This document shows, in pieces, positions 1-55,796 of a DNA stretch of 55,796 nucleotides. The notes under the pieces were generated by a model that saw only the letters and a program-made list of their open reading frames with translations, did no database searches and was not told where the DNA came from. Each line of letters opens with the position of its first letter. Positions within the stretch are counted from its first letter, which is position 1. This DNA is from Acidobacteriota bacterium (GTDB lineage: Bacteria > Acidobacteriota > CAIWXX01). The position numbers were made by a program, and so were the translations under genes. Location: positions 1-55,796 of the forward strand of contig JACPPM010000211.1 in assembly GCA_016191015.1 (NCBI GenBank), in the 5' to 3' direction.

Positions 1-94
1 ACGGAGCGGTCGCCTCGGACGGATCAGAGTGGCTCGGAAGAACGCTCTCACGCTCCACGCTCCAGGCCCGCGAAGCGGGCCGGACGCTCTCACG

Positions 95-135
95 CGCGGC
101 GGAGACGCAACCTTTTTGGTTGCGGCTCCGCCGCG
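95..135. repeat. 18-bp-arm hairpin in the left intergenic region
   Basis: Arms at 95-112 and 118-135 are complementary except for one mismatch and enclose a loop of five T. No gene is recognisable in 1-461; this hairpin, a small GC stem at 65-81, a dispersed repeat (149-296) and a promoter (344-372) are what that stretch holds. The hairpin could end a transcript entering from the left edge, but no U-tract follows the right arm, so it is equally likely to be an intergenic palindromic repeat. Confidence 0.6.
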
Positions 136-148
136 TTAGGGCGAGTCA

Positions 149-296
149 GTTCCGTACGAAACCGTCGATGACGCAGATTCGTCCAGCCTTCACCCGACCA
201 GGAACGTAATCCTTGCTCTCGGGTTGTAGCAAAAGCGAATGCCACATCTGCGGGTCCATCTGTGGAACTGCGGCTCCCGGGACGCAGCCGTGGCCG
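149..296. repeat. Dispersed intergenic repeat, copy A
   Basis: This stretch aligns along most of its length with 39,536-39,705. Shared landmarks, in order, are GTTCCGT, CGAAACCG, CGCAGATT, TTCTCCAGC-like, CTCTCGGGT, CACATCTGCG, ATCTGTG and GCCGT-GCC. Copy A lacks about 20 bases near its left end and has lost the perfect terminal inverted repeat seen in copy B, so it appears to be the more decayed copy. There is no coding potential and no transposase nearby. Confidence 0.75.
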
Positions 297-343
297 AGGT
301 CCTTTTGGAGCGCGCAGACCCTGGCCCCGCATGCGGCCTATCG

Positions 344-372
344 TTGACGGATTCGGTACGCCCATCTATAGT
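344..372 (+). promoter_or_regulatory. Sigma70-type promoter of the first glycan operon
   Basis: TTGACG (344-349), a 17-bp spacer and TATAGT (367-372) give a near-consensus promoter. Transcription would start near 379, about 80 bases before the first gene at 462, which has a strong GGGGAGG ribosome site. It is the only good promoter match in the left intergenic region. Confidence 0.65.
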
Positions 373-461
373 TCGCGCGTGTCTTCGATTCTGCCTCCCT
401 CCGCAGCTCCGTCAGCCAGTACCAGGAAATCTGATGAATCTTCTGCGCAGGGGAGGTCACA

Positions 462-1571
462 ATGACACGTGGGTTTAGCGATCTGGTCCCCGCGCTCCTG
501 GGCGCAGCAGGTCTCCCGACACAGTTCAAGCTTTCCCACATCAGAGGCGGTGCGAACAACAGGGTCTATCGAGTCGTCACCCTGGCCGGCGACGCGCTGC
601 TTAAGGTCTACTTCCACCATGAGGGTGATGCACGCGACCGGCTCGGTACTGAATTCTCTTTCTGCCAATTCGCCTGGGACGCAGGTCTGAAACTCACTCC
701 TCGCCCGCTCTCCCGGGACCCGCGCCACGGTCTCGGGCTCTACGAATTCATCAGGGGCCGGGTGCTTTGCCCCTCTGATGTCATCCATGAGCACGTCCTG
801 ACGGCCTTGACCTTTTACCGCGATGTGAACCGGAAGTCGGCGCAGCCGGCCGCGCGGGTTTTGCCGATCGCATCTGAAGCCTGCTTCTCGATTGCGGCGC
901 ACATCGGGTGTGTCGAGCGAAGGCTGGATCGACTCGGATCAATCCCACGGTCCTCGAGCATCGAGCGAGATGCGGAATCATTCGTGAAAACCGACTTGAA
1001 CACTGTCTGGGATCGGGTGCGCCATCTCGCCTGGAAAGAAGCGGCCGGAGCTGGGGTTGAGCTGAGCGACGAGCTCACAACATCCGAGCGCCGGCTCTCG
1101 CCATCAGATTTTGGGTTCCATAACGCGATCCTCCAAGAGGACGGCCAGCTGCGATTCATAGATCTCGAATACGCGGGCTGGGACGATCCTGCCAAACTGG
1201 TGTGCGACTTCTTTTGCCAGCCTGCCGTACCTGTCAACCGGGTCTGGCTCGAGGAGCTCGCGGCGGCCATTGCCGAGGATCAGCCGGACCCGGATCGGTT
1301 CCTCCGCCGCTGCGCGATCCTCTGGCCTGTCTACCAGGTGAAATGGTGCTGCATTCTTCTGAACGATTTCCTCGTCGAAGGCGAGGCGCGTAGAGGATTT
1401 GCGCTGAAGCAGAATCAGAAGGACCAGCGCCGCGCCCGGCAGCTCGAGAAGTCCAAGCGGATGCTTGGCAGCCTCGCCGAATGGCCGCGCGAGCTGTGGG
1501 AGCGCCAGGCTCGGGCAGAACCCTCGGTCTGCGTGGCCGGTTCTCCGCTGAGGCGAAAGGATGAGCCTTAA
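462..1571 (+). CDS. Phosphotransferase of the APH/choline-kinase family
   Basis: The 369-residue protein belongs to the aminoglycoside-phosphotransferase/choline-kinase superfamily, soluble ATP-dependent small-molecule kinases. The catalytic loop appears as DFGFHN (D216 to N221), followed about 15 residues later by IDLEYAG, the Mg-binding aspartate. An N-terminal nucleotide-lobe pattern with GGANNRVYRV and LLKVY precedes them. The usual HGD-type loop is DFG here, common in the environmental branch of the family. It is first in the glycan operon, so a sugar, choline or other alcohol acceptor is likelier than an antibiotic; the substrate cannot be read from sequence. The start is set by GGGGAGG seven bases upstream. 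Confidence 0.75.
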   Translation: MTRGFSDLVPALLGAAGLPTQFKLSHIRGGANNRVYRVVTLAGDALLKVYFHHEGDARDRLGTEFSFCQFAWDAGLKLTPRPLSRDPRHGLGLYEFIRGRVLCPSDVIHEHVLTALTFYRDVNRKSAQPAARVLPIASEACFSIAAHIGCVERRLDRLGSIPRSSSIERDAESFVKTDLNTVWDRVRHLAWKEAAGAGVELSDELTTSERRLSPSDFGFHNAILQEDGQLRFIDLEYAGWDDPAKLVCDFFCQPAVPVNRVWLEELAAAIAEDQPDPDRFLRRCAILWPVYQVKWCCILLNDFLVEGEARRGFALKQNQKDQRRARQLEKSKRMLGSLAEWPRELWERQARAEPSVCVAGSPLRRKDEP

Positions 1572-1633
1572 CGCGACCGACCAATCGCAACGATTGCCGC
1601 CTCTGCGCAGCGGCGGCTGAGGAGAGATAGAAC

Positions 1634-2638
1634 ATGCACGGCACGGTCCAGAAGGTGTTTGTTCTCGGTGCCAATTCCTTCTCTGGTCAGGATTTCGTCG
1701 ACCTCCTTCTGGACGAACCCTCCCGGCAGGTTATCGGTGTGAGCAGGTCTCCAGAACGCTCCGGGCTTTTCCTCAAGTACAAGCAGCGCATCGATTTGTC
1801 GCGCTTTCGATATTTCCAGCTGGACCTGAACAGGGACATGCCGTCTCTGCTGAGTCTCCTTGATTCGGAGCGCCCCGACAGCGTGGTCAATTTTGCGGCA
1901 CAAAGCGAAGTGGGTCCGAGTTGGGAGAGGCCCGAGGATTGGTTTCAAACCAATTGCGTGGCGCTCGCGAAACTGGTCAATCACCTGCGACAGCGCGATT
2001 ACGTTGCCCGTTATCTCCATATCTCGTCGCCCGAGGTGTACGGCACCTGCGTGGGGACGGTTCGAGAGGATGCGTCCCTAAGTCCGAGCACGCCATATGC
2101 TGCGTCCAAGGCAGCCGCCGACCTTCTCCTCCGCACCTACGCAGGCCAGTTCGGATTTCCGCTTCTCACCGTCCGGGCGACCAATGTGTATGGGGCACGA
2201 CAACAGCTCTTCAAGATACTCCCTCGGTCGGTCATCTACATCCGACTTGGGAGGCGCATCCCGCTGCAGGGCGGAGGAGCCGCGATCAAATCGTACATCC
2301 ATATTCGCGACGTATCGCGGGGGGAGCTCGCAATCCTCGAGCACGGCAGCGTGGGGGCGATCTATCATCTCTCGCCCGATCGTGGCATCGCCGTTCGAGA
2401 CGTGGTGCGCCTGATCAGTGTGAGGATGGGCATGCGATTTGAGGATACCACAGAGCCGGCTGATGAACGTCCCGGTCAGGACGCCGCCTACGTCATCGAT
2501 TCCACGCGAGCCCGGAGTGGGCTGGGTTGGTCGCCACGGGTCTCGTTGGAGGAAGGCATCGCCGAGGTTGTGTCCTGGGTTGAGGAAAACTGGGACGAGA
2601 TTCGGAGACAACCCTTGACGTACCAGCATCGCCCCTGA
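1634..2638 (+). CDS. NAD-dependent nucleotide-sugar epimerase/dehydratase (extended SDR)
   Basis: This is a 334-residue extended short-chain dehydrogenase of the GDP-mannose 4,6-dehydratase/nucleotide-sugar epimerase group. The N-terminal beta-alpha-beta motif is GANSFSGQ, lacking the middle glycine of the classical GxxGxxG. ISSPEVYG supplies the active-site serine and YAASK, near residue 155, the catalytic Tyr and Lys. RATNVYG and the YIHIRDV segment match the substrate-binding half. GAGGAG upstream supports the start. It lies 62 bases after the kinase gene in the same direction and probably makes a 4-keto-6-deoxy or epimerised sugar nucleotide. The exact substrate is unknown. Confidence 0.8.
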   Translation: MHGTVQKVFVLGANSFSGQDFVDLLLDEPSRQVIGVSRSPERSGLFLKYKQRIDLSRFRYFQLDLNRDMPSLLSLLDSERPDSVVNFAAQSEVGPSWERPEDWFQTNCVALAKLVNHLRQRDYVARYLHISSPEVYGTCVGTVREDASLSPSTPYAASKAAADLLLRTYAGQFGFPLLTVRATNVYGARQQLFKILPRSVIYIRLGRRIPLQGGGAAIKSYIHIRDVSRGELAILEHGSVGAIYHLSPDRGIAVRDVVRLISVRMGMRFEDTTEPADERPGQDAAYVIDSTRARSGLGWSPRVSLEEGIAEVVSWVEENWDEIRRQPLTYQHRP

Positions 2639-2828
2639 ACAGCTGGAATCCTGCACCCTTGCTTATGCTAACATCGGATCGGCAACGGATCACCTGGCTC
2701 AGGCATGAGAATCACACGGAAACACGAGGAAGCGCGAACGACAGTGATTCGGCGCAGGCGTGCGGGGGAGGGCGTCCCGGCCACCTATTATGGTCCTGTG
2801 CGCCCCCGGTGAGGAGGGAGATGACGGT

Positions 2829-3521
2829 ATGACAGATAGGACGCGCGAACCTCAGTATCAGAACTGCATCGATATCCAGGACTCGGTGGGTCTGACTCGC
2901 CTCGGACTCATGAGCAATCAGACCTGGTATGACGACCCGAAGCGTTTGGTCTTCGTAATGTCCCGATACAAGTTCGTCTCACGGCTGCTAAGCGGTATGA
3001 AGAATGTCCTGGAGGTCGGATGTGCCGATGCGTTCGGTACTCGGATTGTGCTTCAAGAGGTTGCGCACGTTACGGCGATCGACTTCGATCCGGTTTTCGT
3101 CAGGGATGTGATGGACCGGATGGATGATCGATGGCGGTTCGACTGCCGCGTGCACGACATACTCGACGGTCCTCTCGATGGCGCCTTCGACGGCGTTTAT
3201 GCGCTGGATCTGCTGGAGCACATTCCCCATGCCCAAGAGGATAGGTTGCTCCGCAACATGGTGGCTTCGCTCTCAGCGACCGGCGTCCTTGTCATTGGCA
3301 CGCCGTCAATCCAGTCTCAGGCCCATGCGTCGCCTCAGAGCCGGGCAGGTCACGTGAATTGCAAGGATGGCAAGGGGCTCCGTGAATTGCTGGCGACTTG
3401 CTTCCACAACGTCTTCATCTTCTCCATGAACGACGAGGTGGTGCACACGGGATTCCACCCGATGGCTCACTACTTATTCGGTGTCGCTTGCAGTCCTCGT
3501 GGCAGCCGGCCCTCCCCCTAG
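2829..3521 (+). CDS. Class I SAM-dependent methyltransferase
   Basis: The protein is 230 residues. Motif I reads VLEVGCADAFGT (SAM-binding loop), followed by AIDFDP (acidic motif II), YALDLLEHI (motif III) and an ATGVLVIGTPS strand, as in Methyltransf_11/23 proteins. I chose the ATG at 2829, preceded by GAGGAGGGAG at 2811-2820, over an in-frame start 69 bases earlier that has no ribosome site. In this context it probably methylates a sugar or glycan precursor; whether O-, N- or C-methylation is not evident. Confidence 0.75.
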   Translation: MTDRTREPQYQNCIDIQDSVGLTRLGLMSNQTWYDDPKRLVFVMSRYKFVSRLLSGMKNVLEVGCADAFGTRIVLQEVAHVTAIDFDPVFVRDVMDRMDDRWRFDCRVHDILDGPLDGAFDGVYALDLLEHIPHAQEDRLLRNMVASLSATGVLVIGTPSIQSQAHASPQSRAGHVNCKDGKGLRELLATCFHNVFIFSMNDEVVHTGFHPMAHYLFGVACSPRGSRPSP

Positions 3522-3583
3522 CTCAAAATGGCAGGTGCGGTTCCCATCCTCCTCCACGATCCGATCGTGGGTGAGGGCGTATC

Positions 3584-4453
3584 ATGATGCCTCCCGATCA
3601 GGCTGTTTTGATAGCCGGCGCGGACGGAATGATCGGGAGCTCTCTGGTGAGACGCTTCCGAGAGGCGGGTTGGACCGTGGTCGAGACGACGCGTCGATCC
3701 GACAGTTGCGGCGACATGCGGGTGATGTTGGATCTCGACGATGATCCCTCGTCCTGGCGCCCGCCGGCGCCAGTTGGACTCGTGATTATCGCGGCAGCCA
3801 TCTGCTCGACCGAAAGATGCCGTCTCGATCCCATCGCAACGTCCCGTGTTAACGTCCGGAACACGGTGGCCTTGGCGAGGGCATCCGCCGAGCAGGGGGC
3901 CTTCGTCATTCTCATCTCGACCAATATGGTGTTTGACGGCAGCCGTCCCGCACGGAAGACTTCGGATCCGGTGGAACCGCAGTCGGAATACGGGCGTCAG
4001 AAAGCAGAAGTGGAGCGCCGACTCCTCGAGCTCGGAGAGCGAGTCGCAGTCATTCGGCTGACCAAAGTGCTGGGCGACCGGCCGAGACTGATCACGGGAT
4101 GGGTAGCCGCGCTGAACAGCGGTCGACCCATCCAGCCTTTCTCCGACATGGTCATGTCTCCCATTCCCGTGCAGTTCGCCGCGGAGGCTATTCTCAATAT
4201 CGGCCTCAATCAGGTGCCTGGAATATCACATGCCTCCGGCGATCGGGACATCACATACGCGGATGCAGCCACTCACATCGCAGCGGCACTCGGTGCCGAC
4301 CGCAGCCTGGTTCAGCCGATGTCCGCACTTGGGGCTGGCCTCCCTATCGACTGCCTCCCGAAACATACGACGCTCGACATGAGTCGTCTCACCAAGATCT
4401 GTGGCCTTCGTCCGCCGTGCGTCTGGGATGTCATCGACAGGGCGATCCGATGA
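3584..4453 (+). CDS. RmlD-like sugar-nucleotide reductase
   Basis: The 289-residue protein resembles dTDP-4-dehydrorhamnose reductase and related NADPH-dependent reductases. Seen are an N-terminal GADGMIGSSL nucleotide-binding loop, LISTNMVFDG (the serine position) and YGRQK near residue 136 as the catalytic Tyr-x3-Lys. Together with the SDR at 1634-2638 it could complete a 6-deoxyhexose pathway by reducing a 4-keto sugar nucleotide. RmlA, RmlB and RmlC are not in the window, so dTDP-rhamnose is only one option. Two adjacent ATG codons make the exact start ambiguous by one residue. Confidence 0.75.
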   Translation: MMPPDQAVLIAGADGMIGSSLVRRFREAGWTVVETTRRSDSCGDMRVMLDLDDDPSSWRPPAPVGLVIIAAAICSTERCRLDPIATSRVNVRNTVALARASAEQGAFVILISTNMVFDGSRPARKTSDPVEPQSEYGRQKAEVERRLLELGERVAVIRLTKVLGDRPRLITGWVAALNSGRPIQPFSDMVMSPIPVQFAAEAILNIGLNQVPGISHASGDRDITYADAATHIAAALGADRSLVQPMSALGAGLPIDCLPKHTTLDMSRLTKICGLRPPCVWDVIDRAIR

Positions 4454-4493
4454 TATCTCACGCCACCCCTGGATCTGTAAGAGGAGAGTATCC

Positions 4494-5768
4494 ATGACCA
4501 AGAAGCTCCCGACCGTCTCGACGTGCATCCCCAACTACAATCATTCCCGCTTCTTGCCCAACGTCATAAGCACCGTCCTCGAGCAGTCCTGCCCGCCCAC
4601 CGAGCTCTTGGTCATCGACGATGGGTCAACCGATGACAGCATCCAGGTCCTGCAGGAATATGGAGACCGACACCCGATCGTCAGACTGGTGCGCAATGAT
4701 CGAAACCATGGTGTCGTGTACACTCTCAATCGCTGCCTCGAGCTGGCGAAGGGCGCCTTCGTTCACTGCCTCGCGGCGGACGACTGGATTCTCCCTGGAT
4801 TTTATGAACGCTCGCTCGCTCTGCTGGCCGAGCATCCGCAATCGGACATCTCGTGCACAACCTGTGTGCAGTTTGAAGATAGCACGCAGACAACCGCCTA
4901 CCCCTTTCATCCCTGGAGCCTCACGCCCCGCTATTTCACACCTGATGAGCTGGTCGGCGTCAAGTCGAACGGTCACATCATCAGCCAGACTTGTCTGATC
5001 CGTCGCTCGGCTCTTTTGGAGGCGGGCGGATTCAGACCTGAGCTGCGATGGCATTGCGACTGGTTTCTCAATTGGGTCGTGGCATTTCGCAGCGGAATCT
5101 GCCACGTCCCGGAGCCTCTCGCGGTGATGCGTCTCCTCTCCACGTCCTATTCAACCGGTACGCGAGCCTGGGAGGAACAGCGGGTTGTTCTCGACCATCT
5201 CCTGCATCTGTTGAAGGATCCCCAGTACCGCGACATTCGTCCCTATTTCTCGCGAAGCGGCATTCTTTTCAGCCTGAACGATCGCCAGGCTGTCGTCCGA
5301 ACTGTTTTGGAGAACCATGAGCTTTGTGATTCAGACACTCGGGGTATGGTGGTGGAGATGCTGGAGCGTGCGTACGGTAGAGACCTGGGTCCGCCGCGCC
5401 AACCAGCCTCAGCTGTCCAGTATTCGTCTGAGTACCTCGGCCCGAAGGTCAGCCGCCTGGTTGACCGGTGGAAGGCGAGTAACCGCAGGGTGGTCATCTT
5501 CGGCGCCGGGGACCACACGGCGAACCTGTTCCAATGGACGACGCTGGCCGACGCTCTGCTCGTGGGCTTGGTCGACAGCAACCCTTCTCTCCACGGCCAG
5601 TGGTATCAGGGTCTTGAGATCACGCACCCTGACCGAATCAAGTCACTTCGTCCCGATGTCATCCTGATCTCCTCCCAGGCCTACCAGGAGGCTATCTACC
5701 AAACCCTCCGTCCCCTCGAGGTCGATGGGATCGAGATCGTCCGGCTCTATGCGACGACCCGGGGATGA
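4494..5768 (+). CDS. Family 2 glycosyltransferase with C-terminal Rossmann-like module
   Basis: The 424-residue protein begins with a GT-A fold: an opening STCIPNYNHSRFL strand, VIDDGSTDDS near residue 41 and LAADDW near residue 95 as the metal/nucleotide-sugar aspartates. From about residue 333 a second domain starts with VVIFGAGDHTANLF, continues with LVDSNPSLHGQW and ends with VILISSQAYQEAIYQTL. This module recurs in the next three genes on the opposite strand. The start at 4494 is preceded by GAGGAGAG; an upstream in-frame start inside the preceding gene is rejected. Its stop lies five bases from the stop of the convergent GT4 gene. Confidence 0.82.
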   Translation: MTKKLPTVSTCIPNYNHSRFLPNVISTVLEQSCPPTELLVIDDGSTDDSIQVLQEYGDRHPIVRLVRNDRNHGVVYTLNRCLELAKGAFVHCLAADDWILPGFYERSLALLAEHPQSDISCTTCVQFEDSTQTTAYPFHPWSLTPRYFTPDELVGVKSNGHIISQTCLIRRSALLEAGGFRPELRWHCDWFLNWVVAFRSGICHVPEPLAVMRLLSTSYSTGTRAWEEQRVVLDHLLHLLKDPQYRDIRPYFSRSGILFSLNDRQAVVRTVLENHELCDSDTRGMVVEMLERAYGRDLGPPRQPASAVQYSSEYLGPKVSRLVDRWKASNRRVVIFGAGDHTANLFQWTTLADALLVGLVDSNPSLHGQWYQGLEITHPDRIKSLRPDVILISSQAYQEAIYQTLRPLEVDGIEIVRLYATTRG

Positions 5769-5773
5769 GCACG

Positions 5774-7456
5774 TCACGGTTCAGAGAGATCATCGCTTCC
5801 GGTCTCGTGAGTTAGTGTTCGTGGCCGGTAGATCCCGGGTCGGACCTGCGAGCTCTCGTAGGCGGACTCTATCTGCGCGACAATCTGGTCAGTCCAGGCG
5901 AGAGATCCGACTGCGAATACCGGTTCGGCATGCGAGACCGCCTCGCTCAGCGGCACCACTCTGATTCCGAGCACATGCCGGCCCCAGAGCGCCGGGTTGG
6001 AATCGACGAAAACGGGGACCTCGATTCCAAAGAGTCGCATTTCTCGCGCCAGCGTCTGTCCGGCCTCCCCGGCACCGTAGATGACGATCGATCGGACGCC
6101 GTTCTTGATCAAGGCCGCCACGAGGGGAGCGAAGGCCGCACGCGGGGCCTTCGCCCTCGCCGCGGCGGCGCCGACTGCACAGAGATCATTGACAGCGGCA
6201 GCGACCAGTCGCAGCCGCTGTTCTGGTGAGAGTCTCCTCCTGCGAGGCATGCCACGCACCTCTGCAAATAATGCTTCCAGACTATCGGCCGCAGCCTCCG
6301 GTTCGAGAAGGCGTTCGACGAAGTCCTTGCCCTGCTCTCCCATCATCCGCCTTGTCTCCGTTGGCATGTGAACCAGCCGGATCATGGCATCCGCCAGGGC
6401 GTCCGGGCTCGCTGATGGCACAAGGAATCCCGCTCGACCGTCCGCGATTAGCTCGTCCGCACTGCAATTGCGTGCGACGATCGCGGGCACTCCGAGCATC
6501 ATCGCTTCGATCACGGTGTTGGGCAGATTGTCGATCAGGGAGGGGAACACGAGACCCATCGCCGACGCGAGAAGCGGGTAGACCCTCTTGTGCGCCACTG
6601 TACCGTGATAGTGCACTCGATCTCTGTGTTGCCCGGCGGAGCCGAGGAGGAGCTCGAGGCAGTCGAGTGGCTGCCCGATGAGGTGGATGTGAACGTTGGG
6701 ACAGCGATCGAAGAAGCGGGGAAGTGCGGCGGCGAGGATGTGGCCGCCCTTGCGCCGATTGATCGCATTCACAAATGCGAGGTACGGCGAAGCGCCGGCC
6801 GTCACCGTTCGACACCACTCTCTGTCCCATTCATCCGAGTGCACGTCCAGGCATGCCGGCGGTCGAATCAGTCGAACGTCCAGGTCCAGGTATTCCCTGT
6901 AGCGGTCGCACAAAAACCGGCTCGGCGCGTAGTAGATGTCGGATGCCGCGATGGCATTCCGCTCCAGCATGAACTCCACATACCACTCCAGCGGAAACGA
7001 CTCGTCTGCGGCCATGTGAACCTCGGCCTTGCGCCAGAGCGGCGAGTAAGAGCTCATGCGCATGACGATGGGCGCGTCGACATCCAGGAAGAGAGCCCCG
7101 AACTGGTAGTTCGTCACCTGGATCGCGTCGAAGGGGTGCCGCTGGTGCACTTGACTCGCCTTGTGGGCGACTCTCCAGGAAGAGGCCAACGACCCCACGG
7201 GTGTCGGGGAGGGAAGCCGCGAGAAGGCGGCCAGGCGCGAGTCGTCGTCAGGCAAGACATGGACCTTGACCCCTTCGATGTGTTCGATCACTTCGTAGTG
7301 AATGGGCAGCCCTTCGGTGTTGCAAAAGACTTCACATTCGTGTCCCCGGCGGACGAGCAGCGGCGCGAGGCGTGTCAGGTAGTTGCCGGCTCCGCTTTCA
7401 TACTGGCCGATTCCAGCATAGCCGTTGGTCAGGAACCCCAGGTGCATCGGCATCAC
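5774..7456 (-). CDS. Family 4 glycosyltransferase with C-terminal Rossmann-like module
   Basis: At 560 residues this is about 100-150 longer than an ordinary GT4. The N-terminal half has the GT-B donor/acceptor signature (FLTNGYAGIGQYE, a glycine-rich loop). The C-terminal lobe carries VFPSLIDNLPNTVIEAM followed by GVPAIVA, the GT4 E-x7-E region. From about residue 455 comes IVIYGAGEAGQTLARE, then VFVDSNPALWGRHVLG and VFAVGSLAWTDQI: the same module as in the neighbouring GT2, methyltransferase and GT4. It is the last gene of the minus-strand asnB operon. It presumably transfers a hexose from a nucleotide sugar to a lipid-linked or protein-linked glycan. Confidence 0.82.
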   Translation of the reverse strand: MMPMHLGFLTNGYAGIGQYESGAGNYLTRLAPLLVRRGHECEVFCNTEGLPIHYEVIEHIEGVKVHVLPDDDSRLAAFSRLPSPTPVGSLASSWRVAHKASQVHQRHPFDAIQVTNYQFGALFLDVDAPIVMRMSSYSPLWRKAEVHMAADESFPLEWYVEFMLERNAIAASDIYYAPSRFLCDRYREYLDLDVRLIRPPACLDVHSDEWDREWCRTVTAGASPYLAFVNAINRRKGGHILAAALPRFFDRCPNVHIHLIGQPLDCLELLLGSAGQHRDRVHYHGTVAHKRVYPLLASAMGLVFPSLIDNLPNTVIEAMMLGVPAIVARNCSADELIADGRAGFLVPSASPDALADAMIRLVHMPTETRRMMGEQGKDFVERLLEPEAAADSLEALFAEVRGMPRRRRLSPEQRLRLVAAAVNDLCAVGAAAARAKAPRAAFAPLVAALIKNGVRSIVIYGAGEAGQTLAREMRLFGIEVPVFVDSNPALWGRHVLGIRVVPLSEAVSHAEPVFAVGSLAWTDQIVAQIESAYESSQVRPGIYRPRTLTHETGSDDLSEP

Positions 7457-7498
7457 GTCGGTCGTCCTCGCCCTTTGTCAGCCATCGATGCATCTCAA

Positions 7499-8590
7499 CT
7501 ACTGTACCGAGAAAATCTCCGGAGCCGCGAGACGTCCCTGATAGGCGTCGCGAATCCTCCTCGAAATCGAGGACGCTGAGGCCAAGGAACCGATTGCGTA
7601 CGCTACGACTCCTCGGTCAGCGGCCGCGTCGATCGAGATGACCTCAAGCCCGTCGATGCTCTGCCCCCACAAACGCTCGTTCGAATCTACGAAACACCTC
7701 ACCGGAGCTCCGATCTCACGAAGCTCGCGCACGAGCAGCCGTCCGTTCTCTCCTGCGCCGTAGACCGCCAGCTCAACGGGCCTGCTGGCACGAACGGCGC
7801 CCAAGAGCCTCCCGAACTGCTGAAGCCTGTCACGCTCCGCCTCCTGAGCCTTTCGGACACGTCCGTAGTCTCCTTGGAGGGGCATCGTCTCCCATGTCGA
7901 AGAGGGTTGCTTCTCGGCGCGAAAGACGAGCAGAAGGGGATGGGGCGAGACAATAGCTTCAGGGCGGAGTGGATTCCACTCCCGAAAATACCATTCGTTG
8001 AAGGACGAGTCACCTACACCCTGATCGGCCACCGTGCAGCCCATTCCGCCGAATCCGTTCACGCCGTAGTAGTCGAAGAACACGGTCGGGCTGAACTGAT
8101 AGAACCCGTGCTCGACGTAGTTCGACATCGGGCTCATGTGAATGATGCGACCGCCGCTCCTGAGCATCCGGTTGATGTTCATCAGAGCTTGCTTGATATC
8201 GAAAATGTGCTCAATGGTCCCCCCATCGACGATAAGCCCGAAGCGACCGATGAGCTCCTCAGGGATGGGTGAGTTCAGGTCCCACATGAAGTCGGGCCTC
8301 TCATACTCAGAGATGTCCAGCGCGTAAACGTCCAGACGCGCCAGTGCCGCCCAGAAAGCTCGATCACTCGTAAAGTGCGCGTATGGTCCATCCCTCCAAC
8401 TGGGGATGTTCGTGCGAACATCGTCGGATACAACAGGCCGTGGCTCCAGGCCATCGGCGCGCATCAGATCCTGAACATCGGCAAGTGTGGCATAGACGCA
8501 TTGACGGCCAAGCGTGAGCACGGGGCCGTCGAACGGCTTCCGCAAATGCTCCCGCACAAGGTATCGGAGCGCAGGTATGGCGAGCCCCAT
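7499..8590 (-). CDS. Methyltransferase-like protein with C-terminal Rossmann-like module
   Basis: The N-terminal 260 residues of this 363-residue protein resemble a class I methyltransferase of the type found in glycan clusters: LIVDGGTIEHIF (post-motif II acidic/HIF segment), MLRSGGRIIHMSP and an aromatic loop. Motif I is degenerate (VLTLGRQCVYAT), so SAM binding is probable rather than proven. From about residue 272 it has AVYGAGENGRLLVRE, CFVDSNERLWGQ and YAIGSLASASSISRRI, the module shared with its neighbours. It lies between two GT4 genes in the same operon (42 bases to one, 78 to the other). Confidence 0.68.
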   Translation of the reverse strand: MGLAIPALRYLVREHLRKPFDGPVLTLGRQCVYATLADVQDLMRADGLEPRPVVSDDVRTNIPSWRDGPYAHFTSDRAFWAALARLDVYALDISEYERPDFMWDLNSPIPEELIGRFGLIVDGGTIEHIFDIKQALMNINRMLRSGGRIIHMSPMSNYVEHGFYQFSPTVFFDYYGVNGFGGMGCTVADQGVGDSSFNEWYFREWNPLRPEAIVSPHPLLLVFRAEKQPSSTWETMPLQGDYGRVRKAQEAERDRLQQFGRLLGAVRASRPVELAVYGAGENGRLLVRELREIGAPVRCFVDSNERLWGQSIDGLEVISIDAAADRGVVAYAIGSLASASSISRRIRDAYQGRLAAPEIFSVQ

Positions 8591-8668
8591 CTCAACCCCC
8601 TTTCAGAGAATGCTGCCTTCCCCCTCGAGCTTCTCGTGATTCCTTGCAACGCATCAACTTCAAGCACA

Positions 8669-10333
8669 CTAGAGAGGCGAAAAGATCCGAGGGATCACAT
8701 TTTCCCTATCATACCGCTTCTGGATGGTTCGTACCATTTCGCCGGCGAAAGCTAGCGACGCGATCGCGAAGGTCGTGGCCCCGCGCTTCACCGCATCCTC
8801 CAGACTGACAACCTCCAGACCCGTAACCACCTTGCCTTGGAGCCGCGGATCCCGGTCTACGAGGTAGAGAACCTCGATCCCGCGCGCGAGGATCTCTCCG
8901 ACCATGATCCGTCCGGCTTCGCCGGCTCCGTACACGACAACGCCGTCGATGCCGTCCTTGCGAAGCCTCTCGGCAACGGCAGCAAGCCTCCGCTGCATGT
9001 CCTGCTTTGGGGCCGGTGCGAGGGGGCTCGTCCCGCCCAAAAAGGCGCAGATATCAGCACAGAGCGCGCGGCCGCGGGCGTGACGATCAAGCGGGGCAAT
9101 CGGCCCATGTTCAACAGCATTTTGGCAGAGGGATACGAAGCGATCGACGGATTCTGTCGCGGAACAGTCTCTGGCAACGGCCACCCGTCCGCGCTCGCCG
9201 AGAGCGCACCTCTCATCGTCACCCATTGTAAGGATCCGGATCATCGCGTCAGCGAGATCGCCGGCGCGATTCGGATGAACCAGCAGACCCGCACCCGATC
9301 CCGTCATCAACTGATCGTGACCCGATTGAGAGGGGGCGATAACCGGGGTCCCGAGAGCCATCGCTTCGATCACGGTATGTGTCTGGCCACCGGCCACCGC
9401 GGGGGCAACAACCCCCCGAGCAGCCTCGACCATCGGGTAGAGTCGTCGCCCCTCCTGAAAACCGTGATAGTGGATATGGCTGCGAAACCCGCCTGACTGG
9501 TCGAGCAGAGCCTCCCATGAGCCCTGATTCAGACCGACCAGATGGATGTGGGCGTCGGGGCACTCGGAGAAGACCCGTGGAAGCGCATCCGCCAGGACAT
9601 GAGCCCCATTCACTCGACTCAGCGGCCCGACGAAAAGCAGGCTCCGTTGATTCCGGATTCCCGTGTCGGTACACCAGGCAGTGTCCCACTCGTCGCGGGC
9701 AGGATCGATCACGGCTGGAGGGGGGATGATCGGCACATGCAGGCCCAGCATTTCGTGCAGTCGCCCTGCGAGCAGAGAGTTTGGCGCATACTGATAAGAG
9801 GCGGTGCGGAGAGCAGCACGCTCGAGCATCTCCGCAACGCTGTCCATGCTTGTCTGCGACAGGCCGTAGGACTGGCGCACCAGCGCGAGGTCGCGATCAA
9901 ACCGAGCTATCATGGGCACGGGCAGGTCAACGAACAGTCCGCTGAACCGAGCGCTGGTTACGTGGATGACGTCGTAGGGACGGCGGGAATGTGCGCTCTC
10001 GAGCGATTCGGCGACGCTCATCGCCGCAGCGAGTCCCTCTCTGATCTCGAAGACGACGGGAAGACGATCGAAATCGGTCGTCTCGTTCGTCATGGGACAT
10101 CCAATGAGGCGGCAGCCGTGTTTCCGGATACCCTCAGAATCGCGGCTCAATTCGTTTTCAGACGCGCAGAGGAAAATGTCGCACGTATGCCCCCGTGTTG
10201 TGAGGAGGCTGGCCATGTGTTGCACATAGCGGCCCAATCCCCCAAAGAAGCCGCATTCAGCGATCTCACTGGTCACGAACGCGACGTGCATCGGGGATCT
10301 CACAACATTCGCTGCGGATTCTGTCTGAGCCAT
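8669..10333 (-). CDS. Family 4 glycosyltransferase with C-terminal Rossmann-like module
   Basis: This 554-residue protein is built like the GT4 at 5774-7456: a GT-B N-lobe (FVTSEIAECGFFGGLGRYV), a C-lobe with VIEAMALGTPVIAPSQSG, and from about residue 466 the module VVVYGAGEAGRIMVGE, LYLVDRDPRLQGK and FAIASLAFAGEM. The two GT4s are clearly paralogous but diverged. The start is uncertain: the ATG at 10,333 overlaps the end of asnB by 34 bases, while the ATG at 10,291 lies just after its stop and begins at MHVAFVTSE, the usual first strand. Neither has a strong ribosome site. Confidence 0.8.
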   Translation of the reverse strand: MAQTESAANVVRSPMHVAFVTSEIAECGFFGGLGRYVQHMASLLTTRGHTCDIFLCASENELSRDSEGIRKHGCRLIGCPMTNETTDFDRLPVVFEIREGLAAAMSVAESLESAHSRRPYDVIHVTSARFSGLFVDLPVPMIARFDRDLALVRQSYGLSQTSMDSVAEMLERAALRTASYQYAPNSLLAGRLHEMLGLHVPIIPPPAVIDPARDEWDTAWCTDTGIRNQRSLLFVGPLSRVNGAHVLADALPRVFSECPDAHIHLVGLNQGSWEALLDQSGGFRSHIHYHGFQEGRRLYPMVEAARGVVAPAVAGGQTHTVIEAMALGTPVIAPSQSGHDQLMTGSGAGLLVHPNRAGDLADAMIRILTMGDDERCALGERGRVAVARDCSATESVDRFVSLCQNAVEHGPIAPLDRHARGRALCADICAFLGGTSPLAPAPKQDMQRRLAAVAERLRKDGIDGVVVYGAGEAGRIMVGEILARGIEVLYLVDRDPRLQGKVVTGLEVVSLEDAVKRGATTFAIASLAFAGEMVRTIQKRYDRENVIPRIFSPL

Positions 10334-12111
10334 TCGTCCAGGAACACCAAGAGCCAGATCGGATTTGGGTTGCCACTGTCGACAATTTCCAGGACGCCTT
10401 CGGGCCGCAGGAGCGCGAAAAGAGGCGACTGGGGATCGGAAAGCCGCTGTCGAACTTCACCGTGGAGGATACCGCCGGGTGCGAACCACCTCTGCAGGGG
10501 GACTCCGAAGCCCATCTTCGGCCGATGGACGAAGTCCTCGGGATAGTATCGCTGGAGAAGCTTCTTGAGGAGGAGCTTGCCTGCGAATTGCCCCGCACCG
10601 TCCCGTGCGATGCTCAAGTCTTCCGGGATCGTAGCGGCGAATTCGAACACCTTCGCGTCGACAAGCGGGGTCCGGACTTCGAGTCCGTGCATCATGCTCG
10701 CGGTATCGACCTTCGTGAGAATCGAGAATGGAAGGTAGGTATGGATATCGAGGGCCTGCGCGATGTGGGCGGGCGTGGAGCCGCGCGCTGCCGAGAATGC
10801 CCGTTCGAATGTCTCGAGGGGCTGGTCCACCACATCGCGGTACTCCGGACGCCAAAGCGCCCGGCGTTGCGAACGCGTTGTCTGCTGTTTGAGAGCCAAC
10901 CAGCTCGGCAGACTTGGCCTGTTCGGGAATGCGCGCTGCTTCCAGGCAGGTTGATCATCCTGGTTGATCCATCGTCTCCACGTCGAATAATCGTTGTAGC
11001 CACCGAACGCTTCGTCTCCACCATCTCCAGAGAGAACCATGGGGACCTCGCGGCGAGCGAGTCGGCTGAGGTAATAGGTCGGCAACGCTGAGCTGTCCCC
11101 GAAGGGCTCGCCATAGTGCTTGACGAGCGATGGTAGGAGTCCCAGGCAATCCGCTCGCACAACCTCTACCCGGTGGGAAGCGTTCCACCGGCCTGCTGCG
11201 ATCTCCGCATACCGGACCTCGCTGAATTCCTCCTCATCGAACCCAATTGTGAAGGCCCGCACCGGCTCGTTGAGGATCTGCGTCATATAGGCCAGGACGC
11301 AGCTGGAATCGATTCCGCCTGAGAGGAAAGCCCCAAAAGGCACATCGGAAACTAGGTGAGCACGGACCGAATCCCTGAGGACGTCGTCGAGTCGATCCAG
11401 CCATTCGGCTTCCGTCCACGCGTGATTGGGCCGGAATTCGACTCGCCAATACTCTCGTGGGCCCTCAGTACGGCCGTCGAACCGGAATGTGATGCTGTGG
11501 CCCGGGGGCAGCTTGTAGACACCTCTGTAGGCAGTCTTCGGAGCGGGGATGTACTGAAGACAGAGATACTGGTCGATAGCGCGAAGATCCAGCTCCGACG
11601 GGAATCCCGGGACGCAGCGCAACGACTGGAGCTCGGAGCCGAAGGCGACGCAACGATCGTTGATCAGGTAATAAAGAGGCTTGATGCCGAGATGATCGCG
11701 TGCGAGGAAGATCTTCTGCTCCGGATTGCTGACCAGGGCGAAGGCGAACATCCCTCGGAATCGGTCCACGCACCGTTCGCCCCATTGCTCGTACCCATGC
11801 ACGATGACTTCAGTGTCCGAATTCGTGCGGAATTGATGACCATGCGCGATGAGCTGACGCCTCAGCTCCCGGAAGTTGTAGATCTCACCGTTGAACGTCA
11901 CCCAGACTTGTCCGTCCTCATTCGAGATCGGCTGGCGGCCCCCTGCCAAATCGATGATCGCCAGCCGGCGGTGACAGAGGCCCGTACCTCCCATCAGCTC
12001 GATACCCTCCCCGTCCGGCCCACGGTGAGCCAAGGCCTTGGTCATGGCGCCAAGAACCTCCGACGACACTTCGGTCCCGTCGATCGCAACCAGCCCGGCG
12101 ATGCCGCACAC
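10300..12111 (-). CDS. asnB: Asparagine synthase (glutamine-hydrolysing) family amidotransferase
   Basis: The 603-residue protein opens with MCGIAGLVA, placing the nucleophilic Cys at position 2 of a class II glutamine amidotransferase domain. HRRLAIIDL and FNGEIYNF are further Ntn-domain landmarks. The synthetase domain has the PP-loop SGGIDSS near residue 264 and a GDGGDEAFGGY loop. The family uses glutamine and ATP to amidate a carboxylate. Inside a glycan operon it may amidate a uronic acid or attached amino acid rather than make free asparagine, but this is inference. It is the first gene of the minus-strand operon and has its own promoter and a leader with a tandem palindromic repeat. 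Confidence 0.88.
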   Translation of the reverse strand: MCGIAGLVAIDGTEVSSEVLGAMTKALAHRGPDGEGIELMGGTGLCHRRLAIIDLAGGRQPISNEDGQVWVTFNGEIYNFRELRRQLIAHGHQFRTNSDTEVIVHGYEQWGERCVDRFRGMFAFALVSNPEQKIFLARDHLGIKPLYYLINDRCVAFGSELQSLRCVPGFPSELDLRAIDQYLCLQYIPAPKTAYRGVYKLPPGHSITFRFDGRTEGPREYWRVEFRPNHAWTEAEWLDRLDDVLRDSVRAHLVSDVPFGAFLSGGIDSSCVLAYMTQILNEPVRAFTIGFDEEEFSEVRYAEIAAGRWNASHRVEVVRADCLGLLPSLVKHYGEPFGDSSALPTYYLSRLARREVPMVLSGDGGDEAFGGYNDYSTWRRWINQDDQPAWKQRAFPNRPSLPSWLALKQQTTRSQRRALWRPEYRDVVDQPLETFERAFSAARGSTPAHIAQALDIHTYLPFSILTKVDTASMMHGLEVRTPLVDAKVFEFAATIPEDLSIARDGAGQFAGKLLLKKLLQRYYPEDFVHRPKMGFGVPLQRWFAPGGILHGEVRQRLSDPQSPLFALLRPEGVLEIVDSGNPNPIWLLVFLDEWLRQNPQRML

Positions 12112-12216
12112 AGCTAGGCCATCACCCAGTCACGATCTGAAGGGAGGTGCGCCTGGATCAGGCAGGGAAAGCGGAGGAATTCCGAGGCCATGGGGGGAAC
12201 CGGCAGGCGTATCAAT

Positions 12217-12248
12217 CACACGCGTGTGCAGCCACACGCGTGTGCAGC
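12217..12248. promoter_or_regulatory. Tandem 16-bp repeat of a 12-bp palindrome in the asnB leader
   Basis: Two identical 16-bp units, 12,217-12,232 and 12,233-12,248, each contain the perfect palindrome CACACGCGTGTG. They sit about 45-75 bases downstream of the predicted asnB start site and 105 bases before its ATG. Two palindromes with centres exactly 16 bp apart could bind a repressor as two dimers or form alternative RNA hairpins. No regulator gene is adjacent. Confidence 0.6.
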
Positions 12249-12298
12249 GGAAAACCTCCGGGACGGGAGGGCGCCAGCCGGTGCTGTACACGCGGCAG

Positions 12299-12327
12299 AA
12301 TATAGGGCACCGTGCGCTCGGAGTCAA
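12299..12327 (-). promoter_or_regulatory. Sigma70-type promoter for the asnB operon
   Basis: Read on the minus strand, TTGACT (12,327-12,322), a 17-bp spacer and TATATT (12,304-12,299) match the consensus at 10 of 12 positions. Transcription would start near 12,292, leaving a leader of about 180 bases that contains the tandem palindromes at 12,217-12,248. Confidence 0.7.
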
Positions 12328-12347
12328 TGAATGCGAGCCGATGTTCC

Positions 12348-12376
12348 TTGACATGTGAAACCGGGCGCCCTATGTT
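12348..12376 (+). promoter_or_regulatory. Sigma70-type promoter for the heptose-like operon
   Basis: TTGACA (12,348-12,353), a 17-bp spacer and TATGTT (12,371-12,376) form a strong plus-strand promoter. It lies back to back with the asnB promoter, with only 20 bp between the two -35 boxes, so one regulator could control both directions. The leader to the first gene (12,693) would be about 310 bases; I see no further gene or recognised riboswitch in it. Confidence 0.65.
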
Positions 12377-12692
12377 TGCCGCGTGCTAAGGGAGTGGGTT
12401 ACCCGTCGCCAATGCTCTGACAATGACGTGGTCAGCGGAGCAAATGGATAGCTATTCCAGAATGTCAATCCCGATAGCACCGGCAGCCGCGCGGGCGTGG
12501 TGGGGTGAGATTGGGCGGGCCTAGCGGACCGTTGCCCGGGCTCGACATCTCACGGCTTGGTCCGATGGGAGCTCCGCGCGTGTCTAAGGCCCTGGCCCGA
12601 ATGCGCCGATTGTAAGATCGGGGGATGAGAATTGCGGGTGCGCACGTACTGCGAGGACATGAGCCGACCAAGGACTTGACAGGGGAGTGACG

Positions 12693-14234
12693 ATGGGGAC
12701 AACTGCGGATCTCGCCCAGGGCAAGATAAGGACTCTCGAGGAATTGGAGCCGGCCATCAGGGAGGAGAAGAATGCCGGCAAGAGGGTGATCCACTGTCAC
12801 GGCGTTTTCGATCTTCTACATGTTGGACACATCAAGCACCTCCAGGCTTCGAGGGACCTAGGCGACATCCTCGTTGTAACGATCACACCGGACCGGTACG
12901 TGAACAAGGGTCCGCATCGCCCTGCCTTCACTGAGCGCCTGCGGGCTGAAGCGCTGGCGGCTCTCTCGACTGTGGACTATGTGGCCGTCAACGCATGGCC
13001 GAGTGCCGTCGAGACCATCAAGCTCCTCCGCCCTCATGTATTCGTGAAGGGGTTCGTCCGGGATGGCGGCCAGCGTGACCACACCGATGCGATTGAAGCG
13101 GAAGAAGAGGCGATCCGCTCGGTAGGGGGACAGCTGATGCTCACCGACGAGGAAACATTCAGCGCCACGAATCTCATCAATCGGAACTTCGATGTCTTCC
13201 TGCCGGATGCCAAGGCATTCCTGGAAAGATTTCGTCAGCACCACACGGCCGAGGAGATGACCGGCCGGCTTCAGGAGATCAGGGAGATGAAGGTCCTCGC
13301 GATCGGCGAAACCATCATCGACGAATATGTCTTCTGTGAAGTCATGGGTAAGGCCAACAAGGATCCGATCCTCGCGGGACGATTTCTCCATTCGGAGAAA
13401 TACGGGGGCGGGATCCTGGCGATCGCCAATCACCTGGCCCCTTTCTGTGATCATGTCGGGCTACTGAGTGTCCTGGGTGAGGTGGACTCGCAGATCGATT
13501 TCATCACCACGAAGCTTGATGGCAACGTCCATGCCCATTTCGTCCGCAAACCGGAATCTCCGACGATCGTCAAACGGCGCTTTTTGCAGGACTACATGTC
13601 GATCAAGCTCTTCGAAATGTATGTCATGCAGAACGAGCAAATGAGCCCTTCGGAAGAAGCGGTGTTCTGCCAGAAGCTCAAGGATCTCCTCCCCCGCTAC
13701 GATGTCGTCGTGGTCGCTGACTACGGGCACGGCCTCTTCACCGAGAGAACCATCGACCTCCTCGCCGAAAGGGCACGATTCCTCGCCGTCAACGCGCAGA
13801 CCAATGCCGGCAACCGTGGGTTCAATTTCATTTCCCGCTATCCGAGAGCCGACTACATATCCATCGATGAGCCCGAAGCCAGGCTCGAGACTCGCAATCA
13901 GAAGGCGGACATCAAGGATCTGATCCTGTCGATTTCGAAGAAAACATCTTGCAAGCGCCTGCTCGTCACCCGCGGAAAGCACGGTGTGTGTTGCTATGAA
14001 GAAGGGCAGGGGTTCTCGGAGGTTCCCGCCTTCGCCGTCAAAGTCGTTGACCGCCTCGGTGCGGGGGACGCGGTCCTTGCGATGACTGCGCCGTGCGCTG
14101 CACTGGGCTTGCCGATGGACGTTGTGGGCTTCATCGGAAATGTGGCCGGGGCGGAAGCTTGTGGGATTCTTGGGAACAAGAGCGGGATCGACCGCGCCAG
14201 CTTTTTCCGCCACATCACCTCGCTGCTCAAGTAG
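12693..14234 (+). CDS. Fused cytidylyltransferase-like nucleotidyltransferase and PfkB kinase (HldE-like, reversed domain order)
   Basis: The 513-residue protein has two domains. Residues 1 to about 180 form a nucleotidyltransferase with GVFDLLHVGH (residues 37-46), VNKGPHRPAF and a VFVKGFVRDGG loop, as in HldE-C, TagD and related enzymes. From about residue 199 comes a ribokinase/PfkB fold starting MKVLAIGETIIDEYVF and ending RLGAGDA (near 454) with the catalytic Asp. E. coli HldE has the kinase first, so the order here is reversed. The expected reactions are phosphorylation of a sugar phosphate at C1 and NDP-sugar formation. I chose the ATG at 12,693, preceded by AGGGGAG; a GTG six bases earlier lies too close to that site. 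Confidence 0.85.
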   Translation: MGTTADLAQGKIRTLEELEPAIREEKNAGKRVIHCHGVFDLLHVGHIKHLQASRDLGDILVVTITPDRYVNKGPHRPAFTERLRAEALAALSTVDYVAVNAWPSAVETIKLLRPHVFVKGFVRDGGQRDHTDAIEAEEEAIRSVGGQLMLTDEETFSATNLINRNFDVFLPDAKAFLERFRQHHTAEEMTGRLQEIREMKVLAIGETIIDEYVFCEVMGKANKDPILAGRFLHSEKYGGGILAIANHLAPFCDHVGLLSVLGEVDSQIDFITTKLDGNVHAHFVRKPESPTIVKRRFLQDYMSIKLFEMYVMQNEQMSPSEEAVFCQKLKDLLPRYDVVVVADYGHGLFTERTIDLLAERARFLAVNAQTNAGNRGFNFISRYPRADYISIDEPEARLETRNQKADIKDLILSISKKTSCKRLLVTRGKHGVCCYEEGQGFSEVPAFAVKVVDRLGAGDAVLAMTAPCAALGLPMDVVGFIGNVAGAEACGILGNKSGIDRASFFRHITSLLK

Positions 14235-14253
14235 GATTGACTGAGGAGGAGAC

Positions 14254-14877
14254 ATGGCACGCCGTGGGTGGCATGGGATCGTCGCCGAGTACGCGCAGCT
14301 TCTGGGTGGCCTCTCGATGCGGGATCGGCGCGGCAGGGAGCTCGGGCCTGACGCAGGTCTGGTCCTGTGGCGAAAGCTCACCGTCGCTCTGCGAAGAAAG
14401 AAAGGGACCATCTACCTGATCGGAAACGGAGCGAGCGCGTCGATGGCCAGCCATGTGGCGGCAGACCTGGCCAAGAATGCACGCATCCACACCGAGGTCT
14501 TCTCAGACCTCTCCCTCATCACGGCGATCTCGAACGACATGGGGTACGAAAACGTCTTTGCCGAACCTTTGCGCCGCCGCAGTCGCCCGGGGGACATGCT
14601 CGTCGCCATAAGCAGCTCGGGAAGATCTCCAAACGTGCTCTCCGCCACCGACCTTGCAGCGTCACGGCACCTGACAATCGTCACACTTTCCGCTATGGAG
14701 CCCGGTAATCCCCTGCGGTCGATGGGGGACCTGAATGCCTATGTCGCAGCTCCGACCTACGGCAAGGCCGAGAGCTGCCATGCCACGATCCTTCATAGCT
14801 GGATGGACCTCGTCGTCATCGACGGAGCCGGGCGGGCGTCGACCCATCTCGGACAGCCGCAGGCGGAGAGGTCGTGA
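14254..14877 (+). CDS. SIS-domain sugar-phosphate isomerase, GmhA-like
   Basis: The 207-residue protein matches sedoheptulose-7-phosphate isomerase in length and landmarks: LIGNGASASMASHVAADL from about residue 56, ITAISNDMGYENVF, and GDMLVAISSSGRSPNVL, the phosphate-binding serine loop. GmhA converts sedoheptulose 7-phosphate to D-glycero-D-manno-heptose 7-phosphate, the substrate of an HldE kinase, and the gene lies 20 bases downstream of an HldE-like fusion. It has a GAGGAGGAG ribosome site and its stop overlaps the next GTG start. Related SIS isomerases act on other sugars, so the exact heptose is inferred. Confidence 0.8.
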   Translation: MARRGWHGIVAEYAQLLGGLSMRDRRGRELGPDAGLVLWRKLTVALRRKKGTIYLIGNGASASMASHVAADLAKNARIHTEVFSDLSLITAISNDMGYENVFAEPLRRRSRPGDMLVAISSSGRSPNVLSATDLAASRHLTIVTLSAMEPGNPLRSMGDLNAYVAAPTYGKAESCHATILHSWMDLVVIDGAGRASTHLGQPQAERS

Positions 14878-15872
14878 GTTACGAGATGCTTTTCGACCGA
14901 TCCCGACTGAGGATCGAGCCTCTTGCCGAGAGGACGCACGATCTCGGCCGGGAAGCTGTCCGGGAGTTGACGGACACGGGATGCGAGAACGGGGATCTTG
15001 CCGCCGTAGCCGATCGTATTCATTCGGCTCGGCAGCGCGGTTCCTCGGTTGTACTGATGCTCGGTGCGCATGTGCTGCGGGATGGCGTCCAGCGTTACGT
15101 CATCGACTGGATGGAGCGGAATCTGGTTACGTGCGTCGCCATGAATGGCGCCGGCGTGATCCATGACTACGAGCTGGCGCTGATCGGCGCCACTACCGAG
15201 AGCGTCGCGCGCTACATCTCTGAAGGGCAGTTCGGGCTTTGGAGAGAGACTGGCGTGATCAATGACATCGTGACATCAGCCGCGCGAGCGGGGTTGGGGA
15301 TGGGAGAGGCGGTTGGCAGGGCAATCGAGGAGGGCCGGCTGCCGCATCGGGATATCAGCGTGCTCGCGGCCGGCGTCCGCACCGGCACCCCCGTCACCGC
15401 TCATGTCGGCATCGGATACGACATCGTTTTCCAACACCCCAATTGCGACGGCGGTGCATACGGAGCCACCAGCTATCGCGATTTCCTCCGGTTCGCTCAC
15501 ACGATTGAAAGCCTGGAAGGTGGCGTGCTCATGAATTTCGGTAGCTCGGTGATGGCCCCGGAGGTTTACCTGAAGGCGTTGGCCATGGCTCGCAATGTTG
15601 CCAAGCAGGAGGGGCGGAAGATCGCCCATCTGACGACGCTTGTGTGCGATTTGCAGGATCTCCCGGCAGACTACCATCACGAACCGGTCCGAGGCAGCGC
15701 AGCCTACTACTTCCGGCCGTGGAAGACGATGCTCGTTCGCACGGTGGCAGATGGCGGCGAGAGCTTCTATGTGCGTGGGAGGCATGCGGAGACCATACCC
15801 CAGCTCTGGTCGGCCCTCTCCCGACTGACCGCCGCTCAGCCAACTGCGACGAACAAGGACGGCGCACGGTGA
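14874..15872 (+). CDS. Deoxyhypusine synthase-like protein, catalytic lysine not conserved
   Basis: This 332-residue protein resembles the deoxyhypusine synthase superfamily: GAHVLRDG, CVAMNGAGVIHDYELALIG and a CDGGAYGA segment matching the DGSDSGA region. In true DHS this segment is soon followed by the lysine that carries the aminobutyl intermediate; here the corresponding RFAHTI has no lysine. Hypusination is therefore unlikely and bacteria lack the eIF5A target. The Rossmann-type NAD site may be kept for another reaction on a sugar phosphate or amine. It starts with GTG overlapping the isomerase stop and ends overlapping the next GTG, so it is translationally coupled within the sugar operon. 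Confidence 0.65.
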   Translation: MSYEMLFDRSRLRIEPLAERTHDLGREAVRELTDTGCENGDLAAVADRIHSARQRGSSVVLMLGAHVLRDGVQRYVIDWMERNLVTCVAMNGAGVIHDYELALIGATTESVARYISEGQFGLWRETGVINDIVTSAARAGLGMGEAVGRAIEEGRLPHRDISVLAAGVRTGTPVTAHVGIGYDIVFQHPNCDGGAYGATSYRDFLRFAHTIESLEGGVLMNFGSSVMAPEVYLKALAMARNVAKQEGRKIAHLTTLVCDLQDLPADYHHEPVRGSAAYYFRPWKTMLVRTVADGGESFYVRGRHAETIPQLWSALSRLTAAQPTATNKDGAR

Positions 15873-16888
15873 ATTGGCGCGAGAACCCCAACGGGTTCCA
15901 ATCCGTGCTCGTGACGGGAGGAGCTGGGTACGTGGGCAGCGCCCTGATCCCGCAGCTGCTCAGCGACGGTTACGACGTGAAGGTGATCGACCTGTTCTGG
16001 TTCGGGGATGATGTTTTCGGTGAATCGCACAAGCACCCGCGCCTCCGGCTCGCACGACTGGATATCCGAAACACAGAGCAGCTGAAGCGGGAGTTGAAGG
16101 GCACCGATGTGATCATCCATCTGGCCTGCATATCGAACGACCCCAGCTTCGAGCTTGACCCGAATCTCTCGAAGTCCATCAACTACGACGCCTTCGTGGG
16201 ACTCCTCAGCGGTGCGATCGAATCGGGTGTCCGCCGGTTCATATATGCGAGCTCGTCGAGCATCTATGGGGTGAAGGAAGAGAAGGACGTTCGCGAGGAC
16301 TCGCCTCCATTCCCTCTGACGGACTACTCGAAGTACAAGCTGGCGTGCGAGCGGCAGCTCCTGGACGTCAACCCTCGCGGAATCGAGCGGGTGATCGCAA
16401 GGCCTGCAACCGTTTGTGGGTATGCTCGCCGACTGCGCTTGGATTTGACGGTCAATATTCTCACGATGCACGCCCTAGTGAATCGCAAGATCCGTGTCTT
16501 CGGCGGAAAGCAGCTCAGGCCGAATCTGCAGATCGCCGACATGGTGCGGGCCTATGAGACATTGCTATCTGCCCCCGCCGAAAAGATCGACGGCCAGGCA
16601 TTCAACATCGGCTACCAGAACCGCTCAGTCGAGGAGCTTGCGCTCCTGGTGCGAGAGACGATCGGTGACCCTGGCATTGCCATCGAACACGTGCCGACCG
16701 ACGACGGCCGGTCTTACCACATCAATTCCGACAAGATCGGCGCCGTGTTGGGATTCAAGCCGGAGCACACGATCGAGGACGCGGTCCGGGATCTGGCGGA
16801 GAAGTATCGCGCCGGATCGATTCCGGATCCCATGACAGACCGTCGGTACTACAATATCAGGACCATGCAGGCCTTGAAGTTCATTTGA
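15869..16888 (+). CDS. NAD-dependent nucleotide-sugar epimerase (extended SDR)
   Basis: The 339-residue protein begins near VLVTGGAGYVGSAL, a classical GxxGxxG, with ASSSSIYG and YSKYK supplying the Ser-Tyr-Lys catalytic set and a RPATVCG substrate-binding segment. It belongs to the UDP-glucose 4-epimerase/dehydratase group. In a pathway with GmhA- and HldE-like enzymes it could take the place of an HldD-type heptose epimerase, though it is not recognisably HldD. The start is the GTG at 15,869, overlapping the preceding stop as GTGA; longer upstream reading is out of register with conserved sequence. Confidence 0.8.
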   Translation: MNWRENPNGFQSVLVTGGAGYVGSALIPQLLSDGYDVKVIDLFWFGDDVFGESHKHPRLRLARLDIRNTEQLKRELKGTDVIIHLACISNDPSFELDPNLSKSINYDAFVGLLSGAIESGVRRFIYASSSSIYGVKEEKDVREDSPPFPLTDYSKYKLACERQLLDVNPRGIERVIARPATVCGYARRLRLDLTVNILTMHALVNRKIRVFGGKQLRPNLQIADMVRAYETLLSAPAEKIDGQAFNIGYQNRSVEELALLVRETIGDPGIAIEHVPTDDGRSYHINSDKIGAVLGFKPEHTIEDAVRDLAEKYRAGSIPDPMTDRRYYNIRTMQALKFI

Positions 16889-16921
16889 GAGTGGATCGCA
16901 AGGGAAGCGGCGGATGACGAT

Positions 16922-17740
16922 ATGTTGAGTCACGACGAGCTCACCGCCACCGCACGCCGCATCCGCGGGTTGCTCGTGCAGATGTCGCACAGGGCGGGAG
17001 CTCCTCACCTGGGATCTTCGCTTTCATGCGTGGATATTCTCGTTGCCAGCTACTTCGCAGCGTTGCGAATTGATCCACAGCGGCCCGACGCCGTCGATAG
17101 GGACCGGTTCATTCTGAGCAAAGGTCACGCAGTGACAACTCTGTACGCTACCTTGGCCCTGCGGGGGTTCTTCCCGGTGGAGCAACTTGTGGACTTCGGG
17201 GTGGCAGGAGGACACTTGCCGGAGCACCCGAGTCCGGGATGCGTTCCGGGACTGGAGGCGGCGACGGGGTCGCTCGGGCATGGTCTCTCGCTCGGGATCG
17301 GGATGGCACTGGCCTCGAGGATTCTTGGGGTTTCCTACCGCGTCTACGTGACGCTGAGCGATGGGGAGTGCAACGAAGGGTCTGTCTGGGAAGCGGCCCT
17401 CATGGCGCCGGCCAAGGGGCTGGAGAATCTCGTGGTCATTGTGGACTTCAATAAGTGGCAGGCGACGGGACGGAGCACGGAGGTGCTGGCACTGCAACCG
17501 CTCCGCGAGAAGTGGGAGGCCTTTGGCTGGAGCGCGTTGGAGGTAGACGGGCATGATATGGATGAGCTGGCGAGTGCCTTGACGCGCGTGCCCGATGGGA
17601 GCCGGAAACCAGTCGCCATCATAGCCCACACGGTTAAGGGCAAGGGGATCTCGTTCATGGAGGATGACAATAACTGGCACTATCGAATTCCAAATCTCTC
17701 GGAGGTCGAGGCGGCGCTCCGGGAGCTGGGGCACCCGTGA
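16922..17740 (+). CDS. Transketolase-like N-terminal (TPP-binding) subunit
   Basis: The 272-residue protein equals the N-terminal half of transketolase. It shows ILSKGHAVTTLYA, TGSLGHGLSLGIGMAL and GDGECNEGSVWEA followed by the N of VDFNKWQ, the TPP/Mg motif GDG-x(~26)-N. The gene overlaps the C-terminal subunit gene as GTGA, so the two chains are made together. Transketolase makes sedoheptulose 7-phosphate, the precursor for GmhA, which fits the neighbours. Split transketolases are common in archaea and in secondary or sugar clusters. Confidence 0.88.
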   Translation: MLSHDELTATARRIRGLLVQMSHRAGAPHLGSSLSCVDILVASYFAALRIDPQRPDAVDRDRFILSKGHAVTTLYATLALRGFFPVEQLVDFGVAGGHLPEHPSPGCVPGLEAATGSLGHGLSLGIGMALASRILGVSYRVYVTLSDGECNEGSVWEAALMAPAKGLENLVVIVDFNKWQATGRSTEVLALQPLREKWEAFGWSALEVDGHDMDELASALTRVPDGSRKPVAIIAHTVKGKGISFMEDDNNWHYRIPNLSEVEAALRELGHP

Positions 17741-18675
17741 GAGACGCTTTCGCAAAGGAGCTCACGGATCTTGCGGGCCAGGATGATCGAATCGTGTTGC
17801 TCTCCGGGGACATTGGAAACCGGATGTTCGACGATTTCAAGGGGCGCTTCCCGGACCGCTTCTTCAACTGTGGTGTCGCCGAGGCCAACATGACCAGTGT
17901 GGCCGCCGGGATGGCGATGTGCGGACTGCGACCCGTCACCTACACCATCGCATCCTTCAATACGGTTCGGTGCCTGGAACAGATCCGGCTCGACGTGTGC
18001 TACCACCGGCTGCCCGTCCTGATCGCCGGCGTCGGTGGCGGGCTCTCCTACGCCGAGAACTGTGCCAGCCACCTTTCGTGCGAGGACATCGCGATGTTGA
18101 GAGTTATTCCCAACATGACGGTCATCTGTCCCGGCGATGTACATGAGGTCCGCGGAGCGCTCCGGGCGGCCCTCCTGCATGATGGTCCTGTCTACCTGCG
18201 GCTGGGCAAGAAGGGGGAACCTGCCGTCCACTCCAGCGAGCCGCCCTTCGTGATCGGGAAGGGGATCGTCATCCGACAGGGGCAGGAAGTATGCCTGCTG
18301 AGCACCGGCAACGTGCTCCCTCTGGCGGTTCGATCGGCAGACGCCTTGGAGGCTCTCGGCATTTCGACTCAGGTGGTCAGTTGTCATACCGTCAAACCGC
18401 TCGACCATGACCTCCTGGCCGAAGCTTTTTCCCGCTTCCGCCTCGTCGCCACGCTGGAGGAGCACTCGGTGCTTGGGGGCCTCGGGGGGAGCGTCGCGGA
18501 GTGGGTGACTGATCATGAACCATCGAGGGCCGTGCTCCTCCGGTGCGGGACTGCCGACGCCTTTCCGCCAGGTGCCGGACACCAGGAGTACATGCGGCAG
18601 ATCCATGGCCTCGTCCCAGGAGATATCGTCCGGAGGGTGCAGCAGCTTTTGAAAGCGAGCGTTTCAGCGAGGTAG
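17737..18675 (+). CDS. Transketolase-like C-terminal (pyrimidine-binding) subunit
   Basis: The 312-residue protein covers the Pyr and C-terminal domains: LLSGDIG, an FFNCGVAEANMTSVAAGMA segment with the glutamate that activates TPP, and a C-terminal STGNVLPLAVRSADAL regulatory-domain start. It pairs with the upstream subunit to make a complete transketolase-like enzyme. It may supply sedoheptulose 7-phosphate or transfer a two-carbon unit to a nucleotide sugar to make a branched sugar; the sequence does not decide. It starts with GTG in overlap. Confidence 0.86.
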   Translation: MRDAFAKELTDLAGQDDRIVLLSGDIGNRMFDDFKGRFPDRFFNCGVAEANMTSVAAGMAMCGLRPVTYTIASFNTVRCLEQIRLDVCYHRLPVLIAGVGGGLSYAENCASHLSCEDIAMLRVIPNMTVICPGDVHEVRGALRAALLHDGPVYLRLGKKGEPAVHSSEPPFVIGKGIVIRQGQEVCLLSTGNVLPLAVRSADALEALGISTQVVSCHTVKPLDHDLLAEAFSRFRLVATLEEHSVLGGLGGSVAEWVTDHEPSRAVLLRCGTADAFPPGAGHQEYMRQIHGLVPGDIVRRVQQLLKASVSAR

Positions 18676-18684
18676 AGCCAGCAG

Positions 18685-19728
18685 ATGAAGACAACTGCGG
18701 CTATCCTGGTGGACCTGGGTCAACCACTTCGCGTTGTCGAGCTGGAAGTCCCCGCGCTACGGGCCGGCCAGGTTCTTGTGCAGATTGCGTTCTCCGGGGT
18801 TTGTCACACGCAGGTCCTTGAAGTCAGGGGGTACCGGGGCGCCGACAGGTTCCTCCCACACTGCTTGGGCCACGAAGGTAGTGGGCTAGTGCTCGACGTC
18901 GGACCCGGAGTGACGAAGGTGAAACAGGGCGACCATGTCGTCCTCTCATGGATCAGGGGAAGCGGGGCTGACATTCCAGGGACTGTCTACGGGTGGGCAG
19001 GGCGCGGGGTGAATGCGGGCGGGGTCACCACATTCAGCCGTCACGCAGTCGTCAGCGAGAACCGGCTCACGCTCATGCCTGACGGCCTAGGTCCGGAGAC
19101 GGCCGCCCTGCTCGGATGTGCGGTGGCTACGGGTATGGGTGCCGTATTCAACACTGCTTGTCCGCGTCCCGGGCAAAGCCTGGTTGTGTTTGGAGCTGGT
19201 GGAGTCGGGCTGTGCGCCGTGGCCGCGGCAGCCACTGCCGGATGCATGCCGGTAGTCGCCGTCGACGTGCTGCCACAGAAGCTCGAAACTGCCGTGCATC
19301 TGGGGGCGACTCACACGCTCCTTGCGACCGATTCGGTAGATCTGCTCGCGGAGGTCACGCGGATATGTTGCGGGGCTCCGGATTTCGCCATCGAGGCGAC
19401 GGGGCGCCCGGCGATCATGCTCGCCGCTCTGCAGTGCGTGCGCAGCCAGGGGGGGACCGCTGTTGTTGTCGGAAACGCTCGATACGGGGAGACGCTGACG
19501 ATCGACCCGATGCTTCTCAACGCCGGAAAGCGACTTCTGGGTACCTGGGGCGGCGATACGATACCAGACAGGGATTTCCCGAGATTCGCGAAGATACTCG
19601 CGCTGAATCGGTTCGATCTCGGGACGCTCCAGTCGGCCCCCTACAGTCTCTCCGATGCCAATCGTGCGATCGAGGATCTCGAACAGGGGAATGCGATCCG
19701 TCCGCTGATCGACCCGGCCCGGGAGTGA
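18685..19728 (+). CDS. Zinc-type medium-chain dehydrogenase/reductase
   Basis: This 347-residue MDR protein has GVCHTQ near residue 40 and GHEGSG near 62, giving the catalytic-zinc Cys and His-Glu, then a GAGGVGLCAVAAA NAD(P)-binding loop and a DVLPQK acidic end. The four-cysteine structural-zinc loop of classical alcohol dehydrogenases is absent; that region reads SWIRGSGADIPGTVYG. Ten bases separate it from the transketolase gene. It probably oxidises or reduces a hydroxyl or keto group of the pathway sugar or a side chain. Confidence 0.8.
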   Translation: MKTTAAILVDLGQPLRVVELEVPALRAGQVLVQIAFSGVCHTQVLEVRGYRGADRFLPHCLGHEGSGLVLDVGPGVTKVKQGDHVVLSWIRGSGADIPGTVYGWAGRGVNAGGVTTFSRHAVVSENRLTLMPDGLGPETAALLGCAVATGMGAVFNTACPRPGQSLVVFGAGGVGLCAVAAAATAGCMPVVAVDVLPQKLETAVHLGATHTLLATDSVDLLAEVTRICCGAPDFAIEATGRPAIMLAALQCVRSQGGTAVVVGNARYGETLTIDPMLLNAGKRLLGTWGGDTIPDRDFPRFAKILALNRFDLGTLQSAPYSLSDANRAIEDLEQGNAIRPLIDPARE

Positions 19729-19735
19729 GCACCCC

Positions 19736-20341
19736 GTGTTGATCGGCGTCGATTTCGACAACACGATCGCATGCTACGATGTGGTCTTCCATCGGGCGGC
19801 ATCCGAAAGAGGACTGCTTACCCCTGAGATACCAGCCGAGAAGGAAGCGGTTCGGAACCACCTCCGACGAATCGGCCGGGAAGAGGCGTGGACGGAGCTG
19901 CAGGGTGAAGTGTACGGCAGACGGATGCACGAGGTCCTCCCCTTCCCTGGTGTTCTTGAGTTCTTCGCCTGTTGCCGGGGCAGAGGCGTGTCCGTCTGGA
20001 TCATAAGTCACAAGACCAGGCAGCCCTACGCGGGGCCGGCCTGCGATCTCCACTGCGTGGCCCTGGATTGGTTGGCCTTTCATGGCTTCACCGAGTTGGC
20101 GCGCATCGTCTTCGAGCTGACGAAAGAGAGGAAACTCGAACGGATCCGCGAGGCGAGGTGCACGCACTTTGTGGACGACTTGCCGGAGTTCCTATGCGAT
20201 CCCGAATTCCCGGCCGGCGTCCAACGGATCCTGTTCGATCCCCACCGCCGCAATCCTGGGAGCTCGTGCTTCCGACAGGCAGTCTCTTGGCCGGAGTTGG
20301 AGCACCTCCTCTTCAACTCCGATAATGCGAGATTGGGGTGA
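19736..20341 (+). CDS. HAD-superfamily phosphatase-like protein
   Basis: The 201-residue protein has HAD motif I as GVDFDNTIACYD (D6 and D8), motif II near WIISHKT and a motif IV-like FVDDLPEF. The family removes phosphate from small molecules. In a GmhA/HldE pathway a GmhB-type phosphatase must remove the C7 phosphate from heptose 1,7-bisphosphate, and this is the only HAD protein in the window. It is not close to GmhB in length or motifs, so the role is inference. It starts with GTG at 19,736, seven bases after the dehydrogenase stop. Confidence 0.7.
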   Translation: MLIGVDFDNTIACYDVVFHRAASERGLLTPEIPAEKEAVRNHLRRIGREEAWTELQGEVYGRRMHEVLPFPGVLEFFACCRGRGVSVWIISHKTRQPYAGPACDLHCVALDWLAFHGFTELARIVFELTKERKLERIREARCTHFVDDLPEFLCDPEFPAGVQRILFDPHRRNPGSSCFRQAVSWPELEHLLFNSDNARLG

Positions 20342-20357
20342 AGGAAGGAAGAGACAG

Positions 20358-21020
20358 GTGGCATACGTCGACTTCATCATGAACGTTCACAGATCCACTA
20401 CGCGCGACTATGTCGGGCGCGTCACGCAGCACGACAAGGCGGTTTGCGCAGAGATTGCATGTCAGTTCGGCAAGGACTACTGGGACGGTGAGCGGCATCT
20501 GGGCTACGGCGGATACAGATACGATGGACGCTGGCGGAGCGTTGCCGAGGCCATGGCACGCCACTACGGCTTGAAGCCGGGTGCATCAATCTTGGACGTG
20601 GGGTGTGGCAAGGGCTTCCTTTTGTACGAGCTCGCTCAGGTGGTGCCGGGAGCCCGCGTCGCCGGCATCGACCTCTCTGGGTACGCAATCGAGAACGCCA
20701 AACCGGAAGTCAAACCGTATCTGACTGTCGGGACGGCAGCCCGCTTGCCCTTCCCCGATCATGCGTTCGATTTCGTCGTCTCGATCACGACGCTTCACAA
20801 TCTGTACATCCCCGATCTATTTTCCGCGCTGAATGAAATCGAACGCGTTGGCAAGGCCGCCAAGCACGTGTGCATTGAAGCCTATAGGAACGAACGCGAG
20901 AAGATGAACCTGCTCTACTGGCAGCTCACGTGCCGCGCATTCCACACGCCAGAGGAATGGGAGTGGATCTTTGAACAGGCCGGATACACTGGAGACTACT
21001 CCTACATCGTTTTCGACTAG
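20358..21020 (+). CDS. Class I SAM-dependent methyltransferase
   Basis: The 220-residue protein carries ILDVGCGKGFLLYELA (motif I), AGIDLSGYAIENAK (motif II) and LPFPDHAFDFVVSITTLHNL (motif III), a clear Methyltransf_11/25 pattern. I chose the GTG at 20,358, preceded by an AGGAAGGAAG stretch; an ATG seven codons later is an alternative. It is the last gene of the heptose-like operon and is convergent with the NHL gene, 26 bases apart. Likely substrate: the sugar nucleotide or nascent glycan. Confidence 0.8.
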   Translation: MAYVDFIMNVHRSTTRDYVGRVTQHDKAVCAEIACQFGKDYWDGERHLGYGGYRYDGRWRSVAEAMARHYGLKPGASILDVGCGKGFLLYELAQVVPGARVAGIDLSGYAIENAKPEVKPYLTVGTAARLPFPDHAFDFVVSITTLHNLYIPDLFSALNEIERVGKAAKHVCIEAYRNEREKMNLLYWQLTCRAFHTPEEWEWIFEQAGYTGDYSYIVFD

Positions 21021-21046
21021 TCGCGCACCGGTCGCCCTGCCATGCT

Positions 21047-23599
21047 TCAGACGGTCGAGTGAGAAACCGCTGCGGGAGAGGCCGCTGGCAACGTGAATTC
21101 GACTATCCGACCGAGATCAGAGCAATCCGAGACCAACAGCTTTCCTTCGCGGGCGGCCATGCCGCCAGGCGCCCAGTGCCATCCCCGGCCGATCGCCATG
21201 TGGAGACCTCGATCAGGTCGATACCACCAGACACATTTCGATCCCCCGTCCGCGACGTAGACGGATGAGTCGTCACCCACGCAGACGCACTCGGGGGAGA
21301 AATCCTCACGCCGCAGTCCTGGAGGGGTCGGAAGAACGGCGACTCGATCTCCCGCGGTGGTCAAGACCTGGACGCGTCTCCGAACTTCGCGTTCGACCAC
21401 GACTAGATTCCCGTGTGCGTCGATTGCGAGATCGCTCGGTTGTACAAACTGCTCCCCTGCCGCGCCCGTCATGCTGCCGATCAACTGCCAGTTCCCGTCG
21501 AAAGTCAGAATGGTGCGGTGGGCGAAGTCCACGACGTAGGCGTGCTCGGCCGACGCGGCGAGCACAAAAAGGGCGTCACCGGGCCGCCGGAGGAGCACAC
21601 CAAAAGAGCCATCAGCCCCGAGCCGGCATATGCGCCTGCCCCCCCAATCACAGATCAGAGCACCGCTCCCACCCCTCTCGATCGTGATTCCGATGGGGCA
21701 GCCGAGATCGTCCCATCTGGAGATTTCCTCGCCCGCCGCTGTGAGATGCGAGACGGAGCCGGCAGTGTGACCGGTGACCCAAATGCTCCCATCGCGGGCG
21801 AACGCGAGCCTCCCGCCCACCGGACACGCTGGCGTAAGAACTCGCGACTCAACGCGATGTGCTTTCTCCATCTCCGCCAAGACGGGCCCGATACCCTCAA
21901 TGGAGGATAACGCCAGTCGCTCGACAACTCGCGAGACCGTCTCGGCCGGCGCTCCGCAGGTGAGAGCGAGGGAAAGGAGCTCGATTCCGTGTTCCGCCTC
22001 ACCGTGGCGTATCTCGCTCGCGATGAAGTCGACGACCAGATTGTTGGTTGCAGCGTCCAGCGGATCGGCGAGCAACCGTCCGACGATCGCCTCTCGTACC
22101 GACGCGATCGAGACCGAAAAAGGTGGCACGGGCTCAATCCCGTCGACCGGCTTCTTGCTCAGATCAACAGCCACGATGTCCCCGGTCGCCTTCATTACGC
22201 TCAGCCGTCCTCCCGATGCTCGAAGTCGAGTGGGACGTTGGATACTGTGCCCCAGCCCCTTGAATAGCTCCCTCCCGAGCGAAACAATTGGAACTCCATC
22301 TGGATCGAGGATGACAACCTGATCGCTGCTCTGGTCCGCGACGCACAGCAAGTACCGCGCGCCCCGTGCGTCGCAACGACCGGCGGCCTCTCTTGCGTCG
22401 AGAACGGCTATGCCAGACGGACGCGCAAGCCACGATGGGACAACTCCCACGCGATCCCCCGTCGGCGACAGTACCTCGATCTCCGGACGACCATTTCCGC
22501 AGACAAATAGCCTGTCTCCCTCCGCGTCGTCTGGGGCCGCCCAGAAGCAGAGGCTTGTCGGAGAAACCGTTTCCGCCAAAGCATCAGGTGGTGGTAACGA
22601 GCGCTCCCAGCTCACCTCTCCGCCAGGTGAGACCGATAGCACTCGCCCCGCTGATCCGATGTAACGTACGCCCCTGCGCCCGAGGGCGAGGTCTGAGACA
22701 GAGCCAACGGGAATGTTTCGGAGGACATCTGCCTCGGAGGGAGCATGCACGATGACCACATCACTTCCGCAGATTACGGCCAACCGGCCGTTGGCAAGGA
22801 TCGCCAGCGAGCGCGTCTCGGCCGGGAGGCGGTAGAGCGACGTCTCGAACGACGTCAGTGAGACCATGAGAAGTGTCTCGTCGTCACCGAGGAGGAACCC
22901 TGCAAGACCGCATAACGCCGCCTGGCGATACGTGCTTGGAAGCGATTGGGGACAGATCCCCAGCCATGGCCCGATCCCGAAGAGGATCGTGTCCCTATCG
23001 ACAAGGAGCGTCGAATTCTCGTTGGTGGCGACGGAGAGAGGGTAATGCAGCAGCCCTCCGTCGAGGAACGCGGTGCGCCTCCCATCGTCCAGCGTGCCCG
23101 CAAACAGGCGGGCCTCGGCGTAGGTCGCGCGTGCCGCCCATCGATGACACTTCTCGCTATCGACCTCGAGCAATGAGTGGCCTCTCCCGTCGGCGACAAA
23201 AGCGGTCACGCCGGTGTGCGTGGCGATGGCGACGGGATCGGTAAGCTGAGCTGCGAGCCCCCATTCGTCGATCAGTGTTCCAGCGCGGTCAAGGCGACGG
23301 CACGCGTACGACCCGTCGATTCTGACCAGAACGAAGAGCCCACCGTTGGCTGGGGCAGCGATCGCCATCGGAACCGCTTCGCTTCCGACGTCGACACGGG
23401 CCATCTTCCCGGTCGTGACTTCGACCCTCCACACCCTCCCCCGTTCGCGGTCCAACAAGTAGAGGTCATCGTTCGCTGTCATCCGGCAGTCGGTATCCTG
23501 ATCTAGCCGAACAGGCAATCGGGCCAATTCGGCCAATACAGGGGGATCTTCCGGGCCGCGGTGATCGCATGAAATGAGAGCTACCTTTCCAGCGAACAC
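21047..23599 (-). CDS. Large NHL-type beta-propeller protein
   Basis: The 850-residue protein is made of repeated six-bladed-propeller motifs. Typical blades read GEQFVQPSDLAIDAHGNLVVVER and VCVGDDSSVYVADGGSKCVWWY (each shown only partly conserved), and further blades occur in the N-terminal 450 residues, so two propellers are likely with a helical linker around 500-590. There is no signal peptide or membrane segment. NHL/SMP-30-like propellers bind carbohydrates, proteins or act as lyases; nothing here decides. It lies inside the glycan locus with its own weak minus-strand promoter. The start (GTG, no clear ribosome site) is uncertain. Confidence 0.68.
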   Translation of the reverse strand: MFAGKVALISCDHRGPEDPPVLAELARLPVRLDQDTDCRMTANDDLYLLDRERGRVWRVEVTTGKMARVDVGSEAVPMAIAAPANGGLFVLVRIDGSYACRRLDRAGTLIDEWGLAAQLTDPVAIATHTGVTAFVADGRGHSLLEVDSEKCHRWAARATYAEARLFAGTLDDGRRTAFLDGGLLHYPLSVATNENSTLLVDRDTILFGIGPWLGICPQSLPSTYRQAALCGLAGFLLGDDETLLMVSLTSFETSLYRLPAETRSLAILANGRLAVICGSDVVIVHAPSEADVLRNIPVGSVSDLALGRRGVRYIGSAGRVLSVSPGGEVSWERSLPPPDALAETVSPTSLCFWAAPDDAEGDRLFVCGNGRPEIEVLSPTGDRVGVVPSWLARPSGIAVLDAREAAGRCDARGARYLLCVADQSSDQVVILDPDGVPIVSLGRELFKGLGHSIQRPTRLRASGGRLSVMKATGDIVAVDLSKKPVDGIEPVPPFSVSIASVREAIVGRLLADPLDAATNNLVVDFIASEIRHGEAEHGIELLSLALTCGAPAETVSRVVERLALSSIEGIGPVLAEMEKAHRVESRVLTPACPVGGRLAFARDGSIWVTGHTAGSVSHLTAAGEEISRWDDLGCPIGITIERGGSGALICDWGGRRICRLGADGSFGVLLRRPGDALFVLAASAEHAYVVDFAHRTILTFDGNWQLIGSMTGAAGEQFVQPSDLAIDAHGNLVVVEREVRRRVQVLTTAGDRVAVLPTPPGLRREDFSPECVCVGDDSSVYVADGGSKCVWWYRPDRGLHMAIGRGWHWAPGGMAAREGKLLVSDCSDLGRIVEFTLPAASPAAVSHSTV

Positions 23600-23742
23600 T
23601 AGTGGACCCCGGCTATCTTCTCAGATCCTTCGACCTCTCCCGAACGGGACAGGAGGCCTAAGGAGGAGAAGAGGACTGGAGCGACGAGCTCGAGCCCACG
23701 ATTCCATCGTTCATGTGGCCGGGGTTCATCAGTCATCGGGGG

Positions 23743-23748
23743 ATTATA
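23743..23748 (-). promoter_or_regulatory. Possible -10 box for the NHL gene
   Basis: A perfect TATAAT occurs on the minus strand at 23,748-23,743, about 145 bases before the NHL start. The best -35 (TTGGAA) is at a poor 19-bp spacing, so this is a tentative call. The 290-base gap 23,600-23,889 holds no gene that I can recognise. Confidence 0.35.
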
Positions 23749-23889
23749 CCGTCGTCGTGTTCCTGGGTTCCAAACCCGCGGCCACGTTTCGCGCATGCTC
23801 ATCGCCGCCGGCGATCGCGTTTCTCACTTCCGTTTCCAGCTCCGAGTCGGTCAGCTCTCGCTTCGGATGGCCAAGCGACGACATCCTCA

Positions 23890-24687
23890 CTACCGGGTCT
23901 TCGTGAACCAGAAAGAGCCGCCGAGGGGACGCATCCCGATTGGGGCACCCTCCATCCAGAGACGTGCCAACACCCCCACCAGATCGGACTTTTGCTGAAT
24001 GTACGCGTTTGGCAGGAGTACTCGAAACGACTCAGATGCGTGCAAGAGTACGGCACCCAGCATGTATTGCTCGGAGTACATCCGATTGATCCACGAGGTT
24101 TGATAGTCATTCGGCCAGAAGATGTCGTGGAGATGCACGAAGACGCCCGGTGGAAGCGATGGAAGAATGTCCAGGAAGAAGACCACCACATCGGAATTCT
24201 GAATCACGCGGTGAGATCCATCGAGAAACAGCACATCTCCCGGCATGAGCTGGTCAAAGACGTGGAGGTCGATGTCCTGTAGTGAGATCCGATGGATACA
24301 GGCGCAGAGCTCCTCGACATCTGTCCGCGGTTGGGGATCCACAGCGATCAGCTGGGTCGAAGGACTGTGCTTCCTGATCGCAGCGGCCGCAAAGTGAGTG
24401 GAGTAGCCCGACCCGATCTCGATGCAACGCCCGGGCCTTCTGTCGGCGATCATCCCGTAAAGAGCGACCGCGTCAAGACCGGAAAAATACTCGTTGCTCC
24501 ACAGATCCCTCGGCAGAGCCATCAGGTCGCCGGTATACCTGTCCAGCGACCTCAACAGCTCCGCATAGCGGCCATGCCCCGCGCTCAGGATTCTTTCGAG
24601 GCCGCCATGAACGGGACGGTCCTCCCCGTAGCGGCATCGCAATGAGAAGCTCGCCGGATGAAAGTCCTCTACGAGCAGACCAGGCAT
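23890..24687 (-). CDS. Methyltransferase of the Methyltransf_24/CmcI-like type
   Basis: The 265-residue protein has CIEIGSGYSTHFAAAAI (motif I), LIAVDPQPR (motif II acidic residue), a GDVLFLDGSH motif and HLHDIFWPND, a combination typical of class I methyltransferases in glycan clusters where the DGSH aspartate and HDIF residues bind metal. It likely methylates a sugar hydroxyl. It is upstream of the NHL gene on the same strand, 290 bases away, and divergent from the QuiNAc-type genes. Confidence 0.75.
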   Translation of the reverse strand: MPGLLVEDFHPASFSLRCRYGEDRPVHGGLERILSAGHGRYAELLRSLDRYTGDLMALPRDLWSNEYFSGLDAVALYGMIADRRPGRCIEIGSGYSTHFAAAAIRKHSPSTQLIAVDPQPRTDVEELCACIHRISLQDIDLHVFDQLMPGDVLFLDGSHRVIQNSDVVVFFLDILPSLPPGVFVHLHDIFWPNDYQTSWINRMYSEQYMLGAVLLHASESFRVLLPNAYIQQKSDLVGVLARLWMEGAPIGMRPLGGSFWFTKTR

Positions 24688-24796
24688 GGGTCAGGAAAAC
24701 CGGCCATCGAGACCGGACGCAGCGAGTCCTCTAGCGATTGCCAGGACATCATACACGACCGATGAGACGCTCAGGGGATTGCCCAGCATTAATCTA

Positions 24797-24825
24797 AGAT
24801 TAGGTCCGATCTTCGGGCACGTCAA
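24797..24825 (-). promoter_or_regulatory. Possible promoter with 13-bp palindrome upstream of the Methyltransf_24 gene
   Basis: On the minus strand TTGACG (24,825-24,820) is followed after 17 bp by TAATCT (24,802-24,797), a weak -10. The -10 is one arm of the perfect odd palindrome TAATCTAAGATTA (24,790-24,802), which could be an operator. The divergent gap 24,688-25,065 otherwise holds nothing I recognise; no good plus-strand promoter for the gene at 25,066 is visible. Confidence 0.4.
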
Positions 24826-25065
24826 GGGAAGTGGAGGTCCAGATTCCACGCGCCGGCCAAGTGGGAGGCCTCAAGGCGGGCTCGACCACGGCGGTCGACT
24901 TCCCCATGCAGAGACATTCGTGCGCGACAAGAGCAGACCCACCGCGCACCCGATCTGCTGTAAAATCGCGGAGACAATGAAGAGTGCCGACGACGTTTCC
25001 AGCAGGGGGGCCGTTCGCCCCCGTGTCGCGGCTTTGGGTCTGTCCTGCTCGGGGCCGGCCAAGAG

Positions 25066-26004
25066 ATGAAACCTACGACTGTGGCGGTCCTGGGCGCGGG
25101 CGGTATGCTGGGTTCCATGATCGTGGACGAGCTGAGCCGCGACGGCCGACTGGAGGTGATCGCGGCGGCCCGCGATGAGCTCTGGACTCACGAGGGTCCG
25201 AAACGTGTTCCCGGGGCACGGTGGTGCTCGATCGAGATCGGAGACCGTCACCCGACCATGGCGGCACTTCGCGCTCTTGGGCCAGTCGATTGGTTCGTTA
25301 ACGCGACCGGGATCATCAAGCAACGCATCCGCGATGATCGTCCGAGCGACGTGGAGGCCGCCGTCCTTGTGAACGCCCTCTTTCCTCACTGGCTGGCGGC
25401 GGCGGGACGCGAGCTTGGGGCGAAAGTGCTTCAGATCGCGACCGACTGTGTGTACTCGGGCGGCAGAGGCGAATACGTGGAAACGGATACACACGACGCC
25501 GTGGATGTATATGGCTGGACGAAGAGCCTCGGCGAGGTGCCTGGGCCCGGATTCTATTCGCTGCGATGCTCGATCGTCGGTCCCGAACCTCGGAGGTCTG
25601 TGTCGCTCCTCGAGTGGTTCCGCCGCCAACCCGCGCACGCCGCAGTATCGGGCTACGCGAATCATCGCTGGAATGGCGTCACGACACTGCATTTCGCCCG
25701 CATCTGTGGGTCCGTCATTCGTGGCAATCTGGCTCTTCCCAATCTGCAGCACGTGGTCCCATCTGGGGAGATCACAAAGAATGACCTGCTGCGCTGTTTT
25801 GCGGACTCGTTCCACCGGCGCGACGTCACGATCACCCCCGTCGACACGCCGAATCCGATCAATAGGACCTTGAGTACGCTGAATCTGGATTGCAATCACT
25901 TGATCTGGAGCGATGCCGGCTACCCTGGCGGACCTCCGACAATCCGGCAAATGATTGCAGAGCTGGCGGCGTTCGACTATCGTCTCAAGGACACGCGCAC
26001 ATGA
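25066..26004 (+). CDS. RmlD-like reductase, probably UDP-L-QuiNAc/RhaNAc pathway
   Basis: The 312-residue protein has GAGGMLGSMI at the N-terminus, IATDCVYSG and YGWTK as the Ser and Tyr-x3-Lys centre. It lies directly upstream of a UDP-GlcNAc 2-epimerase and a CapE/WbjB-like 4,6-dehydratase. In that known trio the middle reductase is either CapF/WbjC, about 370 residues with a C-terminal cupin, or the shorter RmlD-like WbvR. This protein has no cupin extension, which favours the WbvR type (UDP-L-RhaNAc, then UDP-L-QuiNAc). Its stop overlaps the next ATG. Confidence 0.72.
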   Translation: MKPTTVAVLGAGGMLGSMIVDELSRDGRLEVIAAARDELWTHEGPKRVPGARWCSIEIGDRHPTMAALRALGPVDWFVNATGIIKQRIRDDRPSDVEAAVLVNALFPHWLAAAGRELGAKVLQIATDCVYSGGRGEYVETDTHDAVDVYGWTKSLGEVPGPGFYSLRCSIVGPEPRRSVSLLEWFRRQPAHAAVSGYANHRWNGVTTLHFARICGSVIRGNLALPNLQHVVPSGEITKNDLLRCFADSFHRRDVTITPVDTPNPINRTLSTLNLDCNHLIWSDAGYPGGPPTIRQMIAELAAFDYRLKDTRT

Positions 26005-27077
26005 AAGTCCTCACGATCCTGGGAACACGCCCTGAGATCATTCGTCTCAGTCTGATCATCGGCAAGCTCGATCGGCTCTCGCGTCATGTTCTCGTGCACA
26101 CGGGTCAGAACTACGACGCGCATCTCACCGACATCTTCTTCCGCCAACTGGGCATCCGCCCCCCGGACCACCGTTTCGAGGCGAGAGGGAGTTTCGGGCA
26201 GCAGGTGGGAAGCATCCTCCAGGAGTGTGAGAAGGTACTCCAGGCCGAGAAACCGGATCGTGTCCTGATCCTGGGAGACACCAACAGCAGCCTCGCAGCA
26301 ATCGTTGCGAAACGGCTCGGCATTCCCGTCTATCACATGGAGGCCGGCAATCGGTGCTTCGACGATACAGTCCCCGAAGAGGTCAACCGAAGGATCGTGG
26401 ATCACGCGAGCGACGTCCTGCTGCCCTACACGGAGCGGAGCCGAATGAATCTGCTTCGCGAGGACATCGCAGGCCACCGCATCTACGTCACCGGTAACCC
26501 GATCAACGAAGTGATCCGGCACTTTGATGCCCAGATCGGTGCCTCTCCTATTCTCACTGATCTCGGGCTAGCGTCCCTTGGTTACTTCCTCGTCACGATG
26601 CACCGCCAGGAAAACGTCGACCTCCCGCGGCGGCTCGCAGATCTCATCAGGGCCCTGGTCCTGCTCCGGCAGGAGCATAGTCTGCCCGTCATCGTCAGCA
26701 CGCACCCGAGGACCCGCGTGCGGATGGCCGAGGCAGGACTTGATGCCGGGGATGAGGGTATCCGGTTTGAGGAGCCGTTCGGGTTCTTCGACTTCATCGC
26801 TCTGGAGCGGAACGCGCTGTGCGTCTTGAGCGACAGCGGGACGGTGCAGGAGGAGTGCGCGCTCCTCGGCGTGCCCAATGTGACAATGCGGGACGTGACC
26901 GAGCGACCGGAGGCGCTCGAGTGCGGTTCCGGCATGCTCAGCGGCACCGCTCCCGAGGACATCAGCAGGTGTGTCAAGACGGTCATCGATCTGCGGCAGC
27001 CGTGGCAGCCGCCGCAAGAGTACCTCGCGGAGAATGTGAGTGACACAGTGGTCAAGCTCCTGCTCAGTGCGCTCTGA
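26001..27077 (+). CDS. UDP-GlcNAc 2-epimerase family enzyme
   Basis: The 358-residue protein starts MKVLTILGTRPEIIRL and continues with VHTGQNYD, LGDTNS, HMEAGNRCFDDTVPEEVNRR and a GNPI segment, the hallmark run of WecB-type non-hydrolysing epimerases; the C-terminal lobe has SDSGTVQEEC. With the flanking dehydratase and reductase it corresponds to WbjD/WbvD/CapG, which act on UDP-L-acetamido sugars rather than UDP-GlcNAc. The ATG at 26,001 overlaps the previous stop (ATGA), which sets the start. Confidence 0.85.
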   Translation: MKVLTILGTRPEIIRLSLIIGKLDRLSRHVLVHTGQNYDAHLTDIFFRQLGIRPPDHRFEARGSFGQQVGSILQECEKVLQAEKPDRVLILGDTNSSLAAIVAKRLGIPVYHMEAGNRCFDDTVPEEVNRRIVDHASDVLLPYTERSRMNLLREDIAGHRIYVTGNPINEVIRHFDAQIGASPILTDLGLASLGYFLVTMHRQENVDLPRRLADLIRALVLLRQEHSLPVIVSTHPRTRVRMAEAGLDAGDEGIRFEEPFGFFDFIALERNALCVLSDSGTVQEECALLGVPNVTMRDVTERPEALECGSGMLSGTAPEDISRCVKTVIDLRQPWQPPQEYLAENVSDTVVKLLLSAL

Positions 27078-27090
27078 AAGTGGCAAATCG

Positions 27091-28158
27091 ATGAAGAAGG
27101 TATTGGAAGGGAAGCGGGTGGTTGTGACCGGCGGCACCGGGTCGCTCGGCCGGATCCTCGTCAAACGCTTGCTCAGCGACGAGATGGGGCGTCCGGAGAA
27201 GATCATCGTGTTCTCGCGGGACGAAGCCAAACAGCACTCGATGAGGGTGGAGTATCAGCATCTTCGGGCGGCCACCGACGAGATCATCTATCGCAACTTC
27301 CAGCAGCTCCTCCAGTTCTGGATCGGCGACGTGCGTGATTTCAGCGGGGTGGCCAGCGTCTTGCGCGACGCGGATGTCGTCATCAATGCCGCGGCCCTCA
27401 AACAGGTCCCCACCTGCGAGTACTTTCCATACGAAGCCGTGCAAACCAACATCGGGGGGGCGGAGAACATCGTGCGTGCGATCCAGCAGCACAATCTCCG
27501 CGTCGAGACGGTTGTCGGGGTCTCCACGGACAAGGCGTGCAAGCCGGTCAATGCGATGGGAATGACGAAGGCCGTCCAGGAGCGTATCTTCACGCAGGGC
27601 AACATGCGGTGCCCCGGGACTCGGTTCGTGTGCGCCCGCTATGGCAACGTACTCGCGTCGCGGGGCTCCGTGATACCGCTGTTCCATGAGCAGATCCGGC
27701 GAGGCGGCCCAGTGACGATCACGGCGCCGGAGATGACACGGTTCCTCCTCAGCCTCGATCAAGCGATCGATACGGTGTTTGCGGCGATCGCAGATGCGGG
27801 CAGGGGTGAAACCTATGTCCCACACACGCGCTCCGCCCGGGTCGTCGATGTCGCCACGGCATTGATTGGGGAGCGACCTGTGCAGCAGGTCACAAGCGGA
27901 ATCAGGCCCGGAGAGAAGGTCCACGAGATTCTGGTGAGCGAGGAGGAGGCGCATCGGACCGTGGATCGTGGGAGGTGGTATGCCATTCTGCCCATGCTTC
28001 CCGAGGTTCTCGGCGACCGGCGGGCGGTCCCCTGCCTGGCAGATGAGTACAGCTCATCGGACGACGTTATGAGCCTCGATGAGGTGAGAGACCTGCTGCG
28101 GACACAACGCCTGATGGTCGATGACATCACTGGGTCTCGGCTCGAGCGGTTCCCGTGA
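27091..28158 (+). CDS. UDP-GlcNAc 4,6-dehydratase/5-epimerase, CapE/WbjB-like
   Basis: This 355-residue protein is a short CapD/FlaA1-family SDR. It shows VVTGGTGSLGR, FSRDEAKQHSM, NAAALKQVPTCEYFPYEA and STDKACKPVNAMGMTK, where Asp-Lys and the downstream Met/Lys pattern are characteristic of the CapE/WbjB branch. It would convert UDP-GlcNAc to a UDP-4-keto-6-deoxy-L-hexose for the two enzymes encoded just upstream. The ATG at 27,091 is 13 bases after the epimerase stop. Its 3' end overlaps the end of the convergent hydrogenase-protease gene by 32 bases. Confidence 0.83.
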   Translation: MKKVLEGKRVVVTGGTGSLGRILVKRLLSDEMGRPEKIIVFSRDEAKQHSMRVEYQHLRAATDEIIYRNFQQLLQFWIGDVRDFSGVASVLRDADVVINAAALKQVPTCEYFPYEAVQTNIGGAENIVRAIQQHNLRVETVVGVSTDKACKPVNAMGMTKAVQERIFTQGNMRCPGTRFVCARYGNVLASRGSVIPLFHEQIRRGGPVTITAPEMTRFLLSLDQAIDTVFAAIADAGRGETYVPHTRSARVVDVATALIGERPVQQVTSGIRPGEKVHEILVSEEEAHRTVDRGRWYAILPMLPEVLGDRRAVPCLADEYSSSDDVMSLDEVRDLLRTQRLMVDDITGSRLERFP

Positions 28159-28645
28159 GAACGGCGGCATCGAACGACTGCGTGTGAGGGCGGGTCCACA
28201 GGTTGACCACCTGCGCCGCGCGCGATGCGAATGCTGGCAACCCAGCTTTGACACTGGGCGTGAATCCCTCGCACACGGTCTCCGGCCGCTCGACTTCGAG
28301 CGCGAGGATGCGTATCTCGCCGGGCATCTTCAACCCCAGGCGGCGGCCCATCTCGAGCACCTCCGGGATCCCGGCGTAGTGCGGCGATGGAGATACGATC
28401 TTTTCCAATTCGTCGGGCGATAGCTCGATCACAGTGCCGGGCGCGCACCGACCCGTCACGACGGCGTCGAGGAGCAGGACGCGGTCGTATCCCTCGATAT
28501 ATTCGAGCAGGGCGAGCCCCGCTTCCGATGACTCGATGACATCGACCTCAGCCGGAAGCGTCGGCCGGAGCAGGCGCGCCGCGGCTGGACCGGCGCCGTC
28601 GTCGCCGAGAATGTCGTTCCCCAGCGCGAGGACCAGGGTCTTCAT
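28127..28645 (-). CDS. [NiFe]-hydrogenase maturation endopeptidase
   Basis: The 172-residue protein has the HycI/HyaD/HoxW pattern: LVLALGNDILGDDGAG at the start, LLLDAV with the second metal Asp, and PHYAGIPEVLEMG with the metal-binding His. It removes the C-terminal tail of the large subunit after nickel insertion. It is the last gene of the hydrogenase operon and its ATG overlaps the large-subunit stop (ATGA). A longer in-frame opening upstream runs through the large-subunit gene and is rejected. Confidence 0.88.
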   Translation of the reverse strand: MKTLVLALGNDILGDDGAGPAAARLLRPTLPAEVDVIESSEAGLALLEYIEGYDRVLLLDAVVTGRCAPGTVIELSPDELEKIVSPSPHYAGIPEVLEMGRRLGLKMPGEIRILALEVERPETVCEGFTPSVKAGLPAFASRAAQVVNLWTRPHTQSFDAAVLTGTARAETQ

Positions 28646-30153
28646 CGGCCCATTTCCTTCAGCACCACCCCCGCCGAATCTCTCACTCTGATCCGGAGCG
28701 GCATCTGGCCCGGGAGGGTGTGCGTGGCGCAGCCGTGGCAAGGATCGTAGGCGCGAAAGGCCATCTCGACCATATTGAGCAGCCCATCGGAGATCTGACC
28801 GCCGTGGATCAGGCCCTTGGCCGCCTTCTCGACGCTCATCGCGATCCGCGCCGAGTTGTTCTGGGTCGCCACGATGAGATTGGCTTTGGTGATCAGCCCC
28901 CGGTCGTCGGTCTCGTAGTGATGGTAGAGAGTCCCGCGCGGAGCTTCGACAACGCCGATGCCGATCGAGGGCGTCGCCGTAGGGATGACGCGCAAGTGCT
29001 GGCTCGTGATGTCCGGATCCTCCAGCAGCTCGATCATCCTCTCGGCCGCGTAGACCATCTCCACAACTCGTGCCCAATGATTCGCAAGAGTGTGATGAAC
29101 CGGCTTGCTCCCCAGCGTCCGGTAGAGCTCTTCGTACGCCTCTTGCGCTTTTGGCGTTGCCATTCCGTCGCTCGCGTTGAGACGCGCCATCGGCGCCACC
29201 GAGTAGACGCCGCTCTGTGCGCCGTCCGTGAACCCGTTCCACCCGACCGGCTTGAGGAAGCAGAATTTGACGTAGCTCCACGGCTCCACATGCTCGGCCA
29301 CATAGTCCCTGTAGCGGCTCGCCGCGAACTTCGCGTACTCCCGGCCGGTGGGGTCCACCACCCGGATCAACCCGTCGTAGAAGCTCACCCTGTTGCTTTC
29401 GTCGACCATGCCCATGTAATAGGTCCGATGCGTGTAGGTCTCCGAGGTGATGAGATCGACATATTTCTCGTTCTTCAGCACGATGTCCCTGAATACCTGC
29501 AGTGTGAAGAGCGCGAACTCGAGTCCCTCCCGGGCCAGGTCTTTGATTGCGGGCAGCTCATCCGCGGTGATTCCCTTGGCCACACCGCCCGGCAGCCCGA
29601 GCACCGGATGAATCGCCTTCCCGCCGAGATGGGTCATGAGCTCCCGTAGCCTCCGGCGCATCGAGATCACTCTCTTCCCGACCTCGACCCCGACCTGCCC
29701 GATGACGCCGAGAACATTGCGGAGCTCCTTCGGCGCCTCCGGCCCGACGATGAAGTCCGGCCCGCCGAGGATGTAGACATGCAGAGCATGGTCCTCGAGC
29801 ATGAACGTGTTGTAGAAAAGCTCGCGAATCTTCTTCGCCGCCGCCGGCGGCTGGACGCGATAGAGATCGTCGAGCGCCTTGGTCGAGGCCATGTGATGAG
29901 CCGTCGGGCAGACGCCGCAGATGCGGCTCGTGATCTGTGGCATGTCCTCGGCCGGGCGTCCCTTGCAGAATACCTCGAACCCACGCAGCTCAGGCACCTG
30001 GAAATACGCACGATCCACCTCTCCCCTGTCGTCCAGAAAGATGTCGATTTTCCCGTGTCCCTCGAGTCGCGTGATCGGATCGATGACGACCCGCCGCGCC
30101 TTCATGTAGGTTTCGTTCGCGCGCCCCTGTGCCGCTCCCAGTACGTCATCCAT
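28642..30153 (-). CDS. mvhA: [NiFe]-hydrogenase large subunit, MvhA-like (group 3c type)
   Basis: In this 503-residue protein the proximal nickel motif is RICGVC (77-82) and the distal one DPCHGC (470-475), followed by ATH and a tail of about 25 residues that the downstream protease would remove. All four nickel-ligand cysteines are present, so the subunit looks functional. With the MvhG- and MvhD-like genes and HdrABC upstream, it fits the F420-non-reducing, methyl-viologen-type hydrogenase that delivers electrons from H2 to heterodisulfide reductase. It would be cytoplasmic, since no Tat signal is present on the small subunit. Confidence 0.88.
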   Translation of the reverse strand: MDDVLGAAQGRANETYMKARRVVIDPITRLEGHGKIDIFLDDRGEVDRAYFQVPELRGFEVFCKGRPAEDMPQITSRICGVCPTAHHMASTKALDDLYRVQPPAAAKKIRELFYNTFMLEDHALHVYILGGPDFIVGPEAPKELRNVLGVIGQVGVEVGKRVISMRRRLRELMTHLGGKAIHPVLGLPGGVAKGITADELPAIKDLAREGLEFALFTLQVFRDIVLKNEKYVDLITSETYTHRTYYMGMVDESNRVSFYDGLIRVVDPTGREYAKFAASRYRDYVAEHVEPWSYVKFCFLKPVGWNGFTDGAQSGVYSVAPMARLNASDGMATPKAQEAYEELYRTLGSKPVHHTLANHWARVVEMVYAAERMIELLEDPDITSQHLRVIPTATPSIGIGVVEAPRGTLYHHYETDDRGLITKANLIVATQNNSARIAMSVEKAAKGLIHGGQISDGLLNMVEMAFRAYDPCHGCATHTLPGQMPLRIRVRDSAGVVLKEMGR

Positions 30154-30156
30154 GGC

Positions 30157-31131
30157 TCACACCTCGACTTTCACTCTTCTTCGCAGAAGAGACTTCGCCA
30201 GCCCATAGCGGTAGAAGGTCCCCACCGGATCTGGAATGCCTGACAGGGCCGCGTCGATCTCGGCCACCTCATTCGCATCCACCGTGGATGCCAGCGCCGA
30301 AAGGATCTTAGCCCCGTGGTCTTTCACACGCGACGTTGGTCCGAAGCATCCGGTGCATGGCATGTGGCCCGTGATGCAGCGTGCCTCGCACCCCGCTCGC
30401 GTCGCCGGCCCCATGCAGGCCAGACCCTGTGCCAGCAGGCACTTCTCCGGATCGACCTCGATCTGATGAGGTCGCGCGAATCTGCTGATCTTCAGATCTG
30501 CAGGCTTGCTATCCCTGAGCGGGCACTGATCACAGAGCGCCGTATCGGGGGCCAGGACTGTCCCCTTCGGCGGCAGATTTCCCGACAGAAGCGCCAGCAC
30601 GGCTTCCTTGAGAAGCTTCGGCGTCGGCGGGCAGCCCGGCAGGTAGTAGTCCACGTCGATGACCTGGTCGAGGGCCCGGACGACATTGCGGAATTGGGGG
30701 AGCGAGAGTGTGTGGCCGTTGTCGCGATGCACCTCCCGCGGCCGGGTCTTCCCTTCGTTCACAACTGTCGGCGCGTCCTCGTAGACGTATCGCAGAAGCT
30801 GCTCCCTTTCGAACTGGTTCGCGAGGCTCGGGATGCCGCCCATCTGGGCGCATGCGCCGTAGGCCACGACGATCCTGCTCTTGCGTCTCAACAGCCGCGC
30901 CATCTCCTCCTGCTCGGAGGTCCGGATCGCACCGTTGATCATCGAAGCTGTGATCGCACCGTCATCCATCGCCTCCAGGTCCCGGCGTTTGAAGTCGAGT
31001 CCCACGGGCCAGAAGACGATGTCGACCGCGTCGGTGACCATCAGTATGTCCTCGGCCAGATCGACGATTGACTCCTCGCACCCGCCGCAGGACGCGCACC
31101 AGTAGAAGCCGACTTTCGGTTTCTCAGACAT
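30157..31131 (-). CDS. mvhG: Hydrogenase small subunit, MvhG-like
   Basis: The 324-residue protein carries WCASCGGCEESIVD (proximal [4Fe-4S] cluster), VAYGACAQMGGIP, YLPGCPPTP, and a C-terminal cysteine-rich part with CDQCPLRD, CLLAQGLACMGPATRAGC and GHMPCTGCFGP for the medial and distal clusters. The absence of a twin-arginine leader places it in the cytoplasm, as in group 3 enzymes. It passes electrons from MvhA to MvhD. It overlaps mvhD by eight bases and ends three bases before mvhA. Confidence 0.88.
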   Translation of the reverse strand: MSEKPKVGFYWCASCGGCEESIVDLAEDILMVTDAVDIVFWPVGLDFKRRDLEAMDDGAITASMINGAIRTSEQEEMARLLRRKSRIVVAYGACAQMGGIPSLANQFEREQLLRYVYEDAPTVVNEGKTRPREVHRDNGHTLSLPQFRNVVRALDQVIDVDYYLPGCPPTPKLLKEAVLALLSGNLPPKGTVLAPDTALCDQCPLRDSKPADLKISRFARPHQIEVDPEKCLLAQGLACMGPATRAGCEARCITGHMPCTGCFGPTSRVKDHGAKILSALASTVDANEVAEIDAALSGIPDPVGTFYRYGLAKSLLRRRVKVEV

Positions 31132-31633
31132 GGGCGATCACCTCCTTCTCCCCCGGCTCCTCGGCCATCTCGCGGTCCCACTCACGTCGGCGCTCGGGCA
31201 GGCGGAGCGGGCCGAGCCCGCGAACCTTTTCCACCATGTCGTTCATGACCGACTTGACCTTCTCGCCCTCCGAGGCCGAGATCCACTCGAGTCTGAATCG
31301 GGCGCCCTCGATGCCCATCTCCCGCAGCATGCGCCGCAGCATCCGCTCGCGCCTCAACGCCTTGTAGTTGCCCTCGATGTAGTGGCAGTCGCCGGGATGG
31401 CACCCGCCGATCAGCACGCCGTCTGCCCCTCTGGCGAACGCGTCGAGGACGAACTGCGGATCGACTCGGCCCGAGCACATCACGCGGATGATCCGGACGT
31501 TCGGAGCGTACTTCATGCGAGAGACCCCTGCCAGATCCGCAGCCGTGTACGTGCACCAGTTACAAAAGAAAGCTACGATCCGTGGCTGCCAATCGCCGTT
31601 TCCAGCTATCTTGGTTCGCTCTTCCGTGTTCAT
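31124..31633 (-). CDS. mvhD: MvhD-like iron-sulfur connector subunit
   Basis: The 169-residue protein has AFFCNWCTYTAADLAG, IRVMCSGRVDP and GGCHPGDCHY, the cysteine pattern of the [2Fe-2S] MvhD/FrhD-like family. It links the hydrogenase small subunit to HdrA. It follows hdrA by 24 bases, with a GAGGGGGG ribosome site. Confidence 0.88.
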   Translation of the reverse strand: MNTEERTKIAGNGDWQPRIVAFFCNWCTYTAADLAGVSRMKYAPNVRIIRVMCSGRVDPQFVLDAFARGADGVLIGGCHPGDCHYIEGNYKALRRERMLRRMLREMGIEGARFRLEWISASEGEKVKSVMNDMVEKVRGLGPLRLPERRREWDREMAEEPGEKEVIAHV

Positions 31634-31657
31634 GAACCCCCCTCTGACCGCCGGCTC

Positions 31658-34600
31658 CTAGGCGTAACTCAGGAGTCCGCCGATCTCCTGGAAGATCTGC
31701 TCGTCCTCAAACAGGTTCTGTGTGATCGATCCCGACGGGCACGCGGCCACGCAAACCCCGCACCCCTTGCAAAGCGCCTCGTTGATCAGAGCTTTCTTCT
31801 TCTCCTCCATCAACGAGATCGCGCGATACGGGCAGAGCGACACGCAGGTCTTGCACCCCGAACACGCCTCCTCGTTCACACAGGCCGTATTCGGCTCCAG
31901 CTCGATATAGCCGCGATCGACCAGCACCATCGCCTCGGCCGCCGCCGCCCCCGCCTGCGCTACGCTGTCGGGGATGTCTTTCGGCCCCTGGCAGGCACCC
32001 GCCAGGAAGACCCCGTCGGTGTACGTCGAAACAGGGGCCAGCTTCGGGTGTCGTTCGAGGAACCACCCTTCCTTACTGCACGAGATGTTAAACGTGCGCC
32101 GCACCTGCTCGGCATCCGACTGAGCCTCGAGCCCGACGGCCAGCACAACCATGTCGACCGGGACCCGGCGCACAACGCCGATCAGCGTGTCCTCGGCTCT
32201 GATGACCAGCCTCCCTTCCTCGGCTTCGTTCATCGCCCAGTCGGTCACCTCAGCCGCGCGCCCGCGAATGAAATGGACACCTTCTTTCAGCAGCTTGTCG
32301 TAAAACTCCTCGTACCCTTTCCCTGCGGCTCTGATGTCGATGTAGAAATTGTAGACCTCAGCCCCCGTCCTCTCCTTGACCAGGTGCGCCAACTTCAACG
32401 AGTACATGCAGCAGACGCGCGAGCAGTATCGATTGGTCAGCTCATCGCGGCTGCCGACACAATGGATGATCCCGACGCTCTTCGGCGCGCGACCGTCGCG
32501 CATCCGGATCTCGCCACCGGTCGGCCCCGATGCATTCACCAGACGCTCGACTTCGAGACTCGTGAAGACATTCGGATACCGCCCATAACCGTACCGCGCC
32601 GTACGCCGTGCATCGAAAGTTTTGAAGCCGGTTGCGAGCACGATCGCGCCGACATCGACCTCGCGCAGCGTGTCCTTCATCGTGTAGTCGATCGCCTTCG
32701 GCTCACAGGCGGTGGCGCACAGCTCGCAGTCGCAGCACACGGCGCAGTCAAGGCATCGAGCCGCCTCGCTTCGCGCCATCTCCTCGGTGTAGCCCGTGTG
32801 CACCTCGTCAAACGTGCGGCGTCGATCGATCGGAATCGCCGGCATCGGCACACGCTTACGCATGAGCACTCCCGCCGTGTCCACCTCGACATGACTGTGA
32901 TGCGCCCCTTCGAGCTCGCGCCCGGCCCGCATATCCTGAGCGTTGATGTATCGGTCGATCGAGATCGCCGCCTTGCGTCCTCCAGCCATCGCCGTCACAA
33001 CGACATCGGGACCTGTGACGCAGTCGCCGCCAGCGAAGACACCGGGGATGGTTGTGGCAAGGGTCATTGGGTCGGCCTGGATCGTGCCCCACGTGGTAGT
33101 CTCGAGCCCTAGCTGGTCGCCGAGCGATCGCATGTCAGGCACCTGACCGATCGTCGCGATCACGGCATCGCATGCGGTGGTGAATTCGGAACCCGTGATC
33201 GGAACCGGGCGCGGCCTGCCTGAGTCGTCCAGCTCGCCGAGCTGCATCCGTATGAGCTCGACGTCCAGGCCCGCGGGACTGCGCCTGATGGCGTGGGGCG
33301 CGACAAGGAATTCGATCGTGATCCCCTCGTGCATCGCCTCCTCGATCTCGGCCGGGTCGGCCGGCATCTCGGCGCGCGTCCGCCTGTACATGACCCGCAC
33401 TTCTTCGGCGCCATGCCGGCGCGACGTGCGGGCGGCGTCGATGGCCGAGTTGCCGCCGCCGATGACGAGGACGCGCCTGCCGAGCGTCACCAGCTCGCCC
33501 ATGTTGATCCGGCGCAGGAAGTCGATCCCACCCCAGACACCCGGCAGATCTTCACCGGAGACTCTCATCTTCCGCTCGACGTGGGCGCCGATCGCAAGGT
33601 AGACGGCATCATACTGCTTCATGAGTGTCTCCAGCGGAATGCCGTGCCTTCCGATCGGCTGATTCAATCTGAGCCGCACACCGATCTCTTCGAGGTTGTC
33701 GATCTCGCGCCTGAGAGCGTGGCGCGGCAACCGGAAGGCCGGGATCCCGGCGGCCAGCATTCCGCCGGCCATCGGCAGTGATTCGAAGACGACGGTCTGG
33801 TACCCGCGTTGCCGGAGCTCATACGCGCACATCAACCCCGAAGGCCCCGCCCCGACGATCGCCACCTTCTCGGTCCGTTCCTGCTGCGGCCGTGGCAGGT
33901 GGTACCCGCCTTCGTGCCCGAGCACATAGTCGGCGACAAAGCGTTTGAGCCCGGGGATGTTGAGCGGATCGTCGACCTTCATGCGCGTGCATTCCGCGGT
34001 GCAGGGATGAGTGCAGATGCGCCCACACACCGAAGGCAGCGGGTTGTCGCGCAGCACGACGTCCATCGCCTCGCGATACTTTCCCTGTGCGATCAGGGTG
34101 ACGTAGCCCTGGGCGTTCTGGTGCAGTGCGCACGCCGCCTGGCACGGCGGCAGGCCCTTGCGTGAGATTGTGAAGACGTTCGGCACTGCCTGCGGGAAGG
34201 GACGGTAGATGGCCTTCCGGTGGGCCAGCCCCTCATCGAACTCGCTCCTCACCTCCACCGGACAAACCTCCGTGCAGGCATTGCACCCGGTACAGAGGTC
34301 CTCGCGGACAAACCGCGCCTTCTTGCGGACCTTCACCTTGAAATTGCCGACGTAGCCATCGACGCCCTCAACCTCGGCGTATGTGAGCAGCTCGATGTTG
34401 GGATGGGCGCGAACCTGGGTCATCTTCGGGGTCAGAATGCAGGCGGCGCAGTCGAGAGTCGGGAAGGTCTTGTCGAACTGTGCCATGTGGCCGCCGATCG
34501 CGGGCTCACGTTCGATGAGGTACACATGTTTCCCGGAGTCTGCCATCGTGAGAGCCGCCTGGATACCGGCGATGCCGCCACCCACGACCATGACGTCCGG

Positions 34601-35044
34601 ATGCACCCGGACACGCTTCCGTTCGAGGGGCTTGTGGAGTCCTACGCGGACGACGGCGGCGGCGACGAGCGCCTTCGCCTTGCGCGTGGCCTCCTGCGAG
34701 TCCTCCGTCACCCAGCTCACGTGCTCGCGAATGTTCGCCATCTGGAAGCAGAACGGATTTTCGCCGGCGGCTTCCACGGCGCGCCGGAAAGTGGCTTCGT
34801 GCATCAGTGGGGAACAGGAGGCGACGACGATGCGATCGACGCACCCCTCTTTGATGTCCTGGACGATCAGGTCTTGGCCGGGGTCCGAGCACATGAACTT
34901 GTACTCACGCGCGGCGGTGACACCCGGCAGCTTGCACACGAACTCCACGACGGCTGCCACATCGACTTTGCCCGAGATATTGATGCCGCAGTCGCAAACG
35001 TAGACCCCGATCTTCGGCGTGGTGGCGAGCTCAGGCGAGGACAT
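31658..35044 (-). CDS. hdrA: HdrA with an internal GltD-like NAD(P)H/FAD domain
   Basis: At 1128 residues this is far longer than archaeal HdrA (about 650). Residues 1-295 are HdrA: GGGIAG at 154-159 (FAD), TLDCAAC near 199 and a ferredoxin CTGCNACTEVC at 251-261. Residues about 295-760 are a glutamate-synthase-beta-like insert with two cysteine-rich stretches (C301 to C352), GAGPSGL at 398-404, GGGNSA at 529-534 and an AGGDCVTGPDVV flavin end. HdrA resumes with further cysteines (764-780), ending in two [4Fe-4S] ferredoxin motifs (1061-1071 and 1092-1102). HdrA is the flavin-bifurcating subunit; the insert suggests NAD(P)H as an extra electron partner. Confidence 0.88.
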   Translation of the reverse strand: MSSPELATTPKIGVYVCDCGINISGKVDVAAVVEFVCKLPGVTAAREYKFMCSDPGQDLIVQDIKEGCVDRIVVASCSPLMHEATFRRAVEAAGENPFCFQMANIREHVSWVTEDSQEATRKAKALVAAAVVRVGLHKPLERKRVRVHPDVMVVGGGIAGIQAALTMADSGKHVYLIEREPAIGGHMAQFDKTFPTLDCAACILTPKMTQVRAHPNIELLTYAEVEGVDGYVGNFKVKVRKKARFVREDLCTGCNACTEVCPVEVRSEFDEGLAHRKAIYRPFPQAVPNVFTISRKGLPPCQAACALHQNAQGYVTLIAQGKYREAMDVVLRDNPLPSVCGRICTHPCTAECTRMKVDDPLNIPGLKRFVADYVLGHEGGYHLPRPQQERTEKVAIVGAGPSGLMCAYELRQRGYQTVVFESLPMAGGMLAAGIPAFRLPRHALRREIDNLEEIGVRLRLNQPIGRHGIPLETLMKQYDAVYLAIGAHVERKMRVSGEDLPGVWGGIDFLRRINMGELVTLGRRVLVIGGGNSAIDAARTSRRHGAEEVRVMYRRTRAEMPADPAEIEEAMHEGITIEFLVAPHAIRRSPAGLDVELIRMQLGELDDSGRPRPVPITGSEFTTACDAVIATIGQVPDMRSLGDQLGLETTTWGTIQADPMTLATTIPGVFAGGDCVTGPDVVVTAMAGGRKAAISIDRYINAQDMRAGRELEGAHHSHVEVDTAGVLMRKRVPMPAIPIDRRRTFDEVHTGYTEEMARSEAARCLDCAVCCDCELCATACEPKAIDYTMKDTLREVDVGAIVLATGFKTFDARRTARYGYGRYPNVFTSLEVERLVNASGPTGGEIRMRDGRAPKSVGIIHCVGSRDELTNRYCSRVCCMYSLKLAHLVKERTGAEVYNFYIDIRAAGKGYEEFYDKLLKEGVHFIRGRAAEVTDWAMNEAEEGRLVIRAEDTLIGVVRRVPVDMVVLAVGLEAQSDAEQVRRTFNISCSKEGWFLERHPKLAPVSTYTDGVFLAGACQGPKDIPDSVAQAGAAAAEAMVLVDRGYIELEPNTACVNEEACSGCKTCVSLCPYRAISLMEEKKKALINEALCKGCGVCVAACPSGSITQNLFEDEQIFQEIGGLLSYA

Positions 35045-35939
35045 GATGCACCTTCTTTTCGGCCAGCAGGAAGTCGGGCAGATTCCGGAAGTTGCGGTGC
35101 AAGCCGATTTGCCGATAGTCGAGCCCCATGGCGAAGCCGACGAGCTGGGTGAAGTAGGCCGCCGGCAGCTTGCTTTCGGTCTTGAACTCGCGACTCATCG
35201 TCCGCTGGAAGCACTCGAGGTTGCACATGCAGATCGGGCAGGCCGTTGCGATCACGTCGGCCCCGCGCCGTTGCGCCTCCTTCAGGATGATGTACCCGAG
35301 CCGCAACCCCACCTCCTCGATCGTGCCGGTGAGCGACCCGCCGCAGCAACGCGTCTTCAGCGGCCAGTCAATCGGCTCCGCACCGACGGCCCGGAGCAGC
35401 CGATCCATCGTCATCGGATTGTGCTGGTCGTCGAACGAGGCGTATGGGCGCACGAGCAGACATCCGTAGTAGCAGGCTACGCGCAGTCCCTTCAGCGGCC
35501 GCTTGACCATGCCCGCGATCCGGTCGAGGCCGATATCGTTGACGAGGACGTCGAGCGGATGCCGGATCACAGTGCGTCCTGCGTATGAAAGGCCTCCTGC
35601 CTGGAGTGAGGTCCGGATCTTCTCGCCGATCTCCGGATACTCCTCCATGTACCGCTTCGCCTTGTCCAGGACGAAACAGCAGGCGCTGCAAGGCGGAACG
35701 ATTGTCGCCTTCTTCGACTCCGGATCCTGTTTTTCCGCCAGCGCAAGGTTGCGCGCCGCCAGGGCGAACGACTTGGTCTCATCCACGGCCATGTAGACGG
35801 TCGCGCCGCAGCAGTTCCAATCATCCAGCTCCTCGAAATCGACCTTTAATGCATTGAAGATTGCCAGGAGCGACTCCTCGTACGCCTTGCCATTGTCCTT
35901 CAAGGCGCAACAACACCCGGGGTAGTACAGATATTTCAT
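35031..35939 (-). CDS. hdrB: Heterodisulfide reductase subunit B
   Basis: The 302-residue protein has two CCG domains: YYPGCCC with NCCGAT and PPCSACC, then CYYGCLLVRP with RCCGGSLTG and CPICMCNLE. These ligate the non-cubane [4Fe-4S] clusters that reduce a disulfide or similar acceptor. A methanogen-type CoM-S-S-CoB is not expected in a bacterium, so the physiological acceptor is unknown. Its ATG overlaps the hdrC stop and its 3' end overlaps hdrA by 14 bases. Confidence 0.88.
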   Translation of the reverse strand: MKYLYYPGCCCALKDNGKAYEESLLAIFNALKVDFEELDDWNCCGATVYMAVDETKSFALAARNLALAEKQDPESKKATIVPPCSACCFVLDKAKRYMEEYPEIGEKIRTSLQAGGLSYAGRTVIRHPLDVLVNDIGLDRIAGMVKRPLKGLRVACYYGCLLVRPYASFDDQHNPMTMDRLLRAVGAEPIDWPLKTRCCGGSLTGTIEEVGLRLGYIILKEAQRRGADVIATACPICMCNLECFQRTMSREFKTESKLPAAYFTQLVGFAMGLDYRQIGLHRNFRNLPDFLLAEKKVHHVLA

Positions 35940-36550
35940 GCGGCACCTCTTCTGCCCGCGGCCGGCGCATCGTCATGGTTGAGGGCGTGCAGGATGGTCT
36001 TGAGCTCGCCGGTGCGCTTGATCGCATCCGGCACCAGGCCGACGCGCCCGCGCAGCCAGAGCCTCAAGGCAAATCCGCCGTGGTAGAAAAGCTTGAGCGG
36101 GTTCGTCCTGAGGAAGAGCCTTACGGCCAAACCGCCCTCGCGGTTGCGACCGTGCTTCTCCACCATCTTGAAGAACTCGCGGGCCATGATGGCTACCGGG
36201 AAGCGCTTCGGATACACCTTCTCAGCGATGGCCCTGCGTTTGAGCGCATACATGAAGTCCGTGATCTTGATCTGCTTGGGGCACTCCACCGTGCAGGCGT
36301 AACACGACGAGCACAACCAGATCGTGAAACTCCGAAGCACTTCGTACTTGTAGCCGGCGCGTGTCATCGCAACCAGCCTCCGCGGGGTGTAGTCCATGTA
36401 CGGACTCACAGGACACGTCCCGCTGCATGTACCGCACTGGATGCACCCGACCAGCTTGTCGCCACCGGGCAGGGCGGCGATCTCCCGGGCGAAGCCCGGG
36501 TCCAGATCCGACTCGTAGGTGATTCTCCGCTGCCCCAGCCATTCAGGCAT
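35936..36550 (-). CDS. hdrC: Heterodisulfide reductase subunit C
   Basis: The 204-residue protein has two [4Fe-4S] motifs, CIQCGTCSGTCP and CSSCYACTVECP, and the adjoining SPYMDYTPRRLV helix typical of HdrC. It connects HdrA to HdrB. It is the first gene of the seven-gene operon, with a GAGAGGAGG ribosome site. No membrane anchor (HdrD/E-type) is encoded, so the complex is cytoplasmic. Confidence 0.87.
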   Translation of the reverse strand: MPEWLGQRRITYESDLDPGFAREIAALPGGDKLVGCIQCGTCSGTCPVSPYMDYTPRRLVAMTRAGYKYEVLRSFTIWLCSSCYACTVECPKQIKITDFMYALKRRAIAEKVYPKRFPVAIMAREFFKMVEKHGRNREGGLAVRLFLRTNPLKLFYHGGFALRLWLRGRVGLVPDAIKRTGELKTILHALNHDDAPAAGRRGAA

Positions 36551-36842
36551 CGCGGCCTCCTCTCAGCAGGCCGCAAGCCCGGGGAGCGGGTCGCGCCGTT
36601 TCCTACATCAGGCGTCGACCGTCATCCGGCCGGATCCAGGGATTTCCAGTCGCGAAACGAGAATGGCCGTCCGGCAACATCTTCAGGAGGAGTGCGGGAT
36701 CAAGGCTCGAGCGCATCACTTCGTCCTCCCAGGTATGGAAATTCGCCCGAAATATGAAACTGTGCGGCGCCGCCCCCGGCCTGCGCCCCCGAAAAATGAA
36801 ACGTCAGACAATATTACCAAGCGATCTATTACTCCTGGTTAA

Positions 36843-36871
36843 ATTATACGGGAGCGTGTCCGGTGTGTCAA
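36843..36871 (-). promoter_or_regulatory. Perfect-consensus sigma70 promoter of the hdr-mvh operon
   Basis: On the minus strand TTGACA (36,871-36,866), exactly 17 bp, then TATAAT (36,848-36,843) match the consensus at all 12 positions. Transcription would begin near 36,836, giving a leader of about 285 bases before hdrC. I recognise no riboswitch or gene in that leader. Confidence 0.8.
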
Positions 36872-36904
36872 TGGAAGGGTCGGTGGCAACGTCCCGGGAA
36901 CCAC

Positions 36905-36957
36905 CCACTACCGATCCGTCCCCAGGCCGATGGCCGGTACCCGGACTGGTAGTGGGA
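36905..36957. terminator. Nested inverted repeat between the hydrogenase remnant and the hdr promoter
   Basis: A 15-bp inverted repeat (36,905-36,919 against 36,943-36,957) has two mismatches and a perfect 9-bp outer stem (CCCACTACC). A smaller stem (GGCC-GAT-GGCC) lies inside the loop. It is directly downstream of the decayed hydrogenase fragment on the minus strand, so it may have been that gene's terminator, or it may insulate the hdr promoter. No U-tract follows. Confidence 0.45.
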
Positions 36958-37479
36958 TCAAGCACTTCGGGTACGGATTGACGAGAATACTCCGGATTCC
37001 CCGGCGAGGCGGGAGAGGATCAGGTCTTTGAGTTTCTGAGCCGCGTCGCGAACGGGTTGGGACAGTGCTGCCCCCGCCTCGAACGTGCTCCCCTCGATTC
37101 CATAGATGGTGAGGGCTTTGGGGAGCGATCCGAGTGCGCGCGCGAGAGCGATCGCCCGCACGACGACGCTCTTGAACGGGTTCTTGCAGATGGGGCTGAG
37201 CCCCACAGACGGGGCGGCTTCGCGGGCGATCGCGGGCAGCCGATCGTAGTTCAAGTTGTACCGGGCCAACGGCCCGACGAGGCAACCGCCTCGATCGCGG
37301 ATAGCTGAGTGGAGAGCGTTCGAGTGCTCGACATGCTCCTCCTGAAAGTGCTCTTCATGCACACGCACGGGAATGTCGAGGCCTCGATTCGAGATCAGGC
37401 GGCCTTCGTTGAAGGGCTACTCGTCCTGGTGCCGCAGTGCCACAAGCTCGTAGTCCCGCTCGAAGTCGGGGAAAGGCAT
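36958..37479 (-). pseudogene. Decayed fragment of a second [NiFe]-hydrogenase large subunit
   Basis: In one minus-strand frame the sequence reads MPFPDFERDYELVALRH, then an in-frame TAG (37,417-37,419), then PFNEGRLISNRGLDIPV, EEHFQEEHVEHSNALHS and VGPLARYNLNYDRLP, ending with a diverged tail. This resembles the middle of group 3 hydrogenase large subunits. Both nickel motifs (RxCGxC and DPCxxC) are missing, so it cannot be active. It is not a copy of the intact MvhA in this window, whose equivalent region has different sequence. A shorter open stretch from a GTG at 37,368 (136 codons) remains. Confidence 0.7.
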
Positions 37480-37607
37480 GGAGGCCGGTCACGTCGTACG
37501 GTCATGGAGGCACGGAACGCTCCACGCGCCAAGCGCACGGAGCGTGCCGGACACTCTCATCCGCTGCCGGGATCACGGCACCCGGTGGCGCTCGACGAAT
37601 GCCGCTG

Positions 37608-38735
37608 TCAGATCGACCCAGACGGGCTGATCTCGCAGTCGCCGCTCCCCGTATCGACGCGAATCCGTGTCTTCCCGTCACCTCGCCGGGCGCCTGTGAT
37701 TTCGCGACCCGATTTCTTGTACGTGGCGTCCGGATAGCGCACCTCCAGGTCGCCGCTTCCCTGATCGGCATCGAGGTCGAAGGACGCATCCTTTCCGGCG
37801 TAGATCTTGACATCCCCGCTCCCGGTGTCGACCACGACTTCGTGCGCTGTGGCGAGCGAGCTCTCGAGCGTGACATCGCCGCTCCCGGTGTCGCCCTTGA
37901 AGACCTCCACCTCGACCCTCAGTGCGCGAATGTCTCCCGATCCGGTATCGGTCTCGAGCGTTCTGGCGGTTCCGTTTTCGATCAGGATATCTCCCGATCC
38001 CGTGTCAGCCCGCACCTTGGCGGCATCGACCTGATGCACCTGGATGTCACCCGATCCGGTGTCGAAGTTGCCGTCTCCCTTCAGCGCTTGCACGTGGACG
38101 TCGCCCGAGCCGGTATCGACGCCGAGGGGTCCGGTGAACGACTCCACGTGCACGTCTCCGCTACCAGTGTCGATGATGAGCTGGCCCGAGAGTCTGCCCG
38201 CATGGACGTCGCCGGCTCCGTCTCGGTAGGCCGCGTTCGCTCCCGCAGGAAACTGGATCTTCACGTCCACAAAGAGGGTCGGCCGGCTGCTCGACTTCGA
38301 GCCATAGATGTTGACGCGGTGGCCGAGGTAGTGAGTGGAGGTCGAGCTCCCGAAGATCGACCACCATCCGCTGTCCTCGCCGTTGCGTGGGTAGTGAAAC
38401 CCATCGTATTTGTCCACCGGGTACGAGAGCGCCCACTCGGCTCGCCCCTCCCTGTCCCTGCTCTCGATCCACTTCATCCCCGCCAGCAACTCCTGGGTCT
38501 CTGCGTCGCTTCGGCCCGACGCCTGGACCGTCGCGTCGACAACGAGATCGGGGCCGGAGCCCGGCACAAGCTCGGCTGTTCCTGCGAGATTCGCAAGCCG
38601 TAGGGTCTGCCCTGCTGCGAGCTTGAAACTGTGGGTGAAACTCCGGGAGTGGGTGCCCGGTCCAGACGATGCCCATAGCGTCGAGTGGATAACCAGAGTC
38701 GCCGCCATCCCCGCGGCTAATGAATACCTGCGCAT
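37608..38735 (-). CDS. Exported DUF4097-type beta-helix protein with GSGD repeats
   Basis: The 375-residue protein begins with a signal peptide (MRRYSLAAGMAATLVIHSTLWAS). The C-terminal 200 residues consist of about ten short repeats, each built around DTGSGDV or DTGSGDI at spacings near 20 residues. This is the DUF4097/putative adhesin pattern, which folds as a right-handed beta-helix. The N-terminal part, with a GTAELVPGSGPDLVV segment, is also typical. Location would be periplasm or cell surface. Function in the family is largely unknown. Confidence 0.82.
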   Translation of the reverse strand: MRRYSLAAGMAATLVIHSTLWASSGPGTHSRSFTHSFKLAAGQTLRLANLAGTAELVPGSGPDLVVDATVQASGRSDAETQELLAGMKWIESRDREGRAEWALSYPVDKYDGFHYPRNGEDSGWWSIFGSSTSTHYLGHRVNIYGSKSSSRPTLFVDVKIQFPAGANAAYRDGAGDVHAGRLSGQLIIDTGSGDVHVESFTGPLGVDTGSGDVHVQALKGDGNFDTGSGDIQVHQVDAAKVRADTGSGDILIENGTARTLETDTGSGDIRALRVEVEVFKGDTGSGDVTLESSLATAHEVVVDTGSGDVKIYAGKDASFDLDADQGSGDLEVRYPDATYKKSGREITGARRGDGKTRIRVDTGSGDCEISPSGSI

Positions 38736-38801
38736 GCCTTCCTCCTTACAACAGATCCACGCCGTGCAGTACGCACGCCGCCATCGAAATGTTCCGCAGG
38801 C

Positions 38802-39374
38802 TCAGGCAGGGAACACGGCCGTTAGATCGATGCGTCCGTGTCCTAGCGAGGCGACCTGGACCGCTGCTGTCTTGGTGTACGTCCTGGGCTTCGCGTACAC
38901 GCCACGACCACCGAGCCGGTGAACGGCGATCGTCTCCCGGTCCGGGAACACTATCCAGTACTCAGCCACTCCCATCTCTTCATAGAGTCGCAGCTTCTCA
39001 ACCGTATCCCGGTGATACGTTTGCGAAGTGACGATCTCGACGATCAAGTCCGGAGCTCCACGGCATCCAAACCGGCCGACCTTCGCTGGGTCGCAGACCA
39101 GAACCAGGTCCGGTTGAACCACGTTCCTCTCCTTTCCGCGAGGCACCGGAAACCGTACCTCGAACGGCGCATAGAAAACCGCACAGCCCGTGTCGCCGGC
39201 GTGGGCGTGGAACTGAACGAAGAGAGCCCTCGAGATCTCCCTGTGCCGTCTCGGAATGGAGGTCGGCAACCGGTATTCACGTCCGCCGATCCGCTCGACT
39301 CGCTCCCCAATCCCCCACCCCGAAAGCTCATCCTTTGCTCTGGGTGTCGGTCTTTTGGCAGTCGGCGAGTTCAT
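38802..39374 (-). CDS. Uma2-family (DUF820) restriction-fold nuclease-like protein
   Basis: The 190-residue protein has VVQPDLVLVCDP (Asp), APDLIVEIVT (the E-x-V of the PD-(D/E)xK core) and EKLRLYEEMGVAEYWIVFP with the lysine, then DRETIAVHRL. This is the standard Uma2 pattern. The family is abundant in cyanobacteria and many environmental bacteria and is thought to be mobile; function is poorly known. The stop is 66 bases upstream of the DUF4097 start. Confidence 0.85.
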   Translation of the reverse strand: MNSPTAKRPTPRAKDELSGWGIGERVERIGGREYRLPTSIPRRHREISRALFVQFHAHAGDTGCAVFYAPFEVRFPVPRGKERNVVQPDLVLVCDPAKVGRFGCRGAPDLIVEIVTSQTYHRDTVEKLRLYEEMGVAEYWIVFPDRETIAVHRLGGRGVYAKPRTYTKTAAVQVASLGHGRIDLTAVFPA

Positions 39375-39535
39375 GAGCTCCCGGAGACGGACGGATGTTT
39401 CCGTTTCGACGCGAGAGTTGCGAAGGTCATCATACCCGAGCGCTCACTCGTGTCGTGTGCGCCAGGTCACATGTCGCAAGCCGGACATAGCCGGCAGGGC
39501 TGCCGCAAAGTGGAGGCGCCGACTCGGGCGAGGCC

Positions 39536-39705
39536 GTTCCGTGCGAAACCGCAGATGGCGCAGATTTCCGCGCAGATCACGCAGATTCTTCCAGCATTCA
39601 ACCGACGAGCAACTTGCTCCTCACTCTCGGGTCGGCGCTAAGCAATCGGCGACATCTGCGAGTCAATCTGTGAAATCTGCGGTTTCCGGGACTTTGCCGT
39701 AGCCT
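39536..39705. repeat. Dispersed intergenic repeat, copy B, with terminal inverted repeats
   Basis: This copy carries a perfect 12-bp inverted repeat, GAAACCGCAGAT (39,545-39,556) and its complement (39,675-39,686), and several CGCAGAT iterations inside each arm. It shares order and spacing of landmarks with 149-296. Such CAGAT-rich palindromic elements occur between genes in many environmental genomes; no transposase is associated. The element's right edge abuts the ParE remnant. The gap 39,375-39,985 otherwise holds only that remnant. Confidence 0.8.
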
Positions 39706-39733
39706 TGGAGACCGGGCGGGGAAATCGCTGACG

Positions 39734-39904
39734 CGACTCCACCGCTGGCCGGAATCAGGAAGACCACTCCCAGAGTTCCCCGACCTTCCCTACCGGGAGG
39801 TCGTCATCGCACCGTACCGCTTCTTCTACAGAGTTGCGGAAGACACAGTCTGGATCGTGGCTGTTTGGCACGGTGCACAACGCCCTGACCCGCCAGCGGA
39901 ATGA
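39734..39904 (+). pseudogene. C-terminal remnant of a RelE/ParE-type toxin
   Basis: The plus-strand frame reads RLHRWPESGRPLPEFP, then LPYREVVIAPYRFFYRV and VWIVAVWHGAQRP before the stop: the C-terminal half of ParE toxins, with the conserved FPESGR-like, RE and YRV/H-AR features. About 30-40 N-terminal residues and any start codon are missing, and the repeat at 39,536-39,705 lies where they should be. No antitoxin is adjacent. Confidence 0.65.
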
Positions 39905-39985
39905 TCGCCCGTCCCACCTGGAATCGCGTCGCACATTGCGCTTGCGAACGCCAGTTGGAGGCCGCTTCCTCACTATCCGACTCGA

Positions 39986-40378
39986 TCAGACCAGCTCGAT
40001 CCGTGCTCGGTGTCCCCCAGCGCGGGCCAGGCGCCGGTCGCGAGTGAGCAACGGCGCGTCGAGCGCCTCGGCCAAGGCGACGTAGACAGCATCGTAGGCC
40101 GTGAGATTGCCTCGCATCTCCCAGACCCGCGGCAGAAGGATGTCGTGGGGATACCGAGTGAGCGGCAAGTCAGCCAGATCGGATAGCGCCGCACGGCACC
40201 GCGCCGCGCTCACATCTCCTGTGCCTGCGTAGCGGCGAAGTACTTGCGCGACCTCGACATCGATCAGGTGAGGTGCATGCAGCGTCTCCCCGAGGCCGAA
40301 CAGCCGTACGTCGACGGCCGCGGCGGCAGGTGTACGCAGCAGCAGCTCGAGCACGGCCGAGGCATCTACAACCGTCAC
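39986..40378 (-). CDS. vapC: VapC-type PIN-domain toxin
   Basis: The 130-residue PIN ribonuclease has the four acidic positions visible: Asp5 in VVDASAVLE, Glu in DVEVAQVLRR, Asp in YDAVYVALAE and Asp in LLTRDRRLA. It cleaves RNA when not bound by its antitoxin. Its GTG start overlaps the antitoxin stop (GTGA), so the two are translationally coupled. Confidence 0.87.
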   Translation of the reverse strand: MTVVDASAVLELLLRTPAAAAVDVRLFGLGETLHAPHLIDVEVAQVLRRYAGTGDVSAARCRAALSDLADLPLTRYPHDILLPRVWEMRGNLTAYDAVYVALAEALDAPLLTRDRRLARAGGHRARIELV

Positions 40379-40605
40379 CGGCCGTTGCGCTCTTCCCGAA
40401 CGGCCTTCGCCGGGGAAACGGACGGCGTGACAACTGAACGACCCGCCAGTCGCGCGCGGAGGTCCTGAAGGGTCGGCCGCTCGGCCGTGAGGCGGATCTC
40501 ATTCAGCAGGTAGTCAGAGAGGGACATGCCAGCCATCGCGGCGCGAGCCTTGAGGCGGCGGTGCAGCTCGGCGGGGACATTCCGGATCTGGATCATGCCT
40601 GACAT
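40375..40605 (-). CDS. vapB: VapB/FitA-like ribbon-helix-helix antitoxin
   Basis: The 76-residue protein has an N-terminal ribbon-helix-helix, MIQIRNVPAELHRRLKARA then GMSLSDYLLNEI, and a C-terminal toxin-binding tail. The start is either ATG 40,605 or ATG 40,596. The predicted transcription start falls at about 40,605, so the message may be leaderless, which favours the first ATG. It binds VapC and probably represses its own promoter. Confidence 0.82.
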   Translation of the reverse strand: MSGMIQIRNVPAELHRRLKARAAMAGMSLSDYLLNEIRLTAERPTLQDLRARLAGRSVVTPSVSPAKAVREERNGR

Positions 40606-40640
40606 GTGTACAACATAAAAGCATGTGCTACGCATGTCAA
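40600..40640 (-). promoter_or_regulatory. vapBC promoter with overlapping inverted-repeat operator
   Basis: On the minus strand TTGACA (40,640-40,635), a 17-bp spacer and TATGTT (40,617-40,612) form a strong promoter. An 11-bp inverted repeat with one mismatch, TGACATGTGTA at 40,600-40,610 against 40,629-40,639, brackets it, covering the -35 box and the start site. Ribbon-helix-helix antitoxins typically bind such sites, so this is the probable autoregulatory operator. Confidence 0.7.
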
Positions 40641-42244
40641 GCACACAGTCGCATTTGTCTCCGGCGTCCTCCGAATGCGCAGGCGATGAGGAAGGCGCTG
40701 GATGCGAGGTAGTAGAGGAAATATCCCTGGTCGCCTGCAGCGCTGGTCGCACCCATGAAGTCGAGAAACGGCACCTGGTTCATCGGTCCGATGTACCAGA
40801 GGAGCGTGTAGAGCACCTCGAAGAGCTTACTGCTGCCACTCCAGACGCCGAGAGCCAGCGCCATGCTCGGCACGAACAACGCGCCGGTCACCCAGGCCGC
40901 GAGGCTCATCCAGTCTCCGCCTCTGATGTTCCCGATGGCTGTGCCGCACCCTGTGAGGACCATGACGGCGATCCCCGCCAGCAAGCTCGCCGGAAATTGC
41001 CGCCACAGAGCGCCGGGAGAGGAGAAGACGAGCAGGCCGGTTTCGTGCTGCTCCTCGCGACAGCCGAGGGATGAGAGGATGGTGATCGGCCAGATCCACG
41101 CGAAGGGGAGAATCCACTGCCGCGAGATATTGGCGGGCGCGGCGAGGCAGGCGATGAGAAGGCCCGCGGATACGATGTACCACCACCGGGAGCGTCCCGT
41201 CAGCGCGAGCCGGATTTCGGCCGCGACCATCCGGGAAAGGTGGAATGCCTTCGCCTCCGGATGAAGCGGGGAAAGATGCGAATGCCGCGATGGGGGCGGA
41301 ATCTCCTCGGCCGGATCCACGCCGCCGTTCTCGGGGCTCAGGCGCTTGACTCGCGCCGACTCGCGGGACGGGTTGAATCTGTCGAAGAAGAATGCTGCGA
41401 TCAGGGCCAGAAGCGCGCCTGCGACGAGCCAGGCGAACCGGGCAAGCAGGATCCCGGCGCTCCACTCGACCCCTTCCCACCGGAACGTTGTGGCGATCCG
41501 CTCCTTTTCCAGGATGCTGTAGCCGATATTGACGTCGGTTTCCTTGTAGTCCGGGTAGACCCGCTTGCAGCTTTCGATCATGCTGTTCAGCGGCACGGAC
41601 ACGCCGAGCGGATCGGCGAGAGCCTGCCAGGTGCCGAACAACGATGTCGTCATCGCGCCGGTGGCCAGGATTGACATCCAGAGAAAGAAATACGCCACGT
41701 TTCCGAAGCCGCCGCGCAGCCAGCTGATCGTCTCGAAGAGGACGGCCAGAGCCGCCACGAACGCCAGCCACGGCAGCGTGATGAGAAGAAAGGGCGAGAG
41801 GAGCGGCCAGAGACGCACCTGCATGTCCTCGCCACGGACGAGCTGCATGACAAGCGCCACGACGGCGAGGACCAGCACGATGGCACTCAGGACGGCGAGG
41901 TTGCTGAGCGTCTTGCCGACGGTGTAGAGAGCGCTGCTCATCCGAGTCGTCGCCAGAATCTGGCCGACACGCGTCGTCCGGTCTCGATCGACCGCGCCTT
42001 TCACCAGGTAGAAGCCGGCCAGTGAGAGGAACGCGCTCGTCATCAGTGCGACCGTGCTCCCCATCCAGGCCGAGTTGTATACGCCGCGGTGGGTGCCGAG
42101 CGCGACTGTCAGATAATGGGCGTCAGGGGGCGGGACAAACGTGTAGCCGACGTATGCCGTGATGGCGAGAGTGATCAGGAAGCTGTATCGGCGTGTCCGT
42201 TCGAGAAAGTCGGCGCGTCCGATCTGGTAGAGCAGGCGGATCAC
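40637..42244 (-). CDS. ABC-2 type transporter permease
   Basis: The 535-residue protein has about ten to twelve hydrophobic segments, for example FLITLAITAYVGYTFV near the N-terminus, LAVLSAIVLVLAVVALVM and FAWLVAGALLALIAAFFF, with a hydrophilic break of about 60 residues in the middle. It appears to be two fused six-helix permease halves. It is translationally coupled to the ATPase gene (overlap 42,241-42,244). The substrate is unknown; bacterial relatives export lipids, peptides or act in membrane stress. Its 3' end overlaps the vapBC -35 box. Confidence 0.8.
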   Translation of the reverse strand: MIRLLYQIGRADFLERTRRYSFLITLAITAYVGYTFVPPPDAHYLTVALGTHRGVYNSAWMGSTVALMTSAFLSLAGFYLVKGAVDRDRTTRVGQILATTRMSSALYTVGKTLSNLAVLSAIVLVLAVVALVMQLVRGEDMQVRLWPLLSPFLLITLPWLAFVAALAVLFETISWLRGGFGNVAYFFLWMSILATGAMTTSLFGTWQALADPLGVSVPLNSMIESCKRVYPDYKETDVNIGYSILEKERIATTFRWEGVEWSAGILLARFAWLVAGALLALIAAFFFDRFNPSRESARVKRLSPENGGVDPAEEIPPPSRHSHLSPLHPEAKAFHLSRMVAAEIRLALTGRSRWWYIVSAGLLIACLAAPANISRQWILPFAWIWPITILSSLGCREEQHETGLLVFSSPGALWRQFPASLLAGIAVMVLTGCGTAIGNIRGGDWMSLAAWVTGALFVPSMALALGVWSGSSKLFEVLYTLLWYIGPMNQVPFLDFMGATSAAGDQGYFLYYLASSAFLIACAFGGRRRQMRLCA

Positions 42245-43125
42245 GCTGCGACCCCGTTGCGGCTCGCGGATACCCAGTACAGATAGGCGTCTTCCAGAGT
42301 GGGCGTGGTCGGCTGAGCTGCGCTGGCCGGCGCTTCATCGGCAACGACGCGCAAGTGCACACCATCACCCCGCCTGATCGCACCGCTGATGAGGTACTTC
42401 TCTTTCGCGGCACGCACGTCGGTGCTCGCGACTACCCACTCCCAGGCTTTGCCATCCACGCTGTTGAGCAGCTCCTCAGGGGTGCACTGCCTCACGAGCC
42501 TCCCTTTGTTGATGATCGCAATACCGGTGGCGGCCGCCTCGACGTCCGAGACGATGTGAGTCGAGAGGATGATGATACGTTCCCCCGACAGCTCCGAAAG
42601 CAGGTGCCTGAAGCGCACGCGTTCCTCGGGATCGAGTCCGACGGTGGGCTCGTCCACAATCAGCAGCGCGGGATCATTGAGGAGCGCCTGGGCGATCCCG
42701 ACGCGCTGTTTCATGCCGCCGGAGTAGCCGCCGAGGGCCTTTTGCGCAACCCCGCTAAGGTTCACGACCTCAAGCAGCTCCGCAATGCGCCGTCGTGCGA
42801 CGGCACCATCGAGTCCGCGCGCCGCCGCCAGATACTCGAGGAACTCAACCGCGCTCAGGTTCGGGTAGATACCGAAATCCTGCGGGAGGTACCCGAGGAC
42901 CCGCCGCAACGCGTCTGGTGACGCCGCGATGTCGGCGCCGTCCCAGGTCACCTTTCCGGATGAAGGAGACGTGATCGTGGCGAGAATTCGCATGAGCGTG
43001 GATTTGCCGGCGCCGTTTGGCCCGAGCAGACCGAGGATTCCCGGGCGCACCTCCAGGCTGAACTCGCGCAAACCCCAGACGTTCCCCCTGTAGACCTTCG
43101 AGACCCGCTCAATTTTCAACTCCAC
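42241..43125 (-). CDS. ABC transporter ATP-binding protein
   Basis: The 294-residue protein has Walker A GPNGAGKST, the Q-loop YLPQDFG, signature SGGMKQR and Walker B LLIVDEPTVGLDPEE with the H-loop ILSTHI. A C-terminal 60-residue tail follows the ATPase. It drives the downstream permease. Order ATPase then permease is the common one for ABC-2 exporters. Confidence 0.88.
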   Translation of the reverse strand: MELKIERVSKVYRGNVWGLREFSLEVRPGILGLLGPNGAGKSTLMRILATITSPSSGKVTWDGADIAASPDALRRVLGYLPQDFGIYPNLSAVEFLEYLAAARGLDGAVARRRIAELLEVVNLSGVAQKALGGYSGGMKQRVGIAQALLNDPALLIVDEPTVGLDPEERVRFRHLLSELSGERIIILSTHIVSDVEAAATGIAIINKGRLVRQCTPEELLNSVDGKAWEWVVASTDVRAAKEKYLISGAIRRGDGVHLRVVADEAPASAAQPTTPTLEDAYLYWVSASRNGVAA

Positions 43126-43277
43126 GCCGCCTCCTCAACTCCCCGGAAATCATGGACAGACTAACAGACGAAGTCGGCGGACGTCTTGTTCCCGTTTTTC
43201 GACGCAGAAACCCCGAGGTGCGGAATGCTCATGTGCATGGGCATGCATCGGGGTTGCCCAATGAGCCTGGCATTGAC

Positions 43278-43297
43278 GGCGCGGCATGGGCCGCGCC
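43278..43297. repeat. GC-rich perfect hairpin
   Basis: Two 8-bp arms, GGCGCGGC and its complement, flank the loop ATGG. It lies in the 43,126-43,717 gap between the divergent ABC-transporter and lanthipeptide genes. No U-tract follows, so a terminator role is unlikely. The rest of the gap holds the conserved element at 43,396-43,522 and no gene I can recognise. Confidence 0.5.
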
Positions 43298-43395
43298 CTC
43301 CCGATCCGGCGTGCGAGTCTGGGGGGAGGAGGCGACGCTTCTGCGCCGCCCTGCACAAACGCCTTGTGGCGAACTTGGGGCCCGTCGAGACACCT

Positions 43396-43522
43396 AGCGA
43401 AGATTCCTTCCCCCCCGAGACAAATGTACTGTGATGGCGGCGACAGGAGTGCACAATATTCACGAGCCGCTCGTGCACTTCACGTGGGGATGGTTGAGCT
43501 CCTGGATCAGCCAGAGCGTGAA
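43396..43522 (+). promoter_or_regulatory. Conserved intergenic element, copy 1, upstream of the lanthipeptide exporter
   Basis: The left block (AGCGAAGATTCC, then ACAAATGTACTGTGATGG and CGGC) and right block (AGCCAGAGCGTGAA at 43,509-43,522) recur in the same order and spacing at 50,297-50,421. Between the blocks, copy 1 has CACGAG-CCG-CTCGTG within a longer AGTGCA/TGCACT stem. The hairpin sequence differs between copies but a hairpin is kept, which suggests a structured RNA leader or a protein-binding element. Confidence 0.65.
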
Positions 43523-43717
43523 TGACCGGCCGGCCCTCGCATCCCCTCTTTCGAGGGGCTCGCGTCCCCTCCCTGGAGGCTGTTCCCTCAGGGGGATTCG
43601 TCTGATCTTCTGTTGGAGCAAAGCGCAGATGCAGAATACCCTGGCCATAGGTGGACCGTGCCGCCGGCCGTCTACGCCGGTCGGAGTACGGCGCCTCGTC
43701 GCCCGGGTGCCCTGGCT

Positions 43718-46027
43718 ATGAGGCGCCGCCGGGTCCCCTGGGTCGTCCAGATGGGCGTGGCCGACTGCGGGCCGGCCTGCCTGGCCATGATCCTGGCCTA
43801 CCACGGCCGGGACACGGTGCTCGAAGACATCCGGGAAACGATGGGTACGGGACGCGACGGCGCCTCGGCGCTCGCGATCCTCGAGGCCGCGGGGCACTAC
43901 GGACTGCAGGCCCGTTGTCTCCAAGTCGACAGTCCGTCTCATCTCCGGGCCCTTCACCTCCCCGCCATCGTGCATTGGAACCACAGCCACTTCGTCGTGC
44001 TGGAGTGCTGGTCGGCGCAGGGAGCGATAGTGGTGGATCCCTCCTTCGGCCGCTGCGAGATGACGGCCGGGGAGTTCGCGGCCGCCTTCCAGGGGATCGT
44101 CCTCGAACTGAGGCCCGCCCCCGGTTTTCGCCCGGTGCGGCGATCGGCCTTCCCGATGGGGCGATATCTGCGCCACCTCCTGAGCGAGCGCCGGCTGGTC
44201 GGTTCGATCATGCCGGCATCCCTGGCCCTGCAGCTCATCGGCCTGACCCTGCCGGCCGTGATGGCACTGGTCGTCGACAGGGCAATCCCGCAGCGATCGA
44301 TCGGGATGCTGGCGGGTGTGGGCCTGGGTCTGGCAGCACTGGTCCTGGCGCAGGGGTCGATCGCACTCACTCGACAGTGGCTCCTCAGCACGCTTCACGC
44401 GCGCGTCGATCGAAGCATGATGCAGCAGTTTTTCGACCGCCTGCTTCGGCTGCCCTACAGCTTCTTCCAGGCACGCGCCAGCGGCGACCTGCTGATGCGC
44501 CTGAACAGCAATCTGTATGTCCGGGAGGTTCTGTCGACCCAGGTTCTCTCGACCGTGCTCGACGGCCTGCTCGTCGTCATCTATCTGGGACTACTTGTGG
44601 CGATGAGTCCCACCATGGCGGCGCTCGCCACCGCTCTGGGCTTGCTGCAGGTGCTGATGACGCTGATCTCAGTGCGCGTGATCCAGGCTCGCGTGCAGAG
44701 AGAGATCATGGCCCAGAGCCGCGGGCAGAGCTACCTGGCGGAAGCGCTTCACGGGATGGCCACGATCAAGGCATGCGGTCTGGAAGAACGGACATACGAA
44801 CACTGGCAGCGGCTCTTCGCTGACCAGCTCAGGGTCACGCTCAGTCGTGAGCGGGCCCAGTGCGTTTCCGGTGCCCTTGCAGGTGCTCTGTCGATGGCGA
44901 ATCCGCTTGTGCTGCTGCTCACGGGCGCGGCCATGGTGTCTCACGGCGACCTCAGCCTGGGTACGATGCTGGGCCTGATCTCGCTCGGCGGAGCGTTCCT
45001 CGCTCCGCTCACAGCGCTCGTGCGTTCGACCGAACAGTTCCAACTGGTCGGCACGCACCTGGCCCGCCTGGAAGACGTCTTTGTCGCCCAGCCAGAACAA
45101 GGAGGACGGGCGCTGCCGGAGGCGTCAGTGCTACGCGGGCACATCTCATTGCGTGGAGTCAACTTCGCCTATTCGCGTCGCTCCCCGGAGGTCCTCCAGG
45201 GAGTGGATCTGGAGATCCACCCGGGCCAGCTCGTGGGGATCGTCGGCCCCTCCGGCTCGGGCAAGTCCACACTCGCGAAGATCATCGCGGCACTCTACGA
45301 GCCGTCGGCCGGAGCGGTTCACTACGACGGCGTGCCGGCTGGACAGGTCAAGCTGCAGTCGCTGCGAAGGCAGATCGGCGTGGTCCTGCAGGAGGTGTTC
45401 CTGTTCAACGATTCCATCCGCAAGAACATCGCGCTCCACGATCCCGACATGGCACTCGACCAGATCAGCCGCGCCGCAATGCTGGCCGCCATTCACGAGG
45501 ATATCCTCCGCATGCCCCTGGGCTACGACACCCATCTCTCCGAAGCCGGGGACAACATCAGCGGGGGGCAGCGCCAGCGCCTGAGCCTCGCGCGAGCCCT
45601 GGCGCACAGCCCCGCCATCCTCATCCTCGACGAAGCCACGAGCGAGCTCGATTCGAGGACCGAACGGATCATCCAGCAGAACCTGACCCCACTCAAGTGC
45701 ACGCGAGTCGTGATCGCGCATCGCTTGAGCACGATTCGGCAGGCCGATCTGATCCTGGTGCTCGACCGCGGCCGGATCGTCGAGCGGGGGAAACACGAGG
45801 AGCTGCTGGCCCTCGACGGACTGTACGCGAGCCTGGTGGCGGAGCAGTCGGGCATTTCGCCGGCTGTTCGGCTTGCTCATAAGCCTGGAAACTGCGGCTC
45901 CGAAAACCGACGGAGCCCGGCCCGCCCCGACGGGCCGCCAAAAACCCGGCCGCGGATTCGGGGGTCCGTGAGCCAATGCACACAAGATCAAGGAGATCAT
46001 CCCAGTGTCCAAAGAACAGATTCGTGA
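43718..46027 (+). CDS. lanT: Lanthipeptide ABC transporter with N-terminal C39 leader peptidase (LanT/PCAT)
   Basis: The 769-residue protein has three parts. A C39 cysteine protease has Cys17 in ADCGPACLA, His in HWNHSHFVVL and Asp in VVDPSFG. A six-helix membrane domain spans about 170-430. The ATPase has GPSGSGKST near 510, SGGQRQR and LILDEATSELD. It would cut precursor leaders after a GG-type site and export the product. Usual family proteins end near the LVAEQSG segment; here about 60 extra, low-complexity residues follow and overlap the first precursor gene by 23 bases. I chose the ATG at 43,718, just before the protease domain; no good ribosome site is visible and an upstream TTG is possible. 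Confidence 0.85.
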   Translation: MRRRRVPWVVQMGVADCGPACLAMILAYHGRDTVLEDIRETMGTGRDGASALAILEAAGHYGLQARCLQVDSPSHLRALHLPAIVHWNHSHFVVLECWSAQGAIVVDPSFGRCEMTAGEFAAAFQGIVLELRPAPGFRPVRRSAFPMGRYLRHLLSERRLVGSIMPASLALQLIGLTLPAVMALVVDRAIPQRSIGMLAGVGLGLAALVLAQGSIALTRQWLLSTLHARVDRSMMQQFFDRLLRLPYSFFQARASGDLLMRLNSNLYVREVLSTQVLSTVLDGLLVVIYLGLLVAMSPTMAALATALGLLQVLMTLISVRVIQARVQREIMAQSRGQSYLAEALHGMATIKACGLEERTYEHWQRLFADQLRVTLSRERAQCVSGALAGALSMANPLVLLLTGAAMVSHGDLSLGTMLGLISLGGAFLAPLTALVRSTEQFQLVGTHLARLEDVFVAQPEQGGRALPEASVLRGHISLRGVNFAYSRRSPEVLQGVDLEIHPGQLVGIVGPSGSGKSTLAKIIAALYEPSAGAVHYDGVPAGQVKLQSLRRQIGVVLQEVFLFNDSIRKNIALHDPDMALDQISRAAMLAAIHEDILRMPLGYDTHLSEAGDNISGGQRQRLSLARALAHSPAILILDEATSELDSRTERIIQQNLTPLKCTRVVIAHRLSTIRQADLILVLDRGRIVERGKHEELLALDGLYASLVAEQSGISPAVRLAHKPGNCGSENRRSPARPDGPPKTRPRIRGSVSQCTQDQGDHPSVQRTDS

Positions 46028-46190
46028 GTGGAAGAACCGCAGGATCGCGAAGACCGACAATCCAGCCGGCGTACGCGAGCTCGACACAACCGAGATGAAG
46101 AAGGTGGCAGGCGGCGCGCCTCCGACCTATCCGGCCCCCATCTGCGCCTTGAGCCTGTACCCCCGCACCCGATGCTACGCCTGTAATTAG
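46005..46190 (+). CDS. lanA1: Lanthipeptide precursor 1, GG leader
   Basis: The 61-residue peptide starts with GTG, preceded by AAGGAGA seven bases upstream, inside the end of lanT. The leader has IREWKNRR, NPAGVREL and ends EMKKVAGG (residues 30-37), a double-glycine cleavage site. The predicted core is residues 38-61, 24 residues with Cys47, Cys57 and Cys60 and Thr41, Ser50, Thr55. With three Cys and three Ser/Thr, at most three rings are possible, and the core is unusually proline-rich at its start. It is positioned directly after the exporter. Confidence 0.82.
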   Translation: MSKEQIREWKNRRIAKTDNPAGVRELDTTEMKKVAGGAPPTYPAPICALSLYPRTRCYACN

Positions 46191-46215
46191 CCTGGTGTAG
46201 GCAAGGAGAATGGCG

Positions 46216-46425
46216 ATGAACAGAGAGACCATCATCCGATCATGGAAGGAACGGGTTCCTGCTGCGGGCACGAATCCGTCGAACCCGGCCGGGGTGAGGG
46301 AGCTGGAGCGCGCTGAGATGCAGCGTGTGTCGGCCGGGCGGGGGACGTTGAACCCCTATTCCTGCCACACGATGAACGACTGCTACAGCCAGATCCTGAT
46401 GACCAACTGTAAGTGGTGCAGCTAG
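46216..46425 (+). CDS. lanA2: Lanthipeptide precursor 2
   Basis: The 69-residue peptide has its ATG at 46,216, seven bases after AAGGAG; an ATG six bases earlier is too close to that site. The leader contains IIRSWKER and NPAGVREL and ends MQRVSAG at residue 41, a GG-like (AG) site. The core is residues 42-69 with Cys50, Cys56, Cys65 and Cys68 and Thr45, Ser49, Thr52, Ser58, Thr63, Ser69. Only leader motifs are shared with precursor 1; the cores have no obvious similarity. Confidence 0.82.
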   Translation: MNRETIIRSWKERVPAAGTNPSNPAGVRELERAEMQRVSAGRGTLNPYSCHTMNDCYSQILMTNCKWCS

Positions 46426-46459
46426 CCGGCTGCCACTCCCGGCCGCGTCTGGGACGAAT

Positions 46460-46517
46460 ACTAGGAACCGAGGGCCTTGTCGCGGCAAGGCCGTCACAAC
46501 CAGAGATGAGAAGAGCA
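46460..46517. other. Gap between precursors 2 and 3 with a small hairpin
   Basis: GGCCTTG-TCGCGG-CAAGGCC forms a seven-base stem in the 91-base gap before the third precursor. It could slow transcription or protect the 3' end of the upstream peptide message. The call is tentative. Confidence 0.35.
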
Positions 46518-46783
46518 TGTCCGAGAACCGAGTCATTCGTGCGTGGAAAGAGAGAGCGCTGCGTCCGACCGAAACTAACGAGATTCCGCAGAACCCGGCC
46601 GGCATGAGGGAGCTCAGCCGCGCTGAGCAGGCCGAGCACACCGGGTCCGGCTTGACGACTTCGACGCCCGGCAGCGGCGCGTGCGTCACTCGGAGGATCA
46701 ACTGGCCCCCGAGTCCAAACGACCCCTGCCCAGTGTTGACCACCGAGAACCATACCTGCGACCTGAAAACGTGCAGGCTCTAG
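46517..46783 (+). CDS. lanA3: Lanthipeptide precursor 3, long core
   Basis: The 88-residue peptide starts at ATG 46,517 with a GAGATGAGAAGAG region upstream. The leader has VIRAWKER, NPAGMREL and ends near HTGSG (residue 45). The core is then about 43 residues, with Cys56, Cys71, Cys81 and Cys86 and eleven Ser/Thr, including the cluster TTST. A second GSG at 52-54 makes the exact cleavage site uncertain. The leader's pre-cleavage residues (AEQAEHTGSG) differ from the VAGG/VSAG of the other two, so processing may differ. Confidence 0.78.
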   Translation: MSENRVIRAWKERALRPTETNEIPQNPAGMRELSRAEQAEHTGSGLTTSTPGSGACVTRRINWPPSPNDPCPVLTTENHTCDLKTCRL

Positions 46784-46833
46784 AATGAAGCTCTAGCGGC
46801 GACGCGCGCCTCTCCGCACGATGAAGCGGACGG

Positions 46834-46863
46834 GGAGGCGGCGGCGGCGCCGCCGCCGCCTCC
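46834..46863. terminator. Perfect 30-bp GC palindrome between precursors and lanM
   Basis: A 15-bp arm and its exact complement meet with no mismatch; the sequence consists almost only of GGC/GCC triplets. Transcribed, it would form a very stable hairpin in the 138-base gap between lanA3 and lanM. No U-tract follows, so it is more likely a partial terminator, pause site or RNase shield that keeps precursor mRNA in excess over lanM mRNA. Confidence 0.6.
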
Positions 46864-46921
46864 TCGATCGACCGAGCCTGTGTGAACCACAAGTAGCCAC
46901 TCTGACTGGAGTGCCACCGCC

Positions 46922-49900
46922 ATGACTACCAGCACCGCACCCGCTCTCTCGTTGCTCTGGGATCGCGCCGCGTATCTGCACGAGGCCCGAGACGGGGCCG
47001 CATTGTCATCCACTGGAAGCACCGATGCGACGCGGGTCGACGAATGGAAAGCCGCTGGATTCCTGGACGACGCGATGCTGTCCCGGAAGTTGGACGGCCT
47101 GGGCTTGGATCGCACCGCGTTCGCGCGCCTCATCTCGGCCCGGCCTTCCTTCGAGTACTGCGACGAATCGGCGGAGTGCGAGGTGTATTGGGAGCGGCCG
47201 GACGCCGGGGCACCTGGGTGGCAGCAGATTCTCTGGGCAATCCTGCAGGAGTGGGATCGCCGGATGGAATCGGCGGATGCCGAACTGTTTGCGTCCGGAG
47301 ATTTTGTGGGCACGTTGCGACCGTTTGTGAACGGGGCGTGGAGCCGCCTGAGGGCACTCATGCCGGCTTTGCCGGCCGGCTTGACGATCGACCTGGATGC
47401 CGTGGGCGCACAGGTGAGGCGTGTGCTTGCGCTGAGACTTCTGCGAGTCTGCCAGCGAACATTGGTTCTCGAGCTGAACGTGGCGCGACTGGATGAACGG
47501 CTGCGCGGCGCGACCCCGGACGAACGCTACCACGATTACGTGGATCGCCTGTTGGCGGCCCCGGGCGAGTGGAGGCGGATCTTCAGTGAATATCAGGTGC
47601 TGGGGCGGCTCATCGGTGAGTACATCCTACGATGGCTCGAATCCACAGCCGAGCTGCTCCAAAGACTGGCGGCGGACTGGGAGGCGCTGGGCCGCCGGAT
47701 CCTGCAAACTCAGTCGGAGATGCGTCTGGTGGCGGTCACAGGTGGGTTGTCGGACGAGCATCGGGGCGCTCGCACTGTCTGGATTCTATCTCTCGCCCCG
47801 GGCATCGACGACGCGACACCGCCACTTCGCATTGTCTACAAGCCCAAATCGCTCGCACTCGACGCTCATTTCAATGCCCTGCTGCATTGGTGCAACGACC
47901 AGTTCGAGCGCGATTCCACGGTACCCCCCGCCTCCGCAGACGTCCCGCCGTTTCGCCTGCTCCGGCTGATCGATCGCGTGGACTATGGGTGGATGGAGTG
48001 CGTGGCCCGCGCCGACTGCGCTTCGCGCGAAGAGGCGGCTCGATTCTACCGCCGGCAGGGAGCGTTCCTGGCGCTCTTGTACTTTCTGCGCGGCACCGAC
48101 ATGCACAGTGAAAACCTGATCGCATGCGGCGAGCACCCCATGCTGATCGACCTCGAGACCCTGCTCCAGCCACGCATTGAGTTGCCGCCTGACACCAGCG
48201 CCACCGGTGCGGCGCAGCGCCTGATCGGTGAATCGGCCCTGCGTGTGGGGCTGCTGCCCCAGTGGTCGTGGGGCGAGGGGCGCGACCAGGGAGTCAATGT
48301 GGCCGGGCTGGGCAACGGCGGCCCACAGATGACGCCCTACGAGATTCCGACCTGGGAGGACATGGGAACCGACCTGATGCATGTCGTCCGGAAGAAGCGT
48401 CCGATGCCCGAGTCCGAAAACCTGCCTGGCATCGGCGGTGTGACGGCGGCGGTCACGGACTACGTCGACGACCTCATCGTGGGGTTCGAATCGACCTGCC
48501 GCATGTTCATGCGGAATCGCGCGGCCCTGCTGGCACCCGAGGGCCTCCTGCAGGGCTTCGCGAGCGATCCTGTCCGCTTCGTCGCACGCGCCACGGCCCA
48601 ATACTCGAAATTGATCGAGGACGGGTATCATCCCGACAACCTGCGCGATGCTTTTCATCGCGACCAGCTTTGCGACGTGCTCTGGACCTTCAGCCGGGGG
48701 AGCGCTCTGCACGAGCGTCTGATCGGATCGGAGCAGGAAGACCTGCGCGCCGGAGATGTACCGTACTTTTCGACGAGCCCGAGGGGCCGAGATGTCCTCG
48801 ACAGCCACGGCCGGAGTCTCCCGGATATCTTCCCGACAAGCAGCCTGGAGCTGTGCCACGCCTGGCTGCAGCAGCTCGATGAAGCTTGTCTCCAGCAGCA
48901 GCTCTGGATCATCCGGGCCTCGCTGGCATCCATCTCCACGAGCCGGCATGTGGCGTCGACCGCCGCAGAGAGCGACAACAGCAGGCCCGCCGCTGCGAGC
49001 GCCGTCCCGCTTCACTGCAGCGCCGATGAGTTGCTGCGCGATGCGCTCCTGAGCCAGGCCGTGCAAATCGGCGAGACTCTCATGATCTCGGCCATTCAGG
49101 GCGAGGATGACGCCGTCTGGCTTGGACTCAACCATGCGGGCGAGGAGCGTTGGAGCCTCGGACCGGTCGGCTACGACCTGTACGACGGCACGGCTGGAAT
49201 CGCCGTGTTTCTGGCTTGGCTCGGCGACCTCACAGCCGACGACCGGGCGACCGCATTGGCGCGCCGTGCCCTGCGCGGGGTCCTCCGCAGGATCGATGAA
49301 GAAGGCGGCGCCAACCTGGGCGGTTTCTCGGGGCTCTCTTCTGCTCTCTACGCCCTGTCGCTCCTGGGAAGCCTGTGGGAGGATGAATCGATCGTCCACG
49401 AGATTGGACGGAGGCTGGACAGGGTCGAGTCCGCGGTTTCTGTGGACCGTGTCTACGACATCATCGCGGGCTCGGCGGGCACCATTGGTGCGATGCTGGC
49501 CGTCCACAGTGTCACGGGGCTCGAAGCGGCGCTCCGGATCGCCCTCGCCTGCGGCCGAAAGCTGGACGCCGACGCCACGGTAACGGTTCAGGGCAGCGGG
49601 TGGCGGGGGGTTGACACCGCGCGGCCCTTGCTGGGATTCTCGCACGGAACGGCAGGCGTCGCCTGGGCACTGCAGCACCTCGCGGAGGCTGTCCGGCGTC
49701 ATTCCGATGGGGAGGGCGCGAGATCCGCGGTGGGTTTCGAGGAGCGGGCCGGCGCGGCGCTAAAATATGAGCGGTCGCACTACGATCCGGTTCGCCGCAA
49801 CTGGCCGGATTTCCGCGATTTCGCTGCCGCCGGGTTGCTGCCACCTGGTGGCGCGCAGCCCTTCATGAGTGCCTGGTGCCACGGCGCGCCCGGGATCGTC

Positions 49901-50287
49901 CTGGCCCGGGCCACCGCACCGGCACGCTTCCGCGACCACAGCGCGCAGCTCGAAATTCGGATCGGCGTCGAGACCACATTCCGCACGGGAATGGGCATCA
50001 ACCATAGCCTCTGCCACGGAGACCTTGGCAATCTGCTGGCAATCGAATCGGCCGTGGCACTGGGTGAGAGTGAGGACTGGCCGGATCGGGTTCGCGCCGG
50101 GACGTGGCGGGTCCTTGACGAGATCCGCGATCGTGGCCCGCGTTGCGGAGTTCCACTCGGCCATTTCACACCGGGACTGATGACGGGCTTGGCGGGCATC
50201 GGCTATGGCCTGCTTTCGCTGTGCTCACCCGACCGGTTGCCAAACTTGCTGGCCCTTCAGCCGTGGCACAGAGGAGAGGGGCGGTGA
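46922..50287 (+). CDS. lanM: Class II lanthipeptide synthetase LanM
   Basis: The 1121-residue protein has an N-terminal DUF4135 dehydratase domain and a C-terminal LanC cyclase domain. In the first, VYKPKSLALD and TDMHSENLI (Asp393, His395, Asn398) followed by LIDLET give the kinase-like phosphorylation/elimination site. In the second, the zinc ligands are Cys986 (WCHG) and Cys1031-His1032 (LCHG), with SHGTAGVAWAL upstream. It phosphorylates and eliminates Ser/Thr of the precursor cores and closes thioether rings. The dehydratase and cyclase motifs are all intact. It lies 138 bases after precursor 3. Confidence 0.93.
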   Translation: MTTSTAPALSLLWDRAAYLHEARDGAALSSTGSTDATRVDEWKAAGFLDDAMLSRKLDGLGLDRTAFARLISARPSFEYCDESAECEVYWERPDAGAPGWQQILWAILQEWDRRMESADAELFASGDFVGTLRPFVNGAWSRLRALMPALPAGLTIDLDAVGAQVRRVLALRLLRVCQRTLVLELNVARLDERLRGATPDERYHDYVDRLLAAPGEWRRIFSEYQVLGRLIGEYILRWLESTAELLQRLAADWEALGRRILQTQSEMRLVAVTGGLSDEHRGARTVWILSLAPGIDDATPPLRIVYKPKSLALDAHFNALLHWCNDQFERDSTVPPASADVPPFRLLRLIDRVDYGWMECVARADCASREEAARFYRRQGAFLALLYFLRGTDMHSENLIACGEHPMLIDLETLLQPRIELPPDTSATGAAQRLIGESALRVGLLPQWSWGEGRDQGVNVAGLGNGGPQMTPYEIPTWEDMGTDLMHVVRKKRPMPESENLPGIGGVTAAVTDYVDDLIVGFESTCRMFMRNRAALLAPEGLLQGFASDPVRFVARATAQYSKLIEDGYHPDNLRDAFHRDQLCDVLWTFSRGSALHERLIGSEQEDLRAGDVPYFSTSPRGRDVLDSHGRSLPDIFPTSSLELCHAWLQQLDEACLQQQLWIIRASLASISTSRHVASTAAESDNSRPAAASAVPLHCSADELLRDALLSQAVQIGETLMISAIQGEDDAVWLGLNHAGEERWSLGPVGYDLYDGTAGIAVFLAWLGDLTADDRATALARRALRGVLRRIDEEGGANLGGFSGLSSALYALSLLGSLWEDESIVHEIGRRLDRVESAVSVDRVYDIIAGSAGTIGAMLAVHSVTGLEAALRIALACGRKLDADATVTVQGSGWRGVDTARPLLGFSHGTAGVAWALQHLAEAVRRHSDGEGARSAVGFEERAGAALKYERSHYDPVRRNWPDFRDFAAAGLLPPGGAQPFMSAWCHGAPGIVLARATAPARFRDHSAQLEIRIGVETTFRTGMGINHSLCHGDLGNLLAIESAVALGESEDWPDRVRAGTWRVLDEIRDRGPRCGVPLGHFTPGLMTGLAGIGYGLLSLCSPDRLPNLLALQPWHRGEGR

Positions 50288-50296
50288 GCGAGGCGA

Positions 50297-50421
50297 AGCG
50301 AAGATTCCGGCCCGCTCGGGACAAATGTACTGTGATGGCGGCTCTTGAGGGCATCCATGCCCTCCTGCCGTCCGTGTACGGCACGGGGAGGTGATTCACC
50401 CGAGAGAAGCCAGAGCGTGAA
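50297..50421 (+). promoter_or_regulatory. Conserved intergenic element, copy 2, upstream of the M4 protease
   Basis: This copy matches 43,396-43,522 at both ends: AGCGAAGATTCC, a CAAATGTACTGTGATGG block, CGGC, and AGCCAGAGCGTGAA at 50,408-50,421. The middle has a perfect hairpin GAGGGCAT-CC-ATGCCCTC and a second (TGCCGT...ACGGCA), unlike the middle of copy 1. It lies between lanM and the protease gene, in the latter's leader. Confidence 0.65.
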
Positions 50422-50483
50422 AGTCCATTCGACTGAACAATTCACCATGTCTTGGTCCACAACACTAACCGGAGGAGATCGAT

Positions 50484-51956
50484 TTGAAGATTACTCGTTG
50501 TTTCGCCGTCACAGCAGGCGCGGCGGTTCTGTCCTGGGCATTCGCTGCACGGGCCGATGCTGCAAGCCATGCGATTCACAATCCCGCCACGGCGGCGTTT
50601 GCCGTCGACCAGCTCCAGGCCCGGACCGGCTTGCCGGCGAGCGAGTTCGAATCATGGAAGACGCTCTATGACCCCCAAGTCGGCAAATCACACGTCAGGC
50701 TTACGCGGTCGTACAAAGGCCTGCCCGTGACCGGCGGCGACGTCGTGGTCCACCTCGACGCTGACGGCACGTATCTCGGGATGAGCGGTCGCGCAACGCG
50801 ACTCGACATGGATGTCACGCCTAAAGTGAGCGCCGACCGGGTGGTATCGATTGCGGCCGCGAAGCTCGGGAAGGCTGGCTCTCCGACATCCGAGCTGAAG
50901 ATCTGGATCACCGAGGATGGCACGGCGCACCTTGCGTGGCAGGTCGTTCTCAGCGATCTCTCCGGCTCCGAGCCCTACAAGCACACATACATCGTCGACG
51001 CGAAGACCGGGAATGTCGTCCTGGATTTCGACAGCCTCGAGACTTTGAACGGCACCGGCCGGGGCTATCACAATGGCAACGTCACGATCACGATCACAAG
51101 GAGTGGGGCAAGGTACTATTTGCGAGACCTCACTGCGCGCAACTTCGACACGGCAAACGACCTGGGGTACATCTTCAGTAGCACAACGAGGACATTTGGC
51201 AACGGAAGCTACACGACCACCAGCACAAACGGAGCGGACGTTCACTACGGGTTGATGAAGACATGGGACTACTACGAAGATACCTTCGGTCGGAGCAGCT
51301 ATGATGGTGCAGGAACCTATTTCCCCGCCTTCGTCTACCGGTACGGTACCGGCTATGTCAACGCCTATTGGGCAACCGGCGACGGCTACCTTGTCTTCGG
51401 CGATGGTTCGATTGATGATGGCTACTACCCATTGACGTCCCTCGACGTGGTCGGGCACGAATTCAGCCATGGCGTGTGCGAAACCAGCGTGCCGGGCGGG
51501 TTGAGGTACGTGAGGCAGTCCGGAGGCATCAACGAGGGCAACTCCGACATCTTCGGGACCATGGTCGAATGCTACGCTGGAAACGCCAGCGACCCGTGCG
51601 ACTGGACGATCGGCGAGAAGGTCGTGTCTCCGTACTTGCGCAACATGTCAGATCCCCCCGCCGACGGCGCCTCAATCGACAACTTCAGCGATTACACCGA
51701 CGGTCTCGATGTCCATTACTCGAGTGGGATAGTCAATAAATTCTTCTATCTGCTCTCCGACGACGCCGTATACGGTATCGGCAGCGATGCCGCGGCGGCC
51801 ATCTGGTACCAGGCTCTGACCAACTACTTCGTGAATGCCGAAACGTTTGCAGACGCACGCACGGATACATTGCAGGCAGCTCAGGATCTCTACGGCGCCG
51901 CATCAGCGGAATACAGCGCCGTCGGAGATGCCTGGGACGATGTCGGCCTCCACTAG
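50484..51956 (+). CDS. Secreted thermolysin-family (M4) metalloprotease
   Basis: The 490-residue protein has a signal peptide (MKITRCFAVTAGAAVLSWAFAARA), an FTP/PepSY-type propeptide (about 30-180) and an M4 catalytic domain: HEFSH with His325, Glu326 and His329, a GGINEGNSD zinc-ligand Glu near 350 and a DVHYSSGIVNK catalytic His. The start is TTG at 50,484, after GGAGGAG. As an extracellular protease beside a lanthipeptide cluster it may finish leader removal, as with other two-step class II lanthipeptides, but this is inference. A strong terminator follows. Confidence 0.85.
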   Translation: MKITRCFAVTAGAAVLSWAFAARADAASHAIHNPATAAFAVDQLQARTGLPASEFESWKTLYDPQVGKSHVRLTRSYKGLPVTGGDVVVHLDADGTYLGMSGRATRLDMDVTPKVSADRVVSIAAAKLGKAGSPTSELKIWITEDGTAHLAWQVVLSDLSGSEPYKHTYIVDAKTGNVVLDFDSLETLNGTGRGYHNGNVTITITRSGARYYLRDLTARNFDTANDLGYIFSSTTRTFGNGSYTTTSTNGADVHYGLMKTWDYYEDTFGRSSYDGAGTYFPAFVYRYGTGYVNAYWATGDGYLVFGDGSIDDGYYPLTSLDVVGHEFSHGVCETSVPGGLRYVRQSGGINEGNSDIFGTMVECYAGNASDPCDWTIGEKVVSPYLRNMSDPPADGASIDNFSDYTDGLDVHYSSGIVNKFFYLLSDDAVYGIGSDAAAAIWYQALTNYFVNAETFADARTDTLQAAQDLYGAASAEYSAVGDAWDDVGLH

Positions 51957-51973
51957 ATCGCACCCACAGAAAG

Positions 51974-51998
51974 ATGGCGGGCCACCCCGGCCCGCCAT
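51974..51998 (+). terminator. Rho-independent-type terminator after the M4 protease
   Basis: A perfect 10-bp stem (ATGGCGGGCC and its complement) encloses the loop ACCCC and is followed by TTTCACTTT. It starts 18 bases after the protease stop, so the unit ends here. Confidence 0.7.
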
Positions 51999-52044
51999 TT
52001 CACTTTCAGGAAAGGTCCGCGATTCCGCTGTCGCGGCCGCGTCG

Positions 52045-52824
52045 TCACGCGTCTTCGATTCTGAAACTGAATTCGGCCCGCCCGATCGGAAACCCGCCGT
52101 CCGAAAAGCTCCGCTCCTCGAACCAGACCATGCCGTCCCTCTCGACAATCACGACCGACGATGACCGTGTGCCGTAGAGCTTCGTGGTGACGAAGATCGG
52201 TGCGAGCACTCGTTCACGCTCCAGCCCGACGCCCGTGTCGGGGAGCAGCCGGTCTGGCGGGATGTCCCGTTCGGCCAGGGTCGAGAAGAGCGATTCCGCA
52301 ATCTCTCCCGGCTCTGAGAATCGATCGAGTGTCCGTCGCACCGCCTCCTTCCCGCGCACGACCTTCGGCCACGGATCGTCGAGGAACCCGTTGCTGACCG
52401 CATAGATTCCGTCGCCCAGTGCCACGGGAGAACCGGACCTGTTTGAGCAGTAAGCGAGCCCCAACCGATCACGCGCCACCAGGCAGAAGCCGGCATAGCC
52501 CGTCGTCCTTCCGCGAACTTCTTTCAGGTATTCGGTGGCGGGTTGGGCGCAGAGAAGAAAGTCGCGAACCAGCAGCCCACGCGAGGGGGCGTCTGGGCGT
52601 GGCGACTGCGGCTCTCTGAAATTCGTCACCGCCGCAAAACGCCCCTCGCGGGTCATGCCCATCCAGGTTCCTCGACTCTGAAGATCCCGACCGGCCAGAA
52701 TCGTTGGCGCGTCAGACCAGAAAGCAGCAGCCTGCGTGGGACGGCAGTAGAATTCGTCCCGGTTGGCAGCCACGACCAGCTCGTACCGAGGATGCGTCCG
52801 ATGGGAAACGATGATCAAGCACAC
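52045..52824 (-). CDS. NRDE/TANGO2-like protein
   Basis: This 259-residue protein has the family hallmark ANRDEFYCRPT, ILAGRDL, GTWMGMT and VTNFREP. Eukaryotic and bacterial TANGO2-like proteins begin Met-Cys with the Cys at position 2 of an Ntn-like fold. Starting at the GTG at 52,824 places Cys at position 2 (MCLIIVSH), so I prefer it to the ATG three codons upstream. In other organisms the family is linked to heme or lipid handling; the role here is unknown. It is convergent with the M4 protease. Confidence 0.82.
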   Translation of the reverse strand: MCLIIVSHRTHPRYELVVAANRDEFYCRPTQAAAFWSDAPTILAGRDLQSRGTWMGMTREGRFAAVTNFREPQSPRPDAPSRGLLVRDFLLCAQPATEYLKEVRGRTTGYAGFCLVARDRLGLAYCSNRSGSPVALGDGIYAVSNGFLDDPWPKVVRGKEAVRRTLDRFSEPGEIAESLFSTLAERDIPPDRLLPDTGVGLERERVLAPIFVTTKLYGTRSSSVVIVERDGMVWFEERSFSDGGFPIGRAEFSFRIEDA

Positions 52825-52932
52825 ATCACCCATTATCGCGGACTGACCTCGAAGAACCAAGGCAGCATGAACCACTCTGGTTGTTCTATAATCGGCACTC
52901 TCGCAGAAGACAACGGATTACCAAATGGCACA

Positions 52933-52960
52933 AGCACTCAGCACCCAGCACCCAGCACCG
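52933..52960. repeat. Four tandem 7-bp AGCACCC-like units
   Basis: AGCACTC, AGCACCC, AGCACCC and AGCACCG run in tandem 20 bases upstream of the permease GTG start. It is a short repeat of a kind often seen between genes; I see no function. Confidence 0.45.
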
Positions 52961-52980
52961 ACCCCGCGGAGCGAACCGCG

Positions 52981-55536
52981 GTGAGGTTTCTCCTTCGCAC
53001 GCTCTCGCTCTCCTACGTCCGCCGTCACATGGCGAAGACGCTGCTGACACTGCTTGGCGTCGTCGTCGGCGTCGCGACATACTCGTCGATCAAAGCCGCG
53101 CAGAAGACGCTTGTCGGCGGACTGCGTGCCACGGTCGACCGGATGGCCGGCAAGGCTCAGCTCCAGATCGGCGGCTCCTCCGGCGTGCCCGAAGAGCTGC
53201 AAGAACAGATTCGGGCCGTCAGCGGGGTGAAGGCCGTGGCACCGGTGATCGAGCAGGTGATTTCGCCCGAGAGAGCGGAGCTCGGCAGCCTCCTCGTCCT
53301 GGGCGTCGACCTGCTCGGCGATCGCGAGATGCGGGAGTACGGCTTCGAGGGCGACGACGCAGACCTGGACGATCCGCTCCTGTTTCTGGCGCAGCCCGAC
53401 TCGATCGCGCTCTGCCGCGCCTTCGCGGACCGGGCCGGCATCCGCAAAAACGACACCCTCGAAGTACGCATCGGGGAGTCTCGCAAACGGGTCGTGGTCC
53501 GCGGGTTGTTGGAGGCGAAGGGATTCGCGGAGGCTTTTGGCGGCAACATTGCCATCACAGATGTCTATGCCGCTCAGGAGCTCTTCGGGCGCGGACGCCA
53601 TTTCGACCGCATCGAGGTCCGGCTCGATGAGGGCCTCTCGCTCGAGCAGGGAGAGCGCGCTTTGCGGAGCGCACTCGGCCCGGGCTACGAGATTCAGACA
53701 CCGAGCCGGCGCGGCGCCCAGCTCGAACGCGTGATCACAAACTTCGTTGTCGGGTTCGACATCACCAGCTTTCTGGCGCTCGGAATCGGAGTTTTCCTGA
53801 TCTTCAATGCGTTCACGGTTTCCGTGAACAGGCGGCGGCGGGACATCGGCGTCCTGCGGTCCGTAGGTGCGACTCCCCGACAGATTCAGATTCTGTTCCT
53901 TTCGGAGGCCGCGGTGCTTGGCGTCGCCGGAGGAGCGATCGGGCTCATCGCCGGCACGACGGTGACCCAAGGATTCCTCAGATTCATGGCGCAGACGGTG
54001 CAGACACTCTACGGCGTGACCGATGTCTCGACAGCGCGCGTCACCTTGCCACTCGCCTTGCAATCCGTCGGCCTCGGCATGCTGGCTTCCCTGGCGGGTG
54101 CGTGGGGTCCAGCCCGCGCCGCGGCCCGCGTGCAGCCAACGGAGGCGCTGGCATCGGGGCGGTTCACTTCATCGACGCCGCGGCACGTGAGACTACGCCT
54201 CGGCGCGGGCGCAATGGCGCTCACCCTCGCCGCCCTCATCTCGGTGGCGCAGCCCGACGTGAACCCCGGGACTCTTGTGTGGACAGCCATGGTGCTCGGT
54301 CTGGTCGGTATGACATTGATCGTCAGTCCGGCGGCGAGACAGCTCGTGGTGTGGCTCGCTCCACTCATCTCGCGGATTTCGCCGGTCACCGGGCGTCTCG
54401 CCGCGGATTCACTGCTGAGCCACTCCCGTCGGACGGCGGGCACCGTTTCGGCAATCACGCTCTCGCTCGCCTTCGTGATCGGAACGGCCGGCTACATCGG
54501 CTCGACCCGGACAACCCTCCTGCGATGGATGGACGACATCGTGACCTCGGACCTCTTCGTCCGCGGCTCCAACACTTTGTATCGGCCGGACTATCGCTTC
54601 TCTCCCGAGCTGAAATCCGATCTGCTCGCGGTGCCGGGGGTGAGGGCGGTCGAGTGCTACCGCAGCCAGCGCTTGCCGTTCCGGGGCGAGGACATCCTGC
54701 TCATGACGATTGAGATCGAGGGTCTCCTGCACCGTGTGCACCCGACCTTTGTTGAAGGGGATCCGGAGTCGATGCGGAGGGGACTGGTCGAGCTCGGGCA
54801 GTGCGTCGTGTCCGAGAATTTCGCCAACCGTTTCGGCCTCGGCGTGGGCGATACCGTCGAGCTCCCGGCCCCGGGAGACACGGTCAGCCTGCGGATTTCG
54901 GGGGTGATCAAGGACTACACTTCCGATCGCGGGTCCGTGATCATCGATCGCTCCGTCTTCGTGTCTCGATGGAAAGACGATCGGGTGGATATCTTCGACG
55001 TGAATCTGCTGCCGGGAGTCGATGCCCACACTGCCCGGAACGAAATCCGCAAGAAGCTGGCGGGGAAGACTCCAGCACTCGTGTCGACCCGAAAGGAGTT
55101 CTCGGAAGAGATCGGCCGGGCCGTCGATGCGTTCTACGGGTTGGTCAGAATGTCAGTGATGATGGCACTGGTCGTCGCATTCATGGGAATCGTGACCTCC
55201 CTCATCGTCTCGGTCGTGGAGAGGACGAGAGAAATTGGCATTCTGAAGGCCCTGGGCGCGCTCGGACCACAGATCCGCCGCAGCGTCGCGTACGAAGGCC
55301 TGGTTGCCGCTCACGCCGGCCTGATTCTCGCCCTCCCCTTCGGCGCCCTCATCGCCCACTTCCTCGGATCCACCGTCGCCCGGGCATACGCAGGGTGGAC
55401 AATGCCCACACACTTCCCACTCGACATCCTGCTCGAGCTCGCCATCGCACTTCCGGTTGTCTCCTGGCTCGCAGCGTGGCTGCCCGCACGCCAAGCCGCG
55501 GCGACGAAAGTCACGGAGGCGATCGGGTATGAGTGA
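52981..55536 (+). CDS. Large FtsX/MacB-type ABC transporter permease
   Basis: The 851-residue protein consists of two FtsX-type halves. An N-terminal anchor (LLTLLGVVVGVATYSSI) precedes a soluble domain; a three-helix block around 260-370 includes SFLALGIGVFLIFNAF. A second set begins near LRLGAGAMALTLAALISVA, with another soluble domain and a final three-helix block including RTREIGILKALGA. It matches lipoprotein- or drug-exporting permeases of the DUF214 group. No ATPase or fusion-protein gene is next to it within the window. I chose the GTG at 52,981 (GGAG nine bases upstream) because the recognisable permease begins there. Confidence 0.8.
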   Translation: MRFLLRTLSLSYVRRHMAKTLLTLLGVVVGVATYSSIKAAQKTLVGGLRATVDRMAGKAQLQIGGSSGVPEELQEQIRAVSGVKAVAPVIEQVISPERAELGSLLVLGVDLLGDREMREYGFEGDDADLDDPLLFLAQPDSIALCRAFADRAGIRKNDTLEVRIGESRKRVVVRGLLEAKGFAEAFGGNIAITDVYAAQELFGRGRHFDRIEVRLDEGLSLEQGERALRSALGPGYEIQTPSRRGAQLERVITNFVVGFDITSFLALGIGVFLIFNAFTVSVNRRRRDIGVLRSVGATPRQIQILFLSEAAVLGVAGGAIGLIAGTTVTQGFLRFMAQTVQTLYGVTDVSTARVTLPLALQSVGLGMLASLAGAWGPARAAARVQPTEALASGRFTSSTPRHVRLRLGAGAMALTLAALISVAQPDVNPGTLVWTAMVLGLVGMTLIVSPAARQLVVWLAPLISRISPVTGRLAADSLLSHSRRTAGTVSAITLSLAFVIGTAGYIGSTRTTLLRWMDDIVTSDLFVRGSNTLYRPDYRFSPELKSDLLAVPGVRAVECYRSQRLPFRGEDILLMTIEIEGLLHRVHPTFVEGDPESMRRGLVELGQCVVSENFANRFGLGVGDTVELPAPGDTVSLRISGVIKDYTSDRGSVIIDRSVFVSRWKDDRVDIFDVNLLPGVDAHTARNEIRKKLAGKTPALVSTRKEFSEEIGRAVDAFYGLVRMSVMMALVVAFMGIVTSLIVSVVERTREIGILKALGALGPQIRRSVAYEGLVAAHAGLILALPFGALIAHFLGSTVARAYAGWTMPTHFPLDILLELAIALPVVSWLAAWLPARQAAATKVTEAIGYE

Positions 55537-55631
55537 TGGGCGCGGGGCCCGGGGACTAGGGACTAGTGTCTAAGAAGTTGAGTGTTGACACGAAATGGCA
55601 AAACGTTCGAGTGGGTGAGATCCTCCGAACC

Positions 55632-55746
55632 CCTCTCAGGATAGCAGGTAGGGAGGAATGCAGGAACGGAGCAGTCATCTCCGGAGCTCAGGGTGGCATC
55701 GAACAGACCCCTTCCTGCCTTCCTAACTTCCTGCTTTCCTGAGAGG
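55632..55746. repeat. Imperfect palindrome with 35-base arms
   Basis: The arm 55,632-55,666 pairs with 55,712-55,746 at about 28 of 35 positions; both are iterations of GCAGGAAG/AGGAAGG-like units. The gap 55,537-55,796 holds this element and no gene I can recognise. It looks like another intergenic palindromic repeat family, different from 149-296. Confidence 0.65.
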
Positions 55747-55796
55747 TGCTCGGAAGGGTCTTGCAGCGTGCCTGGGTCTTGCCTGTTTGGTTGCGG

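Follow-up and report, generated by a model that had tools for sequence, protein, structure and literature searches.

Why would neighboring enzymes of unrelated type end in the same kind of domain? The question is raised by one locus of the window, the 55,796-nucleotide stretch of Acidobacteriota DNA analyzed here, in which a GT2 glycosyltransferase, two GT4 glycosyltransferases (GT4a and GT4b) and an atypical methyltransferase (MT) are encoded side by side (Table 1). The initial annotation had proposed that these four adjacent enzymes, of three kinds and on two strands, share a C-terminal domain, and all four copies of it were confirmed. Each copy forms a tail of ~110 residues.

Table 1. Genes of the glycan locus and their C-terminal tails (positions in the window)
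Feature	Position	Strand	Description
GDP-mannose 4,6-dehydratase/epimerase-type enzyme	1634..2638	+	PF16363, E 3.2e-44; same region
RmlD-type NDP-sugar reductase	3584..4453	+	PF04321, E 1.7e-33; no tail; just upstream of GT2
GT2 glycosyltransferase	4494..5768	+	PF00535 and type B tail; ORF open from 4401
GT2 tail, type B	5421-5768	+	Rossmann-like; FGAGDHT ... LVDSNP; PF08484 Methyltransf_14-like
GT4a glycosyltransferase	5774..7456	-	type A tail
GT4a tail, type A	5774-6148	-	IYGAGEAG ... FVDSNPALWG
MT, atypical class I-like methyltransferase	7499..8590	-	type A tail; weak Methyltransf_12/11
MT tail, type A	7499-7840	-	VYGAGENG ... FVDSNERLWG
GT4b glycosyltransferase	8669..10333	-	type A tail; GT4a paralogue
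GT4b tail, type A	8669-9013	-	VYGAGEAG ... LVDRDPRLQG
Asparagine-synthase-type amidotransferase	10300..12111	-	PF00733, TIGR03108/TIGR01536; no tail

The amidotransferase is the first gene of a minus-strand run that also holds the three type A carriers, and an alternative GT4b start near 10291 would remove the overlap between the two genes. GT2 and GT4a are convergent, with stop codons 5 bases apart. Translation of GT2 probably starts at the ATG at 4494, in agreement with the coordinate first assigned to it. The catalytic parts of GT2, MT and the GT4 enzymes show no mutual similarity, with alignment scores within the range of shuffled sequences; the sole homologous pair among the four cores is GT4a and GT4b, which are full-length paralogues of 35% identity. 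The MT core has a GRQ-like motif near the position expected for the SAM-binding GxGxG. This pattern recurs, more or less closely, in 12 MT-core homologues of the phylum, for which Methyltransf_11/12 matches are likewise only weak.

Elsewhere in the window, a heptose-type sugar pathway-like run (12687-18675, plus strand) includes an HldE-like protein with its adenylyltransferase part before its kinase part, a SIS isomerase, an NAD epimerase and a split transketolase. On the minus strand at 28642-35939, a NiFe-hydrogenase-like large subunit, a 20-kDa NADH oxidoreductase subunit, a large multi-domain FAD/Fe-S protein and a CCG protein make up a heterodisulfide-reductase/hydrogenase-like set. The region at 43613-51956 (plus strand) resembles a class II lanthipeptide cluster: it has a C39-peptidase ABC transporter, a LanM-like protein (DUF4135 and LANC_like) and a thermolysin-type M4 protease.

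Tail similarity was assessed by pairwise Smith-Waterman alignment against 2000 shuffles. Pairs among the GT4a, MT and GT4b tails, which are 36-43% identical, scored 171-194 against a shuffle maximum of 59 (p < 1e-15). The GT2 tail scored 61-76 against the other three, with a shuffle maximum of 49 (p about 1e-5 to 2e-7). Leave-one-out HMMs searched against the six-frame translated window recovered the held-out tail each time (GT4a 7e-25, MT 2e-21, GT4b 4e-25, GT2 2e-6), while the best unrelated ORF never fell below E 0.012, and no fifth copy was found within the window. The motif originally described is common to the four tails in outline, but not in every residue: GT2 has FGAGDHT in place of YGAGExG, and MT has VDSNE in place of VDSNP. 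Each type A tail keeps the GxGxxG loop and the VD; the third glycine of GxGxxG is missing from the GT2 tail. At the DNA level, similarity between tails is confined to fragments of 28 bases or fewer, which argues against recent copying by duplication or gene conversion.

The view that all four enzymes carry the same module needs to be qualified. There is one related fold, but the tails are of two subtypes rather than one subfamily. Type A, the three minus-strand tails, has the common pattern YGAGExG ... VD ... L.G ... G, and type B, the GT2 tail, has FGAGDHT ... VDSNP ... ISS. A single clade of all four tails, as one homogeneous module would form, was rejected by the AU test (p-AU 0.0002), whereas a clade of the three minus-strand tails was not (p 0.275). 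The tree sets no branching order among the GT4a, GT4b and MT tails. It places the GT2 tail nearest to a C-methyltransferase tail from genome G109, and groups type A with N-terminal modules of FkbM-type methyltransferases and with WbpM-type domains (93/87). In hhalign comparisons, the WbpM-type domain profile matched type A with a probability of 98.6% and type B with 97.4%.

Tail structures were predicted using AlphaFold from small alignments (11 rows), giving pLDDT 84.8 and pTM 0.77 for GT4a and pLDDT 83.0 and pTM 0.78 for GT2. Both models have a small Rossmann-like fold with the identical element order H-E-H-E-E-H-E-H-E. Together with an hhalign profile-profile probability of 98.8% between the subtypes, this bears out the claim of a shared fold, against which unrelated folds or four separate families would have counted. 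In Foldseek searches of the PDB, the GT2 tail superposed on the KijD1, TcaB9 and MtmC C-terminal domains (TMq 0.74-0.78, rmsd 2.0-2.5 A), with further matches to 3nkl and Rex. For the GT4a tail, 3nkl was the top match, and its other matches included Rex, VioB, perosamine N-acetyltransferase, WbaP and MtmC, with TMq up to 0.60. The resemblance to sugar C-methyltransferases noted in the initial annotation is accordingly strong for GT2, but weaker for GT4a, MT and GT4b, whose neighbors are FkbM/WbpM modules, 3nkl, Rex and VioB.

As small Rossmann-like modules, the tails belong to a superfamily that takes in PF08484, PF13727, the PglD/VioB N-terminal domain and the Rex ligand domain. Against the PF08484 gathering cut-off of 23.5 bits, GT2 scored 34.9 bits (E 1.7e-8), GT4a and GT4b fell below it at 18.5 and 13.6 bits, and no match was reported for MT. 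The fold of the PF08484 domain of TcaB9, KijD1 and MtmC is matched by the GT2 tail at TM 0.75-0.78 and by the GT4a tail at 0.50-0.60. Unlike in those systems, the domain in the window sits on glycosyltransferases and on an unrelated methyltransferase that lacks the zinc-binding N-terminal domain. None of the four is a whole sugar C-methyltransferase, since GT2, GT4a and GT4b have no methyltransferase domain and MT belongs to a different, atypical family. Type A resembles PF13727 (CoA_binding_3, of WbaP and WbpM/PglF; reference structures 3nkl and 8t53) in its profile, its top structural match and its YGAGEAG motif, although Pfam reported no PF13727 match for the window proteins. Type A is C-terminal on soluble GT4 and MT enzymes, whereas the PF13727 domain lies between a membrane bundle and the catalytic domain. 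All four proteins match the first 55-80 positions of TIGR03570, the PglD/NeuD/VioB N-terminal domain (E 3e-4 to 6e-4), at 19-21 bits against a curated cut-off of 160.8 bits. Membership in the PglD/NeuD acetyltransferases was rejected because this cut-off is missed and no left-handed beta-helix acetyltransferase domain follows the tails. The ligand domain of the Rex redox-sensing repressor was the best PDB profile match of the four window tails (E 0.0009). The window enzymes lack the helix-turn-helix of Rex, whereas tailed winged-helix proteins found elsewhere have a MarR-like one. A tail acting as an oxidoreductase in its own right was set aside, as any substrate domain is missing.

Type A is rare. 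Among about 400 genomes of the phylum it was found only in this genome and in G195, which belongs to another class; it was absent from G001, the only other genome of the window's class in the set. Its carriers in G195 are a radical-SAM protein and a putative glycosyltransferase, the latter named by reading its sequence (a DxD-like motif), as its catalytic part has no Pfam family. The two G195 tails are sisters (100/99) on unrelated enzymes, within a type A clade (98/91) that spans GT4, MT, radical-SAM and putative glycosyltransferase carriers from two genomes of different classes. Other genes stand between these two carriers, and ~1.2 kb from the radical-SAM gene a type B tail occurs on a MarR-like winged-helix protein. 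In G014, two adjacent methyltransferase-like proteins also have sister tails (100/99). The pattern of similar tails on different neighboring enzymes therefore recurs beyond the window, in loci that were chosen for having several tails, so that their counts are not an unbiased frequency.

Homologues of the cores were recovered without tails. The MT core has homologues in 12 of 396 genomes searched (E 1e-18 to 1e-37), and all 12 are without a tail. The same holds for one homologue of the GT4a core, from G025, and for two of the GT2 core, from G182 and G258. Tail-free best homologues of the cores, together with a type A clade that crosses enzyme families, identify the tail as a module that is mobile between unrelated enzymes, and in two genomes type A tracks its locus more closely than its enzyme. 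A search for plasmid or viral spread of the tails gave no matches. Outside the phylum, a pattern-based scan of 84,980 species genomes gave matches to WbpM-type proteins and to a small number of C-methyltransferases. Type A tails were not among them, which is weak evidence of their absence given that the patterns would miss diverged members.

The wider superfamily occurs elsewhere on FkbM-type methyltransferases, GT2, GT4 and other enzymes, as tails or as N-terminal copies. In G014, locus L046 (G014:C19:6000-21855) encodes five proteins with N- or C-terminal copies of the module (a GT4, two methyltransferase-like proteins and two of unknown type). In the window's own genome, a superfamily tail ends an 826-residue protein of contig C157 (L048:7015-9492, minus strand), which also has a radical-SAM domain and an MptE-like region, and another ends a 226-residue winged-helix protein of contig C21. 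MarR-like winged-helix proteins with superfamily tails form a family, with members at L153:4436-5167 (+), L049:8295-8972 (+), L051:6555-7190 (+), L158:9475-10191 (-) and L162:8209-9045 (+). In this genome (G000) and in G001, the winged-helix gene is followed by genes that read as PseG-like and PseI/NeuB-like. These tailed MarR-like proteins are possibly Rex-like sensors of a sugar nucleotide.

We hypothesize, with a probability of roughly 0.5, that the tail is a nucleotide- or nucleotide-sugar-sensing regulatory module that may dimerize. A nucleotide or nucleotide-sugar would be bound via the GxGxxG loop and the acidic end of strand 2, and the module would probably self-associate. Enzymes of one polysaccharide pathway would then respond to one shared metabolite, for feedback or coordination, with the tail itself not catalytic, and for GT2's type B tail the ligand would be a different, though related, one. 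This reading is drawn by analogy: where the ligands of the nearest relatives are known, they are nucleotides or nucleotide-sugars, and the nearest folds are 3nkl, NADH-sensing Rex, VioB with a TDP-sugar, TcaB9/KijD1 with dTDP ligands, and WbaP. Superfamily tails on winged-helix regulators, in this genome and in others, form a Rex-like arrangement that fits a sensor. In WbaP, the PF13727 domain is stabilized by UMP, UDP and UTP; UMP inhibits the full-length enzyme with an IC50 of 4.1 uM, for which this domain is the likely site, and the domain makes most of the dimer interface (PMC10942596). The initial annotation suggested scaffolding or the binding of a common intermediate, either of which is plausible; the WbaP work points rather to nucleotide sensing combined with dimerization. 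WbaP is a distant relative of the window tails, and these ligand data are its own. The restriction of type A to two genomes and the missing third glycine in GT2 both count against sensing.

The dimer interface of WbaP would also suit a docking function, in which type A tails homo- or heterodimerize and assemble GT4a, MT and GT4b into one multi-enzyme complex. That one gene run holds three type A tails, and that tails follow the locus in two genomes, is consistent with this idea. We nevertheless consider it unlikely, though a serious rival to sensing, since intervening genes separate the two carriers in G195, GT2 in the same region has a different subtype and would need a different partner, and the Gly-rich loop and acidic residue are kept although docking does not need them. 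Conservation of this kind also weighs against inert hitch-hiking, by which a common mobile Rossmann domain would have been recombined onto neighboring genes with no shared role. The superfamily is indeed widespread on many glycan enzymes, but the tails keep the Gly-rich loop, VD and LxG...G despite their divergence to 36-43% identity, which indicates constraint, and their DNA bears no mark of recent copying; this explanation appears very improbable.

The tail could instead anchor substrate, as half of its own enzyme's active site that holds a nucleotide-linked sugar, in the manner of the sugar C-methyltransferases. The PF08484 domain of C-methyltransferases is part of a catalytic enzyme and, in TcaB9, reportedly helps to hold the substrate. 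The close fit of the GT2 tail to the TcaB9, KijD1 and MtmC C-terminal domains, PDB entries of which contain dTDP ligands, favors such a role, and an MT acting on an NDP-sugar might make use of it. We consider it about as unlikely as docking: GT2 and GT4 folds already have a donor nucleotide site, homologous cores manage without tails elsewhere, and one subtype on GT4, MT, a radical-SAM protein and a further glycosyltransferase fits poorly with enzyme-specific active-site geometry.

Returning to the sensing module, a stronger form of it can be envisaged, in which each locus has a private allosteric code: a single sensor module, tuned to one metabolite of the pathway, placed on unrelated enzymes and, at some loci, on a transcription factor as well. 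We offer this extension tentatively, as a possibility that falls well short of an even chance.

The superfamily itself is already known on C-methyltransferases, acetyltransferases, dehydratases and phosphoglycosyl transferases. A locus-coherent subtype on unrelated enzymes, below Pfam cut-offs or unreported for GT4a, GT4b and MT, seems to be a new variant. Within open-access full texts, coverage of which is incomplete, we found no description of locus-coherent tail sharing and no literature on PF08484 outside methyltransferases.

How feedback controls the assembly of bacterial polysaccharides is poorly understood. The occurrence of near-kin type A tails on unrelated enzymes, in the window and in G195, hints at a single control or docking signal common to a whole pathway. 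If the tail is a docking tag, it would offer a natural route to glycan multi-enzyme complexes. If it is a sensor, it would serve as a handle for finding the controlling metabolite and as a sequence signature of enzymes that belong to the same pathway. Should the allosteric code prove true, a whole pathway would be switched by a shared domain instead of a shared regulator.

Follow-up and report, generated by a model that had tools for sequence, protein, structure and literature searches.

The window (the whole stretch of DNA analysed, 55,796 nucleotides, which is contig C162 of a 6.43-Mb Acidobacteriota genome of 349 contigs) contains a locus in which lanT, the genes for three precursor peptides (A1, A2 and A3), lanM and a gene for an M4-family protease follow one another in this order on the plus strand. 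With a LanM, a C39-ABC exporter and leader-bearing precursors, A3 scoring over and A1 and A2 under the TIGR03898 cut-off, the locus belongs to the class II lanthipeptide clusters. The M4 gene follows lanM directly, 196 nt downstream, and copies of a ~125-nt element lie upstream of both lanT and the protease gene. The features are as follows.

43396-43522, plus strand: element copy A, before lanT (BLAST, genome search)
43613-46027, plus strand: lanT, C39 peptidase-ABC exporter (C39 and ABC domains; the ATG at 43718 may be the true start)
46005-46190, plus strand: precursor peptide A1, GTG start (mersacidin/lichenicidin-family leader, below cut-off)
46210-46425, plus strand: precursor peptide A2 (mersacidin/lichenicidin-family leader, below cut-off)
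46517-46783, plus strand: precursor peptide A3 (TIGR03898, 31.6 bits, above the 23.5 cut-off)
46922-50287, plus strand: lanM, class II lanthipeptide synthetase (TIGR03897, 866 bits)
50297-50421, plus strand: element copy B, between lanM and the protease gene (BLAST, genome search)
50471-50477, plus strand: GGAGGAG, likely ribosome-binding site of the protease gene (judged from the sequence)
50484-51956, plus strand: M4 (thermolysin-family) zinc metalloprotease zymogen, secreted-type, 490 aa, TTG start
50643-51020, plus strand: propeptide region with FTP (aa 54-103) and PepSY (aa 114-179; below the Pfam cut-off)
51051-51947, plus strand: catalytic domains Peptidase_M4 and Peptidase_M4_C (aa 190-488; Pfam)
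51456-51470, plus strand: HEFSH zinc-binding/catalytic motif (H325, E326, H329; alignment)
51534-51536, plus strand: third zinc ligand, E351 (alignment; role presumably as in thermolysin)
51714-51716, plus strand: catalytic histidine, H411 (alignment; role presumably as in thermolysin)

The stretch from lanT up to the M4 gene (window 43613-50287) shows no gene for a HlyD adaptor. On the minus strand, divergent from lanT, lie genes for an ABC ATPase and an ABC-2-like membrane protein (window 40637-43125), which may serve immunity or form an unrelated transporter; the same strand carries two small overlapping genes (window 39986-40752) that by eye resemble a VapC-type toxin and its antitoxin.

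In Pfam searches, the M4 open reading frame matched FTP (residues 54-103, E 3.8e-14), PepSY (114-179, E 6.7e-5, slightly under its cut-off), Peptidase_M4 (190-332, E 2.7e-31) and Peptidase_M4_C (339-488, E 2.6e-47). The matches that place it in family M4 (PF01447, PF02868 and PF07504) all exceed their cut-offs, and Pfam detected in it only M4-type domains, with neither an S8 match of the LicP/CylA type nor an M61 domain of the MfuP type. Across an alignment of 18 sequences, H325, E326, H329, E351 and H411, which make up the HEXXH motif, glutamate ligand and catalytic histidine of M4 enzymes, are invariant, and the active site aligns with that of thermolysin, from which we take these residues to have their zinc-binding and catalytic roles. 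The nearest solved relatives by sequence are thermolysin (E 4.6e-44) and neutral protease (E 3.2e-43). An AlphaFold2 model built from the 18-row alignment (mean pLDDT 83.5, pTM 0.64) matched thermolysin-family structures in Foldseek with E values down to 1.3e-24 and best TM scores by target of ~0.83-0.85, at only 28-37% identity to the solved M4 enzymes. As judged from its sequence, the protein is a complete zymogen in which every zinc and catalytic residue is present, bearing out the first-pass annotation of a secreted thermolysin-like protease directly after lanM. Its N-terminus is hydrophobic and, by eye, Sec-signal-like, and we infer that the protein is exported via Sec. (A candidate lost specificity residue near DGASIDN was dropped; the Ala is also present in the nearest relative, L101, at a column that is variable.)

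When the region before the protease gene was compared with the window by BLAST, the sole other significant match was the region before lanT: copies A and B agree in 93 of 128 columns (73%, E 7e-13), and their unbroken matches measure 23, 14 and 12 nt. The likeness is not due to chance; among 19,865 pairs of window segments of equal size drawn at random, no common run exceeded 14 nt, against 23 nt here. A search of both strands of the window places the 12-mer, the 23-mer and the 13-mer GCCAGAGCGTGAA only in copies A and B; with up to 3 mismatches allowed, the 23-mer matches twice in the entire genome and its reversed control not at all. BLAST of the 125-nt copy against the genome returned the copy itself, its partner (E 3.3e-11) and a 24-nt match at E 0.015. 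None of the 395 further genomes of the phylum that were searched contains the 23-mer, even with up to 3 mismatches allowed, and an element 22-mer had no match in viral contigs. The first-pass annotation had noted an element common to lanT and the protease; the element is stronger evidence than an annotation drawn from the window alone could know.

Each copy stands before a gene that runs in the same direction, and the two form direct repeats 6.9 kb apart that bracket the lanT-lanM block. The distance from the start of the second conserved block to that of the third is 91 nt in copy A and 89 nt in copy B, and clustering into blocks as tight as that observed arose in just 565 of 100,000 column shuffles. 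This clustering at near-constant spacing, with diverged sequence in between, argues for function rather than recent duplication. Because neither copy contains a sigma-70-type promoter match (43100-52200 scanned), the nature of the element is something that we infer: it probably holds a promoter or operator and perhaps includes a structured 5' leader. Rfam at gathering thresholds found no family in the window. Folding gave z-scores of -0.99 (A) and -3.11 (B) for the trimmed copies, and of 0.14 and -0.80 for the full copies of 127 and 125 nt; the best folds have no common architecture, and the outer helix of B costs A 2.9 kcal/mol. The two conserved strands of that helix paired with at least the observed energy in 205 of 5,000 shuffles, a weak result given that the blocks were chosen after inspection, and two copies make an analysis of covariation impossible. 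(Hidden coding in the element was dropped by eye; aligning the copies takes gaps of 1 and 2 nt, and in the frame opening with ATGTACTGT one of them soon meets a stop codon.) Because the element is restricted to these two genes in the genome, common control of lanT and the protease is likely, and is the conclusion about the pair that the sequence supports best.

M4 proteins occur in 124 of 396 genomes of the phylum (E <= 1e-10; nearest 41% identical), in agreement with the initial caution that such enzymes are common as general secreted proteases, and 95 records of unrelated plasmids carry them too; a search of further genome contigs gave one weak match, in an Elusimicrobia MAG. The gene described here is the single strong M4 gene of its genome, where one other M4-like match is barely significant (27.1 bits). 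The same genome has 13 S8 matches, so other exoproteases could also process the exported peptides. On contig C131, it also carries a second LanM remnant (L071, G000:C131, 1692-1982), a DUF4135 piece only in an open frame of 186 aa, followed by a radical-SAM gene (2658-4019) and an ABC exporter (4016-5668); a 1,175-aa S8 subtilase with Ig-like domains is encoded on the other strand (7795-11322).

The first-pass annotation had looked to conservation of the protease beside homologous clusters; the clusters compared lack it, which is one half of the refuting observation that the annotation named. A search with the LanM profile PF13575 was positive in 25 of the 396 genomes, and in 6 and 35 genomes of two class-level samples (93 and 148 genomes, overlapping the 396). 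Split matches were merged by hand and the C131 remnant was left out, giving 71 LanM loci in other genomes (29 + 42). None of these 71 loci, whose LanM proteins are distant homologues (22-40% identical in their best segments), has a PF02868 match within 10 kb; the closest M4 gene sharing a contig with lanM is ~20 kb away (G397:C28). Similarly, tblastn with the M4 protein of the window gave no match in the 49 of the 71 lanM neighbourhoods that were examined, which reach at least 5 kb downstream of lanM in 39 cases and on both sides in 34, some contigs being short. LanM matches 187 plasmid records; in 10 plasmid clusters that were opened, whose gene tables are incomplete, no M4 or other annotated secreted protease lies near lanM, and one has an annotated 'peptidase E'. 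Conversely, no LanM was found in 20 regions around relatives of the M4 protein, in all of which the M4 gene was seen; five have a weak LanT match, to the ATPase part only. In G001, a genome of the same family, searches for the LanM domain, the M4 protein and the 23-mer were all negative. As the LanM proteins compared are only distant homologues, a recent lineage-specific recruitment of the protease remains compatible with these counts and may have taken place. A protease of another family may stand beside lanM in some relatives: a motif scan of neighbouring open reading frames (HExxH, GTSxS and, in one set only, HxxEH) found HExxH outside lanM at, for example, L047:17692, L174:453 and L179:18411, and GTSxS at L051:17993 and L166:2550. 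(One genome of the phylum, G501, has six separate lanM genes, on contigs C143, C45, C141, C126, C156 and C42.)

The precursors bear on what the protease could cut. Against the 23.5-bit cut-off of TIGR03898, the mersacidin/lichenicidin leader family, A1 scores 19.4, A2 19.2 and A3 31.6 bits, and four precursors tested from other clusters of the phylum score 42-72 bits. The alignment of the precursors displays the NPAG and GG-type region common to the family, and with C39 sites assumed by eye from this alignment, the first Ser, Thr or Cys falls at position 4 in A1, 3 in A2 and 2 in A3. The six-residue stub that precedes the first modifiable residue in LicP/CylA-type systems is absent from all three, which argues against the proposal that the protease trims residues left after C39 cleavage. 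A cut inside the modified core, of the kind made by MfuP, is possible. The presumed cores contain hydrophobic residues, presumably sites that a thermolysin-like enzyme could use; the specificity of such enzymes is broad.

Taken together, these results lead us to favour, with moderate confidence, the view that the M4 protein is an accessory exoprotease, specific to its lineage and linked to the lanthipeptide regulon. We prefer it because M4 proteins are frequent in the phylum and unlinked to lanM and the precursors have no stub, and because the zymogen is intact and the element is restricted to lanT and the protease. On this reading, the protease would be exported by Sec and would free itself from its propeptide outside the cytoplasm, and the element on both units would tie its transcription to that of a lanT-A1-A2-A3-lanM operon. 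The enzyme would then appear extracellularly alongside the exported lanthipeptides, where it might serve the same antagonistic response by breaking down released leaders or proteins from inhibited competitors, in an accessory role rather than as an obligatory maturation step. Such joint induction has a precedent in Lysobacter gummosus, whose LanM genes rose together with those of three M4 proteases (PMC10745450).

Adjacency and a common element are also expected of a dedicated maturation protease, and these two observations keep the first-pass suggestion of a maturation role plausible, even as the other lanM loci and the precursors speak against it. We consider it rather unlikely, if well worth entertaining, that the M4 protein is a second processing enzyme that trims N-terminal residues or cuts the modified core after LanT cleavage and export, giving active products. 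The gene follows lanM directly, shares its element with lanT alone and encodes the only strong M4 protein of the genome, and the hydrophobic core residues could serve such an enzyme; however, its presumably broad specificity might destroy the core, and relatives with the same leader family do without an M4 protease. Clustered two-step systems nevertheless exist, with LicP and CylA and, as a metalloprotease variant, MfuP as precedents (PMC10885120). A bolder form, doubtful in our estimation, is that this would be the first M4-family protease dedicated to maturation in a class II cluster, the duplicated element, possibly a structured leader, matching export and extracellular finishing through one signal. 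Still more improbable is an ordinary nutritional secreted protease that is a chance neighbour, its expression unlinked and the element a relic of local duplication or recombination: M4 enzymes are common in the phylum and on plasmids, their neighbourhood is not conserved and direct repeats around lanT-lanM could be a trace of recombination, but the matching positions sit in spaced blocks instead of uniformly, both copies precede genes of the same orientation and the 23-mer has no further copy in the genome.

Should the protease indeed complete the peptides, the families known to mature lanthipeptides would gain M4 as a member and, with it, a tool enzyme that is easy to produce. If, as the accessory-exoprotease reading has it, it does not, the unique promoter-region match would show a general exoprotease tied to an antibiotic-type peptide operon. 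Either way, a neighbouring position in a single genome counts for little as evidence of a role in maturation.

Comparison with known systems sets the locus apart in several respects. The part considered here of a review (PMC10885120) treats metalloproteases of families M1, M16, M61, M103 and M50, and the words thermolysin and bacillolysin do not occur in that part; 'M4 family', thermolysin, bacillolysin and PF02868 are likewise absent from the main text of a network study of unclustered lanthipeptide proteases (PMC8960859), and the titles and abstract openings of literature pairing M4 or bacillolysin with lanthipeptides name no M4 lanthipeptide protease. In the class II two-step cases that the review describes, the C39 cut leaves a six-residue stub that a second protease removes, as do the clustered S8 proteases LicP for lichenicidin and CylA for cytolysin (PMC10885120). 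The cluster described here resembles these in its secreted zymogen beside LanM and a C39 exporter and in its mersacidin/lichenicidin-type leaders; unlike them, it has an M4 enzyme with a putative cleavage role, its precursors have no such stub, and related clusters lack the protease. Mersacidin, with a GDMEAA stub that has no counterpart in A1-A3, is matured by the general S8 protease AprE (PMC10885120), a case that shows how a general type of exoprotease can finish an exported class II peptide. MfuP, from a class II cluster of Myxococcus fulvus, likewise pairs a zinc metalloprotease with a C39 exporter, but it belongs to M61 and is shown to cut inside the modified core (PMC10885120), whereas cleavage by the M4 protein is putative. 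Cyanobacterial plasmid clusters of Trichormus and Dolichospermum share LanM (34-38% identical), a C39 ABC exporter and a mersacidin/lichenicidin-family precursor with the window; they have HlyD and lack a protease gene, whereas the reverse holds here. In domain order, active site and predicted fold, the enzyme is like thermolysin, bacillolysin and pseudolysin, and it differs from them in that its gene lies in a lanthipeptide locus and shares an upstream element with the exporter.
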